64,000 bases of DNA, taken from contig NZ_CP132339.1 of the NCBI RefSeq assembly GCF_030944405.1, positions 496,001 to 560,000 of the forward strand, written 5' to 3'. The notes beneath the pieces are model-generated. The model searched no databases, had not been told where the DNA came from, and saw only the letters and a program-made list of their open reading frames with translations. This DNA comes from Janthinobacterium sp. J1-1 (GTDB taxonomy: Bacteria; Pseudomonadota; Gammaproteobacteria; Burkholderiales; Burkholderiaceae_D). Positions 1 through 64,000 of the stretch are shown one piece after another; the first letter of the stretch is position 1; the number at the start of each line of letters is the position of its first letter. The position numbers and the translations under genes were made by a program.

Positions 1-88
1 GCAGAAAACCCGGATGCGATCAACATGGCGCCTTCTCTGTAACGTACATCACGAGTTTTCTTCCTATATTCCAATTTAGGGAGAAAAT

Positions 89-310
89 ATGTACCTGACC
101 AAGAAGGAAGTCGCTGAAGTGCTGCGTGTTTCCGTTCGTACCATCACTACCTACATGCAGCAAGGCGCGATTCCCAATCCGAAAAAGATCGGGGGGATTT
201 TGCTCTGGGAGGAGGTGGAATTGCATCGCCGTATCAAGCATGCTTCGCCCAGTGCAGTCGAGCCAGAGCGCATCAAGCGTGGTCGCCCAAGAAAAGTGCG
301 ATTTGCATAA
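89..310 (+). CDS. AlpA/excisionase-like helix-turn-helix protein
   Basis: A 73-residue protein made almost entirely of one MerR/AlpA-type winged helix (HTH_17). The opening residues Tyr-Leu-Thr-Lys-Lys-Glu-Val-Ala-Glu-Val-Leu and the following Val-Arg-Thr-Ile-Thr-Thr-Tyr are the usual 'set up the helix, then read DNA' pattern, and the C-terminal tail is very basic (KRGRPRK). A purine-rich Shine-Dalgarno site (gggagaaa) lies just before the ATG. Proteins of this type in islands act as excisionase or activate integrase and replication genes. Its place ahead of a repC gene fits a control role for the mobile element. The DNA-binding role is well supported; the exact function is inferred. Confidence 0.8.
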   Translation: MYLTKKEVAEVLRVSVRTITTYMQQGAIPNPKKIGGILLWEEVELHRRIKHASPSAVEPERIKRGRPRKVRFA

Positions 311-780
311 TACTGAGGGCAGTTGAACGTTGAGCGTGGCCGGCGATGTGCCGGCTAGCTTACTGTTTGAATTAATGCTTGCCCTACGATGTAACTGCCG
401 ACCTATGCGATCTGGCTGGCGGCGGTCGATATGCGTACCGTGCTCAATTGCTTGTCGCTGCATGTGCAGCAATCGAGGCGGATCACTCAGTGCCCGTGCG
501 GTTGCTCTGCCTACGTGCTTGCCAACCTGTGCTGCATGTGCCTGAAGCTGGACAGGAGTAGCGCCTGGATGGCGTGGGTACCAGCCGCTGTGTCGGATCG
601 AACCGCCCGTCATCGTTTTGGGAAACAAAAAAATATATTTAACTCCTATATTTAGCAGGGAGTTTTTGCGAACTTTGGCTTCTCGTCTCTTCTTATCTTT
701 TAGCCTTGGCGGTATACGCCAGAGCACTGCAACACAACCTCATGTCGAGGCAGTGGTAGTTGCCTACAAGGAGTTAAAGA
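311..780. other. Gene-poor spacer between the HTH gene and repC
   Basis: About 470 bp with no convincing reading frame: the open frames lack a Shine-Dalgarno site, are cysteine- and arginine-rich, and match nothing I recognise. Near its end, aactcc (641-646) can pair with ggagtt (659-664) ahead of five T residues, a weak terminator or regulatory hairpin. The last 15 bp supply the repC ribosome binding site aaggag. Confidence 0.5.
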
Positions 781-1638
781 ATGAAGAAATTTGAGGTCCA
801 TCACGACCATGCCTGTTTGGAGTCGTCGCCCATGAACCACCTGCCGACCTTCGTAAAGATGGCTCCCGCGATCATTCACACCCCTGGGCTGTTTATTAGC
901 CCCGCCAAGCGCAGTTTGGCTCGCCCCATGATGCTGAGGCACACGATGGGCAATGTGATGTTTACGTTCTCTGGGCCTCAACTCGGCCCGGTGGAATTGC
1001 GTGTGTTGCAAGGTCTCGCCGGGTTCGCAGCCTTGCGGCGGCCAAGCCTGCCCCGGACCGGAGAAGATAAACTGGCGGATGATGTGCAAAAACTGCTGCG
1101 GCATACTGCGGCAGTCTGTACTACCAAAAACGACTTGGCCGAGGTAATCGGTTATTCACGTGAGTCTGGCTCCGCGCAAACTGCGATCAGTAAAGCTTTA
1201 CGAAAGCTAGCCGCCGTGAGCGTCTCGATCCGTCGAGCAAACTCATTTGACGCGCTCGACCTATCCGCAGGCCATCTGATTTGTGACGTGCTCGATAGCC
1301 GTCATATTGAGGTCGAATTAAGCCCGATTCTTGCTGCCGCTGTGTATGGTGGGCCGGGCACTTACTTGCGTTTGGACCTGCTGGAGGCGCGGCAGCTAAA
1401 TTCTGACCCCACTAGGCTACTACATCAACGTTTGCACTGGGTCAATAGCGGTAGCAACCGTGATGTATCGTTGGATAAGATGATCGGGTACGTTTGGTCT
1501 GAGGAAGTGTCTGCCTCTGCCCATCGAACACGCCGACAAGTTTTAAAGCAGTCCCTGAATGAACTGACGCGGGTAGGCTGGTCTGTCATGCGGCACGGCG
1601 AACTGTACCAAATTGGACGTCCAAGAATGCTTAGTTGA
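781..1638 (+). CDS. repC: IncQ-type replication initiator RepC-like protein
   Basis: A 285-residue homologue of the RepC protein of IncQ plasmids such as RSF1010, which binds origin iterons and opens the DNA. Conserved blocks seen here are the 'FSGPQLG...ELRVLQGLAG' stretch near residues 65-80, 'RLLHQRLHWVNSG' near 210-222, and 'IGYVWSEEV...RRQVLKQSLNEL..VGW' near 235-265, in the same order and spacing as in RSF1010 RepC. Length matches the family (about 285). The ATG follows a strong aaggag site. IncQ RepA helicase and RepB primase are not in the window; they may lie upstream or be replaced by host enzymes. The gene implies that the island can replicate after excision, or descends from a plasmid. 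Confidence 0.85.
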   Translation: MKKFEVHHDHACLESSPMNHLPTFVKMAPAIIHTPGLFISPAKRSLARPMMLRHTMGNVMFTFSGPQLGPVELRVLQGLAGFAALRRPSLPRTGEDKLADDVQKLLRHTAAVCTTKNDLAEVIGYSRESGSAQTAISKALRKLAAVSVSIRRANSFDALDLSAGHLICDVLDSRHIEVELSPILAAAVYGGPGTYLRLDLLEARQLNSDPTRLLHQRLHWVNSGSNRDVSLDKMIGYVWSEEVSASAHRTRRQVLKQSLNELTRVGWSVMRHGELYQIGRPRMLS

Positions 1639-1677
1639 CAGCTTGTTGGCCTTCTCTCAGATGATGCTAAGTTGATA

Positions 1678-1716
1678 ATTGAAAACTGACACATAGCAGC
1701 GATTGAAAACTGATAC
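1678..1716 (+). repeat. Two direct repeats at the left end of an IS21-family remnant
   Basis: The 15-bp unit attgaaaactgayac occurs at 1678-1692 and again at 1702-1716. IS21-family elements carry short repeated transposase-binding sites of this kind at their ends, just before istA, which fits the istA remnant beginning at 1771. The matching right end was not found, so the element is incomplete. Confidence 0.6.
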
Positions 1717-1770
1717 ACCGATTTGAGAAGAAGGCCGCTTTGCGGAGCAGCCAAACCCGACGAGGTGTGT

Positions 1771-2352
1771 TTGGAAATTCAGTTATTGAGCAAGCATGGG
1801 ATGAGTCTGCGGCGGAGTGCGGTTGAACACGGTACGGCGGCACCTGGCATTGAAGGCGGTGCCGAAATACGAACGCAAGGCAAAGCGGCCAAGCAAGCTG
1901 GCGCCATACGAGGCCTATCTGCGGGAGCGGCAAACGGCGGCGCAGCCAAACTGGATACCGGCGAGCGTGTTGCACAGTGAGATCACCTAGCGCGGTTACC
2001 AGGGTGGCCTTAACCAGTTGTGCGCGTCTATGCGCTCGCTGCGGCCGAGCTTGCCGGTTGAGCCGGTCATTCGCTTTGAGACAGAGATGGGCGAACAGTT
2101 GCAGGTCGATTGGGTCGAGTTTCGCAAAGGCAGTGCACCGCTGCATGCGTTCTGCGCCACCATGGCCTACAGCCGTGCCAGCTATGTCGAGTTTGTCAGT
2201 GACATGAAGGTGGGGACGCTGATCGGCTGCCATGAGCGCGCCTTCGCCGCATTCGGCGGTGTGCCACGCAAGCTCCTGTACGACAACATGAAGATGGTCG
2301 TCATTGAGCGCGACGTTTACGGCGCGGGCGTTCATCGCTACCACGCCGGCTG
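1771..2352 (+). pseudogene. istA: IS21-family transposase IstA, decayed N-terminal fragment
   Basis: Three reading frames together spell the first ~190 residues of an IS21-type IstA. The segment from TTG 1771 gives 'LEIQLLSKHGMSLRR'. A small deletion shifts the frame near 1825, after which 'RRHLALKAVPKYERKAKRP' and 'YEAYLRERQTAAQPNWIPASVLHSEI' are readable. An in-frame stop follows near 1987, then 'QLQVDWVEF', 'YSRASYVEFV' and 'GGVPRKLLYDNMK' up to a stop at 2352. The DDE catalytic core is cut short, and istB is absent. At least one frameshift, one nonsense codon and a 3' truncation make it non-functional. It sits between repC and the putative origin repeats. Confidence 0.85.
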
Positions 2353-2425
2353 ATAAAGGGGGTAAAGAAACCGCTGGTTTGTCACCTGCACCGTGATTTG
2401 TGTATATATGGCAAAATTTTCAATC

Positions 2426-2511
2426 TGCCGAAACGCAGACGGCGACTCTGCCGAATCGCAGACGAATTCTGCCATATCACAGACGCTTTCTACCTTAACG
2501 CAGACGCTGAA
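2426..2511 (+). repeat. Four iterated 21-23 bp repeats, candidate RepC-binding iterons
   Basis: Tandem units at 2426-2448, 2449-2469, 2470-2490 and 2491-2511. All share the pattern TRCC followed by four mostly A/T bases and then C-R-CAGACG, and units 1-3 end in a short spacer ending TC. Units 2-4 are exactly 21 bp, two helical turns, which puts each site on the same DNA face. RSF1010 iterons are 20 bp. An alternative is the multi-site end of a Tn7-like transposon. Confidence 0.6.
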
Positions 2512-3188
2512 TGGCTGTGTTATATGAAAATTTCCCAGTGAGCTAAGGGATATTTCCAAAAATATGTTGCCTCCGCAGTCCGTACAAAGAACTGTTGTAA
2601 GAGGAAACTTGGAACTCTTTTTTTAAAAACTAGATGGAGTCGCTCCAGCTGGATCGTGGCAATTGCGAGCTGGAATTACATTTCGCCTTTCGGGCGAAGC
2701 GCCATGAAGGATACGCTCGCAAAGCGTTTCTTCAACTCAAGCCAAGGCCCCCAACCACGGCGCCGCTGGGCGGCGCATGGCGCTATTAAAGCCAGGCGTC
2801 GACGCTTGTGGAGGGAGCCTACTTTGCAAACCCCATCTACGAGTTCGCGATTGCTTCCGCACACCGGCACTTTGCTTCGCTAATAGTGCTTACTCTTTCC
2901 GCTGGCAAGTCGTCCACCTGCCAGCCCCGAGCGTTGGCCTCTTCGTCCTAACAAATTACCTAAACCCCAGTCTCCATGGTCACTTGAAAAAACCAAGACG
3001 GGCAAAGCTAATTTTGTGACCAAGTTGACACCCGGATACCGGTCTTTAAGCCTTCTTGGTCTCAATCAACCAGTAGACAATGCTCACGCATCGTCTACGG
3101 AGTCATCCTTGAAAGCCGGAACGCCTATGTATCGGCCCGGTTGCGGGCGGATGACGCAGCATATAGCGGCGTTTAGCAGTGAAATCCC

Positions 3189-3296
3189 CAACCAGGGCGG
3201 ACAGGGTCCGCTGCTTTTCAGTAAGTGTCATTCACTGATTAAAGGTATCGCAGTACCTCAGACCGGAGAGTGCGCGGACCCTGTCCGCCCTGGTTG
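3189..3296. repeat. Perfect 23-bp inverted repeat around a 62-nt loop
   Basis: Arm caaccagggcggacagggtc... (3189-3211) is the exact reverse complement of 3274-3296. The loop holds a smaller hairpin (ggta/tacc near 3244-3257). There is no T-tract, so a terminator is unlikely. It could be a single-strand initiation site of the candidate origin, a site for a recombinase or relaxase, or the end of a small element. Confidence 0.6.
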
Positions 3297-3396
3297 TCAT
3301 ATCTGACTACAAGACGTGACAATGTGTGAGTATTTCCTCTGTGAAATATGATACCTTGGATAACTAATAGGGCACGAGCAAAGTTAGATTTTAAGA

Positions 3397-3723
3397 TTAA
3401 TCCGTTTTCTCACGAAGAAGCGTTAGCAGCCGATGTCGTTCAATGTTTGAAAGGTGATGCCAGGCCTGGATAACCTCAGCTAATTCATCATCTTCACAGT
3501 AAAGAAATGGTGTTGGCACATTGAGTGCCATCGCTAATTGAGTTGCTATTTCCACCGGTGGCGCATGCACTCCCGTTTCGTACCTGCTTAACCTTGCGCT
3601 CGCTGTCGTTTCGTCCAGGCCAATCGCTACACCTAACTTATCCTGCGGAATACCAGCAAGAAGCCTTGCTTCGCGTAAGCGCCGTCCAAAAAGTGACGAG
3701 GGAGGTTTGGAACGAGGAGGCAT
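3397..3723 (-). CDS. XRE-family transcriptional regulator
   Basis: A 108-residue Cro/C1-type repressor. Start chosen at the Met of MPPRSKPPSS; a longer frame upstream would read through its own operator. The HTH spans about residues 10-70: 'LFGRRLREARLLAGIPQDKLGVAIGL' then 'ARLSRYETGVHAPPVEIATQLAMAL', with the typical Ser-Arg-Tyr-Glu-x-Gly recognition region. The C-terminal part is short and helical with no peptidase domain, so de-repression would not be by LexA-like cleavage. It is divergent from the 3852 gene, and palindromic sites in the gap suggest it represses itself and perhaps that gene. Confidence 0.85.
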   Translation of the reverse strand: MPPRSKPPSSLFGRRLREARLLAGIPQDKLGVAIGLDETTASARLSRYETGVHAPPVEIATQLAMALNVPTPFLYCEDDELAEVIQAWHHLSNIERHRLLTLLREKTD

Positions 3724-3731
3724 ACTTCGAT

Positions 3732-3772
3732 ATTCGTAGAATATGCTTGCGCCGTCTCTACGAAATTCGTAG
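3732..3772. promoter_or_regulatory. Operator cluster in front of the XRE gene
   Basis: The 11-mer attcgtagaat occurs at 3732-3742 and 3765-3775, and the second copy is part of a perfect 15-bp palindrome ctacgaaattcgtag (3758-3772). The sites lie 9-50 bp upstream of the repressor start codon, the expected position for autoregulation by a dimeric XRE protein. Confidence 0.6.
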
Positions 3773-3851
3773 AATTCCCTATGGCAATATTTTGATGAAT
3801 GAGTAGAATCGAATCCCCCCACGCGAAATTGCTATATAGGAAACATGCTGC

Positions 3852-4790
3852 ATGTCACTGCCATCCGCACAACTTATCACCTATCTTTCTCACGTTGATC
3901 GCCCTCATCATGACGCGGTGCTCGCCTTGGCAGAGAGAGCCATTTTGCTTCCCAAAATCATTCGACCACTGGCGGCGGCGATCCTGGCTTATTTGTTGCT
4001 GGCTTACCTTGCTGGCTTGAGCACTAAAGCAATGCCGCTTGCCGCAGCTGTCGGCGCCCTGACGCTGCTTGTTACCTTCCTTAACAACAATGTCATGGGC
4101 TGGGCGGAGCGAAATAGTTCACGAATTGCGATGGTGTTCGCGGTTCTTGCTTTGTTTTTCGGCCTTGCTGGCGCGCTCCTTACTAAGAAGGAGCCGTTGG
4201 TCGTTCTCGCGATCGGTGCCGGCGGATTTTGCGTGACGTGGATTGTGGTCACTGTTGGTTTGGTATTCCTGTCGCTGTTGATCAGTATGCTTTCTTTGCT
4301 CTTGCAAGCATTTGCATCACCCATCGCAGCACCTGTGTTGGCAATATTTGCAAAAATCCATAATCGGCTCTTGCGTACGAAATATAAAGGTTGGGTAACA
4401 TCGCAAGGAGCGCCCATCATTGAATTTGACAGCGAGGGCGTGAAAAATTTTGCACCTGGCAATGAGGCGATTTTTGTGTCGTCTCCGCGTTTTCGTTGCG
4501 GTGGTGCGGCAATGGCAGCGGGGATTCCTCTGTTCACCTTCTATGAACTCGGGGATAGCGCCATCATCAATCAGCGTGTCAGTGCTGCTTACGACGCACT
4601 AAGCACCACTGCTGGCGAGAGGCACGACGACATTGCAACTCATCCACTCATGGACTTGAATCCTGCAAACGGACTCCCCATGATTGCTGGGATAGGCAGC
4701 GTGGATGTGATGGGCAACGCTTTTGGCACCGACAGTCATCAGTTCTATCACACCACGGATATGGGACATGACAGCTTCAACAATCACTGA
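3852..4790 (+). CDS. Unrecognised multi-pass membrane protein
   Basis: A 312-residue protein I cannot assign to a family. The N-terminal half holds about four hydrophobic helices (residues ~35-55, 60-77, 92-110 and 115-155), and the C-terminal ~130 residues are soluble and end in a His-rich tail (HQFYHTTDMGHDSFNNH). No catalytic motif is recognisable. It is followed after 70 bp by an exported protein on the same strand, so the two may be co-transcribed. The start at 3852 lacks a strong ribosome binding site. GC content is lower than in the region beyond 18.4 kb, consistent with island cargo. Confidence 0.6.
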   Translation: MSLPSAQLITYLSHVDRPHHDAVLALAERAILLPKIIRPLAAAILAYLLLAYLAGLSTKAMPLAAAVGALTLLVTFLNNNVMGWAERNSSRIAMVFAVLALFFGLAGALLTKKEPLVVLAIGAGGFCVTWIVVTVGLVFLSLLISMLSLLLQAFASPIAAPVLAIFAKIHNRLLRTKYKGWVTSQGAPIIEFDSEGVKNFAPGNEAIFVSSPRFRCGGAAMAAGIPLFTFYELGDSAIINQRVSAAYDALSTTAGERHDDIATHPLMDLNPANGLPMIAGIGSVDVMGNAFGTDSHQFYHTTDMGHDSFNNH

Positions 4791-4860
4791 TCGCATAATT
4801 TTTCTGGCTTCAGCGGAAATTTGTTGATCGATATCAATTACTAGATATTTAGGACGAAAT

Positions 4861-6051
4861 ATGGGCAAGAAAGTAGTTTTGAAAACCGTGATGGCCGGCT
4901 TGCTCATTTCCGTCGTGCATGGGGCTGTCGCTGCGGATATTCGTGACCAGTTCAATGTGCAAACCTCAAAAGCTGAACTCGTGGTGCCCAATGCGCGCGC
5001 CCAGGATGTGGCAGCGCAAGTCAAGGATGCCTTGTCACAGTTCGCTATTCCTTCCTCATATAACGTGCACAGTCTTCCGGCGGCGTTGCCTGCTCGCCCG
5101 CTGGAACCTGCGCTTCAGGATTTCCTGGTCCAGGGGCAGCCTGTCAGTGAGTACCAGTGTCGCAACGGCTACGCGGAAGTCACCAAGACCCCAGCACCGA
5201 TCAAAAATCCATTCATGTTTGCCGCTGAACGTGTGCAGGCGTGTCTGTACCCGTTCCAGGGTGGCGTGAAGATTTACCTGATCTTTGCTTCAGTCAAGAA
5301 GACTGAATCGCTGACAGCCGGATTATTCAATGGCATTACCAGCGCTATCCGAGGCAAGGACGAAGACTACAATGCCAAGCGCCTGAAAGAAGAAATTGCG
5401 GCCATACGCAAGAATTTGCCCCAGTTGCTGGTTGAGAAAATTGATGTTCCTGGCGCTACGCTTGAGGAACCGGATAAGGATACCGTGGCCAAGTTGATGC
5501 CGGCCAGGAGCGAGATAGGTGCCCAGCCATATGTGGCAGCATTGCCCGCTGCTTCGCCATCGGTATCGGGGACGGGCGGCGTGGCATCACAGGGCAACAG
5601 TAAAGTGGAAGCGCGCAAAAACCTTGCAGGAATGGGGTTGACGTACCACTCGACCGAACAGTTTTTCGCAGCAATTCGCCGTGACGATGAAGTGGCAGTT
5701 CAGCTCTTCCTGGCTGCTGGTTCCATGAAAATACTTACCAAAGACGCCGATGGCAAGACTCCGGAGCAAGCGGCGCTGGAATCGAGTGCATCGGCCGCTT
5801 GGGAAGCGATCAAGCAGTTTGCAGCTGCTAACCCTCAGGCAGCGGCCAAGGAACCGAACAATCCGGCCGCAGACCCTGCACAAGCGCTTGCCGCAGCCCG
5901 CGAGTCCTTGTCTCCGGAGGTGCTGGCGGGGATTGAGAGAATGATCAAAGAGCAGCGCCTGAGTGGAGCTGAGGCGGAAGCTTTCCGCACCAAGGCGACG
6001 CTCCAGCTTGCGATTCAATTCAAAGGCATACCTAAGTCGATGATGCAGTAG
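4861..6051 (+). CDS. Exported protein with an ankyrin-like segment, function unknown
   Basis: A 396-residue protein with a clear signal peptide (Lys-rich start, hydrophobic core, cleavage near AVAA-D at residues 22-25). Residues ~255-320 contain 'YHSTEQFFAAIRRDDEVAVQLFLAAG' followed by 'DADGKTPEQAALE', which has the helix-turn-helix spacing of a single ankyrin repeat. The tail is Ala/Pro-rich and helical. Bacterial exported ankyrin proteins often mediate protein contacts; here there is no catalytic clue. It lies downstream of the 3852 membrane protein and upstream of another cargo gene. Confidence 0.65.
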   Translation: MGKKVVLKTVMAGLLISVVHGAVAADIRDQFNVQTSKAELVVPNARAQDVAAQVKDALSQFAIPSSYNVHSLPAALPARPLEPALQDFLVQGQPVSEYQCRNGYAEVTKTPAPIKNPFMFAAERVQACLYPFQGGVKIYLIFASVKKTESLTAGLFNGITSAIRGKDEDYNAKRLKEEIAAIRKNLPQLLVEKIDVPGATLEEPDKDTVAKLMPARSEIGAQPYVAALPAASPSVSGTGGVASQGNSKVEARKNLAGMGLTYHSTEQFFAAIRRDDEVAVQLFLAAGSMKILTKDADGKTPEQAALESSASAAWEAIKQFAAANPQAAAKEPNNPAADPAQALAAARESLSPEVLAGIERMIKEQRLSGAEAEAFRTKATLQLAIQFKGIPKSMMQ

Positions 6052-6215
6052 CAGAGCGGGGGGGGGCGGCTTTCCGAATGGATACCAGCGCATATGGCTC
6101 ATCGTGAAACGGCGATGGCGCGGTTCAATTTTGGTTAGGCTTGCGGCGAATCCCGCAAGAAGCGGGCGGCGCTTTTTTGGCGCTTCCTTGCATATTTTTA
6201 ACATGAGGAAAAAGC

Positions 6216-6845
6216 ATGTTCGATTTTCTGAATGTCGTCTATTTGGCATCTATTCTGATTTCCAGTATTACGATGTATCCAGTCGGTGAAACCGCCGTGC
6301 CTGTTAGTCTGGATGGCGCAGTGGAAGTGCGTTTTGTGCGCGAATGGTGGCGTGACGATGGCGATGGCAAGTGTTTTTATACGGGCATGGTAGTTCCGTT
6401 CGAACGTACCTGGCCAGAAGAGATTGAACGCGGTGGCGAGAAAGTTGTCCTGCCTCCTGAGCCAGGCAAGATCGCCGGCTATGTCGCCCTTATTAACCGC
6501 AAGGAGTGCAAGGGGTTGGAGACCGAAGCAATCTTACGCGCAGGTCTCGTGCGATCACGAACACTTCTGTTCGGCAGCCGTGGTCCCCAGGTGGACAAGC
6601 ACACCTTTTTCCCAGCTGGCGATATGCTGGAGACACCAGCGGAGAAGGTGCAGCCTTGGTTCCCGCAAGTTGTCGAGCGCATGGAGCGCCTGAGTGTGCA
6701 AGATAAAGTGGCCAAGGCATTTCTAGCTGCCAGCGCATCAGAACTGGTCACAGTTCTGCCTGGTCGTAACGGCAAGCCGCAAGCTGCGGCCTTCGTACCT
6801 GAAGGTCCTATCCCAGATGTGAGCGGCGATCAGCGAGAGAACTGA
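6216..6845 (+). CDS. Hypothetical protein with an N-terminal hydrophobic anchor
   Basis: A 209-residue protein of unknown function. Residues 1-20 (FDFLNVVYLASILISSITMY) form one hydrophobic segment, either an uncleaved anchor or a weak signal sequence. The rest is soluble, with many charged residues and no motif I recognise. The ATG is preceded by gagg at a suitable distance. It is the third gene in a row on this strand between the XRE regulator and the convergent 6879 gene; shared envelope location of all three is the only hint of a common job. Confidence 0.55.
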   Translation: MFDFLNVVYLASILISSITMYPVGETAVPVSLDGAVEVRFVREWWRDDGDGKCFYTGMVVPFERTWPEEIERGGEKVVLPPEPGKIAGYVALINRKECKGLETEAILRAGLVRSRTLLFGSRGPQVDKHTFFPAGDMLETPAEKVQPWFPQVVERMERLSVQDKVAKAFLAASASELVTVLPGRNGKPQAAAFVPEGPIPDVSGDQREN

Positions 6846-6878
6846 TCTTGTCGCGGGGGGACGTCGGACAACATACTC

Positions 6879-7688
6879 TTAGTCCTGCTGCAAAGGGATT
6901 CGCGTAAGCTCCAACAGGTCAGCGTCCAGTTGAAAAATAGCAAGGCGCTCGCTCAGAATCCTGGCGTCGAGTTCACGGATTTGGCGCGGATATCCGCTCT
7001 CTGGCCCATGTGTCAAAGCCGCGTGCAGACGCTTGCCGATAGTCTTAGCGCCAGAGGCGGTAACTACAAACCACAGTTTGTCGATCAAGGGTGCTGGATG
7101 CTCAAAGATACTCCGTAAAAACCAGACAAGCTTCTGCATGTCTCGTGCTCCTCGCCAGCCGTTCTCTACCTCAACCCAGATTGGGCCGGCGAAACCGTGT
7201 AGCAGCAGGTCTGGAATCTTTTGAAGACTAATACCATCGTCGTCGCTGTAGCTGAAAGCCGACAGATTAGCCGGAGCGCTACCGGCCCGAATTTCTAACT
7301 CTGACCAGCCAATGTCCTCGTCAAGCCCTCGGGTCACAGCGGCATAAACGGAATTGCATGCAGTGCGGTGTTTGTGTGCGTGACGAAGCCAATCTCGTGC
7401 ATGAGCACGTCCATGCGGCATCTCGACTAGCTCCGCGAGCGCTGCGACCCCGGCACGATTTAATGCCAGCATCATCTCACCTGCCACAGAGTCTCCATCG
7501 CGTTTTTTTACCAAATAGCCAAGTGCGAATAGGCTGCGAATTGTACGGCCGGCCATTTTTCGACCGCTCATGTCGCACGAGCCCAATACGGCCATTGCGA
7601 TCTGCCGGGTGGTGGCGTACCCCACGTGAGCTAAGAATTTGAGCGTCTTTGCACGATACTCGCGCCCAATTTGTTGTTTGCTTTTCAT
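6879..7688 (-). CDS. Winged-helix protein, possibly replication-relaxation type
   Basis: A 269-residue protein. The N-terminal ~85 residues form a winged helix: 'AKTLKFLAHVGYATTRQIAMAVLG' and 'AGRTIRSLFALGYLVKKRDG', followed by a His-rich linker. The second half has 'IPDLLLHGFAGPIWVEVENGWRG' near residues 158-180, a Pro-Asp then Glu-x-Glu arrangement seen in degenerate PD-(D/E)xK folds, and then 'LWFVVTASGAKTIGKRL'. This two-part layout recalls the replication-relaxation family found in mobile elements, but the assignment is by pattern only. It reads toward the 6216 gene and starts at the edge of the hairpin-rich region at 7803. Confidence 0.55.
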   Translation of the reverse strand: MKSKQQIGREYRAKTLKFLAHVGYATTRQIAMAVLGSCDMSGRKMAGRTIRSLFALGYLVKKRDGDSVAGEMMLALNRAGVAALAELVEMPHGRAHARDWLRHAHKHRTACNSVYAAVTRGLDEDIGWSELEIRAGSAPANLSAFSYSDDDGISLQKIPDLLLHGFAGPIWVEVENGWRGARDMQKLVWFLRSIFEHPAPLIDKLWFVVTASGAKTIGKRLHAALTHGPESGYPRQIRELDARILSERLAIFQLDADLLELTRIPLQQD

Positions 7689-7802
7689 TCGAGAGTTCCT
7701 TCATGTTGTTACCTTGTATAGCGGATTATTTGAAGGTGGCAGCGAGTATGTGTTTAGGCACACTTGATTCTTGCTTTCTGATCGTTCAGTGAGCTTTGTT
7801 TT

Positions 7803-8373
7803 GTTGTTTCCTCGGATAGCTCCGCTGGTGGAAACAACGCATGCTTTGGATTCGACGCGTACTTGCAAGCACACGGCCTTCGCCCTCTGGGCTGCGCGGA
7901 GTTGAGAACTCCTTGCGGGACAGCGTATTTGGCTTCACGGGCTGGACGCCCTACCAAATACTTCGGGCCAGTGCCCGATGTCCTGCGGCCCCGAGCTGCG
8001 CTCGGGCTACCCGCTTTCTGCGGCGCCCAAAGCTTACGCTGTGGGCGGTCCCGAGGGACTCGACCTTGTTCCTTCGGAATGCGGTCGCCCTTGAAACCAG
8101 GTAGCCCGACCGCTGTCGGGGCCGGGGGCTCTCGCCCCCCGGTGGACGGTCAGCGCTCGGGGCGCTTCAATTTGACCTGGACGGTCAATTGCCCTTCCAC
8201 CGGCTCCCCCGATGGCACTGTCCCGCGTGGGCGCGGAACAGTCGCTCCGGCCGTGTGGCCTACGCGCCCCTTCGGGGGCGAAGCCTTCGCTGGCTTAGGG
8301 GCATCGTGTTTAGATTGTGGGTGGCATCTGTCCAAAAGCGTTCCGAGTACATTTTCTTCGTAAATGTACTCGG
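7803..8373. other. Gene-free tract packed with hairpins; structured RNA or single-strand DNA site
   Basis: Between the genes at 7688 and 8815 there is no coherent gene. Instead there are many close inverted repeats: gttgtttcc/ggaaacaac (7803-7838), a nested gtatttgg/ccaaatac pair enclosing gggc/gccc (7925-7961), small GC stems such as cgggc/gcccg, ccgagc/gctcgg and cccgac/gtcggg through about 8280, and a perfect 12-bp stem ccgagtacattt/aaatgtactcgg (8343-8373, 7-nt loop). The stems lie almost end to end, which is more than expected by chance even in GC-rich DNA. It could encode a large structured RNA or be an origin or transfer site. Confidence 0.5.
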
Positions 8374-8500
8374 GATGAAGAAGCGCGCGCGAAGTAGCAC
8401 TTATGATTGTTTGTCAAAAGGGCTTGCGGTATCGGCAGAATTCGATGGAGCAAAAGAACTCTGCAACTATTCGTTTTTTTCTATACTTGAAGGAGGGCAT

Positions 8501-8548
8501 ATGTTGCCGCAATTCTACGGCGGTGTGGGATTTGCGAAAAGGATATAG
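8501..8548 (+). CDS. Possible 15-residue leader peptide
   Basis: ATG 8501 follows a near-ideal Shine-Dalgarno (aaggagg, 5 nt spacing) but the frame closes after 15 residues (MLPQFYGGVGFAKRI). Either a short leader peptide or the surviving start of a lost gene. It is followed by a very stable GC hairpin at 8561-8599, an arrangement that could attenuate transcription toward the defence operon. Confidence 0.3.
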   Translation: MLPQFYGGVGFAKRI

Positions 8549-8560
8549 AAAAACATTCTC

Positions 8561-8599
8561 GCGGGGGGAGGGGGGCGCGCCCAATGCCTCTCCCCCCGC
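8561..8599. repeat. GC-only 10-bp stem-loop
   Basis: Arms gcggggggag (8561-8570) and ctccccccgc (8590-8599) are perfectly complementary. There is no U-tract on the + strand side, where the following run is A-rich, so a canonical terminator for + transcription is not seen. It may block read-through from the hairpin tract by another route. Confidence 0.45.
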
Positions 8600-8814
8600 A
8601 CCCCCTCCAAAAAAATACAAGAAACGCTTTCACTTGTAGCTCATTCCTATATGACGGACTTCGCTTTATTCTTCATTCTTGAACCAGACGTGAGCCAATT
8701 GAGGTTGGACGATTTTGGAAAATGGGCGCAGGTAGGAACTCCTGCCAAGCAGTCGCGTGTTAGACTCTCTTGCACTGTCTTGTACTGGAATTCAACTTAA
8801 AAGTTACTGCCCAT

Positions 8815-9045
8815 ATGTCGTCCTTGATTGAAAGCGTTATGACCGTCAAAGAAGTCGCCGATTACCTTCGGGTTAATCAACGCACCGTATATCGTCTTGC
8901 TGTCGAGCGCCGTCTACCTGGCTTCAAGGTCGGGGCGATCTGGCGGTTCAAACGAGATGACATTGATCATTGGATCGCGGAACAGTCAGTCGCAGGGCGT
9001 CAAGCCGCCGGAACCAATCCAAAGGGCGAGGGTGAAAATACGTGA
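8815..9045 (+). CDS. Excisionase/MerR-type HTH protein leading the defence operon
   Basis: A 76-residue protein with one HTH_17 domain: 'MTVKEVADYLRVNQRTVYRLAVERRLPGFKVGAIWRFKRDDIDHWI' (split here as the Val-Ala-Asp-Tyr-Leu first helix and Gly-x-Trp-Arg-Phe wing). The Met at 8815 was preferred over 8770; a third possibility is the internal Met at 8839. Its stop overlaps the GTG start of the helicase gene by 4 nt (GTGA), so it is translationally coupled to the operon and probably regulates it or guides a subunit to DNA. Genes of this type commonly precede island restriction systems. Confidence 0.8.
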   Translation: MSSLIESVMTVKEVADYLRVNQRTVYRLAVERRLPGFKVGAIWRFKRDDIDHWIAEQSVAGRQAAGTNPKGEGENT

Positions 9046-12000
9046 AGCTGATTCAAAACAGCGGCTCAGACCGCGTCATTGATCTTATCCGCCCACATCT
9101 AAAGCAAGGACATCAATTCGGCTGCGTGACTCCTTCGTTCTCACTGTTCGCATTTGCAGAGCTGCAAGAGGCGCTTGCAAAGCTTGAGCGTGTGCAACTC
9201 ATACTCCCCCCTGCCGATGATAAGCTTGACTTCCTTGGTTCTGAGGGTGATCGCGCTGCGCGTAATCGTCTGCAAGCCAGGTGGCTAGCTAATCAGTGTG
9301 CGAAATGGTTGGATGAAAAGGTCGAGCTACGCAGAGCGCTGGGACGCGTCCCGCAAGGCACGGCTGTTATGCGTGGTCCAAATGGCGTAGCCAATCAGGT
9401 AGTTTTAGGTTCGTTTGCATTTAGCACAGACGGTTTGGGCCTGACGCCTGGCAACCCTCTGAGCCTAATTCAAGCATCTGAGTCAACAGAGGAAGCCGCG
9501 CAACTCGCCCGCTGGTTGGAGCTGCAATGGGCAACCTTGCAGACGCAGCCCGATAGCCGTCCAGCGCTTATTAAAGCCTTACAGGGTATGGGCCAACACC
9601 ATGCACCGTTCACGCTCTACACCTTGATCCTGAAACACATGTTCGGGGACAGGGGCGACGAGATGGATGAGGAGCGCATTGTTAAGTCGGCTACCGGTAT
9701 TCGTAACACAGTCGTTTGGAACAAGCTCTTCAAGTTTCAGCGCGACGGTGTCGTAGGTGCTATCGACAAACTAGCTCGTTTCGGTGGTTGCATCATTGCT
9801 GACTCCGTGGGCCTGGGCAAAACCTTCGAGGCTTTAGCGGTCATCAAGTACCACGAGCTGCGTAATGACCGCGTGCTTGTACTGGCGCCCAAGCGCTTGC
9901 GCGACAACTGGACGCTTTATAAGGCCAACGACAAGCGCAACGTACTTGCGGCCGACCGTTTCAACTATGACGTCCTGAATCACACCGACCTGTCGCGGGA
10001 TAGTGGCATTTCGGGTGACATCGACCTGGCCAATGTGAATTGGGGTAACTACGATCTAGTGGTCATTGATGAGAGTCACAACTTCCGCAACAAGGCGAGT
10101 AACAAAAGCAAAGAGACTCGCTACGACCGGCTCATGCGCAAAATCATTAAGGAGGGCGTCAAGACACGCGTGCTGATGTTGTCGGCCACTCCGGTGAACA
10201 ACCGCCTAGCTGACCTGAAGAACCAAATCGCTTTCGTCACTGAAGGAGACGACACTGCGCTGGCAGAGCATGGAATAGGTAGCATTGAGGAAACTACGCG
10301 CAAGGCCCAAAGTCAGTTCAATCGTTGGCTGGAAATGGACGAGGCCGAGCGGACGCCTGGCCATCTGGTGGAAATGCTGGGCTTTGACTACTTTACGCTC
10401 TTGGATCACCTGACTATCGCGCGGTCGCGCCGGCACGTCGAAAAGTATTACGGTACGGCCGAGACTGGTAAGTTTCCAGGCCGTTTTCCTCCCATTAACA
10501 TCAAGGCCGATGTGGACATAGCGGGCGAGTTTAGGGCCATCAAGGATATCAACCTAGAAATCCGCCGCCTGAACTTGGCGAGCTATGCTCCTCTACGTTA
10601 CGTGCTCCCGCATAAGCAGGCCGCATATGATGCCAAGTACAGCACCGAAATTCGGGGTGGTGAGAGTTTTTTCCGTCAGGCTGACCGCGAAGAGAGCTTG
10701 ATCCACTTATTGAGGGTCAACGTGCTCAAGCGAATGGAGAGTGCCGTGTCTTCGTTCGCGTTGACGATCCAGCGGCAGCTCAAGGACGTTGTAGCCGTTC
10801 TGAATCATATCGAAACCCATGACGAGAGCGTCGAGGAAATTGATATTGCTGGCGTAGACATTGACGATCCTGCGTTCGAGTCCCTGCTGGTTGGACGTAA
10901 AGTTAAGGTGCTGCTAACAGATGTGGACCTCATCCGCTGGAAACAAGACCTTATAGAGGACCGAAACCGCTTGGCTACCCTGTTGGCAGCGGCGCAGCAG
11001 GTAGATGCTTTGCGCGATGCCAAGCTGGCCAAGCTGCGCGCAATGATTGAGCAGAAGTGCCGTGAACCGATAAATGCAGGCAACCGCAAGATTATCGTAT
11101 TCACCGCGTTCTCAGACACAGCCCAGTACCTCTATGCTAGCCTCGCGTCGTGGGCCAAGAGCACTTTGGGTATTGACGCTGGATTGATTACCGGTAGTGC
11201 TGGTATCCAGACCACCCTACCCGGTTTGCGTAAAAATATGAGCAGTGTCTTGTCGGCCTTCGCTCCACGTTCAAAGGAACGCCCGGCCGACCTGGTTGCG
11301 GAAGGCGAGATCGACTTGCTCATTGCTACCGACTGCATCTCTGAAGGTCAGAATTTGCAGGACTGCGATTGGCTTGTTAACTACGATATCCATTGGAACC
11401 CCGTTAGGATCATCCAGCGCTTCGGTCGTATCGACCGCATCGGTTCGCCTAACCAGAACATCCAGCTAGTTAACTTCTGGCCTAATATGGAACTGGAAGA
11501 GTACATCGGTCTGGAGCAGCGCGTTAGTGGGCGCATGGTGTTGCTAGATGTCTCAGCCACTGGTGAGGAAAACCTTATCGAGCAGCAGTCGGGCAACCCA
11601 ATGAACGACCTAGAATACCGGCGCAAGCAGTTGCTCAAGCTTCAGGATACGGTCATTGATATGGAGGACCTGAGCAATGGCGTCTCCATCACTGACCTGA
11701 CGCTGACCGACTTCCGCATCGACTTGGCGCAGTACCTGAAGGAACACCCAGGCCAGCTCGATACCCTGCCGTTGGGAACCTACGCAGTCACGACCAGCAT
11801 TGACGCCGACATAGCTCCTGGCGTCATCTTTTGCTTACGGGCGGAAGGCGCCGTTGCGGCCAAGGGCCAGCACTCCGACTATCCACTCGCGCCGATCTAC
11901 TTGGCCCATGTTGGCGATGATGGCGCTGTGCTGTTGCCGTACCCCCAGGCCAAGCGTATCTTGGACCGGCTCAAGCGCTTAGCCCTCGGGCGCGAGCTGC

Positions 12001-12236
12001 CCGACGATGGTGCTTGCGCTAAGTTCGATAAGGACACGCGTCAGGGCGAGGACATGCGCCACGCGCAGAAACTGCTCGCCGCCGCAGTGGTATCAGTGGT
12101 GGGCAAGAACGAAGAACGCGCCGTAGCAAGCCTGTTTTCGCCGGGTGGCACCCATGCTATGAAGGGTGAGTTTGCCGGCAGTAATGAGTTCGAGGTGCTC
12201 GCCTTCATGGTTGTGTTGCCGGGAGCCGCTGCGTGA
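9042..12236 (+). CDS. SNF2-type helicase of a type III R-M-linked cluster
   Basis: A 1064-residue superfamily 2 ATPase. Residues 1-~235 form an N-terminal region that could be a phospholipase D-like fold but shows no HKD motif. The motor follows: Walker A 'DSVGLGKTFEA' near residue 252, DExH-type box 'VVIDESHNFRN' near 340, motif III 'LSATPVNNR' near 378, and the C-terminal lobe with 'LLIATDCISEGQNLQ' and 'RIIQRFGRIDRIGS' near 770-800. A long insertion (about 480-690) separates the lobes, and a ~200-residue tail follows. All ATPase motifs are intact. The GTG start overlaps the upstream stop and the end overlaps the next start (GTGA both times), so four genes are tightly coupled. Confidence 0.85.
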   Translation: MKLIQNSGSDRVIDLIRPHLKQGHQFGCVTPSFSLFAFAELQEALAKLERVQLILPPADDKLDFLGSEGDRAARNRLQARWLANQCAKWLDEKVELRRALGRVPQGTAVMRGPNGVANQVVLGSFAFSTDGLGLTPGNPLSLIQASESTEEAAQLARWLELQWATLQTQPDSRPALIKALQGMGQHHAPFTLYTLILKHMFGDRGDEMDEERIVKSATGIRNTVVWNKLFKFQRDGVVGAIDKLARFGGCIIADSVGLGKTFEALAVIKYHELRNDRVLVLAPKRLRDNWTLYKANDKRNVLAADRFNYDVLNHTDLSRDSGISGDIDLANVNWGNYDLVVIDESHNFRNKASNKSKETRYDRLMRKIIKEGVKTRVLMLSATPVNNRLADLKNQIAFVTEGDDTALAEHGIGSIEETTRKAQSQFNRWLEMDEAERTPGHLVEMLGFDYFTLLDHLTIARSRRHVEKYYGTAETGKFPGRFPPINIKADVDIAGEFRAIKDINLEIRRLNLASYAPLRYVLPHKQAAYDAKYSTEIRGGESFFRQADREESLIHLLRVNVLKRMESAVSSFALTIQRQLKDVVAVLNHIETHDESVEEIDIAGVDIDDPAFESLLVGRKVKVLLTDVDLIRWKQDLIEDRNRLATLLAAAQQVDALRDAKLAKLRAMIEQKCREPINAGNRKIIVFTAFSDTAQYLYASLASWAKSTLGIDAGLITGSAGIQTTLPGLRKNMSSVLSAFAPRSKERPADLVAEGEIDLLIATDCISEGQNLQDCDWLVNYDIHWNPVRIIQRFGRIDRIGSPNQNIQLVNFWPNMELEEYIGLEQRVSGRMVLLDVSATGEENLIEQQSGNPMNDLEYRRKQLLKLQDTVIDMEDLSNGVSITDLTLTDFRIDLAQYLKEHPGQLDTLPLGTYAVTTSIDADIAPGVIFCLRAEGAVAAKGQHSDYPLAPIYLAHVGDDGAVLLPYPQAKRILDRLKRLALGRELPDDGACAKFDKDTRQGEDMRHAQKLLAAAVVSVVGKNEERAVASLFSPGGTHAMKGEFAGSNEFEVLAFMVVLPGAAA

Positions 12237-13048
12237 CGGAGCAGTCGCTGACCGGCATGTTGCTTTCTGCGCTGAGTCTTCCGACCAGTTGCCGCGTGGA
12301 TCAGCGTGTTCCTAAAAAGATGCTGGTCGAAAACGGCGCACCGACCAGCGCAGACAAACACCTCATCAACGACACTGTCGAAGAAATTCAGTGGATTGCG
12401 GCCTTGAAGCCCAACACAGTGGGCGTGGCCGAATACCGGGACGATTGCCGCGATTATGCAGAGGTCGCAGTGTTGTGCATCACCGTGCGCAATGCCCCTC
12501 AGGGTGACGGCGTTGGCGTAGCCCGTGCAGGTCAACACACCCGACCAGTTAAAATTACACGCCTGGCTGAATTAGTACACCGTGCCGTGCCTTATCCATT
12601 GCTGCTTCTGCTTGCTGCGCCGCAGGGCGTGCACCTCTCCCTAGCACACAAACGCTGGGCACAGAATGAGGCTGGCAAGGTAGTGCTGGATGGCGAACCG
12701 GCGACGGTTGACATGGCACTTGACCTGACAGCCGATCATCCGTTCGTTCATGCGCTGGCCCTATCCCGGCAACCGCAAACCAGTTTGCTTGCCCTGTACC
12801 AAGGCTGGATGAACTGCCTGACTGCTTTGCAGGCGTCGCAATATACCGGCACCTTCAATGAATCCGAAACGCCGGACTTGGTTGCCGCACGCCGCCAGAC
12901 CTTGCGCACCTGCCAACGTTTGGAGCAAGAAGCAAATCGCTTACGCGCGCTTGCGGCCAAGGAAAAACAGATGGCAAGGCAGGTGGACTTAAACCTCGCG
13001 CTTCAGCGCATCAGCACCGAGCTAGCATCGGCACGTAAACAACTTTGA
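12233..13048 (+). CDS. DUF4391 family protein
   Basis: A 271-residue protein of the DUF4391 family, whose role is unknown but which is repeatedly found between a SNF2 helicase and a type III Mod gene. Recognisable features are 'CRVDQRVPKKMLVENG' near residue 20, 'HLINDTVEEIQWIAALKP' near 45-60 and the central 'RLAELVHRAVPYPLLLLL' near 110-130. The C-terminal ~60 residues (RRQTLRTCQRLEQEANRLRALAAKEKQ) are predicted to be a coiled coil, suggesting assembly with another subunit. Start is GTG inside the helicase stop. No nuclease or nucleotide-binding motif is visible. Confidence 0.8.
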   Translation: MTEQSLTGMLLSALSLPTSCRVDQRVPKKMLVENGAPTSADKHLINDTVEEIQWIAALKPNTVGVAEYRDDCRDYAEVAVLCITVRNAPQGDGVGVARAGQHTRPVKITRLAELVHRAVPYPLLLLLAAPQGVHLSLAHKRWAQNEAGKVVLDGEPATVDMALDLTADHPFVHALALSRQPQTSLLALYQGWMNCLTALQASQYTGTFNESETPDLVAARRQTLRTCQRLEQEANRLRALAAKEKQMARQVDLNLALQRISTELASARKQL

Positions 13049-13074
13049 TTACCCTGCAAATGACGGAGATCCAG

Positions 13075-15078
13075 ATGCAAAAAATAGAAGCAACCCAACC
13101 GGCTGCCAAGTCAGCTGACTTGGTGGCGGGCAACATCGAACAACTCAAGGCCCTGTTCCCCGAGCTAATCACCGAGGGAGCAGATGGTGTGGCTGTCAAC
13201 GTGGATGTGCTTAAGGCTTTGGTGGGTGACCAGACAGCTACAGATGCCGAAGAGAAGTACGGCCTGAATTGGCACGGTAAACGCCGGGCGCGTCAACTGG
13301 CACTTACGCCCAGCAACGGCACGCTGCGCCCCCACCCAGAAGAAAGTGTTGAATGGGATAACACCCGAAATGTGATGATTGAGGGTGATAACCTAGAAGT
13401 GCTCAAGTTGCTGCAGAAGAGCTATGCGAACAAAGTTAAGCTAATCTACATCGATCCACCATATAACACTGGCAAGGACTTCGTCTACCCCGATAATTTT
13501 CATGACAATATTAAGAATTATTTGGAGCTGACTGGTCAGGCGGAAGGCGGAAAAAAAGTTAGCAGCAACACGGATGCAAGCGGTCGCTTTCACACCGATT
13601 GGCTAAGTATGATCTATCCGCGGCTGAAGCTCGCGCGGGGGTTGCTTAGGGATAACGGCGTGATATTCATCTCGGTCGACGAACGGGAATACTCCTCTCT
13701 TCGTCTAATTTGCTGCGACATATTTGGAGAGGAAAATATTGTTGGTACAATCGTTTGGAAAAATGCCACTGACAATAATCCAACAAACGTGGCCACCGAG
13801 CATGAGTACCTGCTGGTTGTGGCAAAGAAGAAAGACGAGATAGATTCCGAATGGAAATCCTCGATTTCTGACGTAAAGGATGTGCTAATCCAGATCGGCG
13901 AAACGCTATCAAAAAAGTACAAAGACCAGGCTCTTCGAGATGCGTACGATGAGTGGTTCCGCGAACACAAGGCGGAACTATGGCCACTTGATCGATACAA
14001 GTATATAGATGAAGGTGGCGTGTATACCGGAAGTCAAAGCGTCCATAACCCAGGAAGGGAAGGGTATCGTTACGATGTCATTCACCCCGGCACTAAACTT
14101 CCTTGTAAACAACCTTTGATGGGGTATCGTTTCCCGAAGAAAACGATGGATGAGCTGCTGGCTGCCCGCCGCATATTATTCGGAGAGGACCATTCTAAAA
14201 TTATTGAACTAAAGGTATATGCATCGGAGTTTAAGGAAAAGCTCTCCAGCCTGTTGGAGTTGGACGGCAGGCTGGGTGCGTATGATCTCAAGGAAGACTT
14301 CCCCAAAGAAGGAAAGGTTTTTACCAACCCGAAGCCTGTTCGACTATATGAGGCATTTTTGCCATTTCTGTTGAAGGATTCTGGTGATCTCATTGTCGAT
14401 TTTTTTGCTGGCTCTGGGGCGACGGCTAAAGCGGTATGGAAATTGAACGCCAAAGATTCTGTTCATCGTAAGTTTATTCTGGTCCAACTACCTGAACCGC
14501 TGAATGACTCAGATAAGGATCAGAAGGCAGCCGTTCAGCTCTGTGATGCTTTGGGCGCCCCAAGAAATCTTGCTGAAATAACTAAGGAACGCTTGCGTCG
14601 AGCCGGGAAGAACATCCAGCTCTCGGCCCCTTTGCTTATGCTCGATTTTGGCTTTCGAGTCTTTAAGCTCGACTATTCAAATATCAGAGCCTGGAATCCC
14701 GCGCCCGTCGATCTTGAGCGGTCGCTGTTCGACCATCAAGATAGCATCGTAGTTGGTCGATCTGAGGACGATGTCCTGTACGAGTTGTTAATTAAGCTGG
14801 GACTGGATCTTTGCGTGCCAATTACTCAGAGGGTGGTAGCGGGCAAGAAACTGCATTCAGTTGGCGGCGGCGTTCTCATCGCCTGCTTGTCTACGACAAT
14901 TGCAGCCGGGGACATTGAGCCATTGGCCCAAGGCATTATTGATTTTCACAAAGAAGTCATGCCAGCTGGCGACACGACCTGCGTGTTCCGCGACAGTGCA
15001 TTTGCCGATGACGTTGCCAAGACCAATCTTGCGGCGATCCTGGCGCAGAACGGTATCCAGACCGTTCGCAGTCTTTGA
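13075..15078 (+). CDS. mod: Type III restriction-modification DNA adenine methyltransferase
   Basis: A 667-residue DNA N6-adenine methyltransferase of the beta class. The catalytic 'IDPPYNTGKDF' (DPPY) is near residue 126 and the S-adenosylmethionine loop 'DFFAGSGATAKAV' near 443, the order typical of type III Mod. Between them lies the variable target-recognition region, whose DNA is AT-richer (13.7-14.4 kb) than the flanks, as is common for exchanged specificity domains. The ATG at 13075 has ggag at 8 nt; a TTG at 13045 overlapping the previous stop and an ATG at 13060 are alternatives. Mod gives sequence specificity for the complex and protects host DNA. Confidence 0.9.
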   Translation: MQKIEATQPAAKSADLVAGNIEQLKALFPELITEGADGVAVNVDVLKALVGDQTATDAEEKYGLNWHGKRRARQLALTPSNGTLRPHPEESVEWDNTRNVMIEGDNLEVLKLLQKSYANKVKLIYIDPPYNTGKDFVYPDNFHDNIKNYLELTGQAEGGKKVSSNTDASGRFHTDWLSMIYPRLKLARGLLRDNGVIFISVDEREYSSLRLICCDIFGEENIVGTIVWKNATDNNPTNVATEHEYLLVVAKKKDEIDSEWKSSISDVKDVLIQIGETLSKKYKDQALRDAYDEWFREHKAELWPLDRYKYIDEGGVYTGSQSVHNPGREGYRYDVIHPGTKLPCKQPLMGYRFPKKTMDELLAARRILFGEDHSKIIELKVYASEFKEKLSSLLELDGRLGAYDLKEDFPKEGKVFTNPKPVRLYEAFLPFLLKDSGDLIVDFFAGSGATAKAVWKLNAKDSVHRKFILVQLPEPLNDSDKDQKAAVQLCDALGAPRNLAEITKERLRRAGKNIQLSAPLLMLDFGFRVFKLDYSNIRAWNPAPVDLERSLFDHQDSIVVGRSEDDVLYELLIKLGLDLCVPITQRVVAGKKLHSVGGGVLIACLSTTIAAGDIEPLAQGIIDFHKEVMPAGDTTCVFRDSAFADDVAKTNLAAILAQNGIQTVRSL

Positions 15079-15088
15079 AGGGCCGCTA

Positions 15089-18082
15089 ATGAAACTTCAC
15101 TTTGAGGCGAACCTCGACTATCAGCTTCAGGCCATTGAGGCAGTCTGTGACCTATTTCGCGGTCAAGAGTCCTGCCGCACGGAATTTACAGTGACGATGA
15201 AGCTACCTGACCAGCAATTGACACTGGGCGTGGCCGATACCGATCTCGGCGTTGGCAACCGCCTGACGCTGCTGGACGACCAACTTCTTCAGAACCTGCG
15301 TGATGTCCAGTTGCGCGGGGGCCTTGCACCTTCCGGCGTACTGGCCTCGGGCGACTTCACCGTCGAAATGGAAACCGGCACCGGCAAGACCTATGTCTAC
15401 TTACGCACGATTCTCGAGCTGAACAAGCGGTACGGCTTTACCAAGTTCGTCATCGTGGTGCCCTCGGTTGCTATCAAGGAAGGCGTCTACAAGTCGCTGC
15501 AGATCACGGAAGACCACTTCAAGGGAATTTATGCCGGCGTACCTGTGGACTTCTTCCTCTACGACTCCAGCAAGCTGGGTCAGGTGCGTAACTTCGCCAC
15601 CAACTCCACGATTCAGGTGATGGTTGTTACGGTTGGTGCCATCAACAAAAAAGATGTGAACAATCTCTACAAGGACAGCGAGAAGACCGGCGACAGCAAG
15701 CCTATCGACCTCATCAGGGCTACGCGACCTATCGTTATCGTGGATGAGCCACAGAGTGTGGACGGTGGCTTAAATGGCGCTGGCAAGACTGCCCTGGACG
15801 CTATGAACCCCCTATGCACGCTACGCTATTCGGCTACCCACGCCAACAAGCACCACATGGTGTTCCGGCTCGATGCGCTAGACGCTTACGAGCGCAAGCT
15901 AGTCAAGCAGATCGAAGTGGCAGCGGCCACTATCGAGGGCGCGCACAATAAGGCCTTCGTACGGCTGGCTTCAGTCAACAACAAGAGCGGAAGCATCAGT
16001 GCAAAGGTCGAGCTGGATGTCAAGACCGCCACGGGCGTAAAGCGTCAGGAGATGACTGTCTGCGACGGCGATGATCTGCAGCAGACCGCCAAGCGAGACA
16101 TCTACTCTGACTTCCGCGTAGGCGAAATTAGCACTGCCAAGGGCAAAGAGTTCCTGGAGCTGCGCTACCCCGGTGGCGAAGCCTTCCTCTCCGTGGGCCA
16201 GGCCTACGGCGATGTTGATGGCCTGGCGGTGCAGCGCGAGATGATTCGCCGCACCATCCGTGAACACCTTGAAAAAGAGAAGGTACTTCGACCTATGGGG
16301 ATCAAAGTACTATCGTTGTTTTTTATCGACGCAGTGGGGCGATACCGCCAGTACGACGCTGATGGCAACCCAGTGAAAGGTGACTACGCTCACATCTTCG
16401 AGGAAGAGTACCGACGTGCTGCGAAGCTGCCTGCCTACCAGAGCATGTTCGCCGAAATCGACTTAGCCAGCGCCGCAGAAGAAGTGCACGATGGTTACTT
16501 CTCTAAGGATAAGAAAGGAGTTTGGTCGGACACCACCGAGAACAACGTCGGCAACCGCGAGAACGCTGAGCGAGCCTACACCCTCATCATGAAGGAGAAG
16601 GAAAAGCTGCTTGCCTTCGATACGCCGCTTAAATTTATCTTTTCGCATTCGGCATTGAAGGAGGGTTGGGACAACCCCAACGTCTTCCAGATTTGCACGC
16701 TGCGGGAAATGGGCACTGAGCGCGAGCGCCGGCAGACAATCGGCCGGGGTCTGCGGCTGTGCGTGAATCAATATGGCGAACGGGTGCGCGGTTTCGAGGT
16801 CAATCGGTTGACCGTCATCGCCACCGAGTCCTACGAGCAGTTCGCCGAGAACTTGCAAAAGGAGATCGAGGTCGACACGGGCATCCGGTTCGGCATTCTG
16901 GAACAGCACCAGTTCGCAGGCATCGCCATCAAGGGGGCCGATGGCACGCTCTCCCCGTTTGGTGTGGATCAGTCAAAAGCCTTATGGGAGCACTTGAAGG
17001 CGACGGGGTACGTCGATGCCAGAGGTAAGGTACAGCAATCGCTGAAGCTGGCCCTGAAGGACGGCACCTTGGTGTTGCCCGAAGCGGTTGAGGTGCAGCG
17101 CGGCCAGATCGCCGAAGTGCTGCGCAAGGTGTCGGGCCGGCTCGAAATTAAGAACGCCGATGAGCGCAAGGCTGCTCCGTTGCGCAAGGACAAAGACGGC
17201 AAGGCCGTCTATCTGTCGGATGATTTCAAGGCGCTGTGGAACCGCATCAAGCACCAGACCACCTACCGAGTTCAGTTTGACAATGCCAAGTTGCTGCAAG
17301 ACTGCACCGCCGAGCTGAAGAAGGCCCCGGTCATAGCCAAGGCGCGGCTGCAGTGGCGCAAGGCCGACATTTCTATTGGCCAGGCGGGCGTACTGGCTAC
17401 TGAGAAGGAAGGCGCCGCGACCGTGGTGCTAGAAGAGGGCGACATCGAGTTGCCAGATTTGCTGACTGATTTGCAGGATCGCACCCAGCTCACGCGTCGC
17501 AGCATCATTGCCATCCTGACCGGCAGTGGTCGGTTGGACGACTTTAAGCGCAACCCGCAGCAGTTCATCGAGCAGACGGCCGAGGTCATCAACCGTTGCA
17601 AGCGCCTCGCTCTGGTAGATGGCATCAAGTACCAGAAAATTGGAGACGAGCATTTCTATGCCCAGGAGCTGTTCGCTAAGGATGAGTTAACCGGCTATCT
17701 GCGTAACATGCTGCTGGATACCAAGCGGTCGATCTATGAGCACGTTATTTACGACTCGGATATCGAGCGCGACTTTGCCGATGCCCTGGAGAAGAACGAT
17801 GGCGTAGTGCTATATGCGAAGCTGCCGAGCTGGTTCAAGGTGCCCACGCCACTAGGGCCTTACAACCCGGACTGGGCTATCTTGTTCGACCACGATGGCA
17901 CGCAGCGTTTGTATTTCGTCGTCGAGACCAAGAGCAGCCTGTTCACCGACGACCTGCGCAGCAAGGAAGATGCCAAGATCGAATGCGGCAAGGCGCATTT
18001 CGCGGCGTTGGAGGGGGGCGCGAACCCAGCCCGCTACCTTGTGGCTACGTCTTTTAGCGATGTGCTCAAGACGATTGAGTGA
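15089..18082 (+). CDS. res: Type III restriction endonuclease subunit
   Basis: A 997-residue Res subunit. Start is ATG 15089, ten bases after the mod stop, giving the usual MKLHFEANLDYQ N-terminus; an earlier ATG at 14861 only reads through mod. Motor motifs: 'EMETGTGKTYVYL' near residue 94, 'IVDEPQSVDG' near 219, 'YSATH' near 249, 'ALKEGWDNPNVFQI' and 'RRQTIGRGLRL' near 520-560. The C-terminal nuclease has 'YNPDWAILF' and 'YFVVETKSS' near 925-950, a complete PD-ExK site. The enzyme cuts DNA after ATP-driven communication between two unmethylated sites. All key residues are intact, so the system looks active. Confidence 0.9.
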   Translation: MKLHFEANLDYQLQAIEAVCDLFRGQESCRTEFTVTMKLPDQQLTLGVADTDLGVGNRLTLLDDQLLQNLRDVQLRGGLAPSGVLASGDFTVEMETGTGKTYVYLRTILELNKRYGFTKFVIVVPSVAIKEGVYKSLQITEDHFKGIYAGVPVDFFLYDSSKLGQVRNFATNSTIQVMVVTVGAINKKDVNNLYKDSEKTGDSKPIDLIRATRPIVIVDEPQSVDGGLNGAGKTALDAMNPLCTLRYSATHANKHHMVFRLDALDAYERKLVKQIEVAAATIEGAHNKAFVRLASVNNKSGSISAKVELDVKTATGVKRQEMTVCDGDDLQQTAKRDIYSDFRVGEISTAKGKEFLELRYPGGEAFLSVGQAYGDVDGLAVQREMIRRTIREHLEKEKVLRPMGIKVLSLFFIDAVGRYRQYDADGNPVKGDYAHIFEEEYRRAAKLPAYQSMFAEIDLASAAEEVHDGYFSKDKKGVWSDTTENNVGNRENAERAYTLIMKEKEKLLAFDTPLKFIFSHSALKEGWDNPNVFQICTLREMGTERERRQTIGRGLRLCVNQYGERVRGFEVNRLTVIATESYEQFAENLQKEIEVDTGIRFGILEQHQFAGIAIKGADGTLSPFGVDQSKALWEHLKATGYVDARGKVQQSLKLALKDGTLVLPEAVEVQRGQIAEVLRKVSGRLEIKNADERKAAPLRKDKDGKAVYLSDDFKALWNRIKHQTTYRVQFDNAKLLQDCTAELKKAPVIAKARLQWRKADISIGQAGVLATEKEGAATVVLEEGDIELPDLLTDLQDRTQLTRRSIIAILTGSGRLDDFKRNPQQFIEQTAEVINRCKRLALVDGIKYQKIGDEHFYAQELFAKDELTGYLRNMLLDTKRSIYEHVIYDSDIERDFADALEKNDGVVLYAKLPSWFKVPTPLGPYNPDWAILFDHDGTQRLYFVVETKSSLFTDDLRSKEDAKIECGKAHFAALEGGANPARYLVATSFSDVLKTIE

Positions 18083-18336
18083 GATTGGCATATTTTGCTA
18101 ATGGATTGCTACGAGAGATACTTGTATTCTCGAGACGTCCTTAGCATGCTAGTCACTGCACGTTTTCCTGGGCATGCGACTGGATGACAGCGATGAGCTT
18201 GGGAAAAATCTTGGGGAAAATTATCCCCGATTTTCTTCCCAAACTTTCCTTCGCTTGCCTAATTCTGCAAGTGGGAATATGATGTAAATTCAAGGAGTTA
18301 CAGTAAAATAAGCCAGTTTTCGTAGTCGTCTAACGA
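18083..18336. other. Island terminal spacer with an imperfect inverted repeat
   Basis: No gene. An imperfect inverted repeat spans 18199-18242: ttgggaaaaatc faces gattttcttcccaa, enclosing an inner tgggga/tcccc stem. It lies about 95 bp from the attachment site and could be an arm-type integrase site or a terminator for the res transcript. Confidence 0.4.
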
Positions 18337-18383
18337 GCCTCCGAAGCCAAGGGTCGTGGGTTCGATCCCCGCCAGCCGCACCA
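18337..18383 (+). other. attR: 3' half of tRNA-Arg(CCG) at the island boundary
   Basis: Bases 18339-18383 are exactly tRNA positions 32-76: anticodon loop ctccgaa (anticodon CCG), 3' anticodon stem gccaa, five-base variable loop, T arm gtggg-ttcgatc-cccgc, acceptor strand cagccgc, discriminator a and encoded CCA. Upstream sequence cannot form the 5' half: the D arm and GCGGCTG acceptor strand are missing and only 'gc' (18337-18338) still pairs. Integrases that use tRNA genes recreate the 3' end next to the intact gene and leave such a fragment at the far side, so this is the distal end of the island. The intact gene is expected upstream of the window on the same strand. Confidence 0.85.
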
Positions 18384-18509
18384 AGTTTCCTTCCTGTTTT
18401 TTGCTTGAATGGCAGTTGTTGCGCCAGCCTCAGTGCGCCTAAAGCTGTGCTGGCTGCTTGTGCTTTTGCAATGTCGCGCAGCGCCTGGCTTGCGGCATTG
18501 CAGGCGAGC

Positions 18510-18549
18510 ATATCCAAACCGGTATCGAAGCGCTGCAAAAAATGATTGG
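18510..18549 (+). promoter_or_regulatory. Pentose regulon box 1, upstream of the epimerase gene
   Basis: First of three 40-bp boxes with identical spacing: ATAT at 18510, CGGTATCGAA at 18520-18529, and TGATTGG at 18543-18549. The same elements at the same offsets occur at 19789 and 25137. The site is 127 bp downstream of the island end, so the insertion has left this promoter whole. Confidence 0.65.
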
Positions 18550-18653
18550 CGCGGCTTTCGTTGACCCCCTAAGATCAACGCAGGCACGCGCACGACTTTC
18601 TATATGGCATGCGCTTGATCGACCGATAAAAAACATACCGAGACGACACCTCC

Positions 18654-19727
18654 ATGCACACTGACGCTGCTGTTCTTTCCGTGACCTCCGCGCCTTTCGG
18701 CAACCTGCCCGATGGCTCTCCCGTGACCGCCCATACGCTCGCCAACCGCCACGGCATGCAAGTCAAGGTGCTGGACTTCGGCGCCATCATCAGCGAAGTC
18801 CATGTGCCGGATCGCAACGGCGTGCTGGCCGATGTGGTGCTGGGTTTTGACCATATCGAACCGTATCTGGCCAACTCGGCCTTCCTGGGGGCGGTAATCG
18901 GGCGCTTTGGCAACCGGATTGCCAAGGGGCAGTTCAGCCTCGATGGCAAGAGTTATCAGCTGGCGATCAACAATGCGCCGAATCATTTGCATGGCGGCGA
19001 ACAAGGTTTTCACCAGGTGTTGTGGCAGGCGGCGCCGTTTAAAACGGACGATGCGGTGGGCATTAGCTTTACGCGCAGCAGCCCCGATGGCGAAGATGGT
19101 TATCCGGGCAAGCTCGATGTCACGCTGGTGTATGAGCTGAACAATGACAATGCCTTGAGCCTGCGCTATCACGCCGTGACCGACCAGGCCACGCCCGTCA
19201 ATCTCACCAACCACAGCTATTTCAACCTGGCGGGGCAGGGCGATATGCTGGCGCACGAGATCGTCATCCATGCGGACCGCTACACGCCGGTGGACGCCGG
19301 TTCGATACCCACCGGCGAACTGGCCGATGTGGCCGGCACGCCGTTCGACCTGCGCACGCCGACCGCGATCGGCGCCGGGATTGCCTTTGATCACCCACAG
19401 ATCGGCATCGGGCGCGGCTATGACCACAACTTCGTGCTCAATAAACAGGCAGGGCAGGCATTGAACCTGGCGGCACTTGTCCGCGAGCCGCAGTCGGGGC
19501 GCGTGATGCAGGTGTATACAGAAGAGCCGGGTGTGCAGTTTTACTCGGGAAACTTCCTCGACGGCAGCCAGCCGGGCAAGGGCCGCGCCCACGGCCAGCG
19601 CAGCGCTTTTTGCCTGGAAACCCAGCATTTTCCCGATAGCCCCAACCACCCGCACTTCCCCAGCTGCATCCTGCGGCCGGGCCAGGAATACCGCTCCGCC
19701 ACGGTCTACCGCTTTTCAGCGGAGTAA
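18654..19727 (+). CDS. galM: Aldose 1-epimerase (mutarotase)
   Basis: A 357-residue GalM-family enzyme that interconverts alpha and beta anomers of free aldoses. Seen: 'AVIGRFGNRIAKGQF' near residue 80, 'NHLHGGEQGF' near 105 with a substrate-binding His, 'VNLTNHSYFNLAG' near 185 with the catalytic acid His, and 'VYTEEPGVQFYSGN' near 288 with the catalytic base Glu. No signal peptide, so cytoplasmic. Its own operator box and the following pentose operon suggest that it prepares the imported sugar for the 1-dehydrogenase. It was preferred at the ATG 18654 although the ribosome binding site is weak. First core-genome gene after the island. Confidence 0.9.
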   Translation: MHTDAAVLSVTSAPFGNLPDGSPVTAHTLANRHGMQVKVLDFGAIISEVHVPDRNGVLADVVLGFDHIEPYLANSAFLGAVIGRFGNRIAKGQFSLDGKSYQLAINNAPNHLHGGEQGFHQVLWQAAPFKTDDAVGISFTRSSPDGEDGYPGKLDVTLVYELNNDNALSLRYHAVTDQATPVNLTNHSYFNLAGQGDMLAHEIVIHADRYTPVDAGSIPTGELADVAGTPFDLRTPTAIGAGIAFDHPQIGIGRGYDHNFVLNKQAGQALNLAALVREPQSGRVMQVYTEEPGVQFYSGNFLDGSQPGKGRAHGQRSAFCLETQHFPDSPNHPHFPSCILRPGQEYRSATVYRFSAE

Positions 19728-19750
19728 GCCCCCATTCCCATCCCTGCTGT

Positions 19751-19772
19751 CACGCCCTGCTTGCAGGGCGTG
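19751..19772 (+). terminator. Hairpin after galM
   Basis: cacgccctgc (19751-19760) pairs perfectly with gcagggcgtg (19763-19772), followed by a T-poor run (attgttg). Probably a weak intrinsic terminator separating galM from the next operon. Confidence 0.55.
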
Positions 19773-19788
19773 ATTGTTGCCACTGTCG

Positions 19789-19828
19789 ATATTCATTTCG
19801 GTATCGAAACGCTATAAAAATTGATTGG
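19789..19828 (+). promoter_or_regulatory. Pentose regulon box 2, upstream of the catabolic operon
   Basis: ATAT at 19789, CGGTATCGAA at 19799-19808 and TTGATTGG at 19821-19828: same order and spacing as boxes 1 and 3. It lies 85 bp before the dehydratase start, the right place for a LysR-type activator site. Confidence 0.65.
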
Positions 19829-19912
19829 AAAGGCATGGCGCCTTTCTTTAGTATCGCCACATCGCTGCCCGGGGCGCTGGATTGTCGGGCATGGCACACA
19901 CAGGAGAATGGC

Positions 19913-21655
19913 ATGTCTGACACAAAAAAGAAGGTAACCCTGCGCTCGGCCGAGTGGTTCGGTTCCCAGGACAAGAACGGTTTCATGTATCGCAGCTGGA
20001 TGAAAAACCAGGGCATTCCCGACCATGAATTCCAGGGCAAACCGATCATCGGCATCTGCAATACCTGGTCCGAACTGACGCCGTGCAATGCGCACTTCCG
20101 CAAGCTGGCCGAGCACGTCAAGCGCGGCATCCTGGAGGCGGGCGGTTTTCCGGTCGAATTCCCCGTGTTCTCGAACGGCGAATCGAATCTGCGCCCGACC
20201 GCCATGCTGACGCGTAACCTGGCGTCAATCGACGTCGAAGAGTCGATCCGCGGCAATCCGATGGACGGCGTGGTGCTGCTGGTCGGCTGCGACAAGACGA
20301 CGCCTGCGCTGCTGATGGGCGCCGCTTCCGTCGATATCCCGACCATCGTGGTGACTGGCGGCCCGATGCTGAACGGTAAACTCAATGGCAAGAACATCGG
20401 TTCCGGCACGGCCGTGTGGCAGTTGCACGAGCAGGTCAAGGGCGGCGAAATTTCCATGCACGAATTCCTGGCCGCCGAAGCGGGCCACTCGCGTTCGGCC
20501 GGTACCTGCAACACCATGGGTACGGCCTCGACCATGGCCTGCATGGCCGAGTCGCTGGGCACCTCGCTGCCGCACAATGCGGCGATTCCCGCGGTGGACG
20601 CGCGCCGCTATGTGCTGGCGCATATGTCGGGCATCCGCATCGTCGAAATGGTGCGCGAAGACCTGAAACTGTCGAAAATCCTGACCAAGGAAAATTTCGA
20701 AAACGCGATTCGCGTCAACGCCGCCATCGGCGGTTCGACCAATGCCGTGATCCACCTGAAAGCGATTGCCGGCCGTATCGGCGTCGACCTGGAACTGGAA
20801 GACTGGACCCGCGTGGGCCGTGGCATGCCGACCATCGTCGACCTGCTGCCATCGGGCCGCTTCCTGATGGAAGAGTTTTATTACGCGGGCGGCTTGCCGG
20901 CCGTGATCCGCCGCATGGGCGATGGCAATCTGTTGCCGAACCCGGACGCGCTGACCGTCAACGGCAAGTCGCTGTGGGAAAACTGCAAGGATGCGCCGAT
21001 CTATGACGACGAAGTGGTGCGCACCCTGGACAACCCTCTGCTGAAAGACGGCGGCATCTGCATTCTGCGCGGCAACCTGGCGCCACGCGGCGCCGTGCTC
21101 AAACCGTCGGCCGCCACGCCGGCGCTGATGCAGCACCGCGGCAAGGCCGTCGTCTTCGAAGACTTCGAGCACTACAAGTCGCGCATCATGGACCCGGACC
21201 TGGAAGTGGACAAGGACTCGGTGCTGGTGATGAAGAACTGCGGCCCGAAAGGCTATCCGGGCATGGCCGAAGTGGGCAATATGGGCCTGCCGCCGAAGCT
21301 GCTGGCCGCCGGCGTGAAGGACATGGTGCGCATTTCGGACGCGCGCATGAGCGGTACCGCCTACGGCACCGTGGTGCTGCACGTGGCGCCCGAAGCGATG
21401 GCCGGTGGCCCGCTGGGCATCGTGCAGGATGGCGACTGGATCACCCTGGACTGCGCCGGTGGCCTGCTGAACCTGGACATTACCGATGAAGAAATGGCGG
21501 CGCGCCAGGCGGTGCGCGTGCGCGGCAGCGCGCCGGGTCCGAAGACCGGCTACCAGCAGCTGTATATCGAACACGTGCTGCAGGCCGATGAAGGCTGCGA
21601 CTTCGACTTCCTGGTCGGCCCGCGCGGTTCCGCCGTGCCACGCCATTCACACTAA
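19913..21655 (+). CDS. araC: L-arabonate dehydratase (IlvD/Edd family)
   Basis: A 580-residue Fe-S dehydratase that turns L-arabonate into 2-keto-3-deoxy-L-arabonate. Start is the ATG with ggaga 6 nt upstream; an earlier in-frame ATG at 19835 has no such site. Cluster and metal ligands are in 'IGICNTWSELTPCNAH' (about 46-62), 'LVGCDKTTPA' (about 123-132) and 'SAGTCNTMGTAST' (about 193-205). Unlike dihydroxyacid dehydratase and close to characterised rhizobial arabonate dehydratase are 'SRSAGTCN', 'LMEEFYYAGGLP' and 'MKNCGPKGYPGMAEVGNMG' (split). Related enzymes also accept D-fuconate and D-galactonate, so the substrate is likely but not certain. Head of a four-gene catabolic operon. Confidence 0.85.
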   Translation: MSDTKKKVTLRSAEWFGSQDKNGFMYRSWMKNQGIPDHEFQGKPIIGICNTWSELTPCNAHFRKLAEHVKRGILEAGGFPVEFPVFSNGESNLRPTAMLTRNLASIDVEESIRGNPMDGVVLLVGCDKTTPALLMGAASVDIPTIVVTGGPMLNGKLNGKNIGSGTAVWQLHEQVKGGEISMHEFLAAEAGHSRSAGTCNTMGTASTMACMAESLGTSLPHNAAIPAVDARRYVLAHMSGIRIVEMVREDLKLSKILTKENFENAIRVNAAIGGSTNAVIHLKAIAGRIGVDLELEDWTRVGRGMPTIVDLLPSGRFLMEEFYYAGGLPAVIRRMGDGNLLPNPDALTVNGKSLWENCKDAPIYDDEVVRTLDNPLLKDGGICILRGNLAPRGAVLKPSAATPALMQHRGKAVVFEDFEHYKSRIMDPDLEVDKDSVLVMKNCGPKGYPGMAEVGNMGLPPKLLAAGVKDMVRISDARMSGTAYGTVVLHVAPEAMAGGPLGIVQDGDWITLDCAGGLLNLDITDEEMAARQAVRVRGSAPGPKTGYQQLYIEHVLQADEGCDFDFLVGPRGSAVPRHSH

Positions 21656-21669
21656 GCGAGAGAACTGAC

Positions 21670-22662
21670 ATGTTGCTGATTCAATTCAAGAACGAAAACG
21701 GTGGCCGCCAAGTTGGCCTGCTGCAAGACGACAGTATCCGCGTCATCGACGGCTACGACACGACCTATGCGCTGGCGCGCGCGGCGATTGCTCAAAAGAC
21801 CGGCATCGCCGAACTGGTCAATGCCAGCGTTGGCAGCATCACGCATTCCTATGCGGAAGTTGCCGCGGCTGGCCGCGTCTTGCCGCCGCTCGATCACTTT
21901 GATGAAGCCCACTGCTACGTGACGGGCACGGGCCTGACCCACCTGGGCAGCGCCGGCGCGCGTGACGCCATGCACAAGAAGATCGGCGGCGACGCCGAGT
22001 CCTTGAGCGACTCGATGAAGATGTTCCGCCTGGGCGTCGAAGGCGGCAAGCCTGCCGACGGCACGGCCGGCGCCCAGCCCGAATGGTTCTATAAAGGCGA
22101 CGGCTCGATCGTGCGCGCCGGCGGCCAGCCGCTGGGCATGCCCGACTTTGCGCTGGACGGCGGCGAAGAGCCGGAAATTGCCGGCCTGTACGTGATCGGC
22201 GACGACGGCCAGCCGTATCGCGTCGGCTACGCCATCGGCAATGAATTTTCGGATCATGTGACCGAACGCCAGAATTATCTGTACCTGGCCCACTCGAAAC
22301 TGCGCATGTGCAGCGTCGGCCCGGCCCTGCTGGTCGGTGAGTTGCCCGAGCATATCGACGGCACCTCGCGCGTGCTGGACGCTGCCGGCAAGGTGCGCTG
22401 GGAAAAGGCCTTTGTCAGCGGCGAAACCAATATGTCGCACACGATCGCCAACCTGGAACACCACCATTTCAAATATCCGCTGTTCAAACGCCCAGGCGAT
22501 GTGCATGTACACTTCTTCGGCACGGCCACCTTGAGCTTTGCCGATGGCGTCAGTGTTGCGCCGGGCGAAACGTTTGAAGTCGAGGCACCGGCCTTTGGCC
22601 CTGCGCTGTCGAACCGCCTCGAAATCTTCCCTACCGAATTTGCGAAAGTGAGCACATTATGA
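21670..22662 (+). CDS. AraD1/fumarylacetoacetase-family 2-keto-3-deoxy sugar acid dehydratase
   Basis: A 330-residue member of the AraD1 group of the FAH superfamily, expected to dehydrate 2-keto-3-deoxy-pentonate to alpha-ketoglutarate semialdehyde. FAH-type features: '[14 protein letters not shown]' near 80-93, '[12 protein letters not shown]' near 137, acidic metal ligands around '[12 protein letters not shown]', and '[16 protein letters not shown]' near 190-205. The classic Azospirillum step uses a DapA-type enzyme instead, so this locus uses the FAH alternative also found in xylose Weimberg pathways. It sits 14 bp after the dehydratase and overlaps the next start (ATGA). Confidence 0.8.
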
Positions 22663-24236
22663 GTTTCAATATCACGGGCGAAGCCCTGATCGGCGGCGTC
22701 GCCGTCAAAGCCAACGGCGCGTCCTTCGAAGCATGGGACCCGGCCGCGCGCGCGCATGTCGCGCCGTCGTTCCAGACCGTCGACGCGGCCCAGATCGATG
22801 AAGCCTGCCGCCTGGCAGAAGCCGCCTTCGACACCTACCGCGCCACCAGCGACGCCGAGCGCGCCGACTTCCTCGACACCATCGCCGAGCAGATCCTGGC
22901 CATCGGCGACGACCTGATCGTGCGCGCCATGACCGAAAGCGGCCTGCCGCGCGTGCGCCTGGAAGGCGAACGTGGCCGTACCGTGGGCCAGCTGAAACTG
23001 TTCGCCGGCCTGCTGCGCGAAGGTTCCTGGACCGACGCCCGCCTCGATACCGCCTTGCCGGAACGCACCCCGCCACGCCCTGACCTGCGCCTGCGCATGA
23101 TCGGCCTGGGTCCGGTGGCCGTATTCGGCGCCAGCAACTTCCCGCTGGCCTTTTCGGTCGCCGGCGGCGATACCGCCTCGGCCCTGGCCGCCGGTTGCCC
23201 GGTAGTGCTCAAAGCCCACCCGGCCCACCCTGGCACCTCGGAACTGGTGGCGCGCGCCATCGTCAAGGCGGTCGAGATCGCCAAGCTGCCAGCCGGCGTA
23301 TTCTCCCTGCTGACCGGCATCGGCAACGATCTCGGCCAGGACCTGGTGGCCCATCCCGCCATCCAGGCCGTCGGTTTCACGGGTTCGCGCGTGGGTGGCC
23401 TGGCGCTGATGAAAGTGGCGGCCAGCCGTCCGCAACCGATTCCTGTCTACGCAGAAATGAGCAGCATCAACCCGGTGTTCGTGCTGCCGCAGGCGCTGGT
23501 CGCCCGTGGCGCCGCGATCGCCGCCGGTTTTGCCGGTTCGCTGACGATGGGCGTGGGCCAGTTCTGCACCAATCCCGGCCTGGTGCTGGGTCTGGAAGGT
23601 CCTGAATTCACGGCTTTTGCCGCCGCCGCCGCCGAAGCGCTGGCGCCAGCGCCAGCCGCCACCATGCTGACGGCCGGCATCGCCAGCAGTTACGTGAAGG
23701 GCGTGGAAGCCCTGGCGCAGCATGCCGACGTGAAACCGCTGGTGCAGAACGCGGGCGAAGAAGGCAAGGGCGCCGCCGCCCTGTTCGTCACTTCGGGCGA
23801 GGCGTTTTTGGCCAAGCACGACCTGCGCGACGAAGTGTTCGGCCCCGTCTCGCTGCTGGTGGCCTGCCGCGATATCGCGCAACTGGTCGAGATCACGGAA
23901 AGCTTGGAAGGCCAGCTGACGGCCACCCTGCAAATGGACCAGGGCGACCTGGAAGACGCACGCCGTCTGCTGCCGGCGCTGGAACGTCGCGTGGGCCGCA
24001 TCCTGGCCAACGGTTTCCCGACCGGCGTGGAAGTGTCGACCGCGATGGTGCACGGCGGCCCGTTCCCGGCCACCTCGGACGGCCGCAGCACCTCGGTCGG
24101 CACGGCCGCGATCAACCGCTTCCTGCGTCCGGTGTCGTACCAGAACCTGCTGCAGGACCTGCTGCCGGAATCGCTGCGTGACGGCAATCCGCTGGGCATC
24201 TGGCGCCGTAAAGACGGTGTATTGGGCAAAGAATAA
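22659..24236 (+). CDS. Alpha-ketoglutarate semialdehyde dehydrogenase, NADP-dependent
   Basis: A 525-residue aldehyde dehydrogenase that would oxidise 2,5-dioxopentanoate to 2-oxoglutarate, feeding the TCA cycle. The catalytic Cys is in '[10 protein letters not shown]' near residue 301, the general base Glu in '[10 protein letters not shown]' near 265, and the nucleotide loop around '[11 protein letters not shown]' near 240. The C-terminal extension '[18 protein letters not shown]' is typical of the KGSADH group used in sugar and hydroxyproline catabolism. Start overlaps the upstream stop by 4 nt, indicating translational coupling. It completes the oxidative pentose route. Confidence 0.85.
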
Positions 24237-24265
24237 GCGTCAATCGGTAAAACAGTGGAGAACAG

Positions 24266-25033
24266 ATGAAGCAGTTGGCAAGGTATGACAGCCTGCGCGG
24301 CAAGCGCGTATTCATTACGGGTGGCGGCAGCGGCATCGGCGAATCGATGGTGGAGGAGTTTGCCGCCCAGGGTGCGCAGGTGGCGTTTGTCGATATCGCC
24401 CGTGATGCCAGCGAGGCCCTGTGCCGCCGCCTGGCAGAGGCTGGTTTGCCCGCGCCGCTGTTTCGCCACTGCGACATCACGGACATTCCCGCCTTGCAGG
24501 CCGTGATGGCCGGCTTTGTGGCCGAGATCGGCGACTTCGACGTGCTGGTCAACAATGCCGCCAACGACCAGCGCCACCAGGCCGAGGACGTCACCCTGGA
24601 ATACTGGAACGAACGCATCGCGATCAACCAGCGCCCGATGTTCTTTACCTGCCAGGCCGTGTTCGAAGGCATGAAGCGCCGGGGCGGCGGCTCCATCATC
24701 AATGTCAGCTCGATTTCCTGGCACATGAAGTCGGGCGGCTATCCCGTCTATGCCACCACCAAGGCGGCCGTGGTGGGCCTGACGCGGGGACTCGCGCGCG
24801 ACTATGGCGCGCACCATATCCGCGTCAATACCGTCACCCCCGGCTGGGTCATGACGCAGCGCCAGATCGACCTGTGGGTCGACGACGCGGCCGAGCTGGA
24901 AATCAGGAAAAGCCAGTGCTTGCCCAGTAAATTGATGCCGCAGGATATCTCGGCCATGGTGCTGTTCCTGGCCGCCGACGATGGCGCGATGTGCTCGTCG
25001 CAGGAATTCATCGTCGACGCCGGCTGGGTGTAA
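24266..25033 (+). CDS. SDR sugar 1-dehydrogenase, XylB-like
   Basis: A 255-residue short-chain dehydrogenase predicted to oxidise the pyranose at C1 to the lactone with NAD(P). Nucleotide site 'FITGGGSGIGES' near residues 17-27, 'VLVNNAANDQRHQ' near 92-104, catalytic Ser in 'VSSISWHM' near 149 and Tyr-x3-Lys in 'VYATTKAA' near 162. Strong similarity in wording to Caulobacter D-xylose dehydrogenase (start 'SLRGKRV', 'SISWH', 'C-terminal DAGWV'). Last gene of the operon, followed by a terminator. D-xylose, L-arabinose and D-galactose are all possible substrates. Confidence 0.85.
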   Translation: MKQLARYDSLRGKRVFITGGGSGIGESMVEEFAAQGAQVAFVDIARDASEALCRRLAEAGLPAPLFRHCDITDIPALQAVMAGFVAEIGDFDVLVNNAANDQRHQAEDVTLEYWNERIAINQRPMFFTCQAVFEGMKRRGGGSIINVSSISWHMKSGGYPVYATTKAAVVGLTRGLARDYGAHHIRVNTVTPGWVMTQRQIDLWVDDAAELEIRKSQCLPSKLMPQDISAMVLFLAADDGAMCSSQEFIVDAGWV

Positions 25034-25064
25034 GTTCTTTTTTAATCCCCCGCAGCAAACGTTC

Positions 25065-25099
25065 GCTCCTGCCGGCCTCGCGCCGCAGGAGCTTTTTTT
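25065..25099 (+). terminator. Intrinsic terminator after the pentose catabolic operon
   Basis: gctcctgc (25065-25072) pairs with gcaggagc (25085-25092), followed by seven T residues (25093-25099). Confidence 0.9.
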
Positions 25100-25136
25100 C
25101 GTTTACCCCGGACAGGACTTTGTATTTTCGATACCG

Positions 25137-25176
25137 ATATATAAATCGATATCACAAGCGAAAAAGAATTGATTGG
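25137..25176 (+). promoter_or_regulatory. Pentose regulon box 3, upstream of the ABC transporter
   Basis: ATAT at 25137, CGATATCACA at 25147-25156 and TTGATTGG at 25169-25176, with spacing identical to boxes 1 and 2. The right end of the CGRTATC half differs most, so affinity may differ. Confidence 0.65.
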
Positions 25177-25269
25177 ATGGCTATGTTGCTTTCTCCTACC
25201 ATGGGTTCATAAAAAAACGCCCAGCCGGCATCCCGCTGTGTTGGTATTCCGATAATAATGGAGACTACA

Positions 25270-26232
25270 ATGAAATTGACACGCCGCACACTGCTCGCCA
25301 GCGCCATCCTGCTTGCCCTGTCCAGCACGACGTCCGCCTTTGCCGCCAAGCCGCTGGTGATGGGTTTCTCGCAAGTGGGCGCCGAAAGCGAATGGCGTAC
25401 CGCCAATACCGTGTCGATCAAGGATGCGGCCAAGAAAGATGGCGTCACCCTGAAATTTGCCGATGCCCAGCAAAAACAGGAAAACCAGGTCAAGGCTCTG
25501 CGCTCGTTCATTGCCCAGAAAGTCGACGTGATCGCGTTTTCGCCGGTCGTCGAATCGGGCTGGGATACCGTGCTGCGTGAAGCCAAGGCCGCCAAGATTC
25601 CCGTCATCCTGACCGACCGCGCCGTCAATGTCACCGACAAATCGCTGTATGTCACCTTTATCGGTTCGGACTTCGTGGAAGAAGGCCGCCGCGCCGGCCA
25701 GTGGCTGCTCGAGCACGCCAAGAAAACCCCGGACGCGCAACTGAACATCGTCGAATTGCAAGGCACGGTCGGTTCGGCGCCGGCCATCGACCGCAAGGCG
25801 GGCTTTGCGGAAGTGATCGGCAAGAATCCGAACATGAAGATCATCCGTTCGCAAACGGGCGACTTTACGCGCGCCAAGGGCAAGGAAGTGATGGAAGCGT
25901 TCCTGAAGGCCGAAGGCAAGAAGATCAACGTGCTGTACGCGCACAATGACGACATGGCGATCGGCGCCATCCAGGCCATCGAAGAAGCGGGCATGAAACC
26001 GGGCAAGGACATCATCATTATTTCGATCGATGGCGTCAAAGGCGCGTTCGAAGCGATGATCGCCGGCAAGCTGAACGTGACTGTCGAGTGCAGCCCGCTG
26101 CTGGGCCCGCAACTGATGTCGATCGCGCGCGATGTGGTGGCCGGCAAACCGGTGCCGAAACGCATCACGACGGTGGAAGGCGTGTTCCCCGCCGAAGTGG
26201 CCGCCAAGGAATTTCCTAACCGTAAATACTAA
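25270..26232 (+). CDS. ytfQ: Sugar ABC transporter substrate-binding protein, YtfQ-like
   Basis: A 320-residue periplasmic binding protein. The signal peptide runs to about residue 25 (cleavage after AFA). Mature residues 'MGFSQVGAESEWRTANTVS', 'RSFIAQKVDVIAFSPVVE' and 'TFIGSDFVEEGRRAG' match the galactofuranose-binding protein YtfQ closely. ATG 25270 was chosen because ggag lies 6 nt upstream; ATG 25258 is inside that site. Homologues carry galactofuranose in E. coli and L-arabinose in Shewanella (AraU type). With the arabonate dehydratase operon next door, L-arabinose is the best guess. Expression is probably under box 3. Confidence 0.9.
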   Translation: MKLTRRTLLASAILLALSSTTSAFAAKPLVMGFSQVGAESEWRTANTVSIKDAAKKDGVTLKFADAQQKQENQVKALRSFIAQKVDVIAFSPVVESGWDTVLREAKAAKIPVILTDRAVNVTDKSLYVTFIGSDFVEEGRRAGQWLLEHAKKTPDAQLNIVELQGTVGSAPAIDRKAGFAEVIGKNPNMKIIRSQTGDFTRAKGKEVMEAFLKAEGKKINVLYAHNDDMAIGAIQAIEEAGMKPGKDIIIISIDGVKGAFEAMIAGKLNVTVECSPLLGPQLMSIARDVVAGKPVPKRITTVEGVFPAEVAAKEFPNRKY

Positions 26233-26240
26233 GCTTGCCG

Positions 26241-27806
26241 ATGACTACGCAAGTGAATCATGACGCCGCGCCAGTGCCGTTGCTGGAACTGCGCGGCATC
26301 AGCAAGTCATTTCCCGGCGTCAAAGCCCTCAGCAATGTCGCACTGCGCCTGTATCCGGGCGAAGTGCATACCTTGATGGGGCAGAACGGCGCCGGGAAGT
26401 CGACCCTGATCAAGGTGCTGACGGGCGTCTACACGCCCGACAGCGGAGAAATCATGCTGGATGGCCAACCCATCGCGCCGGCCTCGACCTCGGACGCCCA
26501 GGCGCTGGGCATCAGCACCGTGTATCAGGAAGTCAATCTGTGCCCGAACCTGTCGGTGGCTGAAAACATCTTTATCGGCCGCTATCCGCGCCGCTTCGGA
26601 GCGCGCTTTGGCCCGATAGACTGGCGTTCCATGCAGCAGCAGGCGCGTGCCTTGCTGCAGCAATTGCAGATCGATATCGATGTCACGGCACAACTATCTG
26701 CTTATCCGCTGGCGATCCAGCAGATGGTGGCCATTTCGCGCGCCCTGAATATTTCGGCGCGCGTGCTGATCCTCGACGAACCGACCTCCAGCCTCGACGA
26801 GGCGGAAGTCAACCTGCTGTTTTCCGTGCTGCGCCGCTTGCGCGAGCAGGGCATGGCCATCCTGTTCGTCACCCATTTCCTCGAGCAGACCTATGCCATT
26901 TCCGACCGCATCACGGTGATGCGCAACGGCGAGCGCGAAGGCGAATACCCGTGTAGCGAACTGTCGCGCCTGGCGCTGGTCAACAAGATGATCGGCGTGG
27001 CGGCCGATACGCAGGCGCTGGCCGACGAACCGCTGCACGATGGCGCCGCCACCTTTGGCCCGAATGTGGTCGAAGCGCAGGGCCTGGGCCGCAAGGGTGC
27101 GCTGGCGCCGATGGATTTTCGTATCCGCCAGGGCGAACTGCTGGGCCTGGCCGGCTTGCTGGGCTCGGGCCGCACCGAACTGGCGCGGCTGCTGTTTGGC
27201 GCCGACAAGGCCGATACGGGCAGCATCCGCATCAATGGCAAGGAGAAGCACTTTGCCGTGCCGCGCGACGCCATCGGCGCCGACATCGGCTTCTGCTCGG
27301 AAGACCGCAAGCACGAGGGCGCCATTCTGTCGCTGTCGGTGCGCGAAAACATTATCCTGGCCTTGCAGGCACGCACGGGCTTGCTGCGTGCGATCCCGTT
27401 CAAGCGCCAGCAGGCGCTGGCCGATGAATACGTGAAGGCGCTGGGCATCAAGACGGCCAGCATCGAGACGCCGATCGGCAGCCTGTCGGGCGGCAACCAG
27501 CAAAAAGCGCTGCTGGCGCGCTGGCTGGTGACCAATCCAAAAATGCTGATCCTGGACGAACCGACGCGCGGCATCGATGTGCGCGCCAAGCAGGAAATCA
27601 TGACGTATGTCACCAAGCTGTGCCGCAAAGGCATGGCGATCCTGTTCATCTCGTCCGAGCTGCCCGAGGTGCTGCGCTGCAGCGACCGCATCGTTGTCAT
27701 GCGCGACCGCAAAGCCTGCGGCGAATATGCGCGTGGCGAACTCGACGACACCACGGTGCTGCAAGTGATCGCCGGCGACACCCACGCTGCGGGAGAAACC
27801 GCATGA
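26241..27806 (+). CDS. ytfR: Sugar ABC transporter ATP-binding protein, YtfR-like
   Basis: A 521-residue ATPase with two fused nucleotide-binding domains. The first has Walker A '[14 protein letters not shown]' (about 46) and Walker B 'RVLILDEPTSSLD' (about 175). The second has a degenerate Walker A around 'GLLGSGRTELARLL' (about 305) and signature '[15 protein letters not shown]' (about 415). Degeneracy in the second P-loop is normal for the CUT2 family. Start at ATG 26241; TTG 26235 is a less likely alternative. The end overlaps the permease start by 4 nt. Confidence 0.9.
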   Translation: MTTQVNHDAAPVPLLELRGISKSFPGVKALSNVALRLYPGEVHTLMGQNGAGKSTLIKVLTGVYTPDSGEIMLDGQPIAPASTSDAQALGISTVYQEVNLCPNLSVAENIFIGRYPRRFGARFGPIDWRSMQQQARALLQQLQIDIDVTAQLSAYPLAIQQMVAISRALNISARVLILDEPTSSLDEAEVNLLFSVLRRLREQGMAILFVTHFLEQTYAISDRITVMRNGEREGEYPCSELSRLALVNKMIGVAADTQALADEPLHDGAATFGPNVVEAQGLGRKGALAPMDFRIRQGELLGLAGLLGSGRTELARLLFGADKADTGSIRINGKEKHFAVPRDAIGADIGFCSEDRKHEGAILSLSVRENIILALQARTGLLRAIPFKRQQALADEYVKALGIKTASIETPIGSLSGGNQQKALLARWLVTNPKMLILDEPTRGIDVRAKQEIMTYVTKLCRKGMAILFISSELPEVLRCSDRIVVMRDRKACGEYARGELDDTTVLQVIAGDTHAAGETA

Positions 27807-28879
27807 GCATCTCCACACCGGCCGGCGCCGCGCGTCCGGCCTCCACCACGGATGGTTCCCCTTTGCATAACGTCCTGACGCATCCGCTCGGCCGCCCGGT
27901 GGGCGCGCTGGTCCTGCTGCTGCTGGTGGCCTTTTTCACCATCCCCGGCTTTTTCCACCTCGAAGTGCGCGACGGCCATCTGTACGGCAGCGTGATCGAC
28001 ATTATCAACCGCGCCGCGCCCCTGATGCTGGCGGCGCTGGGCATGACGCTGGTGATCGCCACGCGCGGCATCGACATTTCCGTCGGCGCCGTGGTGGCCC
28101 TGTCGGGCACCGTGGCCGCCATGCTGATCGGCGGCACCATGGTGATGGACAACGGCGTGCCGACCTACGTCAGCAATATGCCGATGGGCTGGGCGCTGGC
28201 CGCGGCCCTGGGCGCAGCCTTGCTGTGCGGCGCCTGGAATGGCGTGCTCGTCGCCGGCCTGGGCCTGCAGCCGATTGTCGCCACCCTGATCCTGATGGTG
28301 GCCGGGCGCGGCCTGGCCCAGCTGCTGACGGACGGCCAGATCGTCACCGTCTACTACCAACCGTTCTTCTTTATCGGCAGCGGCTATCTGTTCGGTCTGC
28401 CGTTTTCCCTGTACCTGGTGGCGGCGGTGTTCATCATGACCGCCTTGCTGATGAAAAAGACCGCGCTGGGCCTGTTTATCCAGGCGGTCGGCATCAATCC
28501 GGTGGCCGCGCGCCTGGCCGGCATCAGGACCGCCACCCTGATCTTTTTTGTCTACGTGTTCTGCGCCGCCTGCGCGGGATTGTCGGGCCTGATGATCAGC
28601 TCCAATATCAAGAGCGCCGACGCCAATAACGCCGGCCTGATGCTGGAGCTGGACGCCATCCTGGCGGTGACGCTGGGCGGCACCTCCCTGGCCGGCGGCA
28701 AGTTCAGCCTGGTGGGCAGCATGATCGGCGCGCTGATCATCCAGACCCTCACCTACACCATCTATTCGCTGGGCGTGCCGCCGGAAGTGAACATGGTGGT
28801 CAAATCGGTGGTCGTGTTCCTCGTCTGCATGTCGCAATCGTCGGAATTCAAGCAATTGCTGCAACGGAGGAAAGCATGA
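27803..28879 (+). CDS. ytfT: Sugar ABC transporter permease, YtfT-like
   Basis: A 358-residue inner-membrane permease of the CUT2/RbsC family with eight to ten hydrophobic helices. The cytoplasmic loop 'GINPVAARLAGIRT' (about 228) and the family hallmark 'MTLVIATRGIDISVGAVVALSG' (split; about 82) are clear. ATG overlaps the upstream stop (ATGA), and its end overlaps the second permease start the same way. Together with the next protein it would form a heterodimeric channel. Confidence 0.9.
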   Translation: MSISTPAGAARPASTTDGSPLHNVLTHPLGRPVGALVLLLLVAFFTIPGFFHLEVRDGHLYGSVIDIINRAAPLMLAALGMTLVIATRGIDISVGAVVALSGTVAAMLIGGTMVMDNGVPTYVSNMPMGWALAAALGAALLCGAWNGVLVAGLGLQPIVATLILMVAGRGLAQLLTDGQIVTVYYQPFFFIGSGYLFGLPFSLYLVAAVFIMTALLMKKTALGLFIQAVGINPVAARLAGIRTATLIFFVYVFCAACAGLSGLMISSNIKSADANNAGLMLELDAILAVTLGGTSLAGGKFSLVGSMIGALIIQTLTYTIYSLGVPPEVNMVVKSVVVFLVCMSQSSEFKQLLQRRKA

Positions 28880-29844
28880 AGGGCTTGCTGCATACCCCTT
28901 ATTTCACCTCGCTCGTCACCGTGCTGTTGCTGGTGGTGATGCTGGGCCTGGGCGGCGCCCTGTATCCGGGCCTGCTGTCGACGCAAGTGATTTTCAACCT
29001 GCTGATCGATAACGCCTTTCTGCTGGTGATCGCCGTCGGCATGACCTTCGTCATCGTCTCGGGCGGCATCGACCTGTCGGTGGGCTCGGTGCTGGCGCTG
29101 TCGACCATGATCGCCGCCTGGCTGCTGCAGGTGGCGCACTGGCCGCCGCTGCTGGTGATCGCCACCGTGCTGGCGCTGGGCTGCGTGTTTGGCGCCAGCA
29201 TGGGCGCCTTTATCCACTACTTCAAGCTGCAGCCATTCATCGTCACCCTGGCCGGCATGTTCCTGGCACGCGGGCTGTGCTACCTGATCAGCATCAATTC
29301 GATCACCATCGACGACCCGCTGTACGTGGCCATGTCGCAGACGCAGTTGCAGTTCCTCGGCGGCTTTGTCTCGCCCGGCGTGGTGATCGCCGTGATCACT
29401 CTGCTGGTGGCCGTGTGGCTGGCGCACGCCACGCCGTTCGGCCGCGCCGTGTATGCGATCGGCGGCAATGAGCAGTCGGCGCTGATGATGGGCTTGCCAG
29501 TGGGCCGCACCAAGGTGCTGATCTATGCCTTCAGCGGCTTTTGCGCCTCGCTCGGCGGCGTGCTGTTTTCCTTCTACATGCTGTCCGGCTACGGCTTGCA
29601 TGCGCAGGGCACGGAACTGGACGCGATCGCCGCCGTCGTCATCGGCGGCACCCTGCTCAGCGGCGGCTACGGCTATGTGGCCGGCGCCTTGTCCGGCGTG
29701 CTGGTGCTGGGCACCATCCAGACCCTGATCGCCTTCGACGGCACGCTCAGCTCGTGGTGGACCAAGATCGTCATCGGCGGCCTGCTGTTCGTGTTTTGCG
29801 TGGTGCAGCGCCTGATGGCGATGGGACAGAAGAAAACCGTCTGA
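28876..29844 (+). CDS. yjfF: Sugar ABC transporter permease, YjfF-like
   Basis: A 322-residue second permease of the same transporter. It carries '[20 protein letters not shown]' (about 56), the coupling region 'GGNEQSALMMGLPVGRTK' (about 197) and the family block 'ELDAIAAVVIGGTLLSGG' (about 250). Two different permeases following one double ATPase is the YtfT-YjfF arrangement. A strong terminator follows at 29865. Confidence 0.9.
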   Translation: MKGLLHTPYFTSLVTVLLLVVMLGLGGALYPGLLSTQVIFNLLIDNAFLLVIAVGMTFVIVSGGIDLSVGSVLALSTMIAAWLLQVAHWPPLLVIATVLALGCVFGASMGAFIHYFKLQPFIVTLAGMFLARGLCYLISINSITIDDPLYVAMSQTQLQFLGGFVSPGVVIAVITLLVAVWLAHATPFGRAVYAIGGNEQSALMMGLPVGRTKVLIYAFSGFCASLGGVLFSFYMLSGYGLHAQGTELDAIAAVVIGGTLLSGGYGYVAGALSGVLVLGTIQTLIAFDGTLSSWWTKIVIGGLLFVFCVVQRLMAMGQKKTV

Positions 29845-29864
29845 CCGCAGCTGATTTACATATG

Positions 29865-29896
29865 GCCATCGGCATCACCGCCGGTGGCTTTTTTTT
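29865..29896 (+). terminator. Intrinsic terminator after the YtfQRT-YjfF operon
   Basis: gccatcggc (29865-29873) pairs along all nine bases (one T-G wobble) with gccggtggc (29880-29888), followed by eight T residues (29889-29896). Confidence 0.9.
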
Positions 29897-29915
29897 GACC
29901 GTACCGGAGCTATAG

Positions 29916-29980
29916 CGATATCTATAATATCGATATCGATATCGAATAATTTCCGATATCGATCATGATATGATTTATTC
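29916..29980 (+). promoter_or_regulatory. CGATATC-rich control region of the LysR regulator
   Basis: The motif cgatatc recurs several times between 29916 and 29962, in part at 6-bp phase. It resembles the CGRTATC core of the three regulon boxes, so autoregulation is likely. A TATGAT hexamer (29969-29974) ends only 6 bp before the start codon and there is no Shine-Dalgarno site, so a leaderless transcript is possible. Confidence 0.5.
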
Positions 29981-30922
29981 ATGGATACTCTCAACCCCAA
30001 CTGGTTCTTGCGAGCCCGCCTGAAGACGCGGCAATTGCTGCTCCTGATCGCCCTTGACGAGCAGCGCAATATCCATCGCGCGGCCGAAGAATTGCACATG
30101 ACCCAACCGGCCGCGTCCAAGCAAATCAAGGACCTGGAAGAGATGCTCGACGTGCGTCTGTTCGACCGCTTGCCGCGCGGCATGGAGCCGACCATCTTCG
30201 GCGAGACCATGATACGCCACGCGCGCATGGCGCTGACCAGCCTGTCGCTGGCGCATGACGATATCGTCGCCCTGAAGTCGGGCCTGACAGGCCAGGTCGA
30301 AGTGGGCATCATCATGACGCCGGCCATGGCCCTGCTGCCGCGCGCGATCGCCCGCATCAAGCAGCAGGCGCCCTTGATGCGCATCGGCGTGCATGTGGAG
30401 CACAGCAATACCCTGATGGACATGCTGCAGCATGGCAAGCTCGATTTCATGATCGGGCGCATCCTGGAAAAGGAGGGCAGCTCCGGCCTTGTGTACGAGG
30501 AATTGACGGAAGAGCCGGCCAGCGTGGTGGCGCGCAACGGCCATCCGCTGATGGCGCGCAAGAATTTGCAGTTGAAGGATATCTCGACCCATCCGTGGAT
30601 CCTGCCGCCGCAAGGCAGCATCCTGCGCCACCGCTGCGACATGATGTTCCGCCGCGCCGGCCTGGAGCCGCCCGTCAACACGGTCGACACCACCGCCTTG
30701 CTCCTGATTACCTCGCTGCTGCAGCAAACCGATTCGCTGCACGTGATGCCGACCGAGGTGGCGCACTACTACCAGTCGCTGAACGTGCTGAGCATTCTGC
30801 CGATCGACCTGCCGTGCAAGATGGACGCCTTCGGCATCATCCGCCAGCGCGACCATCTGCTGTCGCCGGGGGCCGACATGCTGCTCAATGCGGTGCTGGC
30901 GGCGGCCAAGGACATGTATTAG
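29981..30922 (+). CDS. gbpR: GbpR-like LysR-family regulator of the pentose locus
   Basis: A 313-residue LysR regulator. N-terminal HTH 'QLLLLIALDEQRNIHRAAEE' then 'TQPAASKQIKDLEEMLDVRLF' (about 20-65); effector domain from about 100 on. Length and the extended N-terminus (LNPNWFLRARLKTRQ) match GbpR of Agrobacterium and Azospirillum, which controls a sugar-binding protein in response to galactose, arabinose and fucose. It sits directly after the transporter, with the three boxes upstream. The stop overlaps the convergent 30919 gene by 4 bp. Function assigned by context and family. Confidence 0.8.
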   Translation: MDTLNPNWFLRARLKTRQLLLLIALDEQRNIHRAAEELHMTQPAASKQIKDLEEMLDVRLFDRLPRGMEPTIFGETMIRHARMALTSLSLAHDDIVALKSGLTGQVEVGIIMTPAMALLPRAIARIKQQAPLMRIGVHVEHSNTLMDMLQHGKLDFMIGRILEKEGSSGLVYEELTEEPASVVARNGHPLMARKNLQLKDISTHPWILPPQGSILRHRCDMMFRRAGLEPPVNTVDTTALLLITSLLQQTDSLHVMPTEVAHYYQSLNVLSILPIDLPCKMDAFGIIRQRDHLLSPGADMLLNAVLAAAKDMY

Positions 30923-32196
30923 TCGGGCACTTCGAAGAAAAACAGCTGCACCAGCCGGCCATTCTCGGGCGTGTCGCCAAACACATTGCTGAGCGAATGG
31001 AAATAATGGCCCTTGTACATGATCAGCCGGTTGTGGCGCATCGGTACTTCCAGCAGGGCCTGCCAGCTGTCGCGCCGTTCCTGCAAGTCATTGAATTTTT
31101 GCACGGTGCTGTTCGGCAGCCAGCGTTTCTGGAAATCCTTGAAGCTGGCGTAGCCGCCTGCCTTCACCTGGGCTTCGGGCAATCTGCGGTACCAGCCGCT
31201 GGGCTGGTGGCGCCAGAACGTGGTGCCGCCCTGGCACTGCTCGGGCGGATTCAGATACAGCACGCCCGCATAAAAATTGAAATTGCTGCCCGTTTCGTTG
31301 TCGACATGGATGTCGGTGCGCGCCATCGCGTCGGCATAGCTGAGGCGGTACGAGCCGTTGTCCGGTGAAATGAAGCGGATCTCGCGCCCCAGCGCGGTGG
31401 CGATGCGCTCCATGATGGCCTGGCAGGGCTGGCCGTCGGTCTGGCTGCCCGGATAATTCTGCCCCGCATAGCGCTGCTGTTCGAACGGCAGGGCCAACGC
31501 CTGGGCGCGCCAGGCGGCGGGGTCGGGCAGGAAGTCGTCGATGATATGCAGGTCGGTTTCACGCACAAAGTCGCGCAAATCGTCGGCCACCTCCAGTTCG
31601 GTCAGGCGCTCGGGCTGCTCCGGATTCGGGCTGGCAAAGCCGACCTTGCACACCTGCGCCAGCGCCGGGTGCAGCGCCAGCGCCTGTTCGTAGCGCACCA
31701 AAGCCAGTGCGCGCTGCCCCGTGCGGTAGTACAGCTCGGCCAAGCCCTGCAGGGTTTGCCAGCGTTCCGGGCGCAGGGCGCGCGCCCGTTCCAGTTCCGC
31801 TATCGTTTCCGGCACGCGCTGTTTGGCCAGCAGCAGCTCCGCGTGGACAATCGCATAGTCGTGTTCCTGCGGCGCCAGCCGGGCGGCCTGGGCGTAGCTG
31901 GCGAGCGCCGCGTCGTTGTCATTGCCGCGCATCACATTGCCCAGGTTATGGTGGAACAGGGCGTTATCGGGCTGCTGCTTGAGCGACAGCTTCAGCAAGC
32001 CCAGCCCCATCGCCGGCTGGCCCAGTTCCAGCATCGCCAGGCCCTGGAAATGCTGGGCTTCGGCCAGCGCCGGCTGTGCTTTATACGCCGCCTGGTAGGC
32101 ATTGATCGCCTCGATCAGCTTGCCTTGCTGGTGCAGTTGGCGGCCCTTGCTCAGTTGCTGTTCGGCCAGTGTGTGTTTGCCCGTTTGTTCGCCCAT
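30919..32196 (-). CDS. TPR protein with a C-terminal 2-oxoglutarate oxygenase-like domain
   Basis: A 425-residue protein. Residues ~10-195 are at least five tetratricopeptide repeats ('LFHHNLGNVMRGNDNDAALA', 'LAELYYRTGQRALALVRYEQ'). The C-terminal half (about 215-425) looks like the DUF6445 group: 'RTDIHVDNETGS' gives a His-x-Asp pair, 'GGTTFWRHQPSG' follows, then 'RLIMYKGHYFHSLSN' with a distal His and a final 'GRLVQLFFFEVP' with the Arg that would bind 2-oxoglutarate. This is the metal facial-triad layout of Fe(II) dioxygenases. The substrate is unknown; the TPR half may recruit a protein. The ribosome binding site is ggag. Confidence 0.7.
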   Translation of the reverse strand: MGEQTGKHTLAEQQLSKGRQLHQQGKLIEAINAYQAAYKAQPALAEAQHFQGLAMLELGQPAMGLGLLKLSLKQQPDNALFHHNLGNVMRGNDNDAALASYAQAARLAPQEHDYAIVHAELLLAKQRVPETIAELERARALRPERWQTLQGLAELYYRTGQRALALVRYEQALALHPALAQVCKVGFASPNPEQPERLTELEVADDLRDFVRETDLHIIDDFLPDPAAWRAQALALPFEQQRYAGQNYPGSQTDGQPCQAIMERIATALGREIRFISPDNGSYRLSYADAMARTDIHVDNETGSNFNFYAGVLYLNPPEQCQGGTTFWRHQPSGWYRRLPEAQVKAGGYASFKDFQKRWLPNSTVQKFNDLQERRDSWQALLEVPMRHNRLIMYKGHYFHSLSNVFGDTPENGRLVQLFFFEVPD

Positions 32197-32243
32197 TTCC
32201 CGCGTCTCCTTGAGTGTGGCGAACAGTGTAACCGAGCGTGCTT

Positions 32244-32981
32244 TTACATGGCGGGGCTGACGGGAATTTCTTCGCCGTTCAGCTTGATCGCCACCTTGAC
32301 GATCTGTGCCTTGACCTGGCGCGCCGACATGTCCGCTTCCTGGGCGTAGGCATACACGACGATGGCGAAATTCTTGTAGCTGCTGCGCGCCGCTTCGATC
32401 TTGCGCGCCGCTTCCTGGTCGACTTTGAGCATGCTGTAGCCGTCGCCATTGCTGAAGCCCAGCTTGTAGTCGCCATTGTCGTACATGTAGTAGTAGGTGC
32501 CGGCCTCGGCGAACTTGGCGGGGAAGGCGCCCTTGTCCATCGCGTAGGGCGACAGCGCGCCCTGGCCGTTGATCTGGTAGCGCAGGTAGCGGCGGGTCTT
32601 CGCTTCGTTGACCTTGGCGTCGATCTGCGGCTTGATGGCGTCGAGCACTTCCTGCTTGCGGAAGGCGTCGTCGGTGCTCGTGTATTCACGCGAGATGCGC
32701 TGCGCCACGGCGGCGTAGTCGGGCGGCACGCCGGACAGGGCGATATAGCTGTACATCAGCTGGTTGCCGCTGGTGATGTCGACATAGCTGGCGCTTGGTG
32801 TGGCCGGGTCGGCTTGCGGCAGGCTGGCGGCCGCCGCTTTTACTTGTGCCTTGGCGGCCAGGTCGGCGGTGCTGGTGGCGACCGGAGCCGAGGCATCGGG
32901 CGTGGCGGTATCGGTTTCTTTCTTGCCGCAGGCGGACAGGATCAGGGCGATGGCGAACAGGGCGGGCAGGGTGCGTTTCAT
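32244..32981 (-). CDS. Lipoprotein of unknown function
   Basis: A 245-residue protein. The start at 32981 gives a canonical lipoprotein signal ending in the lipobox Leu-Ser-Ala-Cys (residues ~16-19), followed by an Ala/Thr/Pro-rich linker. The C-terminal ~180 residues are unassigned; 'YRDISREYTS' type charged helices and 'YYYMYDNGDYKLGFSN' are visible. It lies 40 bp downstream of the 33022 membrane protein on the same strand, so the two may be co-transcribed and work together in the envelope. Confidence 0.7.
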   Translation of the reverse strand: MKRTLPALFAIALILSACGKKETDTATPDASAPVATSTADLAAKAQVKAAAASLPQADPATPSASYVDITSGNQLMYSYIALSGVPPDYAAVAQRISREYTSTDDAFRKQEVLDAIKPQIDAKVNEAKTRRYLRYQINGQGALSPYAMDKGAFPAKFAEAGTYYYMYDNGDYKLGFSNGDGYSMLKVDQEAARKIEAARSSYKNFAIVVYAYAQEADMSARQVKAQIVKVAIKLNGEEIPVSPAM

Positions 32982-33021
32982 GATGTGGTTCCTTGTAAAA
33001 GTGGAGTAAGAGAAGAGTGGG

Positions 33022-33849
33022 TCAGACGATGCTTTTGCGTTTGAACTCGCCGTAGCCATAGGCCGCCAGCACGATGCTCGATGCCAGCACCAGGTAAAAG
33101 CCGATGCCGAACGACATCCCCTGCCACACCTGGCCCAGCATTTCGCTGGCCATCTGCTGCGCCATGCTGGCGGCGCGTGCACCGGCAATGCCGCTCATGG
33201 CGTCGCCCGCCTCGCTGATGGCGCCCTTGATCTTGATGTACAGCATGCCGGTGTGGACGACGATAAACAGCAGCGGCGCGCACTTGCCCAGCGCCGCTTT
33301 CGGGTGGCTGCTGGCCATGGTGGCAAAGCAGGCGGCGATCGCCAGCAGGAAAAAGAATTGGGCCGAGGTAAAACCACCGCCACCGCCGCGGGCAAAGCCT
33401 TCCAGGCTGTCGGCGGACAGGCCCAGCAGCTGCCAGTAGGAGCGCGAGACGGCGGCGAACAGCCGGATATTGATGGTGTTGAAGACAAAGGCGCCGGCCA
33501 CCAGCACACCGACCGCGCCCAGCGCCTTGACGCCCAGGGTGGCGACGGCATTGCCCCACACCTGCTGGCCTTTTTCGCGCGCCAGCTTGGCGGCGGCGGC
33601 CATGTCTTCCTGGGTGATCTGCTGCGTGCTGACGAGTGTCAGGCTGTCGACCGCGCCAGCCTCAGTGAAACGCACGTCGACCGCGGCATTGATGGCGGGC
33701 GCCGTGTCGGAGCGCCAGTGGCTGGCGACGTCGAACGGATATTGCACGCCGGCGACGCTGACGGAACCTTGGCCGCCCGGCTGGTAGGCGAGGATGCGGC
33801 CCCGTGCGGCCGGGGTGGATGTTGCCGTGGTGTGCGGTGCTGTGTGCAT
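33022..33849 (-). CDS. Membrane protein of unknown function
   Basis: A 275-residue protein. Start chosen at 33849, with ggga/gggag 6 nt upstream; a longer frame from 33885 has no such site. Residues ~15-75 are a small soluble beta-rich domain ('GRILAYQPGGQGSVSVAG'), followed by a linker and about four hydrophobic helices (120-140, 165-185, 195-215, 245-262). Two of the loops are Gly- and Ala-rich. The N-terminal part resembles cold-shock-like domains attached to membrane proteins, but I cannot name the family. Confidence 0.65.
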   Translation of the reverse strand: MHTAPHTTATSTPAARGRILAYQPGGQGSVSVAGVQYPFDVASHWRSDTAPAINAAVDVRFTEAGAVDSLTLVSTQQITQEDMAAAAKLAREKGQQVWGNAVATLGVKALGAVGVLVAGAFVFNTINIRLFAAVSRSYWQLLGLSADSLEGFARGGGGGFTSAQFFFLLAIAACFATMASSHPKAALGKCAPLLFIVVHTGMLYIKIKGAISEAGDAMSGIAGARAASMAQQMASEMLGQVWQGMSFGIGFYLVLASSIVLAAYGYGEFKRKSIV

Positions 33850-33944
33850 TCTGTACTCCCTGGGAATTGGCATGCTTGATTGCATGTACCCTCCCTCAAC
33901 GAGGGCGGTCCCGGGAAATACAAAAGTATTTTGAACTTATTTTT

Positions 33945-34997
33945 TGGCGCTGTCATCGAAACATGTGGGAACGCTCTGGAATTGCCGAGGTCTAACTGCT
34001 CAGATCTTTCCCTTCAGGAGTTCACCATGCGCCCAGACCAGTGGCAGGCATTTATCCGGCAATGCACGCAACTGTCGCACCGCCAGCGCCTGGCGGGCAT
34101 GGCGCTCCTGCACAACGCAGCGTCACAAAATGCGGCCATCATCTTGATCGAGCAAACAGCGCAAGCGGACTTGCATTGCCCTGCCTGCCGTGCGACGCAT
34201 TTCCACCGGCACGGCCAGGCACATGGACTGCAGCGTTATCGATGTGTACCCTGCGGCAAAACCTTCAATGCACTGACCGGCACGCCGCTGGCGCATCTGC
34301 ACCATAAAACGCAATGGCTGGCCTATGCGGATTGCTTGCTGAATTCGTTTTCCGTGCGCAAGGCGGCCCAGCAAGTGCACATCCATCGCAACACCAGCTT
34401 TCGCTGGCGCCACCGCTTCCTGGCGCTGGCCAAAACCGACAGGCCGCGCTGCCTGCACGGCATTGCCGAAGCCGATGAGATGTATCTGCTGGAATCACAG
34501 AAAGGGTCACGGCACATGACGCGCCCGGCACGCCAGCGGGGTGGTGCTGCCGGCCAGCGCGGCATTTCGAACGAACAAGTCTGTATCCTGGTCGCGCGCG
34601 ACCGCACCGGGCAAACCGTCGATTTCGTGACCGGCAGGGGCCAGCTGACCAAGGCAAAACTGCACGCTTGCCTGCCGCCGGTGATCGACCGCGACATCCT
34701 GCTGGTGAGCGATGGCCATCCCGCCTATCCCGTGTTTGCCAGGGAAATGGGCATCCTGCATGTGGCCGTCAATTTACGGGCCGGCATCCGTGTGCGCGGC
34801 ACCGTCCATGTGCAAAATGTCAATGCGTATCACAGCCGCCTGCGGGAATGGCTGCGTGTATTTCACGGCGTGGCGACGCGCTATTTGCCCAACTACCTGG
34901 GATGGCGCTGGATACTCGACGCCCGGAGAATATTGTCGCCGGAAAGCTTGCTCAGAGCCACCTTGGGCTCGTTCCCACATTTGATGGTGACATAGCC
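33945..34997 (+). mobile_element. Complete IS1595-family insertion sequence (1053 bp)
   Basis: Ends match as a 28-bp imperfect inverted repeat: left GGCGCTGTCATCG...ATGTGGGAACG and right (reverse complement) GGCTATGTCACCA...ATGTGGGAACG, 21-22 of 28 positions identical. The element is flanked by perfect 8-bp target duplications tatttttt at 33937-33944 and 34998-35005, the length usual for this family. Both ends, the transposase and the duplications are intact, so insertion is recent and the copy probably active. It lies at the 3' end of the caspase gene. Confidence 0.95.
34027..34995 (+). CDS. IS1595-family transposase
   Basis: A 322-residue transposase. Residues ~47-85 hold a zinc ribbon of CxxC type: 'CPACRATHFHRHG' and 'RCVPCGKTFNALTGTP'. 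The catalytic domain begins with the first Asp in 'GIAEADEMYLLESQKG' near residue 143 and continues with 'VSDGHPAYPVFA' near 225. Start ATG 34027 has aggag 6 nt upstream. Its stop codon lies inside the right inverted repeat, as usual for compact IS elements. Not interrupted. Confidence 0.95.
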   Translation: MRPDQWQAFIRQCTQLSHRQRLAGMALLHNAASQNAAIILIEQTAQADLHCPACRATHFHRHGQAHGLQRYRCVPCGKTFNALTGTPLAHLHHKTQWLAYADCLLNSFSVRKAAQQVHIHRNTSFRWRHRFLALAKTDRPRCLHGIAEADEMYLLESQKGSRHMTRPARQRGGAAGQRGISNEQVCILVARDRTGQTVDFVTGRGQLTKAKLHACLPPVIDRDILLVSDGHPAYPVFAREMGILHVAVNLRAGIRVRGTVHVQNVNAYHSRLREWLRVFHGVATRYLPNYLGWRWILDARRILSPESLLRATLGSFPHLMVT

Positions 34998-36373
34998 TAT
35001 TTTTTCGGTGGCTGCATGATGTCCTTGGCCGCGCCCTGGTAATCCTTCATCAGGCCCATGAAAGCGTCCTGCAGATGGCGCGCCGCTTCCTGCGGTGGCG
35101 CGCCGGTGCGCCGCGCCAGGTCGAATTTATAGGCGTGCGCGGGGCTGTAGCCGGCTTGCGAGGCGGCGTCCAGCAGCACGCCGGCGCGTTTCAGCGAGGC
35201 CGGGTCGCCTTTCACCATCAGCAGTTCGGCCAGGTAGGTCTGCGCCACCGGAAAGTCTTTCGCGGCCGCTTTTTCCAGCCACTGCATGCCGGCCTTCGGC
35301 TGTTTGACGCCGGCGTCTCCGCCGCCGATGCCGTAGCCCAGCGCCGTCAGCGCCACCAGGTCGCCGGTACGGGCGCGTTTTTCCAGCTGTTGGCGCGGAA
35401 ATGGCCGCGCCGCGATCTGCATGCGGATTTCATAGTTGATGTCTTGCAGCACATTGCCGGGCCAGACCTTGGCGCCATTCGCCACCGCCGGCTTGCTTGC
35501 CGTGACCGCAGGGATGTCTGGCGCCGGTGCGCGCGTGCCGCCGTTGCCATTGGCCGCCAGCACGGCCGGCGATGGCTCGGGCGTGACCTTGCCGCTGCCC
35601 ATGTTCAGCACCAGGCGCGCCGAGGTTTCGCCAAATGACACGCGCGGCTTTTGCACGTCGTGCGTCATGGTGGCCACGCGCGAGGCCACTTGCGAGAACA
35701 GTTCGCCCATCGGCAGGCCCGGTGCGTCGAGTGCGTCGAGCAGGGCGCTGGTATAGGGGCTGTTGCGCGAATCGGGTGACCAGAAGTCGCGCGCCAGCGC
35801 GCCGGGGCCGGCCGAATAGGCGATCACCACGCCGCGCGGCGCGCTGGTGTCGGCAAAGCCGTGGCTGGCGGCGCCGCTGCCATTGACGGGCAGTTGCTGG
35901 CCGCCGCGCGTGTATTCCGCGCGGCAGGCGTCGAGGATCAGCACGGCGCCGCGCGCGCCGCTGCGCTGCAGGTCGCCTGCCAGGCTGGCCACCGCGACGC
36001 CCTGCGATTGAATCGCCGCGCTGCTGAGCGCGTTCATGTTGGCGCCGATCGGCAGCACGTAATTGGCTTCGCCCGCCTGCGCGCCGTGACCGGCATAGAA
36101 CACCAGGGCGATATCGGCGCCGCGTGCCTGGATGGAAAATTCGGCCGAGGCTTTTTGCAGCTGCGCGCTATTGATGTCGGTGCGCAGCAGCACTTCGAAG
36201 CCGAGCCGGCGCAAACGCTCGGCCATGGCGCGCGCATCGTTCACGGGATTTAACAGTGGCTGGGGATAGGCGGCATTGCCGATCACCAGCGCGATACGCT
36301 TGCCCGTGGCAGCGTGCGCAGCCATGGATTGCAGGAAAACCAGCGTCAGCAACAGCAGGAAAAGACGGCGCAT
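34997..36373 (-). CDS. Secreted caspase-like (metacaspase) peptidase with Sel1-like tail
   Basis: A 458-residue protein. Signal peptide 'RLFLLLLTLVFLQSMAAHA' (residues 3-21) then a C14 caspase fold: 'KRIALVIGNAAYPQPLLNPV', catalytic His in 'LVFYAGHGAQAG' (about 95) and catalytic Cys in 'VLILDACRAEYT' (about 148). A Ser/Pro-rich linker follows, and residues ~330-440 have Sel1-like repeats ('LTALGYGIGGG...GMQWLEKAAAKDFPVAQTYL'). Catalytic dyad intact, so probably an active cysteine peptidase in the periplasm or outside. The final stop codon TAG uses the terminal base of the adjacent IS; the protein sequence is unaffected. Divergent from the 36555 cluster. Confidence 0.9.
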   Translation of the reverse strand: MRRLFLLLLTLVFLQSMAAHAATGKRIALVIGNAAYPQPLLNPVNDARAMAERLRRLGFEVLLRTDINSAQLQKASAEFSIQARGADIALVFYAGHGAQAGEANYVLPIGANMNALSSAAIQSQGVAVASLAGDLQRSGARGAVLILDACRAEYTRGGQQLPVNGSGAASHGFADTSAPRGVVIAYSAGPGALARDFWSPDSRNSPYTSALLDALDAPGLPMGELFSQVASRVATMTHDVQKPRVSFGETSARLVLNMGSGKVTPEPSPAVLAANGNGGTRAPAPDIPAVTASKPAVANGAKVWPGNVLQDINYEIRMQIAARPFPRQQLEKRARTGDLVALTALGYGIGGGDAGVKQPKAGMQWLEKAAAKDFPVAQTYLAELLMVKGDPASLKRAGVLLDAASQAGYSPAHAYKFDLARRTGAPPQEAARHLQDAFMGLMKDYQGAAKDIMQPPKK

Positions 36374-36554
36374 CGCTCTCTCGGGGTTGTTGTGTGAGTA
36401 ACAAAAAGTTAGCGATTTTCACATTGGTATGAGAAAATTGCCTCTGTGCATTTTACCTGACTGACAAGTTTTATTTGTCTGCAAGCGTATTTCTTCCCGG
36501 CCGCATGCAGGCGTTCCTGCTGCGGCGCGCCCCCCACACACGATCGGACCGGCT

Positions 36555-37316
36555 TTGCAATCGGAACAATTTGAACGTATCCAGGATTTCTGGAGCCGCC
36601 GCCAGCAGCTGACCCAGCACGAACTGGCGGAGTTTTATCAACGCACCATCGCCGCCCTGGCGCCCTGCCGTCCGCGCGAAGCGGCGTCGCTGGGCGACAC
36701 CCTGGCCGACCTGCGCCACCATTTCTTTGTCGAAAAAGTCCTGGGCAGCGACAGTAGCTCGGTGCCGATCCATATCGGCGCGCTGTTCCTGTATTTCAAG
36801 CGTTTCATCATCGACCAGCTGCGCAAGCTGCCCGAGGGCGGCGGCGAGGACGATACCGCCTGCGACTTGCGCGCGCCCGACGACTATGCGCAAGTGCTGC
36901 GCGACTACCAGCTGACGCCGCAACAGGTGCGGGCCGCCGCCGAGACTTTCATCACCACCTTGCCGGACGACCTGGTCCTGCTGCTGCGCCATTGCGGCTG
37001 CGGCGGCATGCCGGTCAAGGAACTGGCCGAACAGATCGCCTCGGCCCATTACCACGGCGGCAAGCTGGGCCTGGTCCACAAGCAGAAGGGCGACGCCGGC
37101 AGCGCGGGCCGCCAGATCGTGCAGGCCTCCCACCGCGCCACCTTGCTCGGTGCCTGGGTCTTCAATCTGCTGAAACTGCGCGTCGGCGACAGCTTGACCG
37201 AGCTGGACATCGACGCGGCGCAAATAGTTTTGGATATCTTGTGCCTGGCTGCGTTAAACCAGCATGTGGATCCCGCATCCACCCAACCGAATTTGAATGA
37301 AAGGCCACCGGCATGA
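36555..37316 (+). CDS. Possible sigma-factor-like protein next to a caspase gene
   Basis: A 253-residue all-helical protein I do not recognise for certain. Two regions recall sigma factors: 'HHFFVEKVLGSDSSSVPIHI...LFLYFKRFIIDQLRK' (about 55-95) like region 2, and 'LPDDLVLLLRHCGCGGMPVKELAEQI' (about 140-165) like region 4. The only available start is TTG 36555, without a strong ribosome binding site, so translation may be poor or regulated. It overlaps the next gene by 4 nt (ATGA) and faces the caspase gene across a 181-bp shared promoter region. The sigma idea is an inference from shape, not established. Confidence 0.5.
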   Translation: MQSEQFERIQDFWSRRQQLTQHELAEFYQRTIAALAPCRPREAASLGDTLADLRHHFFVEKVLGSDSSSVPIHIGALFLYFKRFIIDQLRKLPEGGGEDDTACDLRAPDDYAQVLRDYQLTPQQVRAAAETFITTLPDDLVLLLRHCGCGGMPVKELAEQIASAHYHGGKLGLVHKQKGDAGSAGRQIVQASHRATLLGAWVFNLLKLRVGDSLTELDIDAAQIVLDILCLAALNQHVDPASTQPNLNERPPA

Positions 37317-38365
37317 CCGCGCTGACGCCCTCGCTGGCCATTGTTGCCGCCCGTCTGGAAACGGCCCCCGCCAGCACCGAGTTGCTGGCGGGCGAAGTTG
37401 CTGATGGCAATCCCCCCGACTGGCGCGGCATCGCCGTGCCGCCCCACCTGCTGGAACGTTTTGCCCGCCGCAGCGACGCCGCGCCCCTGGCGAACCGTCC
37501 CATCGGCGGCGGCCAGATTCATTTATTGGCGCGCCGCCCGGGCTTTGGCGCGGTGCTGCTCGATGCCTGGCAGCCAGCGCTGGGCCAGTGGCGCGGCTGG
37601 CTGGTGACGCCCGATACGTCCTATGCCGACGCCTGCGGCCTGGTGGTCGAAGAGCGCGACGCGCCCGCCGATCCGCGCGCCGGCCTGGTGCTGTGCGACA
37701 TGCCGGTGACCGTGGCGGTGGCTGAGCTGGGCGCCTGCCTGGGTGTATTCAGCCAGGACCGCCTGCAGGCGGCGCGCTGGATCGAACTGCATGGCCAGGA
37801 CAATGCGGCCGCCGCAGCCCCCGGCGTGGTGGCGCGGGTGGCGCTGCCGGACGGCTACGCGCTGACCGGCACGCCACTCGGCATGGCGGGCAAGGACCAT
37901 CGTCATGCTTACCGCGAGCTGCTGCGCCAGGGCTTGCAGCAGCTACAGATTGGTCGGGCCACGCCAGCCACGCGCACAGCGGCAGCAGAAGCAGCAATTC
38001 CGGTGCTGCCGGCAGCGCCTGTCAAAGCGGCGAATGCCTCGCGCTGGCTGAAGATGGCGACCGCCGTGGCCGCCAGTGTGATGGTGGCGCAATCGGTCTG
38101 GATCTTCCTGCCGAGACAGGCGGCCATCGTCGACAACGCCGAATATCGCGGTGGCGGCAGCGGCGTCGAGACCGGCGTGCGCATCCGCGTGCTGTTCCGG
38201 GCCGACGCCACCGAGGCGGAAATCCGCACCTGGCTGCAGCGCGAGCGGCTCGATATCGTCAGCGGTCCCGACACCCTGGGCGCGTTTACCCTGCTCACGC
38301 GCGACCGCCAGAAAGTGTTGCCGCCGCCAGGTCCGGGCAATCCGCTGGCCGTGATCAATCCATAA
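37313..38365 (+). CDS. Single-pass membrane protein, possible anti-sigma-like partner
   Basis: A 350-residue protein with a long soluble N-terminal half, one transmembrane helix (about residues 243-260, 'MATAVAASVMVAQSVWIFL') and a short outer C-terminal domain containing 'VRIRVLFRADATEAEIRTWL...IVSGPDTLGAFTLL'. That outer block is a recurrent element in membrane proteins encoded with ECF-type regulators and peptidases. Translation is coupled to the 36555 gene by ATGA overlap, the usual arrangement of a sigma/anti-sigma pair. No zinc-binding anti-sigma motif is visible. Confidence 0.55.
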   Translation: MTALTPSLAIVAARLETAPASTELLAGEVADGNPPDWRGIAVPPHLLERFARRSDAAPLANRPIGGGQIHLLARRPGFGAVLLDAWQPALGQWRGWLVTPDTSYADACGLVVEERDAPADPRAGLVLCDMPVTVAVAELGACLGVFSQDRLQAARWIELHGQDNAAAAAPGVVARVALPDGYALTGTPLGMAGKDHRHAYRELLRQGLQQLQIGRATPATRTAAAEAAIPVLPAAPVKAANASRWLKMATAVAASVMVAQSVWIFLPRQAAIVDNAEYRGGGSGVETGVRIRVLFRADATEAEIRTWLQRERLDIVSGPDTLGAFTLLTRDRQKVLPPPGPGNPLAVINP

Positions 38366-38396
38366 TATTGCACAAGACAACAGAAAGCCATCCAGC

Positions 38397-39260
38397 ATGA
38401 ACACGACTGAAAAATTTGCCTCCGCGCACTGGCGCAAACTGGCCGCCGGCATCGCCGCCGGCCTGCTGCTGACGGGCTGCGCCATGCAGCCGAATGGCCG
38501 TGGCGGCGTGCTGATGAGCGTCGATACGGCCGAGCTGTTCGGCACGCCGATCTCCACGTTCAAGCTGCGCGACGGCACCGAAGGCACCTTGCGCAAGGAC
38601 CCGCAGGGCAAGTTCTCGATCAAGCTGTCGCAGGCGTTTCGCGTGGTGCCGCTGGCCAATGCCATCACGGCCCGCGTGGCGCGCGTGGAAAATGTCGGCG
38701 AGCGCACGGTGGTGATCGTCGAAACCCAGGAACGCGGCTGCGCCTACCGCTACGAGGTGCTGGCCTTCCAGGGCACCGACGTGCTGCAATGGACCATCGG
38801 CAACTGCAAGGACCGCCCGCGCGTGGAACTGGCGTCAGACGCCAGGTCGCTCAATATCGACTTCCCGAACTACAACCGCCTGTCGCGCCAGATCTATACC
38901 GACAGCCGCTTGCTCAATACCAGCGTGCCGGTGCCGCCCGGCGTCGATACGCGCACCGTGCCGTTTGCCGACGACGCCTTGCGCGGCACGGCCCCGGCGA
39001 TCGTCAACATGCCGATCGGCGATGCTGCCGGGCGCGTGATTCCGGCGCCGCCGGCGCCCGCCGCCGCCCCGGTGGCCGCGCCGAAAGCCACCACCCGCAG
39101 CACGGCCAAGGCGCGCCGCCAGGAAGCGCCGGCCAAGGCCGCCGCGCCGGCCGCCATCAGCCTGCCGCTGCCGCGCGCCAGTACGCCCGCACCGGCGGCC
39201 GCGCCGATGATCTTCCAGACCGAAGAAATCAAGCCGGTCGTGATCGACCTGAGGAAATAA
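38397..39260 (+). CDS. Lipoprotein with Pro/Ala-rich C-terminus
   Basis: A 287-residue protein with an export signal ending in lipobox Leu-Thr-Gly-Cys (about residues 24-27). Residues 35-185 form a folded domain ('TFKLRDGTEGTLRKDPQGKF', 'QERGCAYRYEVLAFQG'); from ~205 the chain is Ala/Pro-rich linker, probably reaching through the cell wall. Family unknown. It lies 31 bp after the 37313 gene and 1 bp before the next, so it belongs to the same operon. Confidence 0.6.
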   Translation: MNTTEKFASAHWRKLAAGIAAGLLLTGCAMQPNGRGGVLMSVDTAELFGTPISTFKLRDGTEGTLRKDPQGKFSIKLSQAFRVVPLANAITARVARVENVGERTVVIVETQERGCAYRYEVLAFQGTDVLQWTIGNCKDRPRVELASDARSLNIDFPNYNRLSRQIYTDSRLLNTSVPVPPGVDTRTVPFADDALRGTAPAIVNMPIGDAAGRVIPAPPAPAAAPVAAPKATTRSTAKARRQEAPAKAAAPAAISLPLPRASTPAPAAAPMIFQTEEIKPVVIDLRK

Positions 39261-39261
39261 G

Positions 39262-40875
39262 ATGGCGGCGAGCTTGCGCAGTCTGCAGATCCGGCAGACC
39301 CTGATCCTGATCGTCCTGACCATCGTCTACCTGTGCTTCGAACTGGGCTTCAATGCCCGCCTGCTCGACGTGGTCGGTGGCGACGTCAAGCCGCATGACG
39401 TGGAAGACGTGGAGTTCTACGGCCGCAGCCTGTCCGGCATCGCCGCCGCGCTGGTGGTGCTGCAACTGATGTGGCGCCGGCGCCTGAAGAATGGCGGCAA
39501 GGACGGCAGCGGCCCCAGCTGGAAGAAAATCATGCTGTGGTGCACGTTCACGGCGGTGCTGGTATTCATGGTGCTGAAGACCTTCGTGACGGTGCTGGTC
39601 AATACACGCGATGCCGAATTTCGCCGCATGGCCTTCAGCACCACCCTGATGCAGCGCTCGCTGGTTGGCGGCAGCCTGCAACTGAAAGGCCTGGTCGACG
39701 ATCCCACGCTGTTTTCCAAGCCGGAAGGCAAGGCCTTCCTGGCGCTGTTCCCCATGCTGGCGGTGTCGGTCGGCCATCTCGACGAACGCATGGGGCCGGC
39801 CAAGGAGCAGCTGGTACGCGCCAATGTGCGCCGGCTGGCCGGTGGCGCCGGCGGCTATTACAAGAATTACGAAGACGCCATCAAGGAAGTGAACGCCAAG
39901 TGGAAGCTGTATTCCGGCATTATTCCAAATGACGATCCCGGCTTGCAGGCAAAGCAGCAATCGTCGTGGGACGACTATCGCCAGAGCCTGTCGCGCCACG
40001 GCTGGCAACCGACCAGCGTGCCGGCGCGCCGCCGCGCGGCCGTGGTCAGCAATGTGCGCAAAAAAGTGCCGGTGCCATCGAACTGGCATCCGGCCGACCA
40101 GCTGACATTCCGCATGGCCGTCAAGCAGCGCTATGCGTCCGAAGCGGCCAGCAAGGGCGTGACCGTGAAAGGCGACCGGATTCCGCCTGGCCTGTCTTTC
40201 CCTGCCTTCGTGGCGCGTCCCGGCATCCAGGCCGAATTGCGCGATGGCCTGAAGCTGCCGGCCAGCGCCAGCGTGCAAGCAGCCTATTCCAGCCCGGCCG
40301 AGTTCGGCATCCTGTTCGAGAAATTCCTCGACCGCCAGACGGCCGAAAAGCTGGTCGAATACCTGGCCAGCCGGCAGGACTTCGACGGCGGCGGGAAATA
40401 CTTTGAAGAAGGCAAGGAAGCTTCGCGCGCCGCCATCGTGCCGCCGGTCGCCCTGTTCTTCTCCCTGCTGGGCGCCATCGGCCACTTCTCGAAACTGCTG
40501 TACCTGGTCGCCACCGTGGGCCTCTTGGTGCTGGCCGCGCGCCGCGGCGAACAGGCCGGCGAGGATGGCCAGCTGAGCCGCCGCTCGGCCTGGATCGCCA
40601 CCGGCGTGCTGGCCGGGGCGTTCCTGGGAACCTGGGGCATCTTTACCCTCTCGGACAATAATGTCACGCGCAGCGAGCTGTTCCACCAGATGCTGGACTG
40701 GAACCGCCAGGCCGACGCCGACAGCACGCGCTGGAAAATCGCCGGCAAGGGGCTGCTGGCCAATTTCACGCATGTGGTGGCCGTGGGGCAGGGCTATAGC
40801 TACCCCGTCAATGAAGCAATCCGCATCAATATTTTGCAGGGAATGGAATATGGTTATCACCCGGAAAAAAAATAA
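39262..40875 (+). CDS. Large membrane protein of unknown function
   Basis: A 537-residue protein. N-terminal helix (residues ~11-32), then two further segments near 50-67 and 85-110; a ~300-residue soluble domain; and two to three helices near 390-460. The soluble part has no motif I can name ('LQLKGLVDDPTLFSKPEGK', 'VPSNWHPADQLTFRMAVKQR'). Placement between a lipoprotein and a phosphodiesterase suggests an envelope complex. Start one base after the preceding stop. It overlaps the following gene by 26 bp. Confidence 0.6.
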   Translation: MAASLRSLQIRQTLILIVLTIVYLCFELGFNARLLDVVGGDVKPHDVEDVEFYGRSLSGIAAALVVLQLMWRRRLKNGGKDGSGPSWKKIMLWCTFTAVLVFMVLKTFVTVLVNTRDAEFRRMAFSTTLMQRSLVGGSLQLKGLVDDPTLFSKPEGKAFLALFPMLAVSVGHLDERMGPAKEQLVRANVRRLAGGAGGYYKNYEDAIKEVNAKWKLYSGIIPNDDPGLQAKQQSSWDDYRQSLSRHGWQPTSVPARRRAAVVSNVRKKVPVPSNWHPADQLTFRMAVKQRYASEAASKGVTVKGDRIPPGLSFPAFVARPGIQAELRDGLKLPASASVQAAYSSPAEFGILFEKFLDRQTAEKLVEYLASRQDFDGGGKYFEEGKEASRAAIVPPVALFFSLLGAIGHFSKLLYLVATVGLLVLAARRGEQAGEDGQLSRRSAWIATGVLAGAFLGTWGIFTLSDNNVTRSELFHQMLDWNRQADADSTRWKIAGKGLLANFTHVVAVGQGYSYPVNEAIRINILQGMEYGYHPEKK

Positions 40876-41761
40876 GGCGGCCGCGCTGGCGCTGCTGCTC
40901 GGCATGCTGGCCGGCGGCGTACAGGCCGAATGCCTGGGCATGAAGCTGCAGGCCCACCGTGGCGCCGGCAATGCGCCGGAGAATTCCCTGAGCGCCTTGC
41001 GCAACGCCTATTTCGGCACCTGGGATGGCGTCGAGACGGACTTGCAGCTGCTGGGCGACGGCAGCTGGGTGGTGCACCACGACGTGCTGACGGGCCGGGT
41101 GGTCGATACCGGCCAGCCCTTGCCGGTGCGGCAGATGAACGCCGGGCAATGGCGCGCGGCCAGCATGAAAAACCGCGGCGTGATCACGGCCGAAACGCCG
41201 CCCTTCGTGACGGACATCGCCGACCTGGCCACGCCGTTTCCCGGCAAAACCCTGAATGCGGAAATCAAGGACGTGGTGCCCTCGTGCGCGCCGATCGAAG
41301 GGCTGGTGAGCCAACTGCGCGGCGGCATCGCGCACGGCAACTGGTTCCTGACCTCGGGCGTGCCGAACAACCTGGTCTGCGCGCGCCGCGCCGATCCGCA
41401 GGGCTACCTGGGCCTGATCGTGTTCGACGCGCGCAATGCGCAGGCGGCCGGCGCCAACCGCGTCAGCCGCTTTATCGCCAGGAATGCCCGCGCACCGAAA
41501 CTCGACAAGCCCTGGCTGCAGCGGGTGCAGCAGCAGATCGGCATGCCGGTCGGCGTGCACGTCGACGCGCGCAGCCTGGACGCCAATCCCACCCTGCTGG
41601 CGGACGCGGCCGGCCTGAACATGCCCGTGTTCGTGTATGCGGTCGACGGCGATTCGGCGCTGGCGGCGTCCCTGTTGCGGGCGCAGAAGCGCAGCCATCG
41701 CTGGCCCAGCGGCGTCATCCTTGACGGCAGCGGCGATGCGTTTTGCGGCATGCTGCAGTAA
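40850..41761 (+). CDS. Exported glycerophosphodiester phosphodiesterase
   Basis: A 303-residue GDPD that hydrolyses glycerophosphodiesters to glycerol-3-phosphate and an alcohol. The start at 40850 gives a signal peptide (about residues 1-25) and leads into the catalytic block 'LQAHRGAGNAPENSLSAL' (His-Arg and Glu-Asn) near 35-52, then 'WDGVETDLQLLGDGSWVVHHD' (split; Glu-x-Asp metal ligands and catalytic His) near 60-80. A longer frame from 40661 would lie wholly within the membrane-protein gene. Location outside the cytoplasm suits degradation of phospholipid-derived esters. Confidence 0.85.
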   Translation: MVITRKKNKAAALALLLGMLAGGVQAECLGMKLQAHRGAGNAPENSLSALRNAYFGTWDGVETDLQLLGDGSWVVHHDVLTGRVVDTGQPLPVRQMNAGQWRAASMKNRGVITAETPPFVTDIADLATPFPGKTLNAEIKDVVPSCAPIEGLVSQLRGGIAHGNWFLTSGVPNNLVCARRADPQGYLGLIVFDARNAQAAGANRVSRFIARNARAPKLDKPWLQRVQQQIGMPVGVHVDARSLDANPTLLADAAGLNMPVFVYAVDGDSALAASLLRAQKRSHRWPSGVILDGSGDAFCGMLQ

Positions 41762-41873
41762 CGGATCCAGGCCGCCAAAAGCACACTGCCGGGTCGTATC
41801 CTGAGGCTGCGACCGGCTGACTCTCCCGCACCGCAACATCGAAAATGTTTGCATCCTGACGCACGCTGGCTTA

Positions 41874-41895
41874 TAAATGTAATCGATTACATTTA
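41874..41895. promoter_or_regulatory. LacI-type operator, 22-bp perfect palindrome
   Basis: taaatgtaatcgattacatt plus ta: 11-bp arms about a central CG, 13 bp before the LacI start codon. Contains the central cgattaca pattern common in LacI-family operators. Predicted autoregulatory site for the operon. Confidence 0.8.
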
Positions 41896-41907
41896 CTGAA
41901 GAAGCCC

Positions 41908-42936
41908 ATGCCGCTCATCGTTCCGATTCCACCTGCGCCGGAGACCACCGTGTCGATCAGCGCCGTCGCCGCCCATGCCGGCGTGTCGGTGGCGACCGTG
42001 TCGCGCGTGATGAACGAGCACAGCAGCGTGCGGGCGCCGACGCGCGACAAGGTGCTCGCTTCCGTGGCGGCGCTGGGCTACCGCATGAACCACCTGGCGC
42101 GCAGCCTGCGCACGGCCGAGAGCCGCATGCTGCTGACCATGGTGCCCGACGTCGGCAACCCGTTTTATGCGCAGATCGTGCGCGGCATCGATACGGTGGC
42201 GCGCGAGCACGGCTATTTCGTGCTGCTGTGCGACACGGGCGCCGACGAGGGCCGCGAACGCTCGTATTTCGATTTGCTGCGCATGCATCGCGCCGACGGC
42301 GCCATCTGCCTCGACCCCGATACGGTGCAGCATGCGCTGTCGCATGAATCGATCAGCCTGCCATGGGTGGCCTGCTGCGAATTCGATCCCGCCGTGGCCG
42401 TGCCCTATGTCGGCATCGACAACCACCGCGCCGCCTCCGATGCGGTCGCGCATCTGCTGGCGCAGGGGCACACGCGCATCGGCCTGATCAATTCCGACGA
42501 GCGCTATCTGTATGCGCGCCAGCGCCGGCAGGGCTACCTGGATACGCTGGCCGCCGCCGGCGTGCAGGTGCAAGCACAATGGATGCGCACCGTGCAAAGC
42601 CTGGACTACGAGGCCGGCACGCAGGCGGCGCTGGACCTGATGGCGCAGAAAGATGCGCCGAGCGCCATCTTTGCCGTCTCCGATACGCTGGCCATTGGCG
42701 TGCTGAGTGCGCTGCGCCAGCTGAACAAACGCGTACCGCAAGACGTGGCCGTGATCGGCTTCGACGATATCGCGATTGCCGCGCAAATCGATCCTGGCCT
42801 CACCACGATTGCGCAGCCGATGCGCGAACTGGGCGAGACGGCCGCGCGCTTGTTGCTGCAGCGCCTGGCCGACCCTTCCGCGCGCGTACCGGGGGTGGTG
42901 CTGCAACATAATTTGGTGTTACGGGGGAGTGCATAG
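41908..42936 (+). CDS. LacI-family transcriptional repressor
   Basis: A 342-residue LacI/GalR protein. HTH at residues ~15-35 ('SISAVAAHAGVSVATVSRVM') and hinge 'VLASVAALGYRMNHLARSL'; periplasmic-binding-protein-like sensor from ~70, ending 'VIGFDDIAIAAQIDPGLTTI'. It is the first gene of the uptake operon, and its stop shares a base with the next GTG start. The strong palindrome upstream implies repression of the whole operon until sugar binds. Confidence 0.85.
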   Translation: MPLIVPIPPAPETTVSISAVAAHAGVSVATVSRVMNEHSSVRAPTRDKVLASVAALGYRMNHLARSLRTAESRMLLTMVPDVGNPFYAQIVRGIDTVAREHGYFVLLCDTGADEGRERSYFDLLRMHRADGAICLDPDTVQHALSHESISLPWVACCEFDPAVAVPYVGIDNHRAASDAVAHLLAQGHTRIGLINSDERYLYARQRRQGYLDTLAAAGVQVQAQWMRTVQSLDYEAGTQAALDLMAQKDAPSAIFAVSDTLAIGVLSALRQLNKRVPQDVAVIGFDDIAIAAQIDPGLTTIAQPMRELGETAARLLLQRLADPSARVPGVVLQHNLVLRGSA

Positions 42937-44423
42937 TGAGCGTTGCCGTCAGATTTGAAGCGATCTGCAAGGACTTCGGTCCGGTGCGGGTATTGCATGG
43001 CGTCAGTTTTGAACTGTCGCCGGGGAGGGTGTATGGCTTGCTTGGCGAAAACGGCGCCGGCAAGTCGACCCTGATGAAAATCCTGGCCGGCTATGAAGCG
43101 GTCAGCGAAGGGCAGTTGCTGATCGATGGCCAGCCGCAGCGATTTGCCAGTTCGCGCGCGGCGGAAGCCGCCGGCATCGTGCTGATCCACCAGGAATTCA
43201 ACCTGGCCGAGCACCTGACGGTGGCGCAGAATATGTTCCTGGGCCATGAAAAAACGCGTGGCTGGCTGCTCGACGAGAAAGCCATGCACGAAGAGGCGTC
43301 GCGCTACCTGAAACAGGTGGGGCTGGAGGTGTCGCCTGCCACCAAGATCCGCGACCTGATCGTGGCGGAGAAGCAGCTGGTGGAAATCGCCAAGGCCTTG
43401 TCGCGCCGCGCCCGTTTCCTGATCATGGACGAGCCGACCGCCACCCTGACGTCGTCGGAAACCCGGCGCCTGTTCGCGGTGATGGCGCAGCTGAAAGCGG
43501 ACGGCGTGACCATCCTGTATATCTCGCACAAGCTCGATGAAGTCGAGCGCAATACGGACGAGGTGATCGTCATGCGCGATGGCCGCTTTGTCACGCGTGA
43601 GCTGACGGCCAGCCTGACGCGCCAGCAGATGGCGAATTTGATGGTGGGGCGCGAATTGTCGGACATGTTCCCGGCAAAAGTGCCGCTGGCACCAAGCGCG
43701 CCGGTACTGCTGAAGGTCGATGGCTTGTGCGTGCCCGGCTGGTCGAACAACCTGTCGTTCGAGGTGCGCGCCGGCGAAGTGCTGGGCTTTGCGGGTCTGG
43801 TGGGCGCGGGCCGCACCGAGTCCTTCGAGGCGCTGCTGGGCTTGCGTGCGCGCAGCGCCGGCACGATTCATCTGAACGGCAAACCCGTCAATATCCGCAC
43901 GCCGCGCGAGGCGATGATCAATGGCATGACCTATCTGAGCGAAGACCGCAAGGGCAAGGGCCTGCATGTCAACCTGGGCCTGCGCGAAAACCTGACCATG
44001 ATGACGATGGAGCGCTACGCGAAGCCGTGGCTGGACCTGAAAGCGGAAAAGGCGGCATTGGCCAAGGCGGTCGAGGATTTCAATATCCGCACCGGCGACC
44101 AGGGCAGCCGCGCGCGCATGCTGTCGGGCGGCAACCAGCAAAAGCTGGCGCTGGCCAAATACCTGCATTCCGATCCGCGCGTGATCGTGCTCGATGAACC
44201 GAGCCGTGGCGTGGACGTGGGCGCCAAGCGCGACATCTACTTTTTGATCCATCGCCTGGCCGCCGAAGGGCGCGCCGTGATCGTGATCTCGTCCGAATTG
44301 ATCGAACTGATCGGCCTGTGCCACCGCGTCGCGGTGATGCGTGCCGGTACTTTACAAACCACGCTCGGCGCCGAGCACCTGACCGAAGAGGAGTTGATTG
44401 CTCATGCAACCGGCACGCACTGA
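42936..44423 (+). CDS. Sugar ABC transporter ATP-binding protein
   Basis: A 495-residue double-domain CUT2 ATPase. First domain: '[19 protein letters not shown]' (about 33) and '[13 protein letters not shown]' (about 160). Second domain: degenerate '[13 protein letters not shown]' (about 285) and signature '[16 protein letters not shown]' (about 395). GTG start directly abuts the LacI gene. Energises uptake through the 44404 permease with the binding protein at 45474. The exact sugar is unknown; ribose, inositol or a similar polyol would fit the family. Confidence 0.9.
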
Positions 44424-45411
44424 CACCACCACCAGTTCCTTGTCCCAACTGGGCGCGCGCATCAAGGGCTTTGGTCCCGTGCTGGGCCTGATCGCCCTGT
44501 GCATCGCGGGCACCTTGCTCAACGGCGACTTCGCCACCATCGACAACCTGATGAACGTGCTCACGCGCACGGCCTTTATCGGCATTATCGCCGTCGGCAT
44601 GACCTTCGTGATTATCTCGGGCGGCATCGATCTGTCGGTCGGCTCGATGGCGGCCCTGATCGCCGGCTGCATGATCTATTTCATGAACCAGCTGGCGATG
44701 GGCATGGGCGGCGACCTGGCGCCGATCACCATGCTGGTATTGGGAATCGGCATGGCGCTGGTGCTGGGCGCCGGCTTTGGCCTGATGCATGGCTTGTTGA
44801 TCAGCAAGGGCAATATCGAGCCGTTTATCGTGACCCTGGGCACGCTCGGCATCTTCCGCGCGGTGCTCACTTACCTGGCCGACGGCGGCGCGCTGACGCT
44901 GGACTCGACCCTGTCCGACCTGTACAGCCCCGTCTACTACACCAGCGTGCTGGGTGCGCCGATTCCGATCTGGATCTTTCTGTTCGTGGCGGCGGCCGGC
45001 GCCATCATCCTCAACCGCACCACGTTTGGCCGCCATGTGCAGGCCATCGGTTCCAACGAGCAGGTGGCGCGCTATGCGGCCATCAATGTCGACCGCGTCA
45101 AGATCGCCACCTATATGCTGCTTGGCGTGTGCGTCGGCATCGCCACGGTGCTGTATGTGCCGCGCCTGGGTTCGGCCACGCCGACCACGGGCCTGTTGTG
45201 GGAACTCGAAGCGATCGCCGCCGTCGTGGTGGGCGGCACGGCCCTGAAGGGCGGCGAGGGCCGCATCGTCGGCACCGTGATCGGCGCCATCCTGCTGTCC
45301 GTGATCAGCAATATCCTGAATTTGACCAGCATTATCAGTGTCTACCTGAATGCCGCAGTGCAAGGTGTGGTGATTATCGCCGTCGCCTTCCTGCAGCGAG
45401 GCCGCAAATAA
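44404..45411 (+). CDS. Sugar ABC transporter permease
   Basis: A 335-residue CUT2 permease with about nine hydrophobic helices. Family blocks: '[21 protein letters not shown]' (split; about 65), '[18 protein letters not shown]' (about 218) and '[17 protein letters not shown]' (about 265). The ATG at 44404 overlaps the end of the ATPase gene by 20 nt. Only one permease is present, so the channel is presumably a homodimer, unlike the YtfT/YjfF pair at 27.8 kb. Confidence 0.9.
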
Positions 45412-45432
45412 AAACACAGCGGCGTTCTGAAA

Positions 45433-45452
45433 GGGCGGCCCGCAGGCCGTCC
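45433..45452 (+). repeat. Intercistronic hairpin before the binding-protein gene
   Basis: gggcggcc (45433-45440) pairs with ggccgtcc (45445-45452) across a 4-nt loop, with no T-tract. Probably an mRNA processing or stability element. Confidence 0.5.
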
Positions 45453-45473
45453 ATAACCTTGGAGGAGAGCAGC

Positions 45474-46439
45474 ATGAAAAGCTTTATTCGTGTAGCAGGG
45501 ATGGCGGTACTGGTGATGCAGGCATGGGCCGTGCCGATGGCGGCGCAGGCCGCCGAAAAACTGGTGGTGGGCGTGGCGATTCCGACCGCCACCCACAGCT
45601 TTACGTCGGGCATCGTGTGGTGGGCCAACCAGGCCAAGGCCGAGCTGGAAAAAGCCCATCCTGGCGTGAAGGTCATCGTCAAGACGGCCGCCACCGCGCC
45701 CGAGCAGGCGAACCAGTTGCAGGACATGTTGACGGTCAACAAGATCAACACCCTGGTGATTTTCCCGATCGAATCGGCCTCGCTCACGCAGCCGGTGGCG
45801 CAGGTGAAAAACAAGGGCGTCTACGTGACCGTGGTCGACCGTGGCCTGACCAACAAGGAATCGCAGGACGCGTATATCGCCGGCGACAACACGGCTTTCG
45901 GCAAGTTGCCGGCCGAATACCTGGCGAAAAGCCTGAACGGCAAGGGCAATATCGTGGTGCTGCGCGGCATGCCGACCACGCTCGACAACGAGCGCTTCGA
46001 CGCCTTCAACGCGGTCATGAAGGGCCACCCGGAGATCAAGATTCTCGATGCCAAATATGGCAACTGGAACCGCGACGATGCCTTCAAGGTCATGCAGGAT
46101 TATCTGACCCGCTTCAAGCAGATCGACGCCGTCTGGGCGGCCGATGACGACATGGCGATCGGCGTGCAGAAAGCCATCGCGCAAGCCAAGCGCACCGATA
46201 TCAAGCAGGTATTCGGCGGCGCCGGCGCCAAGGGCGCGGTGAAGAAGATCATGGACGGCTCCGACCCGCAGATCGTCGCCAACGTGTCGTACTCGCCGAA
46301 GTTCATGTACGACGCCATCAAGCTGACCACGGAAGCGCGGTTGAAAGGCGAAAAACTGCCGGCCAACACGATCATCCCATCGGTGCTGATCACGCGCGAG
46401 AATGCCAAAGAGTTTTACTTTCCAAAGTCGCCGTTTTAA
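45474..46439 (+). CDS. Sugar ABC transporter substrate-binding protein
   Basis: A 321-residue periplasmic protein of the PBP class 1 (ribose-binding-like) type. Signal peptide with cleavage after AQA (about residue 26); the mature part begins 'AEKLVVGVAIPTATHSFTSG'. Ligand-region blocks 'NKINTLVIFPIESASLTQPV' (about 85) and 'DAVWAADDDMAIGVQKA' (about 220). Start has ggaggag 8 nt upstream, a stronger site than the neighbours, consistent with the need for high expression. Confidence 0.9.
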   Translation: MKSFIRVAGMAVLVMQAWAVPMAAQAAEKLVVGVAIPTATHSFTSGIVWWANQAKAELEKAHPGVKVIVKTAATAPEQANQLQDMLTVNKINTLVIFPIESASLTQPVAQVKNKGVYVTVVDRGLTNKESQDAYIAGDNTAFGKLPAEYLAKSLNGKGNIVVLRGMPTTLDNERFDAFNAVMKGHPEIKILDAKYGNWNRDDAFKVMQDYLTRFKQIDAVWAADDDMAIGVQKAIAQAKRTDIKQVFGGAGAKGAVKKIMDGSDPQIVANVSYSPKFMYDAIKLTTEARLKGEKLPANTIIPSVLITRENAKEFYFPKSPF

Positions 46440-46449
46440 TCTGATATTT

Positions 46450-46470
46450 CCCCGGAGCGAGCCTCCGGGG
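46450..46470 (+). repeat. Intercistronic hairpin after the binding-protein gene
   Basis: ccccggag (46450-46457) and ctccgggg (46463-46470) form a perfect 8-bp stem with a 5-nt loop and no T-tract. With the hairpin at 45433 it brackets the binding-protein gene. Confidence 0.6.
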
Positions 46471-46484
46471 TGGAAAGGAGCAGC

Positions 46485-47546
46485 ATGAAAACCATCCAGG
46501 GCCCGGCCATTTTCCTGGCCCAGTTTCTCGGCGACGAGCCGCCGTTCGATACGCTCGAGCACCTGGCGCAGTGGGCGGCCGGCCTTGGCTACAAGGGCTT
46601 GCAGTTGCCGACCGCGCCGCGTCTGTTCGACCTGGAGCAGGCGGCCGCCAGCCAGCAGTATTGCGACGATGTGATCGCGCTGCTGGCCAGGTACGGCTTG
46701 CAGGTGACGGAATTGTCGACCCATCTGCAGGGCCAGCTGATCGCGGTGCACCCCGCCTACGATGCGCTGTTCGACGGCTTTGCGCCCGAGCATGTGAAAG
46801 GTGATCCGGCCGCGCGCACGGCCTGGGCCACGCAGCAGTTGCTGTGGGCCGCGACCGCTTCGCAGCGCCTGGGTTTGAAAGCGCATGTGACGTTTTCCGG
46901 CGCGCTGGCCTGGCCGTATCTGTATCCGTGGCCACAGCGCCCGGGCGGCCTGGTGGAAACGGCGTTTGCCGAGCTGGCCAAGCGCTGGCTGCCGATCCTC
47001 GATGCGTTTGACGCGGCCGGCGTCGACGTTTGTTATGAGCTGCATCCGGGCGAAGACCTGCATGACGGCGTGACGTTCGAGCGCTTTCTCGCTGCCGTCA
47101 AGCAGCATCCGCGCGCCTCGATTTTGTACGACCCCAGTCACTTCGTGCTGCAGCAGCTCGACTACCTGGCCTTTATCGACATCTATCACGAGCGCATCAA
47201 GGCCTTCCATGTAAAAGATGCCGAGTTCCGTCCGAACGGCCGGCAAGGCGTATATGGCGGCTACGGCGACTGGCAGGACCGGGCCGGGCGCTTCCGCTCG
47301 CTGGGCGACGGCCAGATCGATTTCAAGGCCATCTTTTCAAAGATGGCGCAGTACGGTTTTCCCGGCTGGGCGGTGCTGGAATGGGAGTGCTGCCTGAAGC
47401 ATCCGGAAGACGGTGCGGCCGAAGGCGCGCGCTTTATCCGCGACCATATTATCCGTGTGGCGGAACACGCCTTCGATGATTTCGCCGGCAGCGCGGTCGA
47501 CCAGCATCAGATCAACAACTTGCTGGGCTTGAAACAGGGAGACTGA
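46485..47546 (+). CDS. Sugar phosphate isomerase/epimerase (xylose isomerase-like TIM barrel)
   Basis: A 353-residue AP-endonuclease-2/TIM-barrel protein. Visible metal-site blocks: 'VTELSTHLQGQLIAVHP' (about 75), 'VDVCYELHPGEDLHDG' (about 185), 'ASILYDPSHFVLQQLDYL' (about 212) and 'IKAFHVKDAEFRPNGRQG' (about 240), with the Glu, Asp, His residues expected of the family. Probably an isomerase or dehydratase acting on a keto-sugar or keto-inositol made by the next enzyme. Start is the ATG with aaaggag 5 nt upstream. The stop is one base from the following ATG. Confidence 0.8.
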   Translation: MKTIQGPAIFLAQFLGDEPPFDTLEHLAQWAAGLGYKGLQLPTAPRLFDLEQAAASQQYCDDVIALLARYGLQVTELSTHLQGQLIAVHPAYDALFDGFAPEHVKGDPAARTAWATQQLLWAATASQRLGLKAHVTFSGALAWPYLYPWPQRPGGLVETAFAELAKRWLPILDAFDAAGVDVCYELHPGEDLHDGVTFERFLAAVKQHPRASILYDPSHFVLQQLDYLAFIDIYHERIKAFHVKDAEFRPNGRQGVYGGYGDWQDRAGRFRSLGDGQIDFKAIFSKMAQYGFPGWAVLEWECCLKHPEDGAAEGARFIRDHIIRVAEHAFDDFAGSAVDQHQINNLLGLKQGD

Positions 47547-47547
47547 G

Positions 47548-48696
47548 ATGCAGCGCAGAATACGGCTGGGCATGGTAGGGGGCGGGCAGGGCGCGTTTAT
47601 CGGCGCCGTGCACCGGATTGCGGCGCGCATCGACGATCAATATGAGCTGGTGGCGGGCGCCCTGTCGTCCGATCCGGTACGTGCGCGAGAGAGTGGCCAG
47701 GCGCTGCATATCGCGCCCGAGCGCAGCTACAGCGATTACCGCGCCATGGCGCAGGCCGAGGCCGCGCGTGCCGACGGCATCGAGGCGGTGGCCATCGTCA
47801 CGCCGAATTACCTGCACGCGCCGGTCGCCACGGCGTTCCTGGAAGCGGGCATTCACGTGATCTGCGACAAGCCGCTGGCCATTTCGCTGGCGGAAGGCAA
47901 GGCCCTGGCGGCGCTGGCGCAAGAAAAAAACCTGCTGTTTGCCCTGACCCACACCTACAGCGGCTATCCGCTGCTGCGCCATGCGAAAGCCATGGTCGAG
48001 GCGGGCGAGATTGGCGAACTGCGCCTGGTGCAGGTCGAGTATTCGCAGGACTGGCTGGCCGAGGCGATTGTTGCCGGCGGCATGGGGGAGGGCAACTGGC
48101 ATAACGACCCGTCAAAAGCGGGCCCGGGCGGCACCTTGCTCGACGTCGGCGTGCATGCCTATCACATGGCACAGTTCGTCAGCGGACAGACGCCGCAGCA
48201 ACTGCTGGCCGAACTGTCGACTTTTGTTCCAGACCGCACCCTGGACGACCATGTGCAGGTGATGCTGCGCTATGCGAACGGCGCCAGGGGCACCTTGTGG
48301 GCCAGCCAGGTGGCGACCGGGTGCGAAAACACGGTGCGCCTGCGCCTGTTCGGCAGCAAGGCCCAGCTCGACTTCGACCAGGAACAGCCGAACGCACTGT
48401 GGTTCACGCCGCAGGGCGGCAACCGCCAGCTGCTGCGTCCGGGCCGGGTCAATAGCGCCGCCGCGCAGCACGCCACGCGCGTGCCGGCCGGCCATCCGGA
48501 AGGCTACCTGGAAGCGTTTGCCCAGCTGTATCTGGATGCCGCGCTCACCATCCGCGCGCTGCAAGCGGGCGAGGCGATTCCCGCGGCGGCGCGGTCACTG
48601 CCGACGGTGATCGATGGCGTGGCGGGCCTGGTGTTTGCCGAAGCCGTGCTGCGCAGCCATGCGGCGGGCGCGCAGTGGACCTCCTTGGAAGGTTGA
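47548..48696 (+). CDS. Gfo/Idh/MocA-family oxidoreductase
   Basis: A 382-residue NAD(P)-dependent sugar dehydrogenase. Rossmann site 'LGMVGGGQGAFIGAVHRIA' (about 7-25), the family signature 'VICDKPLAISLAEGKALA' (Lys of EKP-like motif, about 108), and C-terminal domain with 'GPGGTLLDVGVHAYHMAQF' (about 192) including the usual Asp and His. With the isomerase it forms an oxidation-isomerisation pair often seen in inositol or disaccharide (3-keto) catabolism. The substrate cannot be deduced from sequence alone. Confidence 0.85.
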   Translation: MQRRIRLGMVGGGQGAFIGAVHRIAARIDDQYELVAGALSSDPVRARESGQALHIAPERSYSDYRAMAQAEAARADGIEAVAIVTPNYLHAPVATAFLEAGIHVICDKPLAISLAEGKALAALAQEKNLLFALTHTYSGYPLLRHAKAMVEAGEIGELRLVQVEYSQDWLAEAIVAGGMGEGNWHNDPSKAGPGGTLLDVGVHAYHMAQFVSGQTPQQLLAELSTFVPDRTLDDHVQVMLRYANGARGTLWASQVATGCENTVRLRLFGSKAQLDFDQEQPNALWFTPQGGNRQLLRPGRVNSAAAQHATRVPAGHPEGYLEAFAQLYLDAALTIRALQAGEAIPAAARSLPTVIDGVAGLVFAEAVLRSHAAGAQWTSLEG

Positions 48697-48714
48697 GACT
48701 GCTACACTGGGCGC

Positions 48715-49008
48715 ATGCCTACCGTTACCATCCTCCCGCAGGGCTGGCAGTTTCCCGCCAGCCTGGACACCACCCTGCTGGCCGCCGCCGAACTGGCCGG
48801 CATCCGCCTGCTCAGTTCCTGCCGCAATGGTACGTGCCGCACCTGCCTGTGCCATATGCCGCAAGGCAAGGTGCGCTACACGGTGGACTGGCCCGGCGTC
48901 AGCCCTGACGAGCGCCTGGACGGCTATATTTTGCCTTGCGTGGCGGTGGCGGAAAGCGATGTCACCCTGCAGGCGCGGGCGGTGCGCCTCAGGCCTGACC
49001 ACCCTTGA
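48715..49008 (+). CDS. 2Fe-2S plant-type ferredoxin
   Basis: A 97-residue [2Fe-2S] ferredoxin. Cluster ligands are in 'LLSSCRNGTCRTCLCHMPQG' (C-x4-C-x2-C, residues ~36-44) and a fourth Cys in 'YILPCVAVAESD' (~74). The protein carries electrons to an unknown oxygenase or reductase; no partner enzyme is adjacent. It converges on the 48989 gene, with 20 bp of coding overlap. A short gap from the sugar operon (18 bp) means co-transcription is possible. Confidence 0.85.
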   Translation: MPTVTILPQGWQFPASLDTTLLAAAELAGIRLLSSCRNGTCRTCLCHMPQGKVRYTVDWPGVSPDERLDGYILPCVAVAESDVTLQARAVRLRPDHP

Positions 49009-49297
49009 GCCGCTGCAGCAGCGCTTCCACGCTATCGCCCACCGGCAAGCCGTGGCGGCGCAGCAACTGAACGTGCAGCACCAGGTTTTCCAGCACCAGC
49101 TTGGCCGCCACGGCCAGCAGGGCCAGGTTGCGGTCTTCCGGCGTAAAGCTTTCCATGGCGTCGGCCATCTCGCACAGATGGTTGGCGATCAGGCCGCGCA
49201 ACTCCTGCTCGTTGAACGGCAGGTCGGCGAAGTCGATCGGGTCGGCCACTTCCACTTCCTGCATCAACACGGCGAGCTGTTCTGGTGTAATGCTCAT
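48989..49297 (-). CDS. Small helical protein, function unknown
   Basis: A 102-residue acidic, probably all-alpha protein. 'TPEQLAVLMQEVEVADPIDF' and 'LALLAVAAKLVLENLVLHVQ' are the longest helices. Start at the ATG 49297; a longer frame from TTG 49423 lies inside the TetR gene and was not used. It is 10 bp downstream of the tetR stop on the same strand, so likely co-transcribed. No family recognised. Confidence 0.6.
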   Translation of the reverse strand: MSITPEQLAVLMQEVEVADPIDFADLPFNEQELRGLIANHLCEMADAMESFTPEDRNLALLAVAAKLVLENLVLHVQLLRRHGLPVGDSVEALLQRLKGGQA

Positions 49298-49307
49298 GGC
49301 AGGTCCC

Positions 49308-49922
49308 TTATTTGCTGACGCTGTAATAACAGAGAAACATGTCGACGGCGAGCGCGCCCACTTCGCGCTGGCGCTCCGGGGCCAGCAGTGGCTCGCCCAG
49401 GGTGATCTGCGGCCAGAAGGCAAAGGTTTTCAGGGGCGACATCAACAGGTGCGCCACTTCCAGCGTCTCGCCCGCCTTGATGCGGCCGTCCTGCTGGGCC
49501 GCGCGGATCCAGATATTCAGGCCGGTTTCCTTTTCATTCAGGCGCGCCACCATGGCCTGGGCGCGCGCCGGCGAATGGATGGTCTCGCCAAACACCACGC
49601 GCGCCAGGTCGATGAACGCCGGGTCGCACAGCAACACCATTTTCTGTTCGACCAGTGCCAGTACCTGCGGCCGCAGCGGCTGGTCCGCCATATAGGGCAC
49701 GGCTGGCTGGGCCACGCTGCTTTCCCACATGCGCTGCAGGATTTCCGAGAACAGTTCGTCCTTGCTGGGGAAATGGTTGTACACGGTGCGCTTGGAAACA
49801 GCGGCCGTGGCGGCAATCTTGTCCATGCTGGTCGCATCAAAACCGTGCTCGCGAAACTCGGCGATAGCGGCATCGACGATGTCGACGCGCTTGCGGTCGG
49901 TCAAGCGTTGCGGTGAGGCCAT
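49308..49922 (-). CDS. TetR/AcrR-family repressor
   Basis: A 204-residue TetR regulator. The start at 49922 has aaggag 9 nt upstream; an ATG at 49946 is less likely. HTH at residues ~15-60: 'VDIVDAAIAEFREHGFDATS' and 'IAATAAVSKRTVYNHFPSKDELF'. The C-terminal domain has the AefR-like layout. Divergent from the metallo-hydrolase gene, with a 15-bp palindrome in the gap, so it probably represses both. Confidence 0.85.
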   Translation of the reverse strand: MASPQRLTDRKRVDIVDAAIAEFREHGFDATSMDKIAATAAVSKRTVYNHFPSKDELFSEILQRMWESSVAQPAVPYMADQPLRPQVLALVEQKMVLLCDPAFIDLARVVFGETIHSPARAQAMVARLNEKETGLNIWIRAAQQDGRIKAGETLEVAHLLMSPLKTFAFWPQITLGEPLLAPERQREVGALAVDMFLCYYSVSK

Positions 49923-49984
49923 GGCTGAAATCTCCTTTGAAAACAATATTTTACACCTCCTGGTTTACTTTGCCTGAAATTGGA

Positions 49985-49999
49985 ACTACACTGTGTAGT
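49985..49999. promoter_or_regulatory. TetR operator palindrome
   Basis: actacactgtgtagt: perfect 7+1+7 palindrome between the divergent tetR and hydrolase genes, 63 bp from one start and 37 bp from the other. Matches the type of site bound by TetR/AcrR dimers. Confidence 0.75.
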
Positions 50000-50035
50000 G
50001 TAAATTTTCCTTGTATTTGACACGACGGGCCGCAT

Positions 50036-51127
50036 ATGTCCTTGCATCACATTATCTTTCTGGGAGTCTTGATGAGCATCAGTTCTTGCACTTTGCGCGC
50101 CGCGCCTGCCGAGCCTGCCGCACCGACCGTCTTGCAACGTGTAGACGGCAAGTTCCGCAATCCGGTCACCATGCAAAAATTGGGTGGACTCGATACCATG
50201 AAGCTGATGTGGGCCTTTGCCGTCGGCAAACCGGCCAGCACGGTGCCGACCAAGGCGGTGCCGGTCCTGGCCCTGACCCGGGCCCAGTTGCTGGCGGCGC
50301 CCGACGATACCCTGTTTCGCCTCGGTCATTCGACCTTGTTGCTGAAGCTTGACGGCCATTTCTTCCTGACCGATCCGGTGTTTTCCGAACGTGCTTCGCC
50401 GGTGCAATGGGCCGGGCCGAAGCGCTTCCACCAGCCGCCGATCAGCATCGATGAATTGCCACCGATCAAGGCCGTCATCCTGTCGCACGACCATTACGAC
50501 CATCTAGATCATGCGGCCGTGCTGGCGCTGGCGGCCAAGACCGAGCATTTCCTCACGCCGCTGGGCGTGGGCGATACCCTGGTGGAATGGGGTGTGCCCA
50601 AGGCCAAGGTGCAGCAGTTTGACTGGTGGCAGGGCGTGACCATCGACGGTGTGCGCCTGGTGGCGACGCCGTCGCAGCATTTCTCGGGACGCGGCTTATT
50701 TGACGGCAACAAGACCCTGTGGGCTTCGTGGGTGATCGAGGCGCCGCAACTGCGCGTGTTTTTCAGTGGCGACTCCGGCTATTTCGATGGCTTCAAGCAG
50801 ATCGGCGAAAAATATGGACCCTTCGACGTGACGATGATCGAAACGGGCGCCTATGACAAGCTGTGGCCGGATGTGCACATGCAGCCCGAACAGACTTTGC
50901 AGGCGCACCTGGATCTGAAAGGCAAGTGGCTGATGCCGGTGCATAACGGCACCTTTGACCTGGGACTGCATGCCTGGCATGAGCCGTTCGACCGCATCGC
51001 GGCGCTGGCCGCCAAGCGCGGCGTCGACCTGGCCACGCCGCGGATGGGCGAAGCCGTCAACTTGCGCCAGCCGCAGCGCGGCGAGAAATGGTGGCTGACG
51101 GTGGTGGAACAGGAAATGGCCGATTGA
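50036..51127 (+). CDS. MBL-fold metallo-hydrolase, RomA/NAPE-PLD-like
   Basis: A 363-residue metallo-beta-lactamase-fold protein with an N-terminal hydrophobic signal or lipoprotein-like segment ('HHIIFLGVLMSISSC', residues 3-17). Zinc motif 'VILSHDHYDHLDH' (H-x-H-x-D-H) near 148, 'VRLVATPSQHFSGRG' near 206 and 'RVFFSGDSGYFDGFK' near 238 with the third-metal Asp. Members hydrolyse N-acyl phospholipids or act in the outer membrane. Divergent from TetR, so expression likely responds to a small molecule. Confidence 0.8.
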   Translation: MSLHHIIFLGVLMSISSCTLRAAPAEPAAPTVLQRVDGKFRNPVTMQKLGGLDTMKLMWAFAVGKPASTVPTKAVPVLALTRAQLLAAPDDTLFRLGHSTLLLKLDGHFFLTDPVFSERASPVQWAGPKRFHQPPISIDELPPIKAVILSHDHYDHLDHAAVLALAAKTEHFLTPLGVGDTLVEWGVPKAKVQQFDWWQGVTIDGVRLVATPSQHFSGRGLFDGNKTLWASWVIEAPQLRVFFSGDSGYFDGFKQIGEKYGPFDVTMIETGAYDKLWPDVHMQPEQTLQAHLDLKGKWLMPVHNGTFDLGLHAWHEPFDRIAALAAKRGVDLATPRMGEAVNLRQPQRGEKWWLTVVEQEMAD

Positions 51128-51139
51128 TCCGCAACCACC

Positions 51140-51484
51140 TCATGCCGTTACATTGATCAGGCGGCCGATCGACTGTCCGAAACTGTTCAGCTGAGGCTGC
51201 AATGGCTGGGCGCTATTGGGACCGAGTTGCTGCGGCACCGCCACCTTGATCGCCTGGTCCAGCTGCGGCACCTTGATCGGCTCGGCGCTGCTGGCCTGCG
51301 CCTGCTGGCTGCTGCGCTGGGTATCGCTGAGCTGCTCTTTTTCCTTGATCAGCTGGCGGCGGCTGTCTGCCAGTTGCTCGCTGTCGCGCTGCACCTGGTT
51401 CTGGCCTTGTTCGACCCGCCGTTGCGCCGTTGCCAGGCTGGCCTGCAGGGAATTGATGGAAGAGAGGGAGGCCACAATAGTCAC
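51140..51484 (-). CDS. Small coiled-coil protein, function unknown
   Basis: A 114-residue protein. Residues 8-65 are one continuous Gln/Glu/Arg-rich amphipathic helix ('ATAQRRVEQGQNQVQRDSEQ'), followed by a Pro-rich tail. No motif recognised. It converges with the metallo-hydrolase gene (12 bp apart). Length and composition suggest a structural or FlxA-like protein, but that is weak. Confidence 0.5.
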   Translation of the reverse strand: MTIVASLSSINSLQASLATAQRRVEQGQNQVQRDSEQLADSRRQLIKEKEQLSDTQRSSQQAQASSAEPIKVPQLDQAIKVAVPQQLGPNSAQPLQPQLNSFGQSIGRLINVTA

Positions 51485-51854
51485 CTTGGGTATGCGCGGA
51501 TCAGTGGGAACGGCTTAACCTGAATCAAGAGTAGGATAAATTTTCGCACATCGCCAGGAATCTGTGCTTTCTTGATAATCCAGGCGTGCGCTGCTTAACG
51601 CAGAGAGCAAAATGCCCGAGAAATGCCTGAAGTAAGTGCGTGCTATCGATGTCGCGATTGACTGGCATGGCGATAGTGATCCAGGCAGGCCAGCTTGATG
51701 GTATGCCCAGTCTCTTGCCAGGATGTCTTTTCCATATCAGTGGTAATGTTGTTTTTACACCATTCTTGCTGGCATCTGTCAGCGGTTTGCAAGGTTCTCT
51801 CGGCTATAATCGGTGGTTACCACAGCTTGATGGCCCTGCAGACAGGTAGTCAAC
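51485..51854. promoter_or_regulatory. 370-bp regulatory spacer before an orphan LacI gene
   Basis: No gene. A TATAAT hexamer at 51805-51810 is followed by an 11-bp palindrome gtggttaccac (51813-51823), just where a repressor would block the promoter, 32 bp before the LacI start. The upstream ~250 bp show no clear feature. Confidence 0.5.
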
Positions 51855-52868
51855 ATGAATCTCAAGAGCCTCGCCATCGCCCTGGGCATGTCCAAAACGA
51901 CAGTCAGCAGGGCATTGAATGGCTATCCGGAAGTCAATTCCCGTACCCGTGAAATTGTCCTGGCCGCCGCCAAGAAAGTCGGCTACCGGCCCAATCCGCT
52001 GGCGCGCAGCCTTGCCGTCGGCCGCAGCAATGTGCTGGGCATGATTTTCCCCTTGCAGCCCAACGACCTGGGCGACAGCGTTTTCCTGTCGGTGGTCAAC
52101 GGCATGTCCGACGCGGTGGAAGCGTCGAAAATGAGCTTGATCATCTCGCCCGTCTCGCCGCAAAACGAACTGCCGTCGTATGAAACCATGGTGCGCAGCC
52201 ATCAGGTCGATGGCCTGGTGGTGGGGCGTACCAAGGTGAAGGATGAGCGCATCGCCTGCCTGATGCAGGCCGGTTTTCCGTTTGTCGCCCATGGCCGCAC
52301 TTGCACCGACGCGCCATACGCGTATTTTGATTACGACCACGACACGGGCATCGACCTGGCCGTTTCCTTCCTGCTGGCGCATGGCCACCAGCGCATCGCC
52401 TTGCTGAGCGCACCGCAGGGCCTGCATTTCGCCTATCAGCGCAAGCAAAGCTTTCTGCGCTGCATGGCGCAAGCGGGCTTGCAGGCCGACCCGCGCCACC
52501 TGCTGGAGCAGGCCCTCGATCGCCGCAGCGGCTACCAGGCGATGCAGCAACTGCTGGCCGCAACGCCGCGCCCCACCGCCGTCATCGTCGACAACCATTT
52601 GTCCGGCGTGGGCGCGGTGCGCGCGCTGATGGACGCCGGCATCGCCATCGGCAAGGAAATCTCGGTGATCGTCTGGGGCAATGTGGAAGACAGCCTGATC
52701 GGCCTGGACGTCACCACCATCGCCCAACCCGATTTGCGCCGCGCCGGCGCCAAGATGGTCGAAATGCTGCAAGCCTTGCTGGCCGGCACCCCACCGGAAA
52801 AACTCCAGGAAATCTGGCAGCCGGTGCTGTTGCCGGGGGCGACGGTGGGGCGTTGCACCACAGAGTAG
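51855..52868 (+). CDS. LacI-family transcriptional regulator (orphan)
   Basis: A 337-residue LacI/GalR protein. HTH 'LKSLAIALGMSKTTVSRALN' (residues 3-22) and hinge 'YRPNPLARSLAVGRSNVLGM'; sensor domain with 'VVGRTKVKDERIACLMQAG' and the closing 'ISVIVWGNVEDSLIGLDVTT'. No sugar gene adjoins it, so targets are probably elsewhere or only itself. The next gene converges. Confidence 0.8.
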   Translation: MNLKSLAIALGMSKTTVSRALNGYPEVNSRTREIVLAAAKKVGYRPNPLARSLAVGRSNVLGMIFPLQPNDLGDSVFLSVVNGMSDAVEASKMSLIISPVSPQNELPSYETMVRSHQVDGLVVGRTKVKDERIACLMQAGFPFVAHGRTCTDAPYAYFDYDHDTGIDLAVSFLLAHGHQRIALLSAPQGLHFAYQRKQSFLRCMAQAGLQADPRHLLEQALDRRSGYQAMQQLLAATPRPTAVIVDNHLSGVGAVRALMDAGIAIGKEISVIVWGNVEDSLIGLDVTTIAQPDLRRAGAKMVEMLQALLAGTPPEKLQEIWQPVLLPGATVGRCTTE

Positions 52869-52881
52869 CTGTGGCTACATC

Positions 52882-54339
52882 TCAGGCCCAATACGGGACA
52901 TATTCCGCGAATTTATTGCCACTGCTACTGTCCTTGCGTTTGATGCGTCCTGCCGCGACAGCATCGGCAATCAGATTGGTGATTTGATTGCGCTGGCGTT
53001 CGCTGACCTTGAAGCGTGCCCGCAAGGTGGTATTGGTCAAGGTCTGGCTGGAAAAATATTGGAGTACCGCATGCTGATAGCAGGCTTCCACGCGTTCGGC
53101 TTGCGACATGTCGGCAAACCGTCTTGGCGCATGCAGGGTCACTTGAAAGCCGTTTGCCAGCGGCGTGAAGACGACTGGCGGCATGCCGAACAATTCGATG
53201 GCCGAAACCACTTTCTGAAACCCCGTGCCGCGTTCCTCGCAGATACGATATTGGCGAAATTTGGAGGCCAGCAATTCATTGCGTGACTCGGGCGTCGTGC
53301 CGATCAGACGGTCCAGGCGCTTGCTGGGAAGCAGCTCGCCTGGATTGGTAAAAGTGATGCGGTCAGCGTAGATTTCAATCGTGGGGCCAGCCCCGGTGAT
53401 ACTGAAATCCTGGTGGATCAAGGCGTTTGCCGTCAGTTCACGCAAGGCGATTTCAGGGTACAGGCCGACACGCTCGCGCAAGGACTGCTGGATGACTTCG
53501 GAGTGTGGCAAGATGCGCAGCAAATAGGCGATTACGCTCTCAAAGCCAATCGCATATCCTTTGCTATCAAGCTGCTCGTCGATGGTATCGACCTTGTTGC
53601 GGCCAGCATAGCGGATGATACGGAGGCGTTTGCGGCCGAGATGGTCGAATTGCTCCAACTCATGAGCGGCGGCGATACCGCCAAAATTGGTGATGTAGTA
53701 GCCGCTGGCATCGAAGACGACCATGTTTTCCGCTTCCAGCCAGCGCATCAGCTCGTCCTGGCGCACTGGCAGCGGGCGTTGCAGGAGTGTCGATATGCTC
53801 GGCAGATCCAGGCGTGCAATGACCTGATCGACATCAAGCAGGGTTGTCGCGCGTAACTCTTCCCAGCGCGGCGCATGGCTATTGAGCAGCAGCGCGCCGA
53901 CTTCCTGGCGGGATGCCTTGCGCGTTGTTCCGCCCGAACGCACCCATGTCTCGTCGATGTTTTTTCCACGCCGGTGTGCTGGTTTGGTCGTTTGTTCGCG
54001 TATGTAAATGAACAGCAAGGGTACCGCGCCCACTGTCATGACCGCATGATCGAGTAGCAGTGGTGGCTCCACTGCGTCGCGGCCCAGATGGGTGAGCTGC
54101 AAGATGGCATTTTGCACTTGTCCCTGATCGACGCCGGCCAGCATGGCACCGGCATCGCTGATGCCGTAGATTAGGTAGCCTCCCTGCGGATAGTTAGCAA
54201 AGGCAATCAGATGCTCGGTCAGCCGTTCCTTGTTATCGGACAAGCTGAGCTTCCAGTCCAGCTCGTTGATCTCGTGCGGCACCGGATCGCGGCTCGATTG
54301 CAGCAGCGCGATTGCCTGAGCGATCCAGTGCTTGGCCAT
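52882..54339 (-). CDS. Schlafen/AlbA_2-domain ATP-binding regulator
   Basis: A 485-residue protein. Start at 54339 gives MAKHWIAQ. Residues ~20-150 form an AlbA_2 (Schlafen) domain: 'ELDWKLSLSDNKERLTEHLIAFANYPQGGYLIYGI'-type region (here quoted by its ends ELDWKLSL and GGYLIYGI). Middle part has HATPase_c_4-like 'ALRELTANALIHQDFSITG' (about 300) and 'EERGTGFQKVV' (about 387), and the C-terminus a winged helix. Such proteins are often transcription regulators or defence-associated ATP-binding proteins. It is flanked by ordinary genes, so its role is open. Confidence 0.7.
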   Translation of the reverse strand: MAKHWIAQAIALLQSSRDPVPHEINELDWKLSLSDNKERLTEHLIAFANYPQGGYLIYGISDAGAMLAGVDQGQVQNAILQLTHLGRDAVEPPLLLDHAVMTVGAVPLLFIYIREQTTKPAHRRGKNIDETWVRSGGTTRKASRQEVGALLLNSHAPRWEELRATTLLDVDQVIARLDLPSISTLLQRPLPVRQDELMRWLEAENMVVFDASGYYITNFGGIAAAHELEQFDHLGRKRLRIIRYAGRNKVDTIDEQLDSKGYAIGFESVIAYLLRILPHSEVIQQSLRERVGLYPEIALRELTANALIHQDFSITGAGPTIEIYADRITFTNPGELLPSKRLDRLIGTTPESRNELLASKFRQYRICEERGTGFQKVVSAIELFGMPPVVFTPLANGFQVTLHAPRRFADMSQAERVEACYQHAVLQYFSSQTLTNTTLRARFKVSERQRNQITNLIADAVAAGRIKRKDSSSGNKFAEYVPYWA

Positions 54340-54444
54340 GTGATAGCAACTATATGATTTATAAGGGGGAAATGGCTTTGTCGTTTTCCTAGTGTGATAG
54401 AAATTCAGCAAAGGGCTGCGCGAAGCACGCCCTACCTTAGAGCG

Positions 54445-57400
54445 TTAGGCCGCGTATTTGGTTCCAGCCGCCAGCACCGCCAGCAGCCGTGCCTGGTCCT
54501 TGCGATACGTTGCCACCGCCTGCTCCTTGACATGGCCAAAGCCACGGATTTTTTCGGGCAGGGCCGCCAGGTCCACGCAGGTGGTGTAGTTGTCGGCCGT
54601 CAGGTTCACCAGCAGGCCGGCCAGCAGTTCGCGGTACGCGACGATCAAAGCCCGTTCCATCTTGCGCTCGGCCGTGTAGCCGAACAGGTCAAACGCGCCG
54701 CCACGCAGGCCCTTGGCCTTGGCCAGCCAGGTGAAGGCATGCCACATCCAGGAACCGAACTCGGCTTTGACCAGGTGTCCCTTCGCGTCCTTTTTCGCAA
54801 ACAGCGGTGGCGCCAGGTTGAATTTGACCGAGAAATTGCCTTCGAACTGCTGCTGCAGTTGCAGGGCGAAACGGCCATCCGTGTACAGGCGCGCGACTTC
54901 GTATTCATCCTTGTAGGCCAGCAATTTGAAGTAGCTTTTCGCCACCGCCATCGACAGTTTCTGGCCCAGCCCCAGCACGTTTTCGCGGTCGCGCACCTGG
55001 TTGACCAAGGTCTGGTAGCCGTGTGCATAGGCCGCGTCCTGGTAGGCGGTGAGAAACTCCACGCGCTGTTTGATCACGGCATCCAGGCTTTGCGGCATTT
55101 GCATGACGATCGCCTGCGATGGCGTGGCGATCTGCGTCACCTTGCGCACGTCGACGGCGGCACGCCGGCCCCACAGGAAACTTTTCTTGTTCGACTCGAT
55201 GCCGACGCCATTCAATTCGATCGCGCGCAGCAGCGCCGCTTCGGTCAGCGGGATGCGGCCCTTTTGCCAGGCGTAGCCCAGCATGAACAGATTGGCGGCG
55301 ATCGAGTCGCCCATCAGCGCGGTGGCCAGCTTTGTGGCATCGATGAAGTCGGCCGCGTCCACGCCGCCCACCGACTCCTCGATCAGCTGGCGCACCTGTG
55401 CGGTCGGGTATTGCCAGTCGGCGTTTTGCGCGAAGGTGCCTGGCGGCTGTTCGTGCAGGTTGACCACGGCCAGGCTGCGGCCCGGGCGCATTTTCGAGAT
55501 GGCGTCCTGGGCACCGGCCGTCAGCATGTCGCAGCCCAGGATCAGGTCGGCTTCGCCAGTGGCGATGCGCTGGGCGCGGATCTGCGCGGGCGTGGCGGCG
55601 ATCTTCACGTGCGAGGTGACGGAACCGTTCTTTTGCGACATGCCCGTCATGTCCAGCACCGACGCGCCCTTGCCTTCCAGGTGGGCCGCCATGCCCATCA
55701 GCGCGCCGACCGTGATCACGCCGGTGCCGCCGATGCCGTTGATCAGGATGTTGTACGGCGCGTCGCAGGCCGGCAGCACGGGCTCCGGCAAGGGGCCGAA
55801 ATCATCCTGCTTGCTGGTGCCGGTTTTGGTCTTTTTCAGGCTGCCACCCTCGACCGTCACGAAGCTGGGGCAAAAGCCCTTGGCGCACGAGTAATCCTTG
55901 TTGCACGATGACTGGTCGATGGTGCGCTTGCGGCCAAATGGCGTTTCTTTCGGCAAGATCGAGACGCAGTTCGACTGCACGCCGCAGTCGCCGCAGCCTT
56001 CGCAGACGGCGTCGTTGATGACCATGCGCTTGGCGGCGTCGGGATACTCGCCTTTTTTCCTTCTGCGGCGCTTTTCGGCGGCGCAGGTCTGGTCGTAGAT
56101 CAATACCGAAACGCCCGGGATTTCCCGCAGTTCGCGCTGCACCGCATCCATGTCCTTGCGGTCGTGCAAGGTCAAATGCGCCGGCAGGTTGGCGCGGTCC
56201 GCATAGCGTGACAGGTCTTCGGTCACCAGCGCGATGCGTTGTACGCCTTCGGCTGCCACCTGCTGCGCCATCATCGGCACGGTGATCAGGCCGTCGACCG
56301 GCTGGCCGCCCGTCATCGCCACCGCATCGTTGTACAGGATTTTATAGGTGATATTGACCTTGGCGGCCTGTGCGGCGCGGATCGCCAGATAGCCCGAATG
56401 GAAATATGTGCCGTCGCCCAGATTCTGGAACACATGGGGCAGGGTGGAAAACGCCGCCTGGCCTATCCACGGCGCGCCTTCGCCGCCCATATGGGTGGTC
56501 AGCTTGTTCATTTCCGGATAGATCGATGTCGCCATCACGTGGCAGCCGATACCGGCCAGCGCCAGGCTGCCGTCGGGCACCTTGGTCGAGGTATTGTGCG
56601 GGCAACCGGAGCAATAGAAAGCCGGACGGAACGGCGTGTCGACAGCCTTTTTCAGCACCGCATCCTTGGCATCCAGAAAGCTCAGCCTTGCCTTGATCAG
56701 GTCACAGGTAACCGGGTCCGAGATCAGCCGCGCGATGCGGCTGGCGATCACCCTGGCCACTTGCGAGACGGAAAAATCGGCCTTGGAGGTCAGCAGCCAT
56801 TCGCCGCGCGGCGCCACCCATTCGCCCTTTTCGTCGAACTTGCCGATCACCCGCGGGCGCACGTCGTCGCGCCAGTTGTACAGCTGTTCTTTCAATTGAT
56901 ATTCGACGATCTGGCGTTTTTCCTCGACCACCAGGATTTCATCGAGCCCTTGCGCGAATTCGCGCACGCTGTCCGGTTCCAGCGGCCATGGCATGGCCAC
57001 CTTGAACAGGCGCAGGCCGACTTCGGCCGCCATGGCTTCGTCGATGCCGAGTTCTTCCAGCGCTTCGAGCACATCCAGGTAGGACTTGCCGGACGCGATG
57101 ATGCCCAGCCGGGCGTTCGGACTATCGATGGTGGTGTGGTTGAGCTTGTTCTCGCGCGCATACGCCAGCGCCGCATAGATTTTATAGTCCTGCATCAGCG
57201 CTTCCTGGTTGCGCGCCTGCTGGCCCAGCGGAATGTTCGACAGGCGCGCGTTCAGGCCGCCTTCGGGCATGACGAAATCGTGCGGGATTTTCACTTCCAC
57301 GCGGAACGGGTCGGCATCGATCGACGCGGAGGACTCCACCGTATCTGCCAGCGCCTTGAAGGCGACGGTACAGCCGGAAAAGCGCGACATGGCCCAGCCG

Positions 57401-58032
57401 TGGATGCCCAGGTCCAGGTATTCCTGCACATTGCACGGGTACAGCAGCGGGATCATCGAGGCTGAAAACAGGTGGTCGGACTGGTGCGGCAGGGTCGATG
57501 AATACGCGCCGTGATCGTCGCCGGCCACCAGCAGCACGCCGCCGTGCTTGGCCGTGCCCGCATGGTTCATGTGCTTGAAGACATCGCCGCAGCGGTCCAC
57601 GCCCGGACCCTTGCCGTACCACATGGCGAACACGCCATCGTATTTTGCCGGGCCGATCAGGTCGACCTGCTGCGAACCCCAGACGGCCGTGGCGGCCAGG
57701 TCTTCATTTACGCCGGGCACGAACTGCACATGGTGGGCTTCCAGCTGCGATTTCGCTTTCCACAGGTTTTCGTCCAGGCCACCCAGGGGCGATCCCCGGT
57801 AGCCGGAAATGAAGCCGGCCGTGTTCAGGCCCGCAGCCTGGTCGCGCAGGCGCTGCATCATCGGCAGGCGTACCAGGGCCTGGATGCCGGACAAAAAGAT
57901 CGCGCCACTGGTGGCCGTGTATTTGTCGTCGAGACTGACGCTGGTCAAACGGGAAGATTCGGGGGGCGTAGATGGCGCGGCACCGGCGTTTCTGACGAAC
58001 GCTGCGGAGCCGTTTTCCGCGGTCACGGACAT
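54445..58032 (-). CDS. Indolepyruvate ferredoxin oxidoreductase, fused subunits
   Basis: A 1195-residue single-chain enzyme that decarboxylates aryl pyruvates (amino-acid breakdown) to acyl-CoA with ferredoxin as acceptor. The N-terminal alpha part (1-~420) has 'TSGAIFLSGIQALVRLPMMQ'; the TPP-binding part contains 'CSGCPHNTSTKVPDG' (about 477) and 'MGGEGAPWIGQA' (about 515); a 4Fe-4S loop 'CEGCGDCGVQSNC' is near 674; and the gamma (CoA/2-oxoacid) part begins 'ILINGIGGTGVITVG' near 760. Start is ATG 58032 with ggag 8 nt upstream; TTG 58044 is an alternative. The LysR gene upstream on the same strand is the likely regulator. Confidence 0.9.
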   Translation of the reverse strand: MSVTAENGSAAFVRNAGAAPSTPPESSRLTSVSLDDKYTATSGAIFLSGIQALVRLPMMQRLRDQAAGLNTAGFISGYRGSPLGGLDENLWKAKSQLEAHHVQFVPGVNEDLAATAVWGSQQVDLIGPAKYDGVFAMWYGKGPGVDRCGDVFKHMNHAGTAKHGGVLLVAGDDHGAYSSTLPHQSDHLFSASMIPLLYPCNVQEYLDLGIHGWAMSRFSGCTVAFKALADTVESSASIDADPFRVEVKIPHDFVMPEGGLNARLSNIPLGQQARNQEALMQDYKIYAALAYARENKLNHTTIDSPNARLGIIASGKSYLDVLEALEELGIDEAMAAEVGLRLFKVAMPWPLEPDSVREFAQGLDEILVVEEKRQIVEYQLKEQLYNWRDDVRPRVIGKFDEKGEWVAPRGEWLLTSKADFSVSQVARVIASRIARLISDPVTCDLIKARLSFLDAKDAVLKKAVDTPFRPAFYCSGCPHNTSTKVPDGSLALAGIGCHVMATSIYPEMNKLTTHMGGEGAPWIGQAAFSTLPHVFQNLGDGTYFHSGYLAIRAAQAAKVNITYKILYNDAVAMTGGQPVDGLITVPMMAQQVAAEGVQRIALVTEDLSRYADRANLPAHLTLHDRKDMDAVQRELREIPGVSVLIYDQTCAAEKRRRRKKGEYPDAAKRMVINDAVCEGCGDCGVQSNCVSILPKETPFGRKRTIDQSSCNKDYSCAKGFCPSFVTVEGGSLKKTKTGTSKQDDFGPLPEPVLPACDAPYNILINGIGGTGVITVGALMGMAAHLEGKGASVLDMTGMSQKNGSVTSHVKIAATPAQIRAQRIATGEADLILGCDMLTAGAQDAISKMRPGRSLAVVNLHEQPPGTFAQNADWQYPTAQVRQLIEESVGGVDAADFIDATKLATALMGDSIAANLFMLGYAWQKGRIPLTEAALLRAIELNGVGIESNKKSFLWGRRAAVDVRKVTQIATPSQAIVMQMPQSLDAVIKQRVEFLTAYQDAAYAHGYQTLVNQVRDRENVLGLGQKLSMAVAKSYFKLLAYKDEYEVARLYTDGRFALQLQQQFEGNFSVKFNLAPPLFAKKDAKGHLVKAEFGSWMWHAFTWLAKAKGLRGGAFDLFGYTAERKMERALIVAYRELLAGLLVNLTADNYTTCVDLAALPEKIRGFGHVKEQAVATYRKDQARLLAVLAAGTKYAA

Positions 58033-58183
58033 GGCTGTCTCCAAAAGGGTGGCTCAGATGACGTCTGCGCAACGGCGGCGCCCGGTAAGGCGCGCGCTGG
58101 ACAGACGGGATTGCCGCGTGTGTGCGGCTGCCTCAGTGTAGGGCGGGGAAGAGGGCGCGGCAAATACGCCTTGCCGATGGGGC

Positions 58184-58200
58184 TATAAGTTTTACTTATA
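58184..58200. promoter_or_regulatory. LysR T-N11-A box upstream of the Ior gene
   Basis: tataagttttacttata: 7-bp arms around 3 bp, containing T-N11-A. It overlaps the lysR stop codon and lies about 150 bp before the Ior start, a suitable position for activation. Confidence 0.6.
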
Positions 58201-59137
58201 TGGCGGGTGGCAGCATATGGGCGCCCTGCCAGCGGCCGCTGTCGCACAGCTGTGCCGCCACCTGTCGCACCAGGTTTTTCACGGCGGCGCCGGCGTTGGT
58301 CAATGGAATGTTTTTCGAGGCGCACAAGGCGACCGTGCGTGTCAGGATCGGGCTATGGATGGCGTAGCTGCGCATGGCGCCGCTGCCCAGCTCGGCCAGC
58401 ATGGGGGCGGCCGGCAGGATGGTCGCGCCCATGCCGGCAAGAATCGCCGATTTCAGGATGGCGATCGAATTGATTTCGATCACGTGCGTGGCCGTCAACC
58501 CGGCGGCGCGCGCGCGGCTGTCGATGCGCGGGCGCACCCCATGCTGCGGACCGGGCAGTATCAGGGTGGTGGCCAGTGCCTGCTGGAATGACATGGCCGG
58601 GCCGTCGGGCGCAAACGGCGCATCGCTGCGGCAGATGAAGCGCATCTCTTCCTCCACCAGCGCGCTGCTGGCAAACGGCGTCAGTTGCCCGTCGTCGAAC
58701 AGCACCGCCAGGTTGATGCGGCCCGATTTGAGTTGCTCGGTCAGGTTGCCGGTGATTTCTTCGGTCAGTTGCAGGGTGATTTCGGGATACTGTGCGCGCG
58801 CGGCCAGCAGCAGCGGCAGGGCCAGCGCGCCGGAAATGCTGTGCGGCAGGCCCAGCGTCACATTGCCGGACGGGCGCGTGGCGCTTTGCGTGACGGCCGA
58901 GCGGGCGTCGGCCACCTGTTTCAGGATGGCCTGGGCGTGCTCGTAGAAGATCTTGCCGGCGTCGGTGCTGAGCACGCCCTGGGCCGAGCGGTGCAGCAGT
59001 TGCACGCCCAGTTCCTCTTCCAGCTGGCGCAGCTGTTGCGTCAGGGCCGGCTGCGCCACATGCAGGGTCAGGGCCGCGCGCGACAGCGAGCCGTGGTCGA
59101 CGATGGCAACAAAGTAGCGAAGTTGACGCAATTCCAT
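58196..59137 (-). CDS. LysR-family regulator
   Basis: A 313-residue LysR protein. Start at 59137 gives the standard 'MELRQLRYFVAIVDHGSLSRAA' opening (quoted in part) with HTH to about residue 60 ('AQPALTQQLRQLEEELGVQL'). Effector domain ends near 300. It belongs to the Nac/Cbl-like subgroup by its N-terminus. Lying directly upstream of the Ior gene on the same strand, with the T-N11-A box between them, it is probably its regulator. Confidence 0.85.
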   Translation of the reverse strand: MELRQLRYFVAIVDHGSLSRAALTLHVAQPALTQQLRQLEEELGVQLLHRSAQGVLSTDAGKIFYEHAQAILKQVADARSAVTQSATRPSGNVTLGLPHSISGALALPLLLAARAQYPEITLQLTEEITGNLTEQLKSGRINLAVLFDDGQLTPFASSALVEEEMRFICRSDAPFAPDGPAMSFQQALATTLILPGPQHGVRPRIDSRARAAGLTATHVIEINSIAILKSAILAGMGATILPAAPMLAELGSGAMRSYAIHSPILTRTVALCASKNIPLTNAGAAVKNLVRQVAAQLCDSGRWQGAHMLPPAI

Positions 59138-59287
59138 GGACGGCAATCTGGTGAGGGAAACGGGAGCGTGTGGCATAAAAACCATGCGCTGGCGGCGGCG
59201 TTGCCGGGGCTTGCAATTTTGCTATACTCATTCTAGCGCTTCTGGTGCGCCCCGGCGTGCACGCCGACCGACTCGTGGGATGAAAGC

Positions 59288-60514
59288 ATGTTCAAAAAAG
59301 TCGATTCTTCCCAATTAAAAGTGGGGATGTATGTCCATGACCTCAGCTGCGACTGGATGACGCATCCTTTCATGCGCAACCGTTTCCTGTTGCGCAGCGA
59401 CGAAGAAATCCGCAAGATCATCGCCGCCGGCATCCACGACGTGGTGATCGACAACAGCAAGGGCCTGGACGTGCAGGATGCGCCCACCGTGGCGCAGGCG
59501 GCGGCCGCCATCGAACGCGAGCTGGTGCAGATCGCCAGCGCGCCGCAACTGGTCACGCGCGTGTCGCTGGGCATGGAGCTGGCGCGCGCGACGCAGCTGC
59601 GCAAGCAGGCGACCGGCCTGGTGCGCACGGTGATGGCCGATGTGCGCCTGGGCAATGCGGTGGATATCGACCGGGTCGAGCCGATGGTGGAGGATATTAC
59701 CGAATCGATCCTGCGCAATCCGGGCGCCCTGGTAGGGTTGCTGCGCATCAAGACCAAGGACGACTACACCTTCCTGCATTCGATCAGCGTGTGCGCGCTG
59801 ATGGTGGCGTTTTGCCGCTCACGTGGCATGGATGCGGCCACCACCCACCAGGCGGGGCTCGGTGGCCTGCTGCACGATACGGGCAAGGCGCTGGTGCCGG
59901 ACGCCATCCTCAACAAGCCCGGTCCCTTGAGCCCGGAAGAATTCGCCCTGGTGAAACGCCATCCGCGCGACGGCCATGCCATCCTGCTGCAAACCCCGGA
60001 GGTGGGGCCGATTCCGCTCGATATCGCCTTGCACCACCATGAGCGGCGCGACGGCAGCGGCTATCCCGACGGCCTGGCCGGCGACGCCATCGGCGAACTG
60101 GCGCAGATGGCGGCGATTGTCGACGTGTACGACGCGCTGACGTCCGAGCGCAGCTACCACAAGGCGATTCCGGCCGCCGATGCGCTGCGCAAGATCTATG
60201 AATGGAGCAAATTCCATTTCAATCCCGTCTTCGCGCAGGACTTCATGCGCTGCGTGGGTATCTATCCGGTAGGCACGATGGTCAAGCTGGAGTCGGGCCG
60301 CCTGGCCGTGGTGATCGAGGCCCACGAGAGCAATTTGCTGGCGCCCAAGGTGAATGTGTTCTTCAGTACCAGGAGCAACGCCTACATCAAGCCGGAAACG
60401 GTCGACCTGTCGCGCGGACTGGGCTTTGGCGGCGGCGACAAGATCGTCGGCCACGAATCGGCCGTCAAATGGCAGGTCGATCCGATGCGTTTCCTGTCGC
60501 TGGCGGACGCTTAA
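59288..60514 (+). CDS. HD-GYP cyclic-di-GMP phosphodiesterase
   Basis: A 408-residue protein. Residues 1-~130 are a DUF3391 domain ('VDSSQLKVGMYVHDLSCDWM'), followed by HD-GYP catalysis: 'GGLLHDTGKALVPDAILNKP' (about 193) with the HD pair and 'HHERRDGSGYPDGLAG' (about 250) with His-His and Gly-Tyr-Pro. It hydrolyses c-di-GMP. The stop overlaps the stop of the convergent diguanylate cyclase by 4 bp. Confidence 0.9.
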   Translation: MFKKVDSSQLKVGMYVHDLSCDWMTHPFMRNRFLLRSDEEIRKIIAAGIHDVVIDNSKGLDVQDAPTVAQAAAAIERELVQIASAPQLVTRVSLGMELARATQLRKQATGLVRTVMADVRLGNAVDIDRVEPMVEDITESILRNPGALVGLLRIKTKDDYTFLHSISVCALMVAFCRSRGMDAATTHQAGLGGLLHDTGKALVPDAILNKPGPLSPEEFALVKRHPRDGHAILLQTPEVGPIPLDIALHHHERRDGSGYPDGLAGDAIGELAQMAAIVDVYDALTSERSYHKAIPAADALRKIYEWSKFHFNPVFAQDFMRCVGIYPVGTMVKLESGRLAVVIEAHESNLLAPKVNVFFSTRSNAYIKPETVDLSRGLGFGGGDKIVGHESAVKWQVDPMRFLSLADA

Positions 60515-61557
60515 AAAAACTCGGCGGTATCGTTCGAGGCGACGGCCGTCAGCATGCCTTTTTCTACCAGTTCATCGTAGTGGCAGGCCAGGTTGCGACC
60601 GTGGCTTTTCGCGTAGTACAGCGCCTGGTCGGCGCGGCCGAGGATGATGACGGGCGCTTCGAAGGCACTGATGCTGACGAAACCGACGCTGACGGTGACC
60701 CGGCCCACTTGCGGAAAATCGTGGGTTTCGACGTTGATGCGGAAACGATCGATGATCTTCTGGGCATTTTCCAGGGTGATCGAGCGCAGCAGCACGACGA
60801 ATTCCTCGCCGCCGAAGCGGAAGATGCGGTCTTGCGAGCGGAACGACGATTGCAGCAAGTTGGCGATCAGGATCAGCACTTCATCGCCATACAGGTGGCC
60901 GAACTTGTCGTTGACCAGCTTGAAATGGTCGACATCGACCACCGCCAGCCATTGCCGTTCGGTGTTGCCGTGATGGCGGCGCTCTTCGTCCGCCGGGCGC
61001 GCCGCTTCGCTGTCGAGTTCACCACGCGATTGCAGGATCTTGGCCAGCTGGTCGTCGAAGGTTTTGCGGTTCAGCAAACCGGTCAGCGAATCGCGTTCGC
61101 TGTAATCGAGCAGGTTCTGGAAATTGCGGTACACGCTGACGATGCCGCCGATCACCTGGATGGTGGCGCCCGTGTATGGCGTGGGGTTGGTGATTTCCAG
61201 GCAGGTGGTGACCTGGTCGCCGATCCAGATGGGCAGCCACAGCAGATGGCGGCCATCGGCGCACAGCGCATCGCAGCTGGTTTCATGGCGCGCGATGCAG
61301 GCCGCCAGCGCCGGATAGTCCGACAGCGGTTCGCCCGGCAGCGCGGGATCGAGATTGTCTTCCATGCGCGCCGGACTGCCCGCCACGATGATGGCCCGCG
61401 CCCGCACGAACACCTGGCCACGCACGCTGCTCAGCGCCAGCACGCGGGTTTGCGACGCGCAAGCGAGCTCCTGCACCGCCGAGATCACCGAGACGTCGAG
61501 CATGGTGTGATCGCGGTGGCCGGTCATGTCCACCATGTGTTTCAGTAGGGAATCCAT
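60511..61557 (-). CDS. GGDEF diguanylate cyclase
   Basis: A 348-residue protein, start at 61557 (Met of MDSLLKHMV). Residues ~1-160 form a GAF-like sensor ('LPIWIGDQVTTCLEITNPTP' about 105). The GGDEF domain begins 'LDYSERDSLTGLLNRKTFDD' (about 152) and has the active loop 'RFGGEEFVVLLRS' (about 246). It makes c-di-GMP. No clear I-site (RxxD) was found. Convergent with the HD-GYP gene, so the two opposing enzymes are encoded tail to tail. Confidence 0.9.
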   Translation of the reverse strand: MDSLLKHMVDMTGHRDHTMLDVSVISAVQELACASQTRVLALSSVRGQVFVRARAIIVAGSPARMEDNLDPALPGEPLSDYPALAACIARHETSCDALCADGRHLLWLPIWIGDQVTTCLEITNPTPYTGATIQVIGGIVSVYRNFQNLLDYSERDSLTGLLNRKTFDDQLAKILQSRGELDSEAARPADEERRHHGNTERQWLAVVDVDHFKLVNDKFGHLYGDEVLILIANLLQSSFRSQDRIFRFGGEEFVVLLRSITLENAQKIIDRFRINVETHDFPQVGRVTVSVGFVSISAFEAPVIILGRADQALYYAKSHGRNLACHYDELVEKGMLTAVASNDTAEFF

Positions 61558-62003
61558 CGTCGTTCTCTGGAAAGTGGTCACACAAGATTCTTCATACCAA
61601 CATTGCGTCTAGCAATATACGTCCGTTACAAGAAGCCAAGGATTATTTGGTGGCACTAACCAGCGGCGAGAGGCCTTTCCAAAGAAGAGCTAAGCAGGAT
61701 AATGTTTTTTTGCCTCATAGGCAATTACGTATGCAAGATTTCATGTAAATACATGAGATTCCTGCATCGCAGTGTCGGCTGCTGTCGCCATCGTCGCCCG
61801 GTCAGGCGCGATCCTCCCCCATTTCACGCAAGCTTGATAATTTCCATATGGAAACTTGTGACGCGTCAACTTGGCAAATTGCCCGCGATTTATAGTCATT
61901 GCAATGGCGCAGAAATTTACGGCAAGAAACATAGTAGCAGGAATGGGCAATGTTTCACACTCGATTGCGCCAGGGACTTGTGTTTCACTTTTGGGAGCCT
62001 GTC
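61558..62003. promoter_or_regulatory. 446-bp promoter region of the Flp pilus locus
   Basis: No gene. The ttggcaaatt...gcccgc stretch at 61871-61886 has GG-N10-GC (61873-61886), the spacing of a sigma-54 promoter, though the -12 half fits poorly; a TATAGT hexamer at 61891-61896 may belong to a sigma-70 promoter. The pilin ribosome binding site is gggag at about 61992. Confidence 0.35.
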
Positions 62004-62186
62004 ATGAATACCTTCCTGTCGGCAGTACAGCAATTTGTCAAGGATGAGGATGGCATTACGGCAATCGAATACGGCCTGATTGCGGCCCTGATGGCAACTG
62101 CCATCACGGCCGGTTTCTTGCTGATCAAGACCAACCTGCTGTCTGTCCTCACCGAAATTTCGAGCAATCTGGTGTTGACGCCTTAA
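62004..62186 (+). CDS. flp: Flp/Fap-type major pilin
   Basis: A 60-residue prepilin. The leader ends at Gly in 'DEDGITAIEYGLIAALM', with the Glu-Tyr pair four to five residues after the cut that marks Flp pilins, followed by one hydrophobic helix. Start at ATG 62004. It is processed by the peptidase encoded at 62241. Followed by a terminator that would favour pilin over downstream genes. Confidence 0.95.
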   Translation: MNTFLSAVQQFVKDEDGITAIEYGLIAALMATAITAGFLLIKTNLLSVLTEISSNLVLTP

Positions 62187-62193
62187 GCGGGTG

Positions 62194-62225
62194 CCCGCCG
62201 CCGGGCAACCGGTGGCGGGTTTTTT
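62194..62225 (+). terminator. Partial terminator between pilin and peptidase genes
   Basis: cccgccgcc (62194-62202) pairs with ggtggcggg (62211-62219), nine pairs including one wobble, followed by six T residues (62220-62225). It lies inside the pilus operon, so is likely an attenuator setting pilin excess. Confidence 0.8.
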
Positions 62226-62240
62226 GACGGGAGCTTTCTC

Positions 62241-62774
62241 ATGTCCACAAGCGTGCTGTGCGACCTGCTGCTGCTGGTCTTCGTGACGGCCGCCGCCGTC
62301 AGCGATCTGATCCGCCGCAAGATTCCCAACCGGCTGGTACTGGCGGGCCTGCTGGCCGCGTTCTGCCTGCATGGCTGGCTGGCGGCGCCATCCTGGCCAT
62401 GGAACAGCCTGGGCGGCATGGCCACCGGTTTCTTCCTGTTTTTACCTCTGTATTTGCTGCGCGGCATGGCCGCCGGCGACGTCAAGCTGATCGCCATGGT
62501 GGGTGCCTTTGCCGGCCCCTGGCCGACGCTGCTGATCTGCTTTGCCACGTTCGTGCTCGGTGGCCTGATGGCCTTGTTGATCGTGATCTGGCAAGGCAGC
62601 TGGCGTGCCTGCTGGCGCAATCTGCGCCAGTTGCTGTGGCCGCTGATGGTGCGCACCGCCGGCCTGGCGCTGGCGCCGTCGCCGCCCGCAAGCCAGCCCA
62701 GCGTCGGCAACATGCCGTATGGCCTGGCGATCGCGCTGGGCGCGTTGCTGGTACAGGGACGAAATTATTTCTGA
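62241..62774 (+). CDS. cpaA: Prepilin peptidase (CpaA/TadV type)
   Basis: A 177-residue inner-membrane aspartic peptidase. Two catalytic aspartates lie in 'AAAVSDLIRRKIPNRLV' (about 21) and 'GMAAGDVKLIAMVGAFAG' (about 80), the A24 family pair. About five hydrophobic helices. It removes the Flp leader. Length is typical for the short CpaA type without the methylase domain. Confidence 0.9.
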   Translation: MSTSVLCDLLLLVFVTAAAVSDLIRRKIPNRLVLAGLLAAFCLHGWLAAPSWPWNSLGGMATGFFLFLPLYLLRGMAAGDVKLIAMVGAFAGPWPTLLICFATFVLGGLMALLIVIWQGSWRACWRNLRQLLWPLMVRTAGLALAPSPPASQPSVGNMPYGLAIALGALLVQGRNYF

Positions 62775-62867
62775 AACGGATCATTGCTTCGAATCAATGT
62801 CGCTCTGAAGTTGCTCGCTAGAATGAAATTCTGCCTTTCGCAAGCTGGCCACGTTGGGAGAAATCGC

Positions 62868-64000
62868 ATGACCGAAGTCGATTATTACACTGCCGAGACC
62901 AGCCGTCCGGCCGATGCGGCGCTGATGCCGCCCTTGCCGCCGCAGCCGAAAAGCCTGCACGAGACGGGACTGGAGCGCCAGCTGGTGGTGGAACTGATCG
63001 CCAAGGCCATGCTGGTGGGCGGCAAGAGCCATTTGTCGGTGCTCACCACGCGGCTGCGGCTGTCGATCAATGTGCTGCGCGAAGTGCTGGACTTCATGGT
63101 TGGCGAGCAACTGGCCGAAGTGGCCTGGCGTGGCGAATCCGAGATCGACGTGCAATATCAGCTGACGGGCGCCGGCAAGCAGCATGCCGCGGGTTTCATG
63201 GCGCGCTGCGCCTACCTGGGCGCGGCCCCGGTCACTTTGGCCGCGTACCGCGCCATGGTGGCGCGCCAGTCCTGGCGGGCGCAGGAGCAGCGCGTGGCCA
63301 GCGACGACCTGGCGGTGGTGCTGGGCGGCGCCCACGCCGGGCCGGGCCTGCTCGACACCATCGGCGCGGCCCTGCATTCCGGGCGTTCGCTGTTGCTGTA
63401 TGGTCCGCCAGGCAGCGGCAAGTCCGCGCTGGCGCTGCAACTGGGCAAGTTGCTGCATGGCCTGGTGGCGGTGCCGCATGCCGTGGTGGCCGGGCGCGAC
63501 ATCATTTCCCTGTATGACCCGGCGGTGCACCTGCCGCCGGCACCGCATGGCAACCATGCGCGCCAGGCGCTCGAGCGCCGCAGCACCGATATCCGCTGGG
63601 TGCTGTGCCAGCGTCCCGTGATCCAGGTGGGCGCCGAGCTTGACGCCGGCATGCTGGAACTGCGCCATGACGAAGGTGGTGGCTGCTACCAGGCGCCGCC
63701 CCATGTGCGCGCCAACAATGGCATGCTGATCATCGACGACCTGGGCTGCCAGCGCCTGCCGGCGCCCCAATTGCTGACGCGGCTGATGCCGCCGGCCGCC
63801 TGCGGCCTCGATCAACTGGGCCTGCGTGGCGGCGCCAGCATCGGCATGCCATTCGACACTGCCCTGGTGCTGGCCACCAACCTGGCGCCGGCCGGCCTGT
63901 TTGACGCCGCGTTGCTGCGCCGCATCGGCTACAAGGTGCGGATCGGGCCGCTGGGCGAGAGCGCCTACCGCGTGCTGTTCCGCCAGCAATGCCGCGCCAC
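62868..64000 (+). CDS. AAA+ ATPase with an N-terminal winged helix, cut by the window end
   Basis: At least 377 residues, running past the window. Start ATG 62868 has gggag 7 nt upstream. Residues ~35-130 look like a winged helix ('LIAKAMLVGGKSHLSVLTTRLR' in part). Then comes an AAA+ core: Walker A 'LLYGPPGSGKSALALQL' (about 180), Walker B 'GMLIIDDLGCQRLPAPQLL' (about 290), sensor 'LVLATNLAP' (about 335). Placement right after the prepilin peptidase suggests a regulatory or assembly ATPase of the Flp locus rather than the TadA secretion motor. C-terminus unseen. Confidence 0.8.
   Translation, partial: MTEVDYYTAETSRPADAALMPPLPPQPKSLHETGLERQLVVELIAKAMLVGGKSHLSVLTTRLRLSINVLREVLDFMVGEQLAEVAWRGESEIDVQYQLTGAGKQHAAGFMARCAYLGAAPVTLAAYRAMVARQSWRAQEQRVASDDLAVVLGGAHAGPGLLDTIGAALHSGRSLLLYGPPGSGKSALALQLGKLLHGLVAVPHAVVAGRDIISLYDPAVHLPPAPHGNHARQALERRSTDIRWVLCQRPVIQVGAELDAGMLELRHDEGGGCYQAPPHVRANNGMLIIDDLGCQRLPAPQLLTRLMPPAACGLDQLGLRGGASIGMPFDTALVLATNLAPAGLFDAALLRRIGYKVRIGPLGESAYRVLFRQQCRA

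Follow-up and report, generated by a model that had tools for sequence, protein, structure and literature searches.

A type III restriction-modification operon with a conserved SNF2–DUF4391 pair as a candidate four-subunit subtype

Type III restriction-modification systems are textbook two-subunit enzymes, which raises the question of what three further genes are doing immediately upstream of the Mod and Res genes in the window, the 64,000-nucleotide stretch of Janthinobacterium sp. J1-1 DNA analysed here. Five co-directional open reading frames lie on the + strand in the order HTH, SNF2, DUF4391, Mod and Res, and the features of the region are as follows.

8815..9045, + strand: small HTH_17 / MAD1-like DNA-binding protein, within the listed ORF 8770-9045
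9042..12236, + strand: SNF2-family ATPase, 1064 aa, PADLOC model C3a139 'HKD+Snf2'
9042..9599, + strand: SNF2 residues 1-186, an N-terminal PLD-like (HKD) domain that has lost its catalytic H/K pair
12233..13048, + strand: DUF4391 protein, 271 aa, Pfam PF14335
13045..15078, + strand: Mod, the type III methyltransferase, starting at either TTG 13045 or ATG 13060
13741..14364, + strand: residues 233-440 of Mod, an EcoP15I-like stretch that contains the target recognition domain
15089..18082, + strand: type III Res, SF2 motor and PD-(D/E)XK nuclease, within the listed ORF 14861-18082
18337..18383, + strand: attR, right end of the integrated island, where 47 bp repeat the 3' part of tRNA-Arg(CCG) at 100%

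Both the HTH/SNF2 and the SNF2/DUF4391 junctions are GTGA overlaps, and DUF4391 and Mod overlap by TTGA provided that Mod starts at TTG 13045, which is uncertain because of the in-frame ATG at 13060. Res follows Mod after a gap of 10 nt. These junctions bear out the order, placement and tight coupling that an earlier note on this DNA had proposed for the five genes. The arrangement is not a chance one because the same genes recur together across many phyla. The partner of the attR repeat lies at G000:C1:494561-494607, inside an intact tRNA-Arg, and the island, ~19.8 kb long and integrated in tRNA-Arg(CCG), carries the operon as its terminal cargo.

The last two genes encode a type III pair, as the earlier note had also claimed. 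Mod matched N6_N4_Mtase at 104.6 bits (Pfam), MTase_III at 685 bits (PADLOC) and EcoP15I Mod (4zcf_A) at 528.7 bits, placing it among the beta-class type III methyltransferases, while Res matched RE_endonuc (122.8 bits) and ResIII in Pfam, REase_III at 1359 bits in PADLOC and EcoP15I Res (4zcf_C) at 228.1 bits in two stretches that cover the nuclease, as expected of an SF2 motor with a PD-(D/E)XK domain. Identities between the two Mod proteins in successive alignment blocks were 35/103, 50/102, 66/103, 63/103, 35/103 and 16/75, the third and fourth blocks (residues 233-438) being 61-64% identical to EcoP15I by block; the recognition region at 13741..14364 has a GC content of 0.466. From its sequence, the window Mod is predicted to recognise CAGCAG. 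Type III enzymes are distinguished by ATP-dependent cleavage that involves two sites and falls about 25 bp away, and inverted sites are required by EcoP15I according to the available text of PMC4490356. In phage T7, all 36 CAGCAG sites have a single orientation (0 CAGCAG vs 36 CTGCTG on the record strand), and this one-way arrangement, together with the predicted specificity, leaves the mechanism open to testing with phage T7.

The SNF2 protein carries SNF2-rel and Helicase_C domains (Pfam), and its best PADLOC match was C3a139, at 383.5 bits vs 125.7 for DrmD. Walker A, DESH and motif VI are all intact, and all 120 aligned SNF2 proteins share the Walker A K, the DESH E and the motif VI R. The earlier note was right that the catalytic residues of the helicase are kept; it overlooked the N-terminal PLD (HKD) fold, from which the catalytic H/K pair has been lost in 115 of the same 120 proteins, the window SNF2 included. 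This count leaves out L029, which is the same locus as L144, and both it and a count over 112 SNF2 loci given below keep same-genome loci from two collections (e.g. L018/L061 and L066/L162). Most loci, over many phyla, have an open SNF2 frame, which is split in L082. An SNF2 tree was restricted to rows with less than 70% identity (44 of 124) and omitted L187, which lacks the motif used for cutting; on it HKD loss took 3 changes, with long outgroup branches.

The DUF4391 protein matched PF14335 at 228.7 bits (cut-off 29.9), and its AlphaFold2 model (pLDDT 92.5) has an alpha/beta domain followed by long C-terminal helices (residues about 211-271). A structure search gave no significant match in the PDB (best E 0.21) and a best E of 0.015 among viral models; a new fold is not claimed because the VIA-align rows span only residues about 211-271, so that the alpha/beta part was barely tested. 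Two weak PDB sequence-profile matches to an NADH dehydrogenase subunit (E about 0.009) were judged to be chance, and no type IIG enzymes were among the listed matches of that search. A number of acidic and basic residues show 75-96% conservation; no metal-site motif was recognised among them, though DUF4391 may still be an enzyme.

Are these genes a set? Among 29 surveyed genomes with DUF4391, SNF2 lay upstream in 26, the remaining 3 stopping at a contig edge, and Mod and Res were present in 26/29 and 24/29, respectively. From the other side, where 9.5 kb or more of downstream sequence was available (76 SNF2 loci), all three partners (DUF4391, Mod and Res) are present in 74, and the neighbourhood surveys therefore agree on a conserved SNF2-DUF4391-Mod-Res set. 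The earlier note would have been refuted had the helicase and DUF4391 been found equally often without Mod and Res, which is clearly not the case. The complete set was found in Bacillota, Bacteroidota, Actinomycetota, Planctomycetota and one archaeon. Exceptions are G270 (DUF4391 without Mod or Res in 9.1 kb), L055 (Res absent in 10 kb) and the archaeal L103 (Mod in pieces, Res absent in 9.3 kb). Named loci were limited to the top 80 among at least 581 confirmed ones, a bias that precedes the locus counts. The SNF2 gene gave a blastn match in 88 of 5426 genomes, 3 of which were examined, and the four genes also occur in the wastewater E. coli ABWA45. SNF2 matched 5 of 50,697 phage records, 3 of them over at least 80% of the query; a megablast of the operon against E. 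coli genomes gave no match. The annotations examined enter the four genes separately.

The set is one form of type III locus among others. In one sampled order (250 genomes), a strong RE_endonuc match (>78 bits) was found in 33 genomes, 12 with SNF2-DUF4391 and 21 without; the regions of 20 of these 21, all but G193, were fetched. A Res tree was built from a hand-picked set of 23 linked loci, G139 and 18 others. Divergence of the four proteins is correlated (matrix test, 65 dereplicated rows), as would arise from contact or from shared descent alone. The HTH protein, which the earlier note had counted with the set, is not supported as a member: a profile search found a comparable HTH upstream in 10 of 112 SNF2 loci, a frequency that rules it out as a core component. 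It matched HTH_17 at 62.8 bits (Pfam), and an in-frame ATG at 8839 may be its true start. It is a probable, optional operon regulator. A similar HTH also adjoins the HKD-SNF2 loci L144 and L183.

Four loci (L144, L193, L198 and L199) combine an HKD-intact SNF2 with an Eco57I-type methylase. They resemble the window operon in the homologous SNF2 (41-46% identity between DUF4391-linked SNF2s and that of L144) and in a DUF4391-like domain. They differ in the intact HKD, in the position of that domain on the methylase (in L193 the two are overlapping ORFs) and in that no type III Mod or Res was seen at any of the four, L198 and L199 stopping at contig edges. The domain was reported by a later DUF4391 profile of 81 training sequences, selected with the help of a previous profile round in which the L029 fragment had been present; the first, 12-sequence profile did not report the L144 methylase, nor did the Pfam model at 1e-3 report those of L144 and L193. 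Because HKD loss occurred few times, the contrast between HKD and Res rests on few independent events. Taken together, the lost H/K pair, the invariant ATPase residues and the DUF4391-like domain on a methylase suggest that SNF2 probably works as a motor with a dead nuclease, and that DUF4391 is probably its coupler. This would be the first proposed function for DUF4391.

We consider it reasonably probable that the operon represents a distinct, widely distributed type III subtype with four core subunits, Mod, Res, the nuclease-dead PLD-SNF2 and DUF4391, whose products we infer to act as one defence complex. DUF4391 would dock the SNF2 motor onto the Mod subunit, and ATP-driven SNF2 would then move or remodel double-stranded DNA and Mod2Res, which may clear roadblocks, lengthen communication between sites or recycle stalled complexes. 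Res would do the cutting, Mod, reading the predicted CAGCAG, would shield self DNA by methylation, and HTH may set expression. A more specific version, which we regard as rather doubtful, is that SNF2-DUF4391 is a long-range double-stranded DNA motor freeing the enzyme from the need for two inverted sites, a hybrid of type I translocation and type III recognition in which Res was swapped in for the HKD nuclease on an older SNF2-methylase module.

SNF2 ATPases are typically remodelers, and this, together with a PLD fold that has lost its catalytic residues beside a motor that kept them, would also suit a control or safety module, one that takes misplaced Mod2Res off self DNA or inhibits it there, or that governs how Mod and Res assemble. 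Cutting by classical Mod2Res enzymes needs no further protein. Partly purified Eco86II with undetectable helicase peptides still cut DNA in vitro, its Mod alone methylating (available text of PMC8259958). Although the Eco86II helicase is probably of another kind, basic activity may on this evidence not require an extra motor, which counts against the four-subunit reading. However, SNF2-DUF4391 is missing from most of the sampled type III loci, which weighs against both readings, and an effector origin is suggested because the HKD-intact form resembles a motor-nuclease partnered with a methylase, which makes a control role possible yet on balance unlikely. Genes such as the GmrSD-like, AAA_13, DUF2130, Schlafen AlbA and UvrD-like ones inserted in or beside the operon at some loci would fit two defence modules, SNF2-DUF4391 and Mod-Res, acting alone in a shared operon. 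We find this improbable: which genes are inserted differs between loci, whereas the four core genes stay, L209 and L217 retain all four in the changed order Mod-Res-SNF2-DUF4391, and neither of two DUF4391 surveys found a DUF4391 gene with room upstream but without SNF2. Very improbable, and already disfavoured, is an ordinary type III system with decaying passengers; the lost HKD pair and decayed loci such as G169 and G093 (a C-terminal part of Mod plus Res, SNF2 and DUF4391 without a match) are what it would predict, but the three invariant ATPase residues and the SNF2 frames open across many phyla argue against decay.

How, then, does the four-gene set relate to known systems? The comparison with type III, BREX and DISARM that the earlier note had called for places the window operon with type III. 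SauUSI (7clg), an ATP-dependent restriction endonuclease, is stand-alone with an active PLD nuclease, whereas the window SNF2 has lost the H/K pair and sits in an operon. DISARM class 1 (DrmD) shares an SNF2 helicase adjoining a methylase, but the window SNF2 reaches 150.7 bits with the DrmD model, below its cut-off of 610. Among the five operon and three upstream proteins there was no separate DrmA, DrmB or DrmC, SNF2 cross-matching the DrmA and DrmD models only (best 25 of 48 families), and no PglZ or BrxC/PglY of BREX; MADS genes beyond MAD1 were absent among the listed matches of these eight proteins (best 25 for SNF2 and Mod) and with NCBIfam, in which HTH barely passed as MAD1 (NF047737, 82.4 bits, cut-off 80). 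Type-2 BREX-related (BR) systems, described in the available text of PMC12839542 as centred on a DUF499 ATPase with an HKD nuclease said to be the effector, likewise have an HKD N-terminal to a Swi2/Snf2 ATPase and an adjoining N6-adenine methylase; in the window operon the H and K are absent, Mod and Res are type III, and a Pfam scan of the eight proteins found no DUF499. Apart from the marginal MAD1, membership in DISARM, BREX, MADS or BR was thus rejected on the eight proteins scanned. The available text of PMC2292703 mentions SWI2/SNF2 helicases and HKD-containing type III-like helicases in MORC operons, but not the present set.

The closest relatives are type III enzymes themselves. EcoP15I has homologous Mod and Res, the nuclease domain included, and is described in the available text of PMC4490356 as Mod2Res1, with no mention there of an SNF2 or DUF4391 partner. 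The claim of undescribed extra proteins stands in part, since the linkage of mod and res to a gene for an SF2 ATPase other than Res, as in Eco86II and BspHIV, is already in print for >500 genomes by the authors' count (PMC8259958, available text). Judged via strain B4103-1, whose EcoB4103II shares the GAGCC specificity of Eco86II (same text), that kind is probably another one: a 963-aa DrmD-like SNF2 protein lies immediately 5' of the 1040-aa methylase and DUF4391 is absent from the locus, whereas the window has a C3a139-type SNF2 with DUF4391 between SNF2 and Mod. The DrmD-like helicases L174 and L175 are also without a PLD domain. DUF4391 together with type III genes, or a role for the SNF2-DUF4391 pair, was not found in a search of open-access papers. 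The same two extra genes occur in about one third of strong-Res genomes (12/33, one sampled order), and if the pair contributes to restriction, the textbook type III enzyme, EcoP15I without SNF2, represents just one of the family's branches. Set against the additional helicase already known from the available text of PMC8259958, what is new is the SNF2-DUF4391 pair as conserved type III partners.

ORF calls in the window bore out the five ORFs, with their coordinates, that the earlier note had placed in one operon (window 8815-18082, + strand, in the order HTH, SNF2, DUF4391, Mod, Res), confirming that observation. In the junction sequences, the HTH and SNF2 ORFs share a GTGA overlap, as do SNF2 and DUF4391; DUF4391 and Mod share TTGA, another possible in-frame Mod ATG lying 15 nt further on, and Mod and Res are spaced 10 nt apart. 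Family scans matched these proteins, respectively, to HTH_17, SNF2/Helicase_C, DUF4391, N6_N4_Mtase, and ResIII with RE_endonuc. PADLOC identified Mod as MTase_III (685 bits), Res as REase_III (1359 bits) and SNF2 as model C3a139 'HKD+Snf2' (383.5 bits), and the EcoP15I subunits of structure 4zcf were alignable to Mod and Res.

An integrated island spans window 1-18383 plus a left end outside the window (G000:C1, contig coordinates of the window's own genome), with these features:
Window 18337-18383: 47-bp repeat, 100% identical to the 3' portion of tRNA-Arg(CCG); right end of the island
G000:C1:494532-494607, by arithmetic: intact tRNA-Arg(CCG), holding the other copy of the 47-bp repeat
G000:C1:494561: left end of the island, 1.4 kb outside the window
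Next after the intact tRNA-Arg(CCG): integrase, 423 aa, Phage_integrase
Window 6879-7688, minus strand: Replication-relaxation (PF13814) gene of the island
The 47-bp tRNA-Arg(CCG) repeats and the integrase place the operon as the final cargo of a ~19.8 kb island. GC content was 0.49-0.59 in the island part within the window and 0.60-0.70 across most of what lies to the right of the island.

DUF4391 scored above the cut-off in 12 of 250 genomes of the order and 19 of 299 genomes of the phylum, two being common to both surveys, for a combined 29 genomes. SNF2 lay immediately or one gene upstream of DUF4391 in 26 of these, the remaining three (G267, G270, G492) having DUF4391 at a contig edge. 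Mod was present in 26 of the 29 (fragmented in G107 and G353) and Res in 24, with contig edges in G250, G348 and G428; the edge in G428 also accounts for its missing Mod, and neither gene was found within 9.1 kb of DUF4391 in G270. At the G139 locus (L016/L189), which lacked both genes, DUF4391 is followed by a Tn3-family transposase, and a related Mod-Res pair lies on a separate contig (L188).

Conservation was also followed from SNF2, using a profile scan of species genomes in which the named loci are the best 80 of at least 581 confirmed. These 80 came from Pseudomonadota, Bacillota, Bacteroidota, Actinomycetota, Planctomycetota, Verrucomicrobiota, Cloacimonadota and others, and included one archaeon, Methanobrevibacter curvatus. 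Together with the window, the survey loci and three annotated plasmids, they made a set of 112 loci containing the SNF2 clade, 76 of them with at least 9.5 kb downstream. Among those 76, DUF4391 or a DUF4391-like domain was present in all, Mod in 75 and Res in 74, the exceptions being L055, without Res, and L193, an HKD-intact form. The 9.3-kb M. curvatus locus (L103), just below the length limit, carried SNF2, DUF4391 and Mod in pieces, with no Res. Of 13 further loci from a class survey of 369 genomes, five had the complete set in its usual order (L200-L204; Mod or Res split over two ORFs in some) and one (L209/L217, G868) was complete but rearranged as Mod-Res-SNF2-DUF4391, the four genes kept together; five were truncated by a contig or region end (L205-L208, L210), DUF4391 being absent from the 1.2 kb present of L207; and two were HKD-intact (L198, L199). 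The four genes also occurred in order on annotated plasmids of Enterococcus hirae, the archaeon Methanomethylovorans hollandica and Acinetobacter sp. NEB149, where an IS element separates Mod from Res, and likewise in E. coli 83972, ABWA45 and plasmid p1919D62-2; two others of these loci have a small gene before Mod, and the plasmid and E. coli records name each of the four genes separately. Extra genes inside the operon vary (GmrSD-like, Schlafen AlbA, AAA_13 ATPase, DUF2130 and UvrD-like helicase; L017, L019, L021, L022, L023, L041), Pfam identification covering those of L017, L019, L021, L022 and L041. The HTH, counted in the set by the earlier note, is optional: one was found upstream in 10 of the 112 loci, best 80 of at least 581 included.

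Type III systems also occur without the pair: among 250 genomes, SNF2-DUF4391 was present in 12 of the 33 with a strong RE_endonuc match (>78 bits). Regions were fetched for 20 of the other 21, and five (L168, L171, L174, L175, L178) carried a second SNF2 kind near Mod/Res, without DUF4391. Three of these are DrmD-like by PADLOC (PDLC02619, 541-689 bits), the other two being assigned by SNF2 profile alone; thus, two SNF2 lineages have joined type III systems. L165 (G093) is a relic of the SNF2-DUF4391 subtype: it keeps the C-terminal part of Mod and a full Res with 81% identity to that of the window, and its fetched stretch matched neither SNF2 nor DUF4391. A single 635-aa ORF matching both SNF2 and Res profiles (L182:7229-9136, G169) is a probable deletion relic.

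The six pairwise distance matrices of the four proteins all correlated across 65 dereplicated loci (r 0.64-0.89; 0 of 2000 permutations as high), which fits a co-inherited unit, and shared descent alone would also yield such correlation. In a tree of 42 hand-picked Res rows, the 24 SNF2-DUF4391-linked rows formed two clusters rather than one clade; the linked label changed 3 times, compared with a mean of 13.9 after shuffling. The G093 relic was the sole plain row inside these clusters, and the four rows linked to DrmD were scattered (4 changes, no improvement on shuffled labels). The earlier note's reading of the extra proteins as part of one defence complex stands in part: support for SNF2-DUF4391-Mod-Res is strong as a conserved genetic unit and moderate as a joint machine.

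Identities of the window Mod to EcoP15I Mod, taken by block, were 35/103, 50/102, 66/103, 63/103, 35/103 and 16/75, with blocks three and four (residues 233-438) covering the target recognition domain. Close subtype relatives (L017, L018, L038, L039, L076) shared 72-88% identity with the window Mod in its N-terminal part, and 13-26% across residues 233-400, the recognition region; medians over the set were 0.59 and 0.21, with none above 0.6 in the recognition region. GC of this region (window 13741-14364) was 0.466, and the remaining parts of Mod had 0.503 and 0.508. The recognition region, EcoP15I-like and GC-poor, was apparently exchanged, the remainder of Mod resembling its own subtype, and the predicted site is CAGCAG. 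All 36 CAGCAG sites of phage T7 are in one orientation.

In L144:4049-11402, L193:6454-13737, L198 and L199, an HKD-intact SNF2 accompanies an Eco57I-type methylase whose N-terminal domain is DUF4391-like, forming a candidate separate defence module; in L144 a MAD1-like HTH ORF overlaps the SNF2 start. A more distant relative, L183:4198-10896, has in a row a MAD1-like HTH, HKD-SNF2 (PLDc_2) and a 1117-aa methylase with a Type ISP C-terminal domain. The ancestral state may have been an HKD-SNF2 and methylase module, with the motor tied to the methylase by a DUF4391-like domain; in the present system Res would have taken over cutting, the HKD site of SNF2 would have decayed, and DUF4391 would now be a separate coupler, ending in long helices (predicted model, pLDDT 92.5). 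Classical type III enzymes, as described in PMC11142916 and PMC4490356, use short ATP-driven translocation followed by sliding and require an inverted partner site; SNF2, as a putative second motor, could help by clearing roadblocks, by extending communication or by recycling complexes. The strongest caution on this role comes from Eco86II, which cuts in vitro although its own additional helicase yielded no detected peptides (PMC8259958).

A search of the open-access literature found DUF4391 in a single paper, as a table entry about TM7x hosts, and no description of the SNF2-DUF4391-Mod-Res set. Type-2 BR systems have HKD + Swi2/Snf2 effectors (PMC12839542). According to PMC8259958, Eco86II and BspHIV carry a further helicase-like gene directly 5' of mod, with no clear role stated there, and such a gene lies near mod and res in >500 genomes; the DrmD-like SNF2 is probably this kind of extra ATPase. 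The strain of EcoB4103II, listed in Table 4 of that source and said to carry a single type III system, has a 963-aa SNF2 protein directly ahead of a 1040-aa methylase, and the DUF4391 profile gave no match at this locus.
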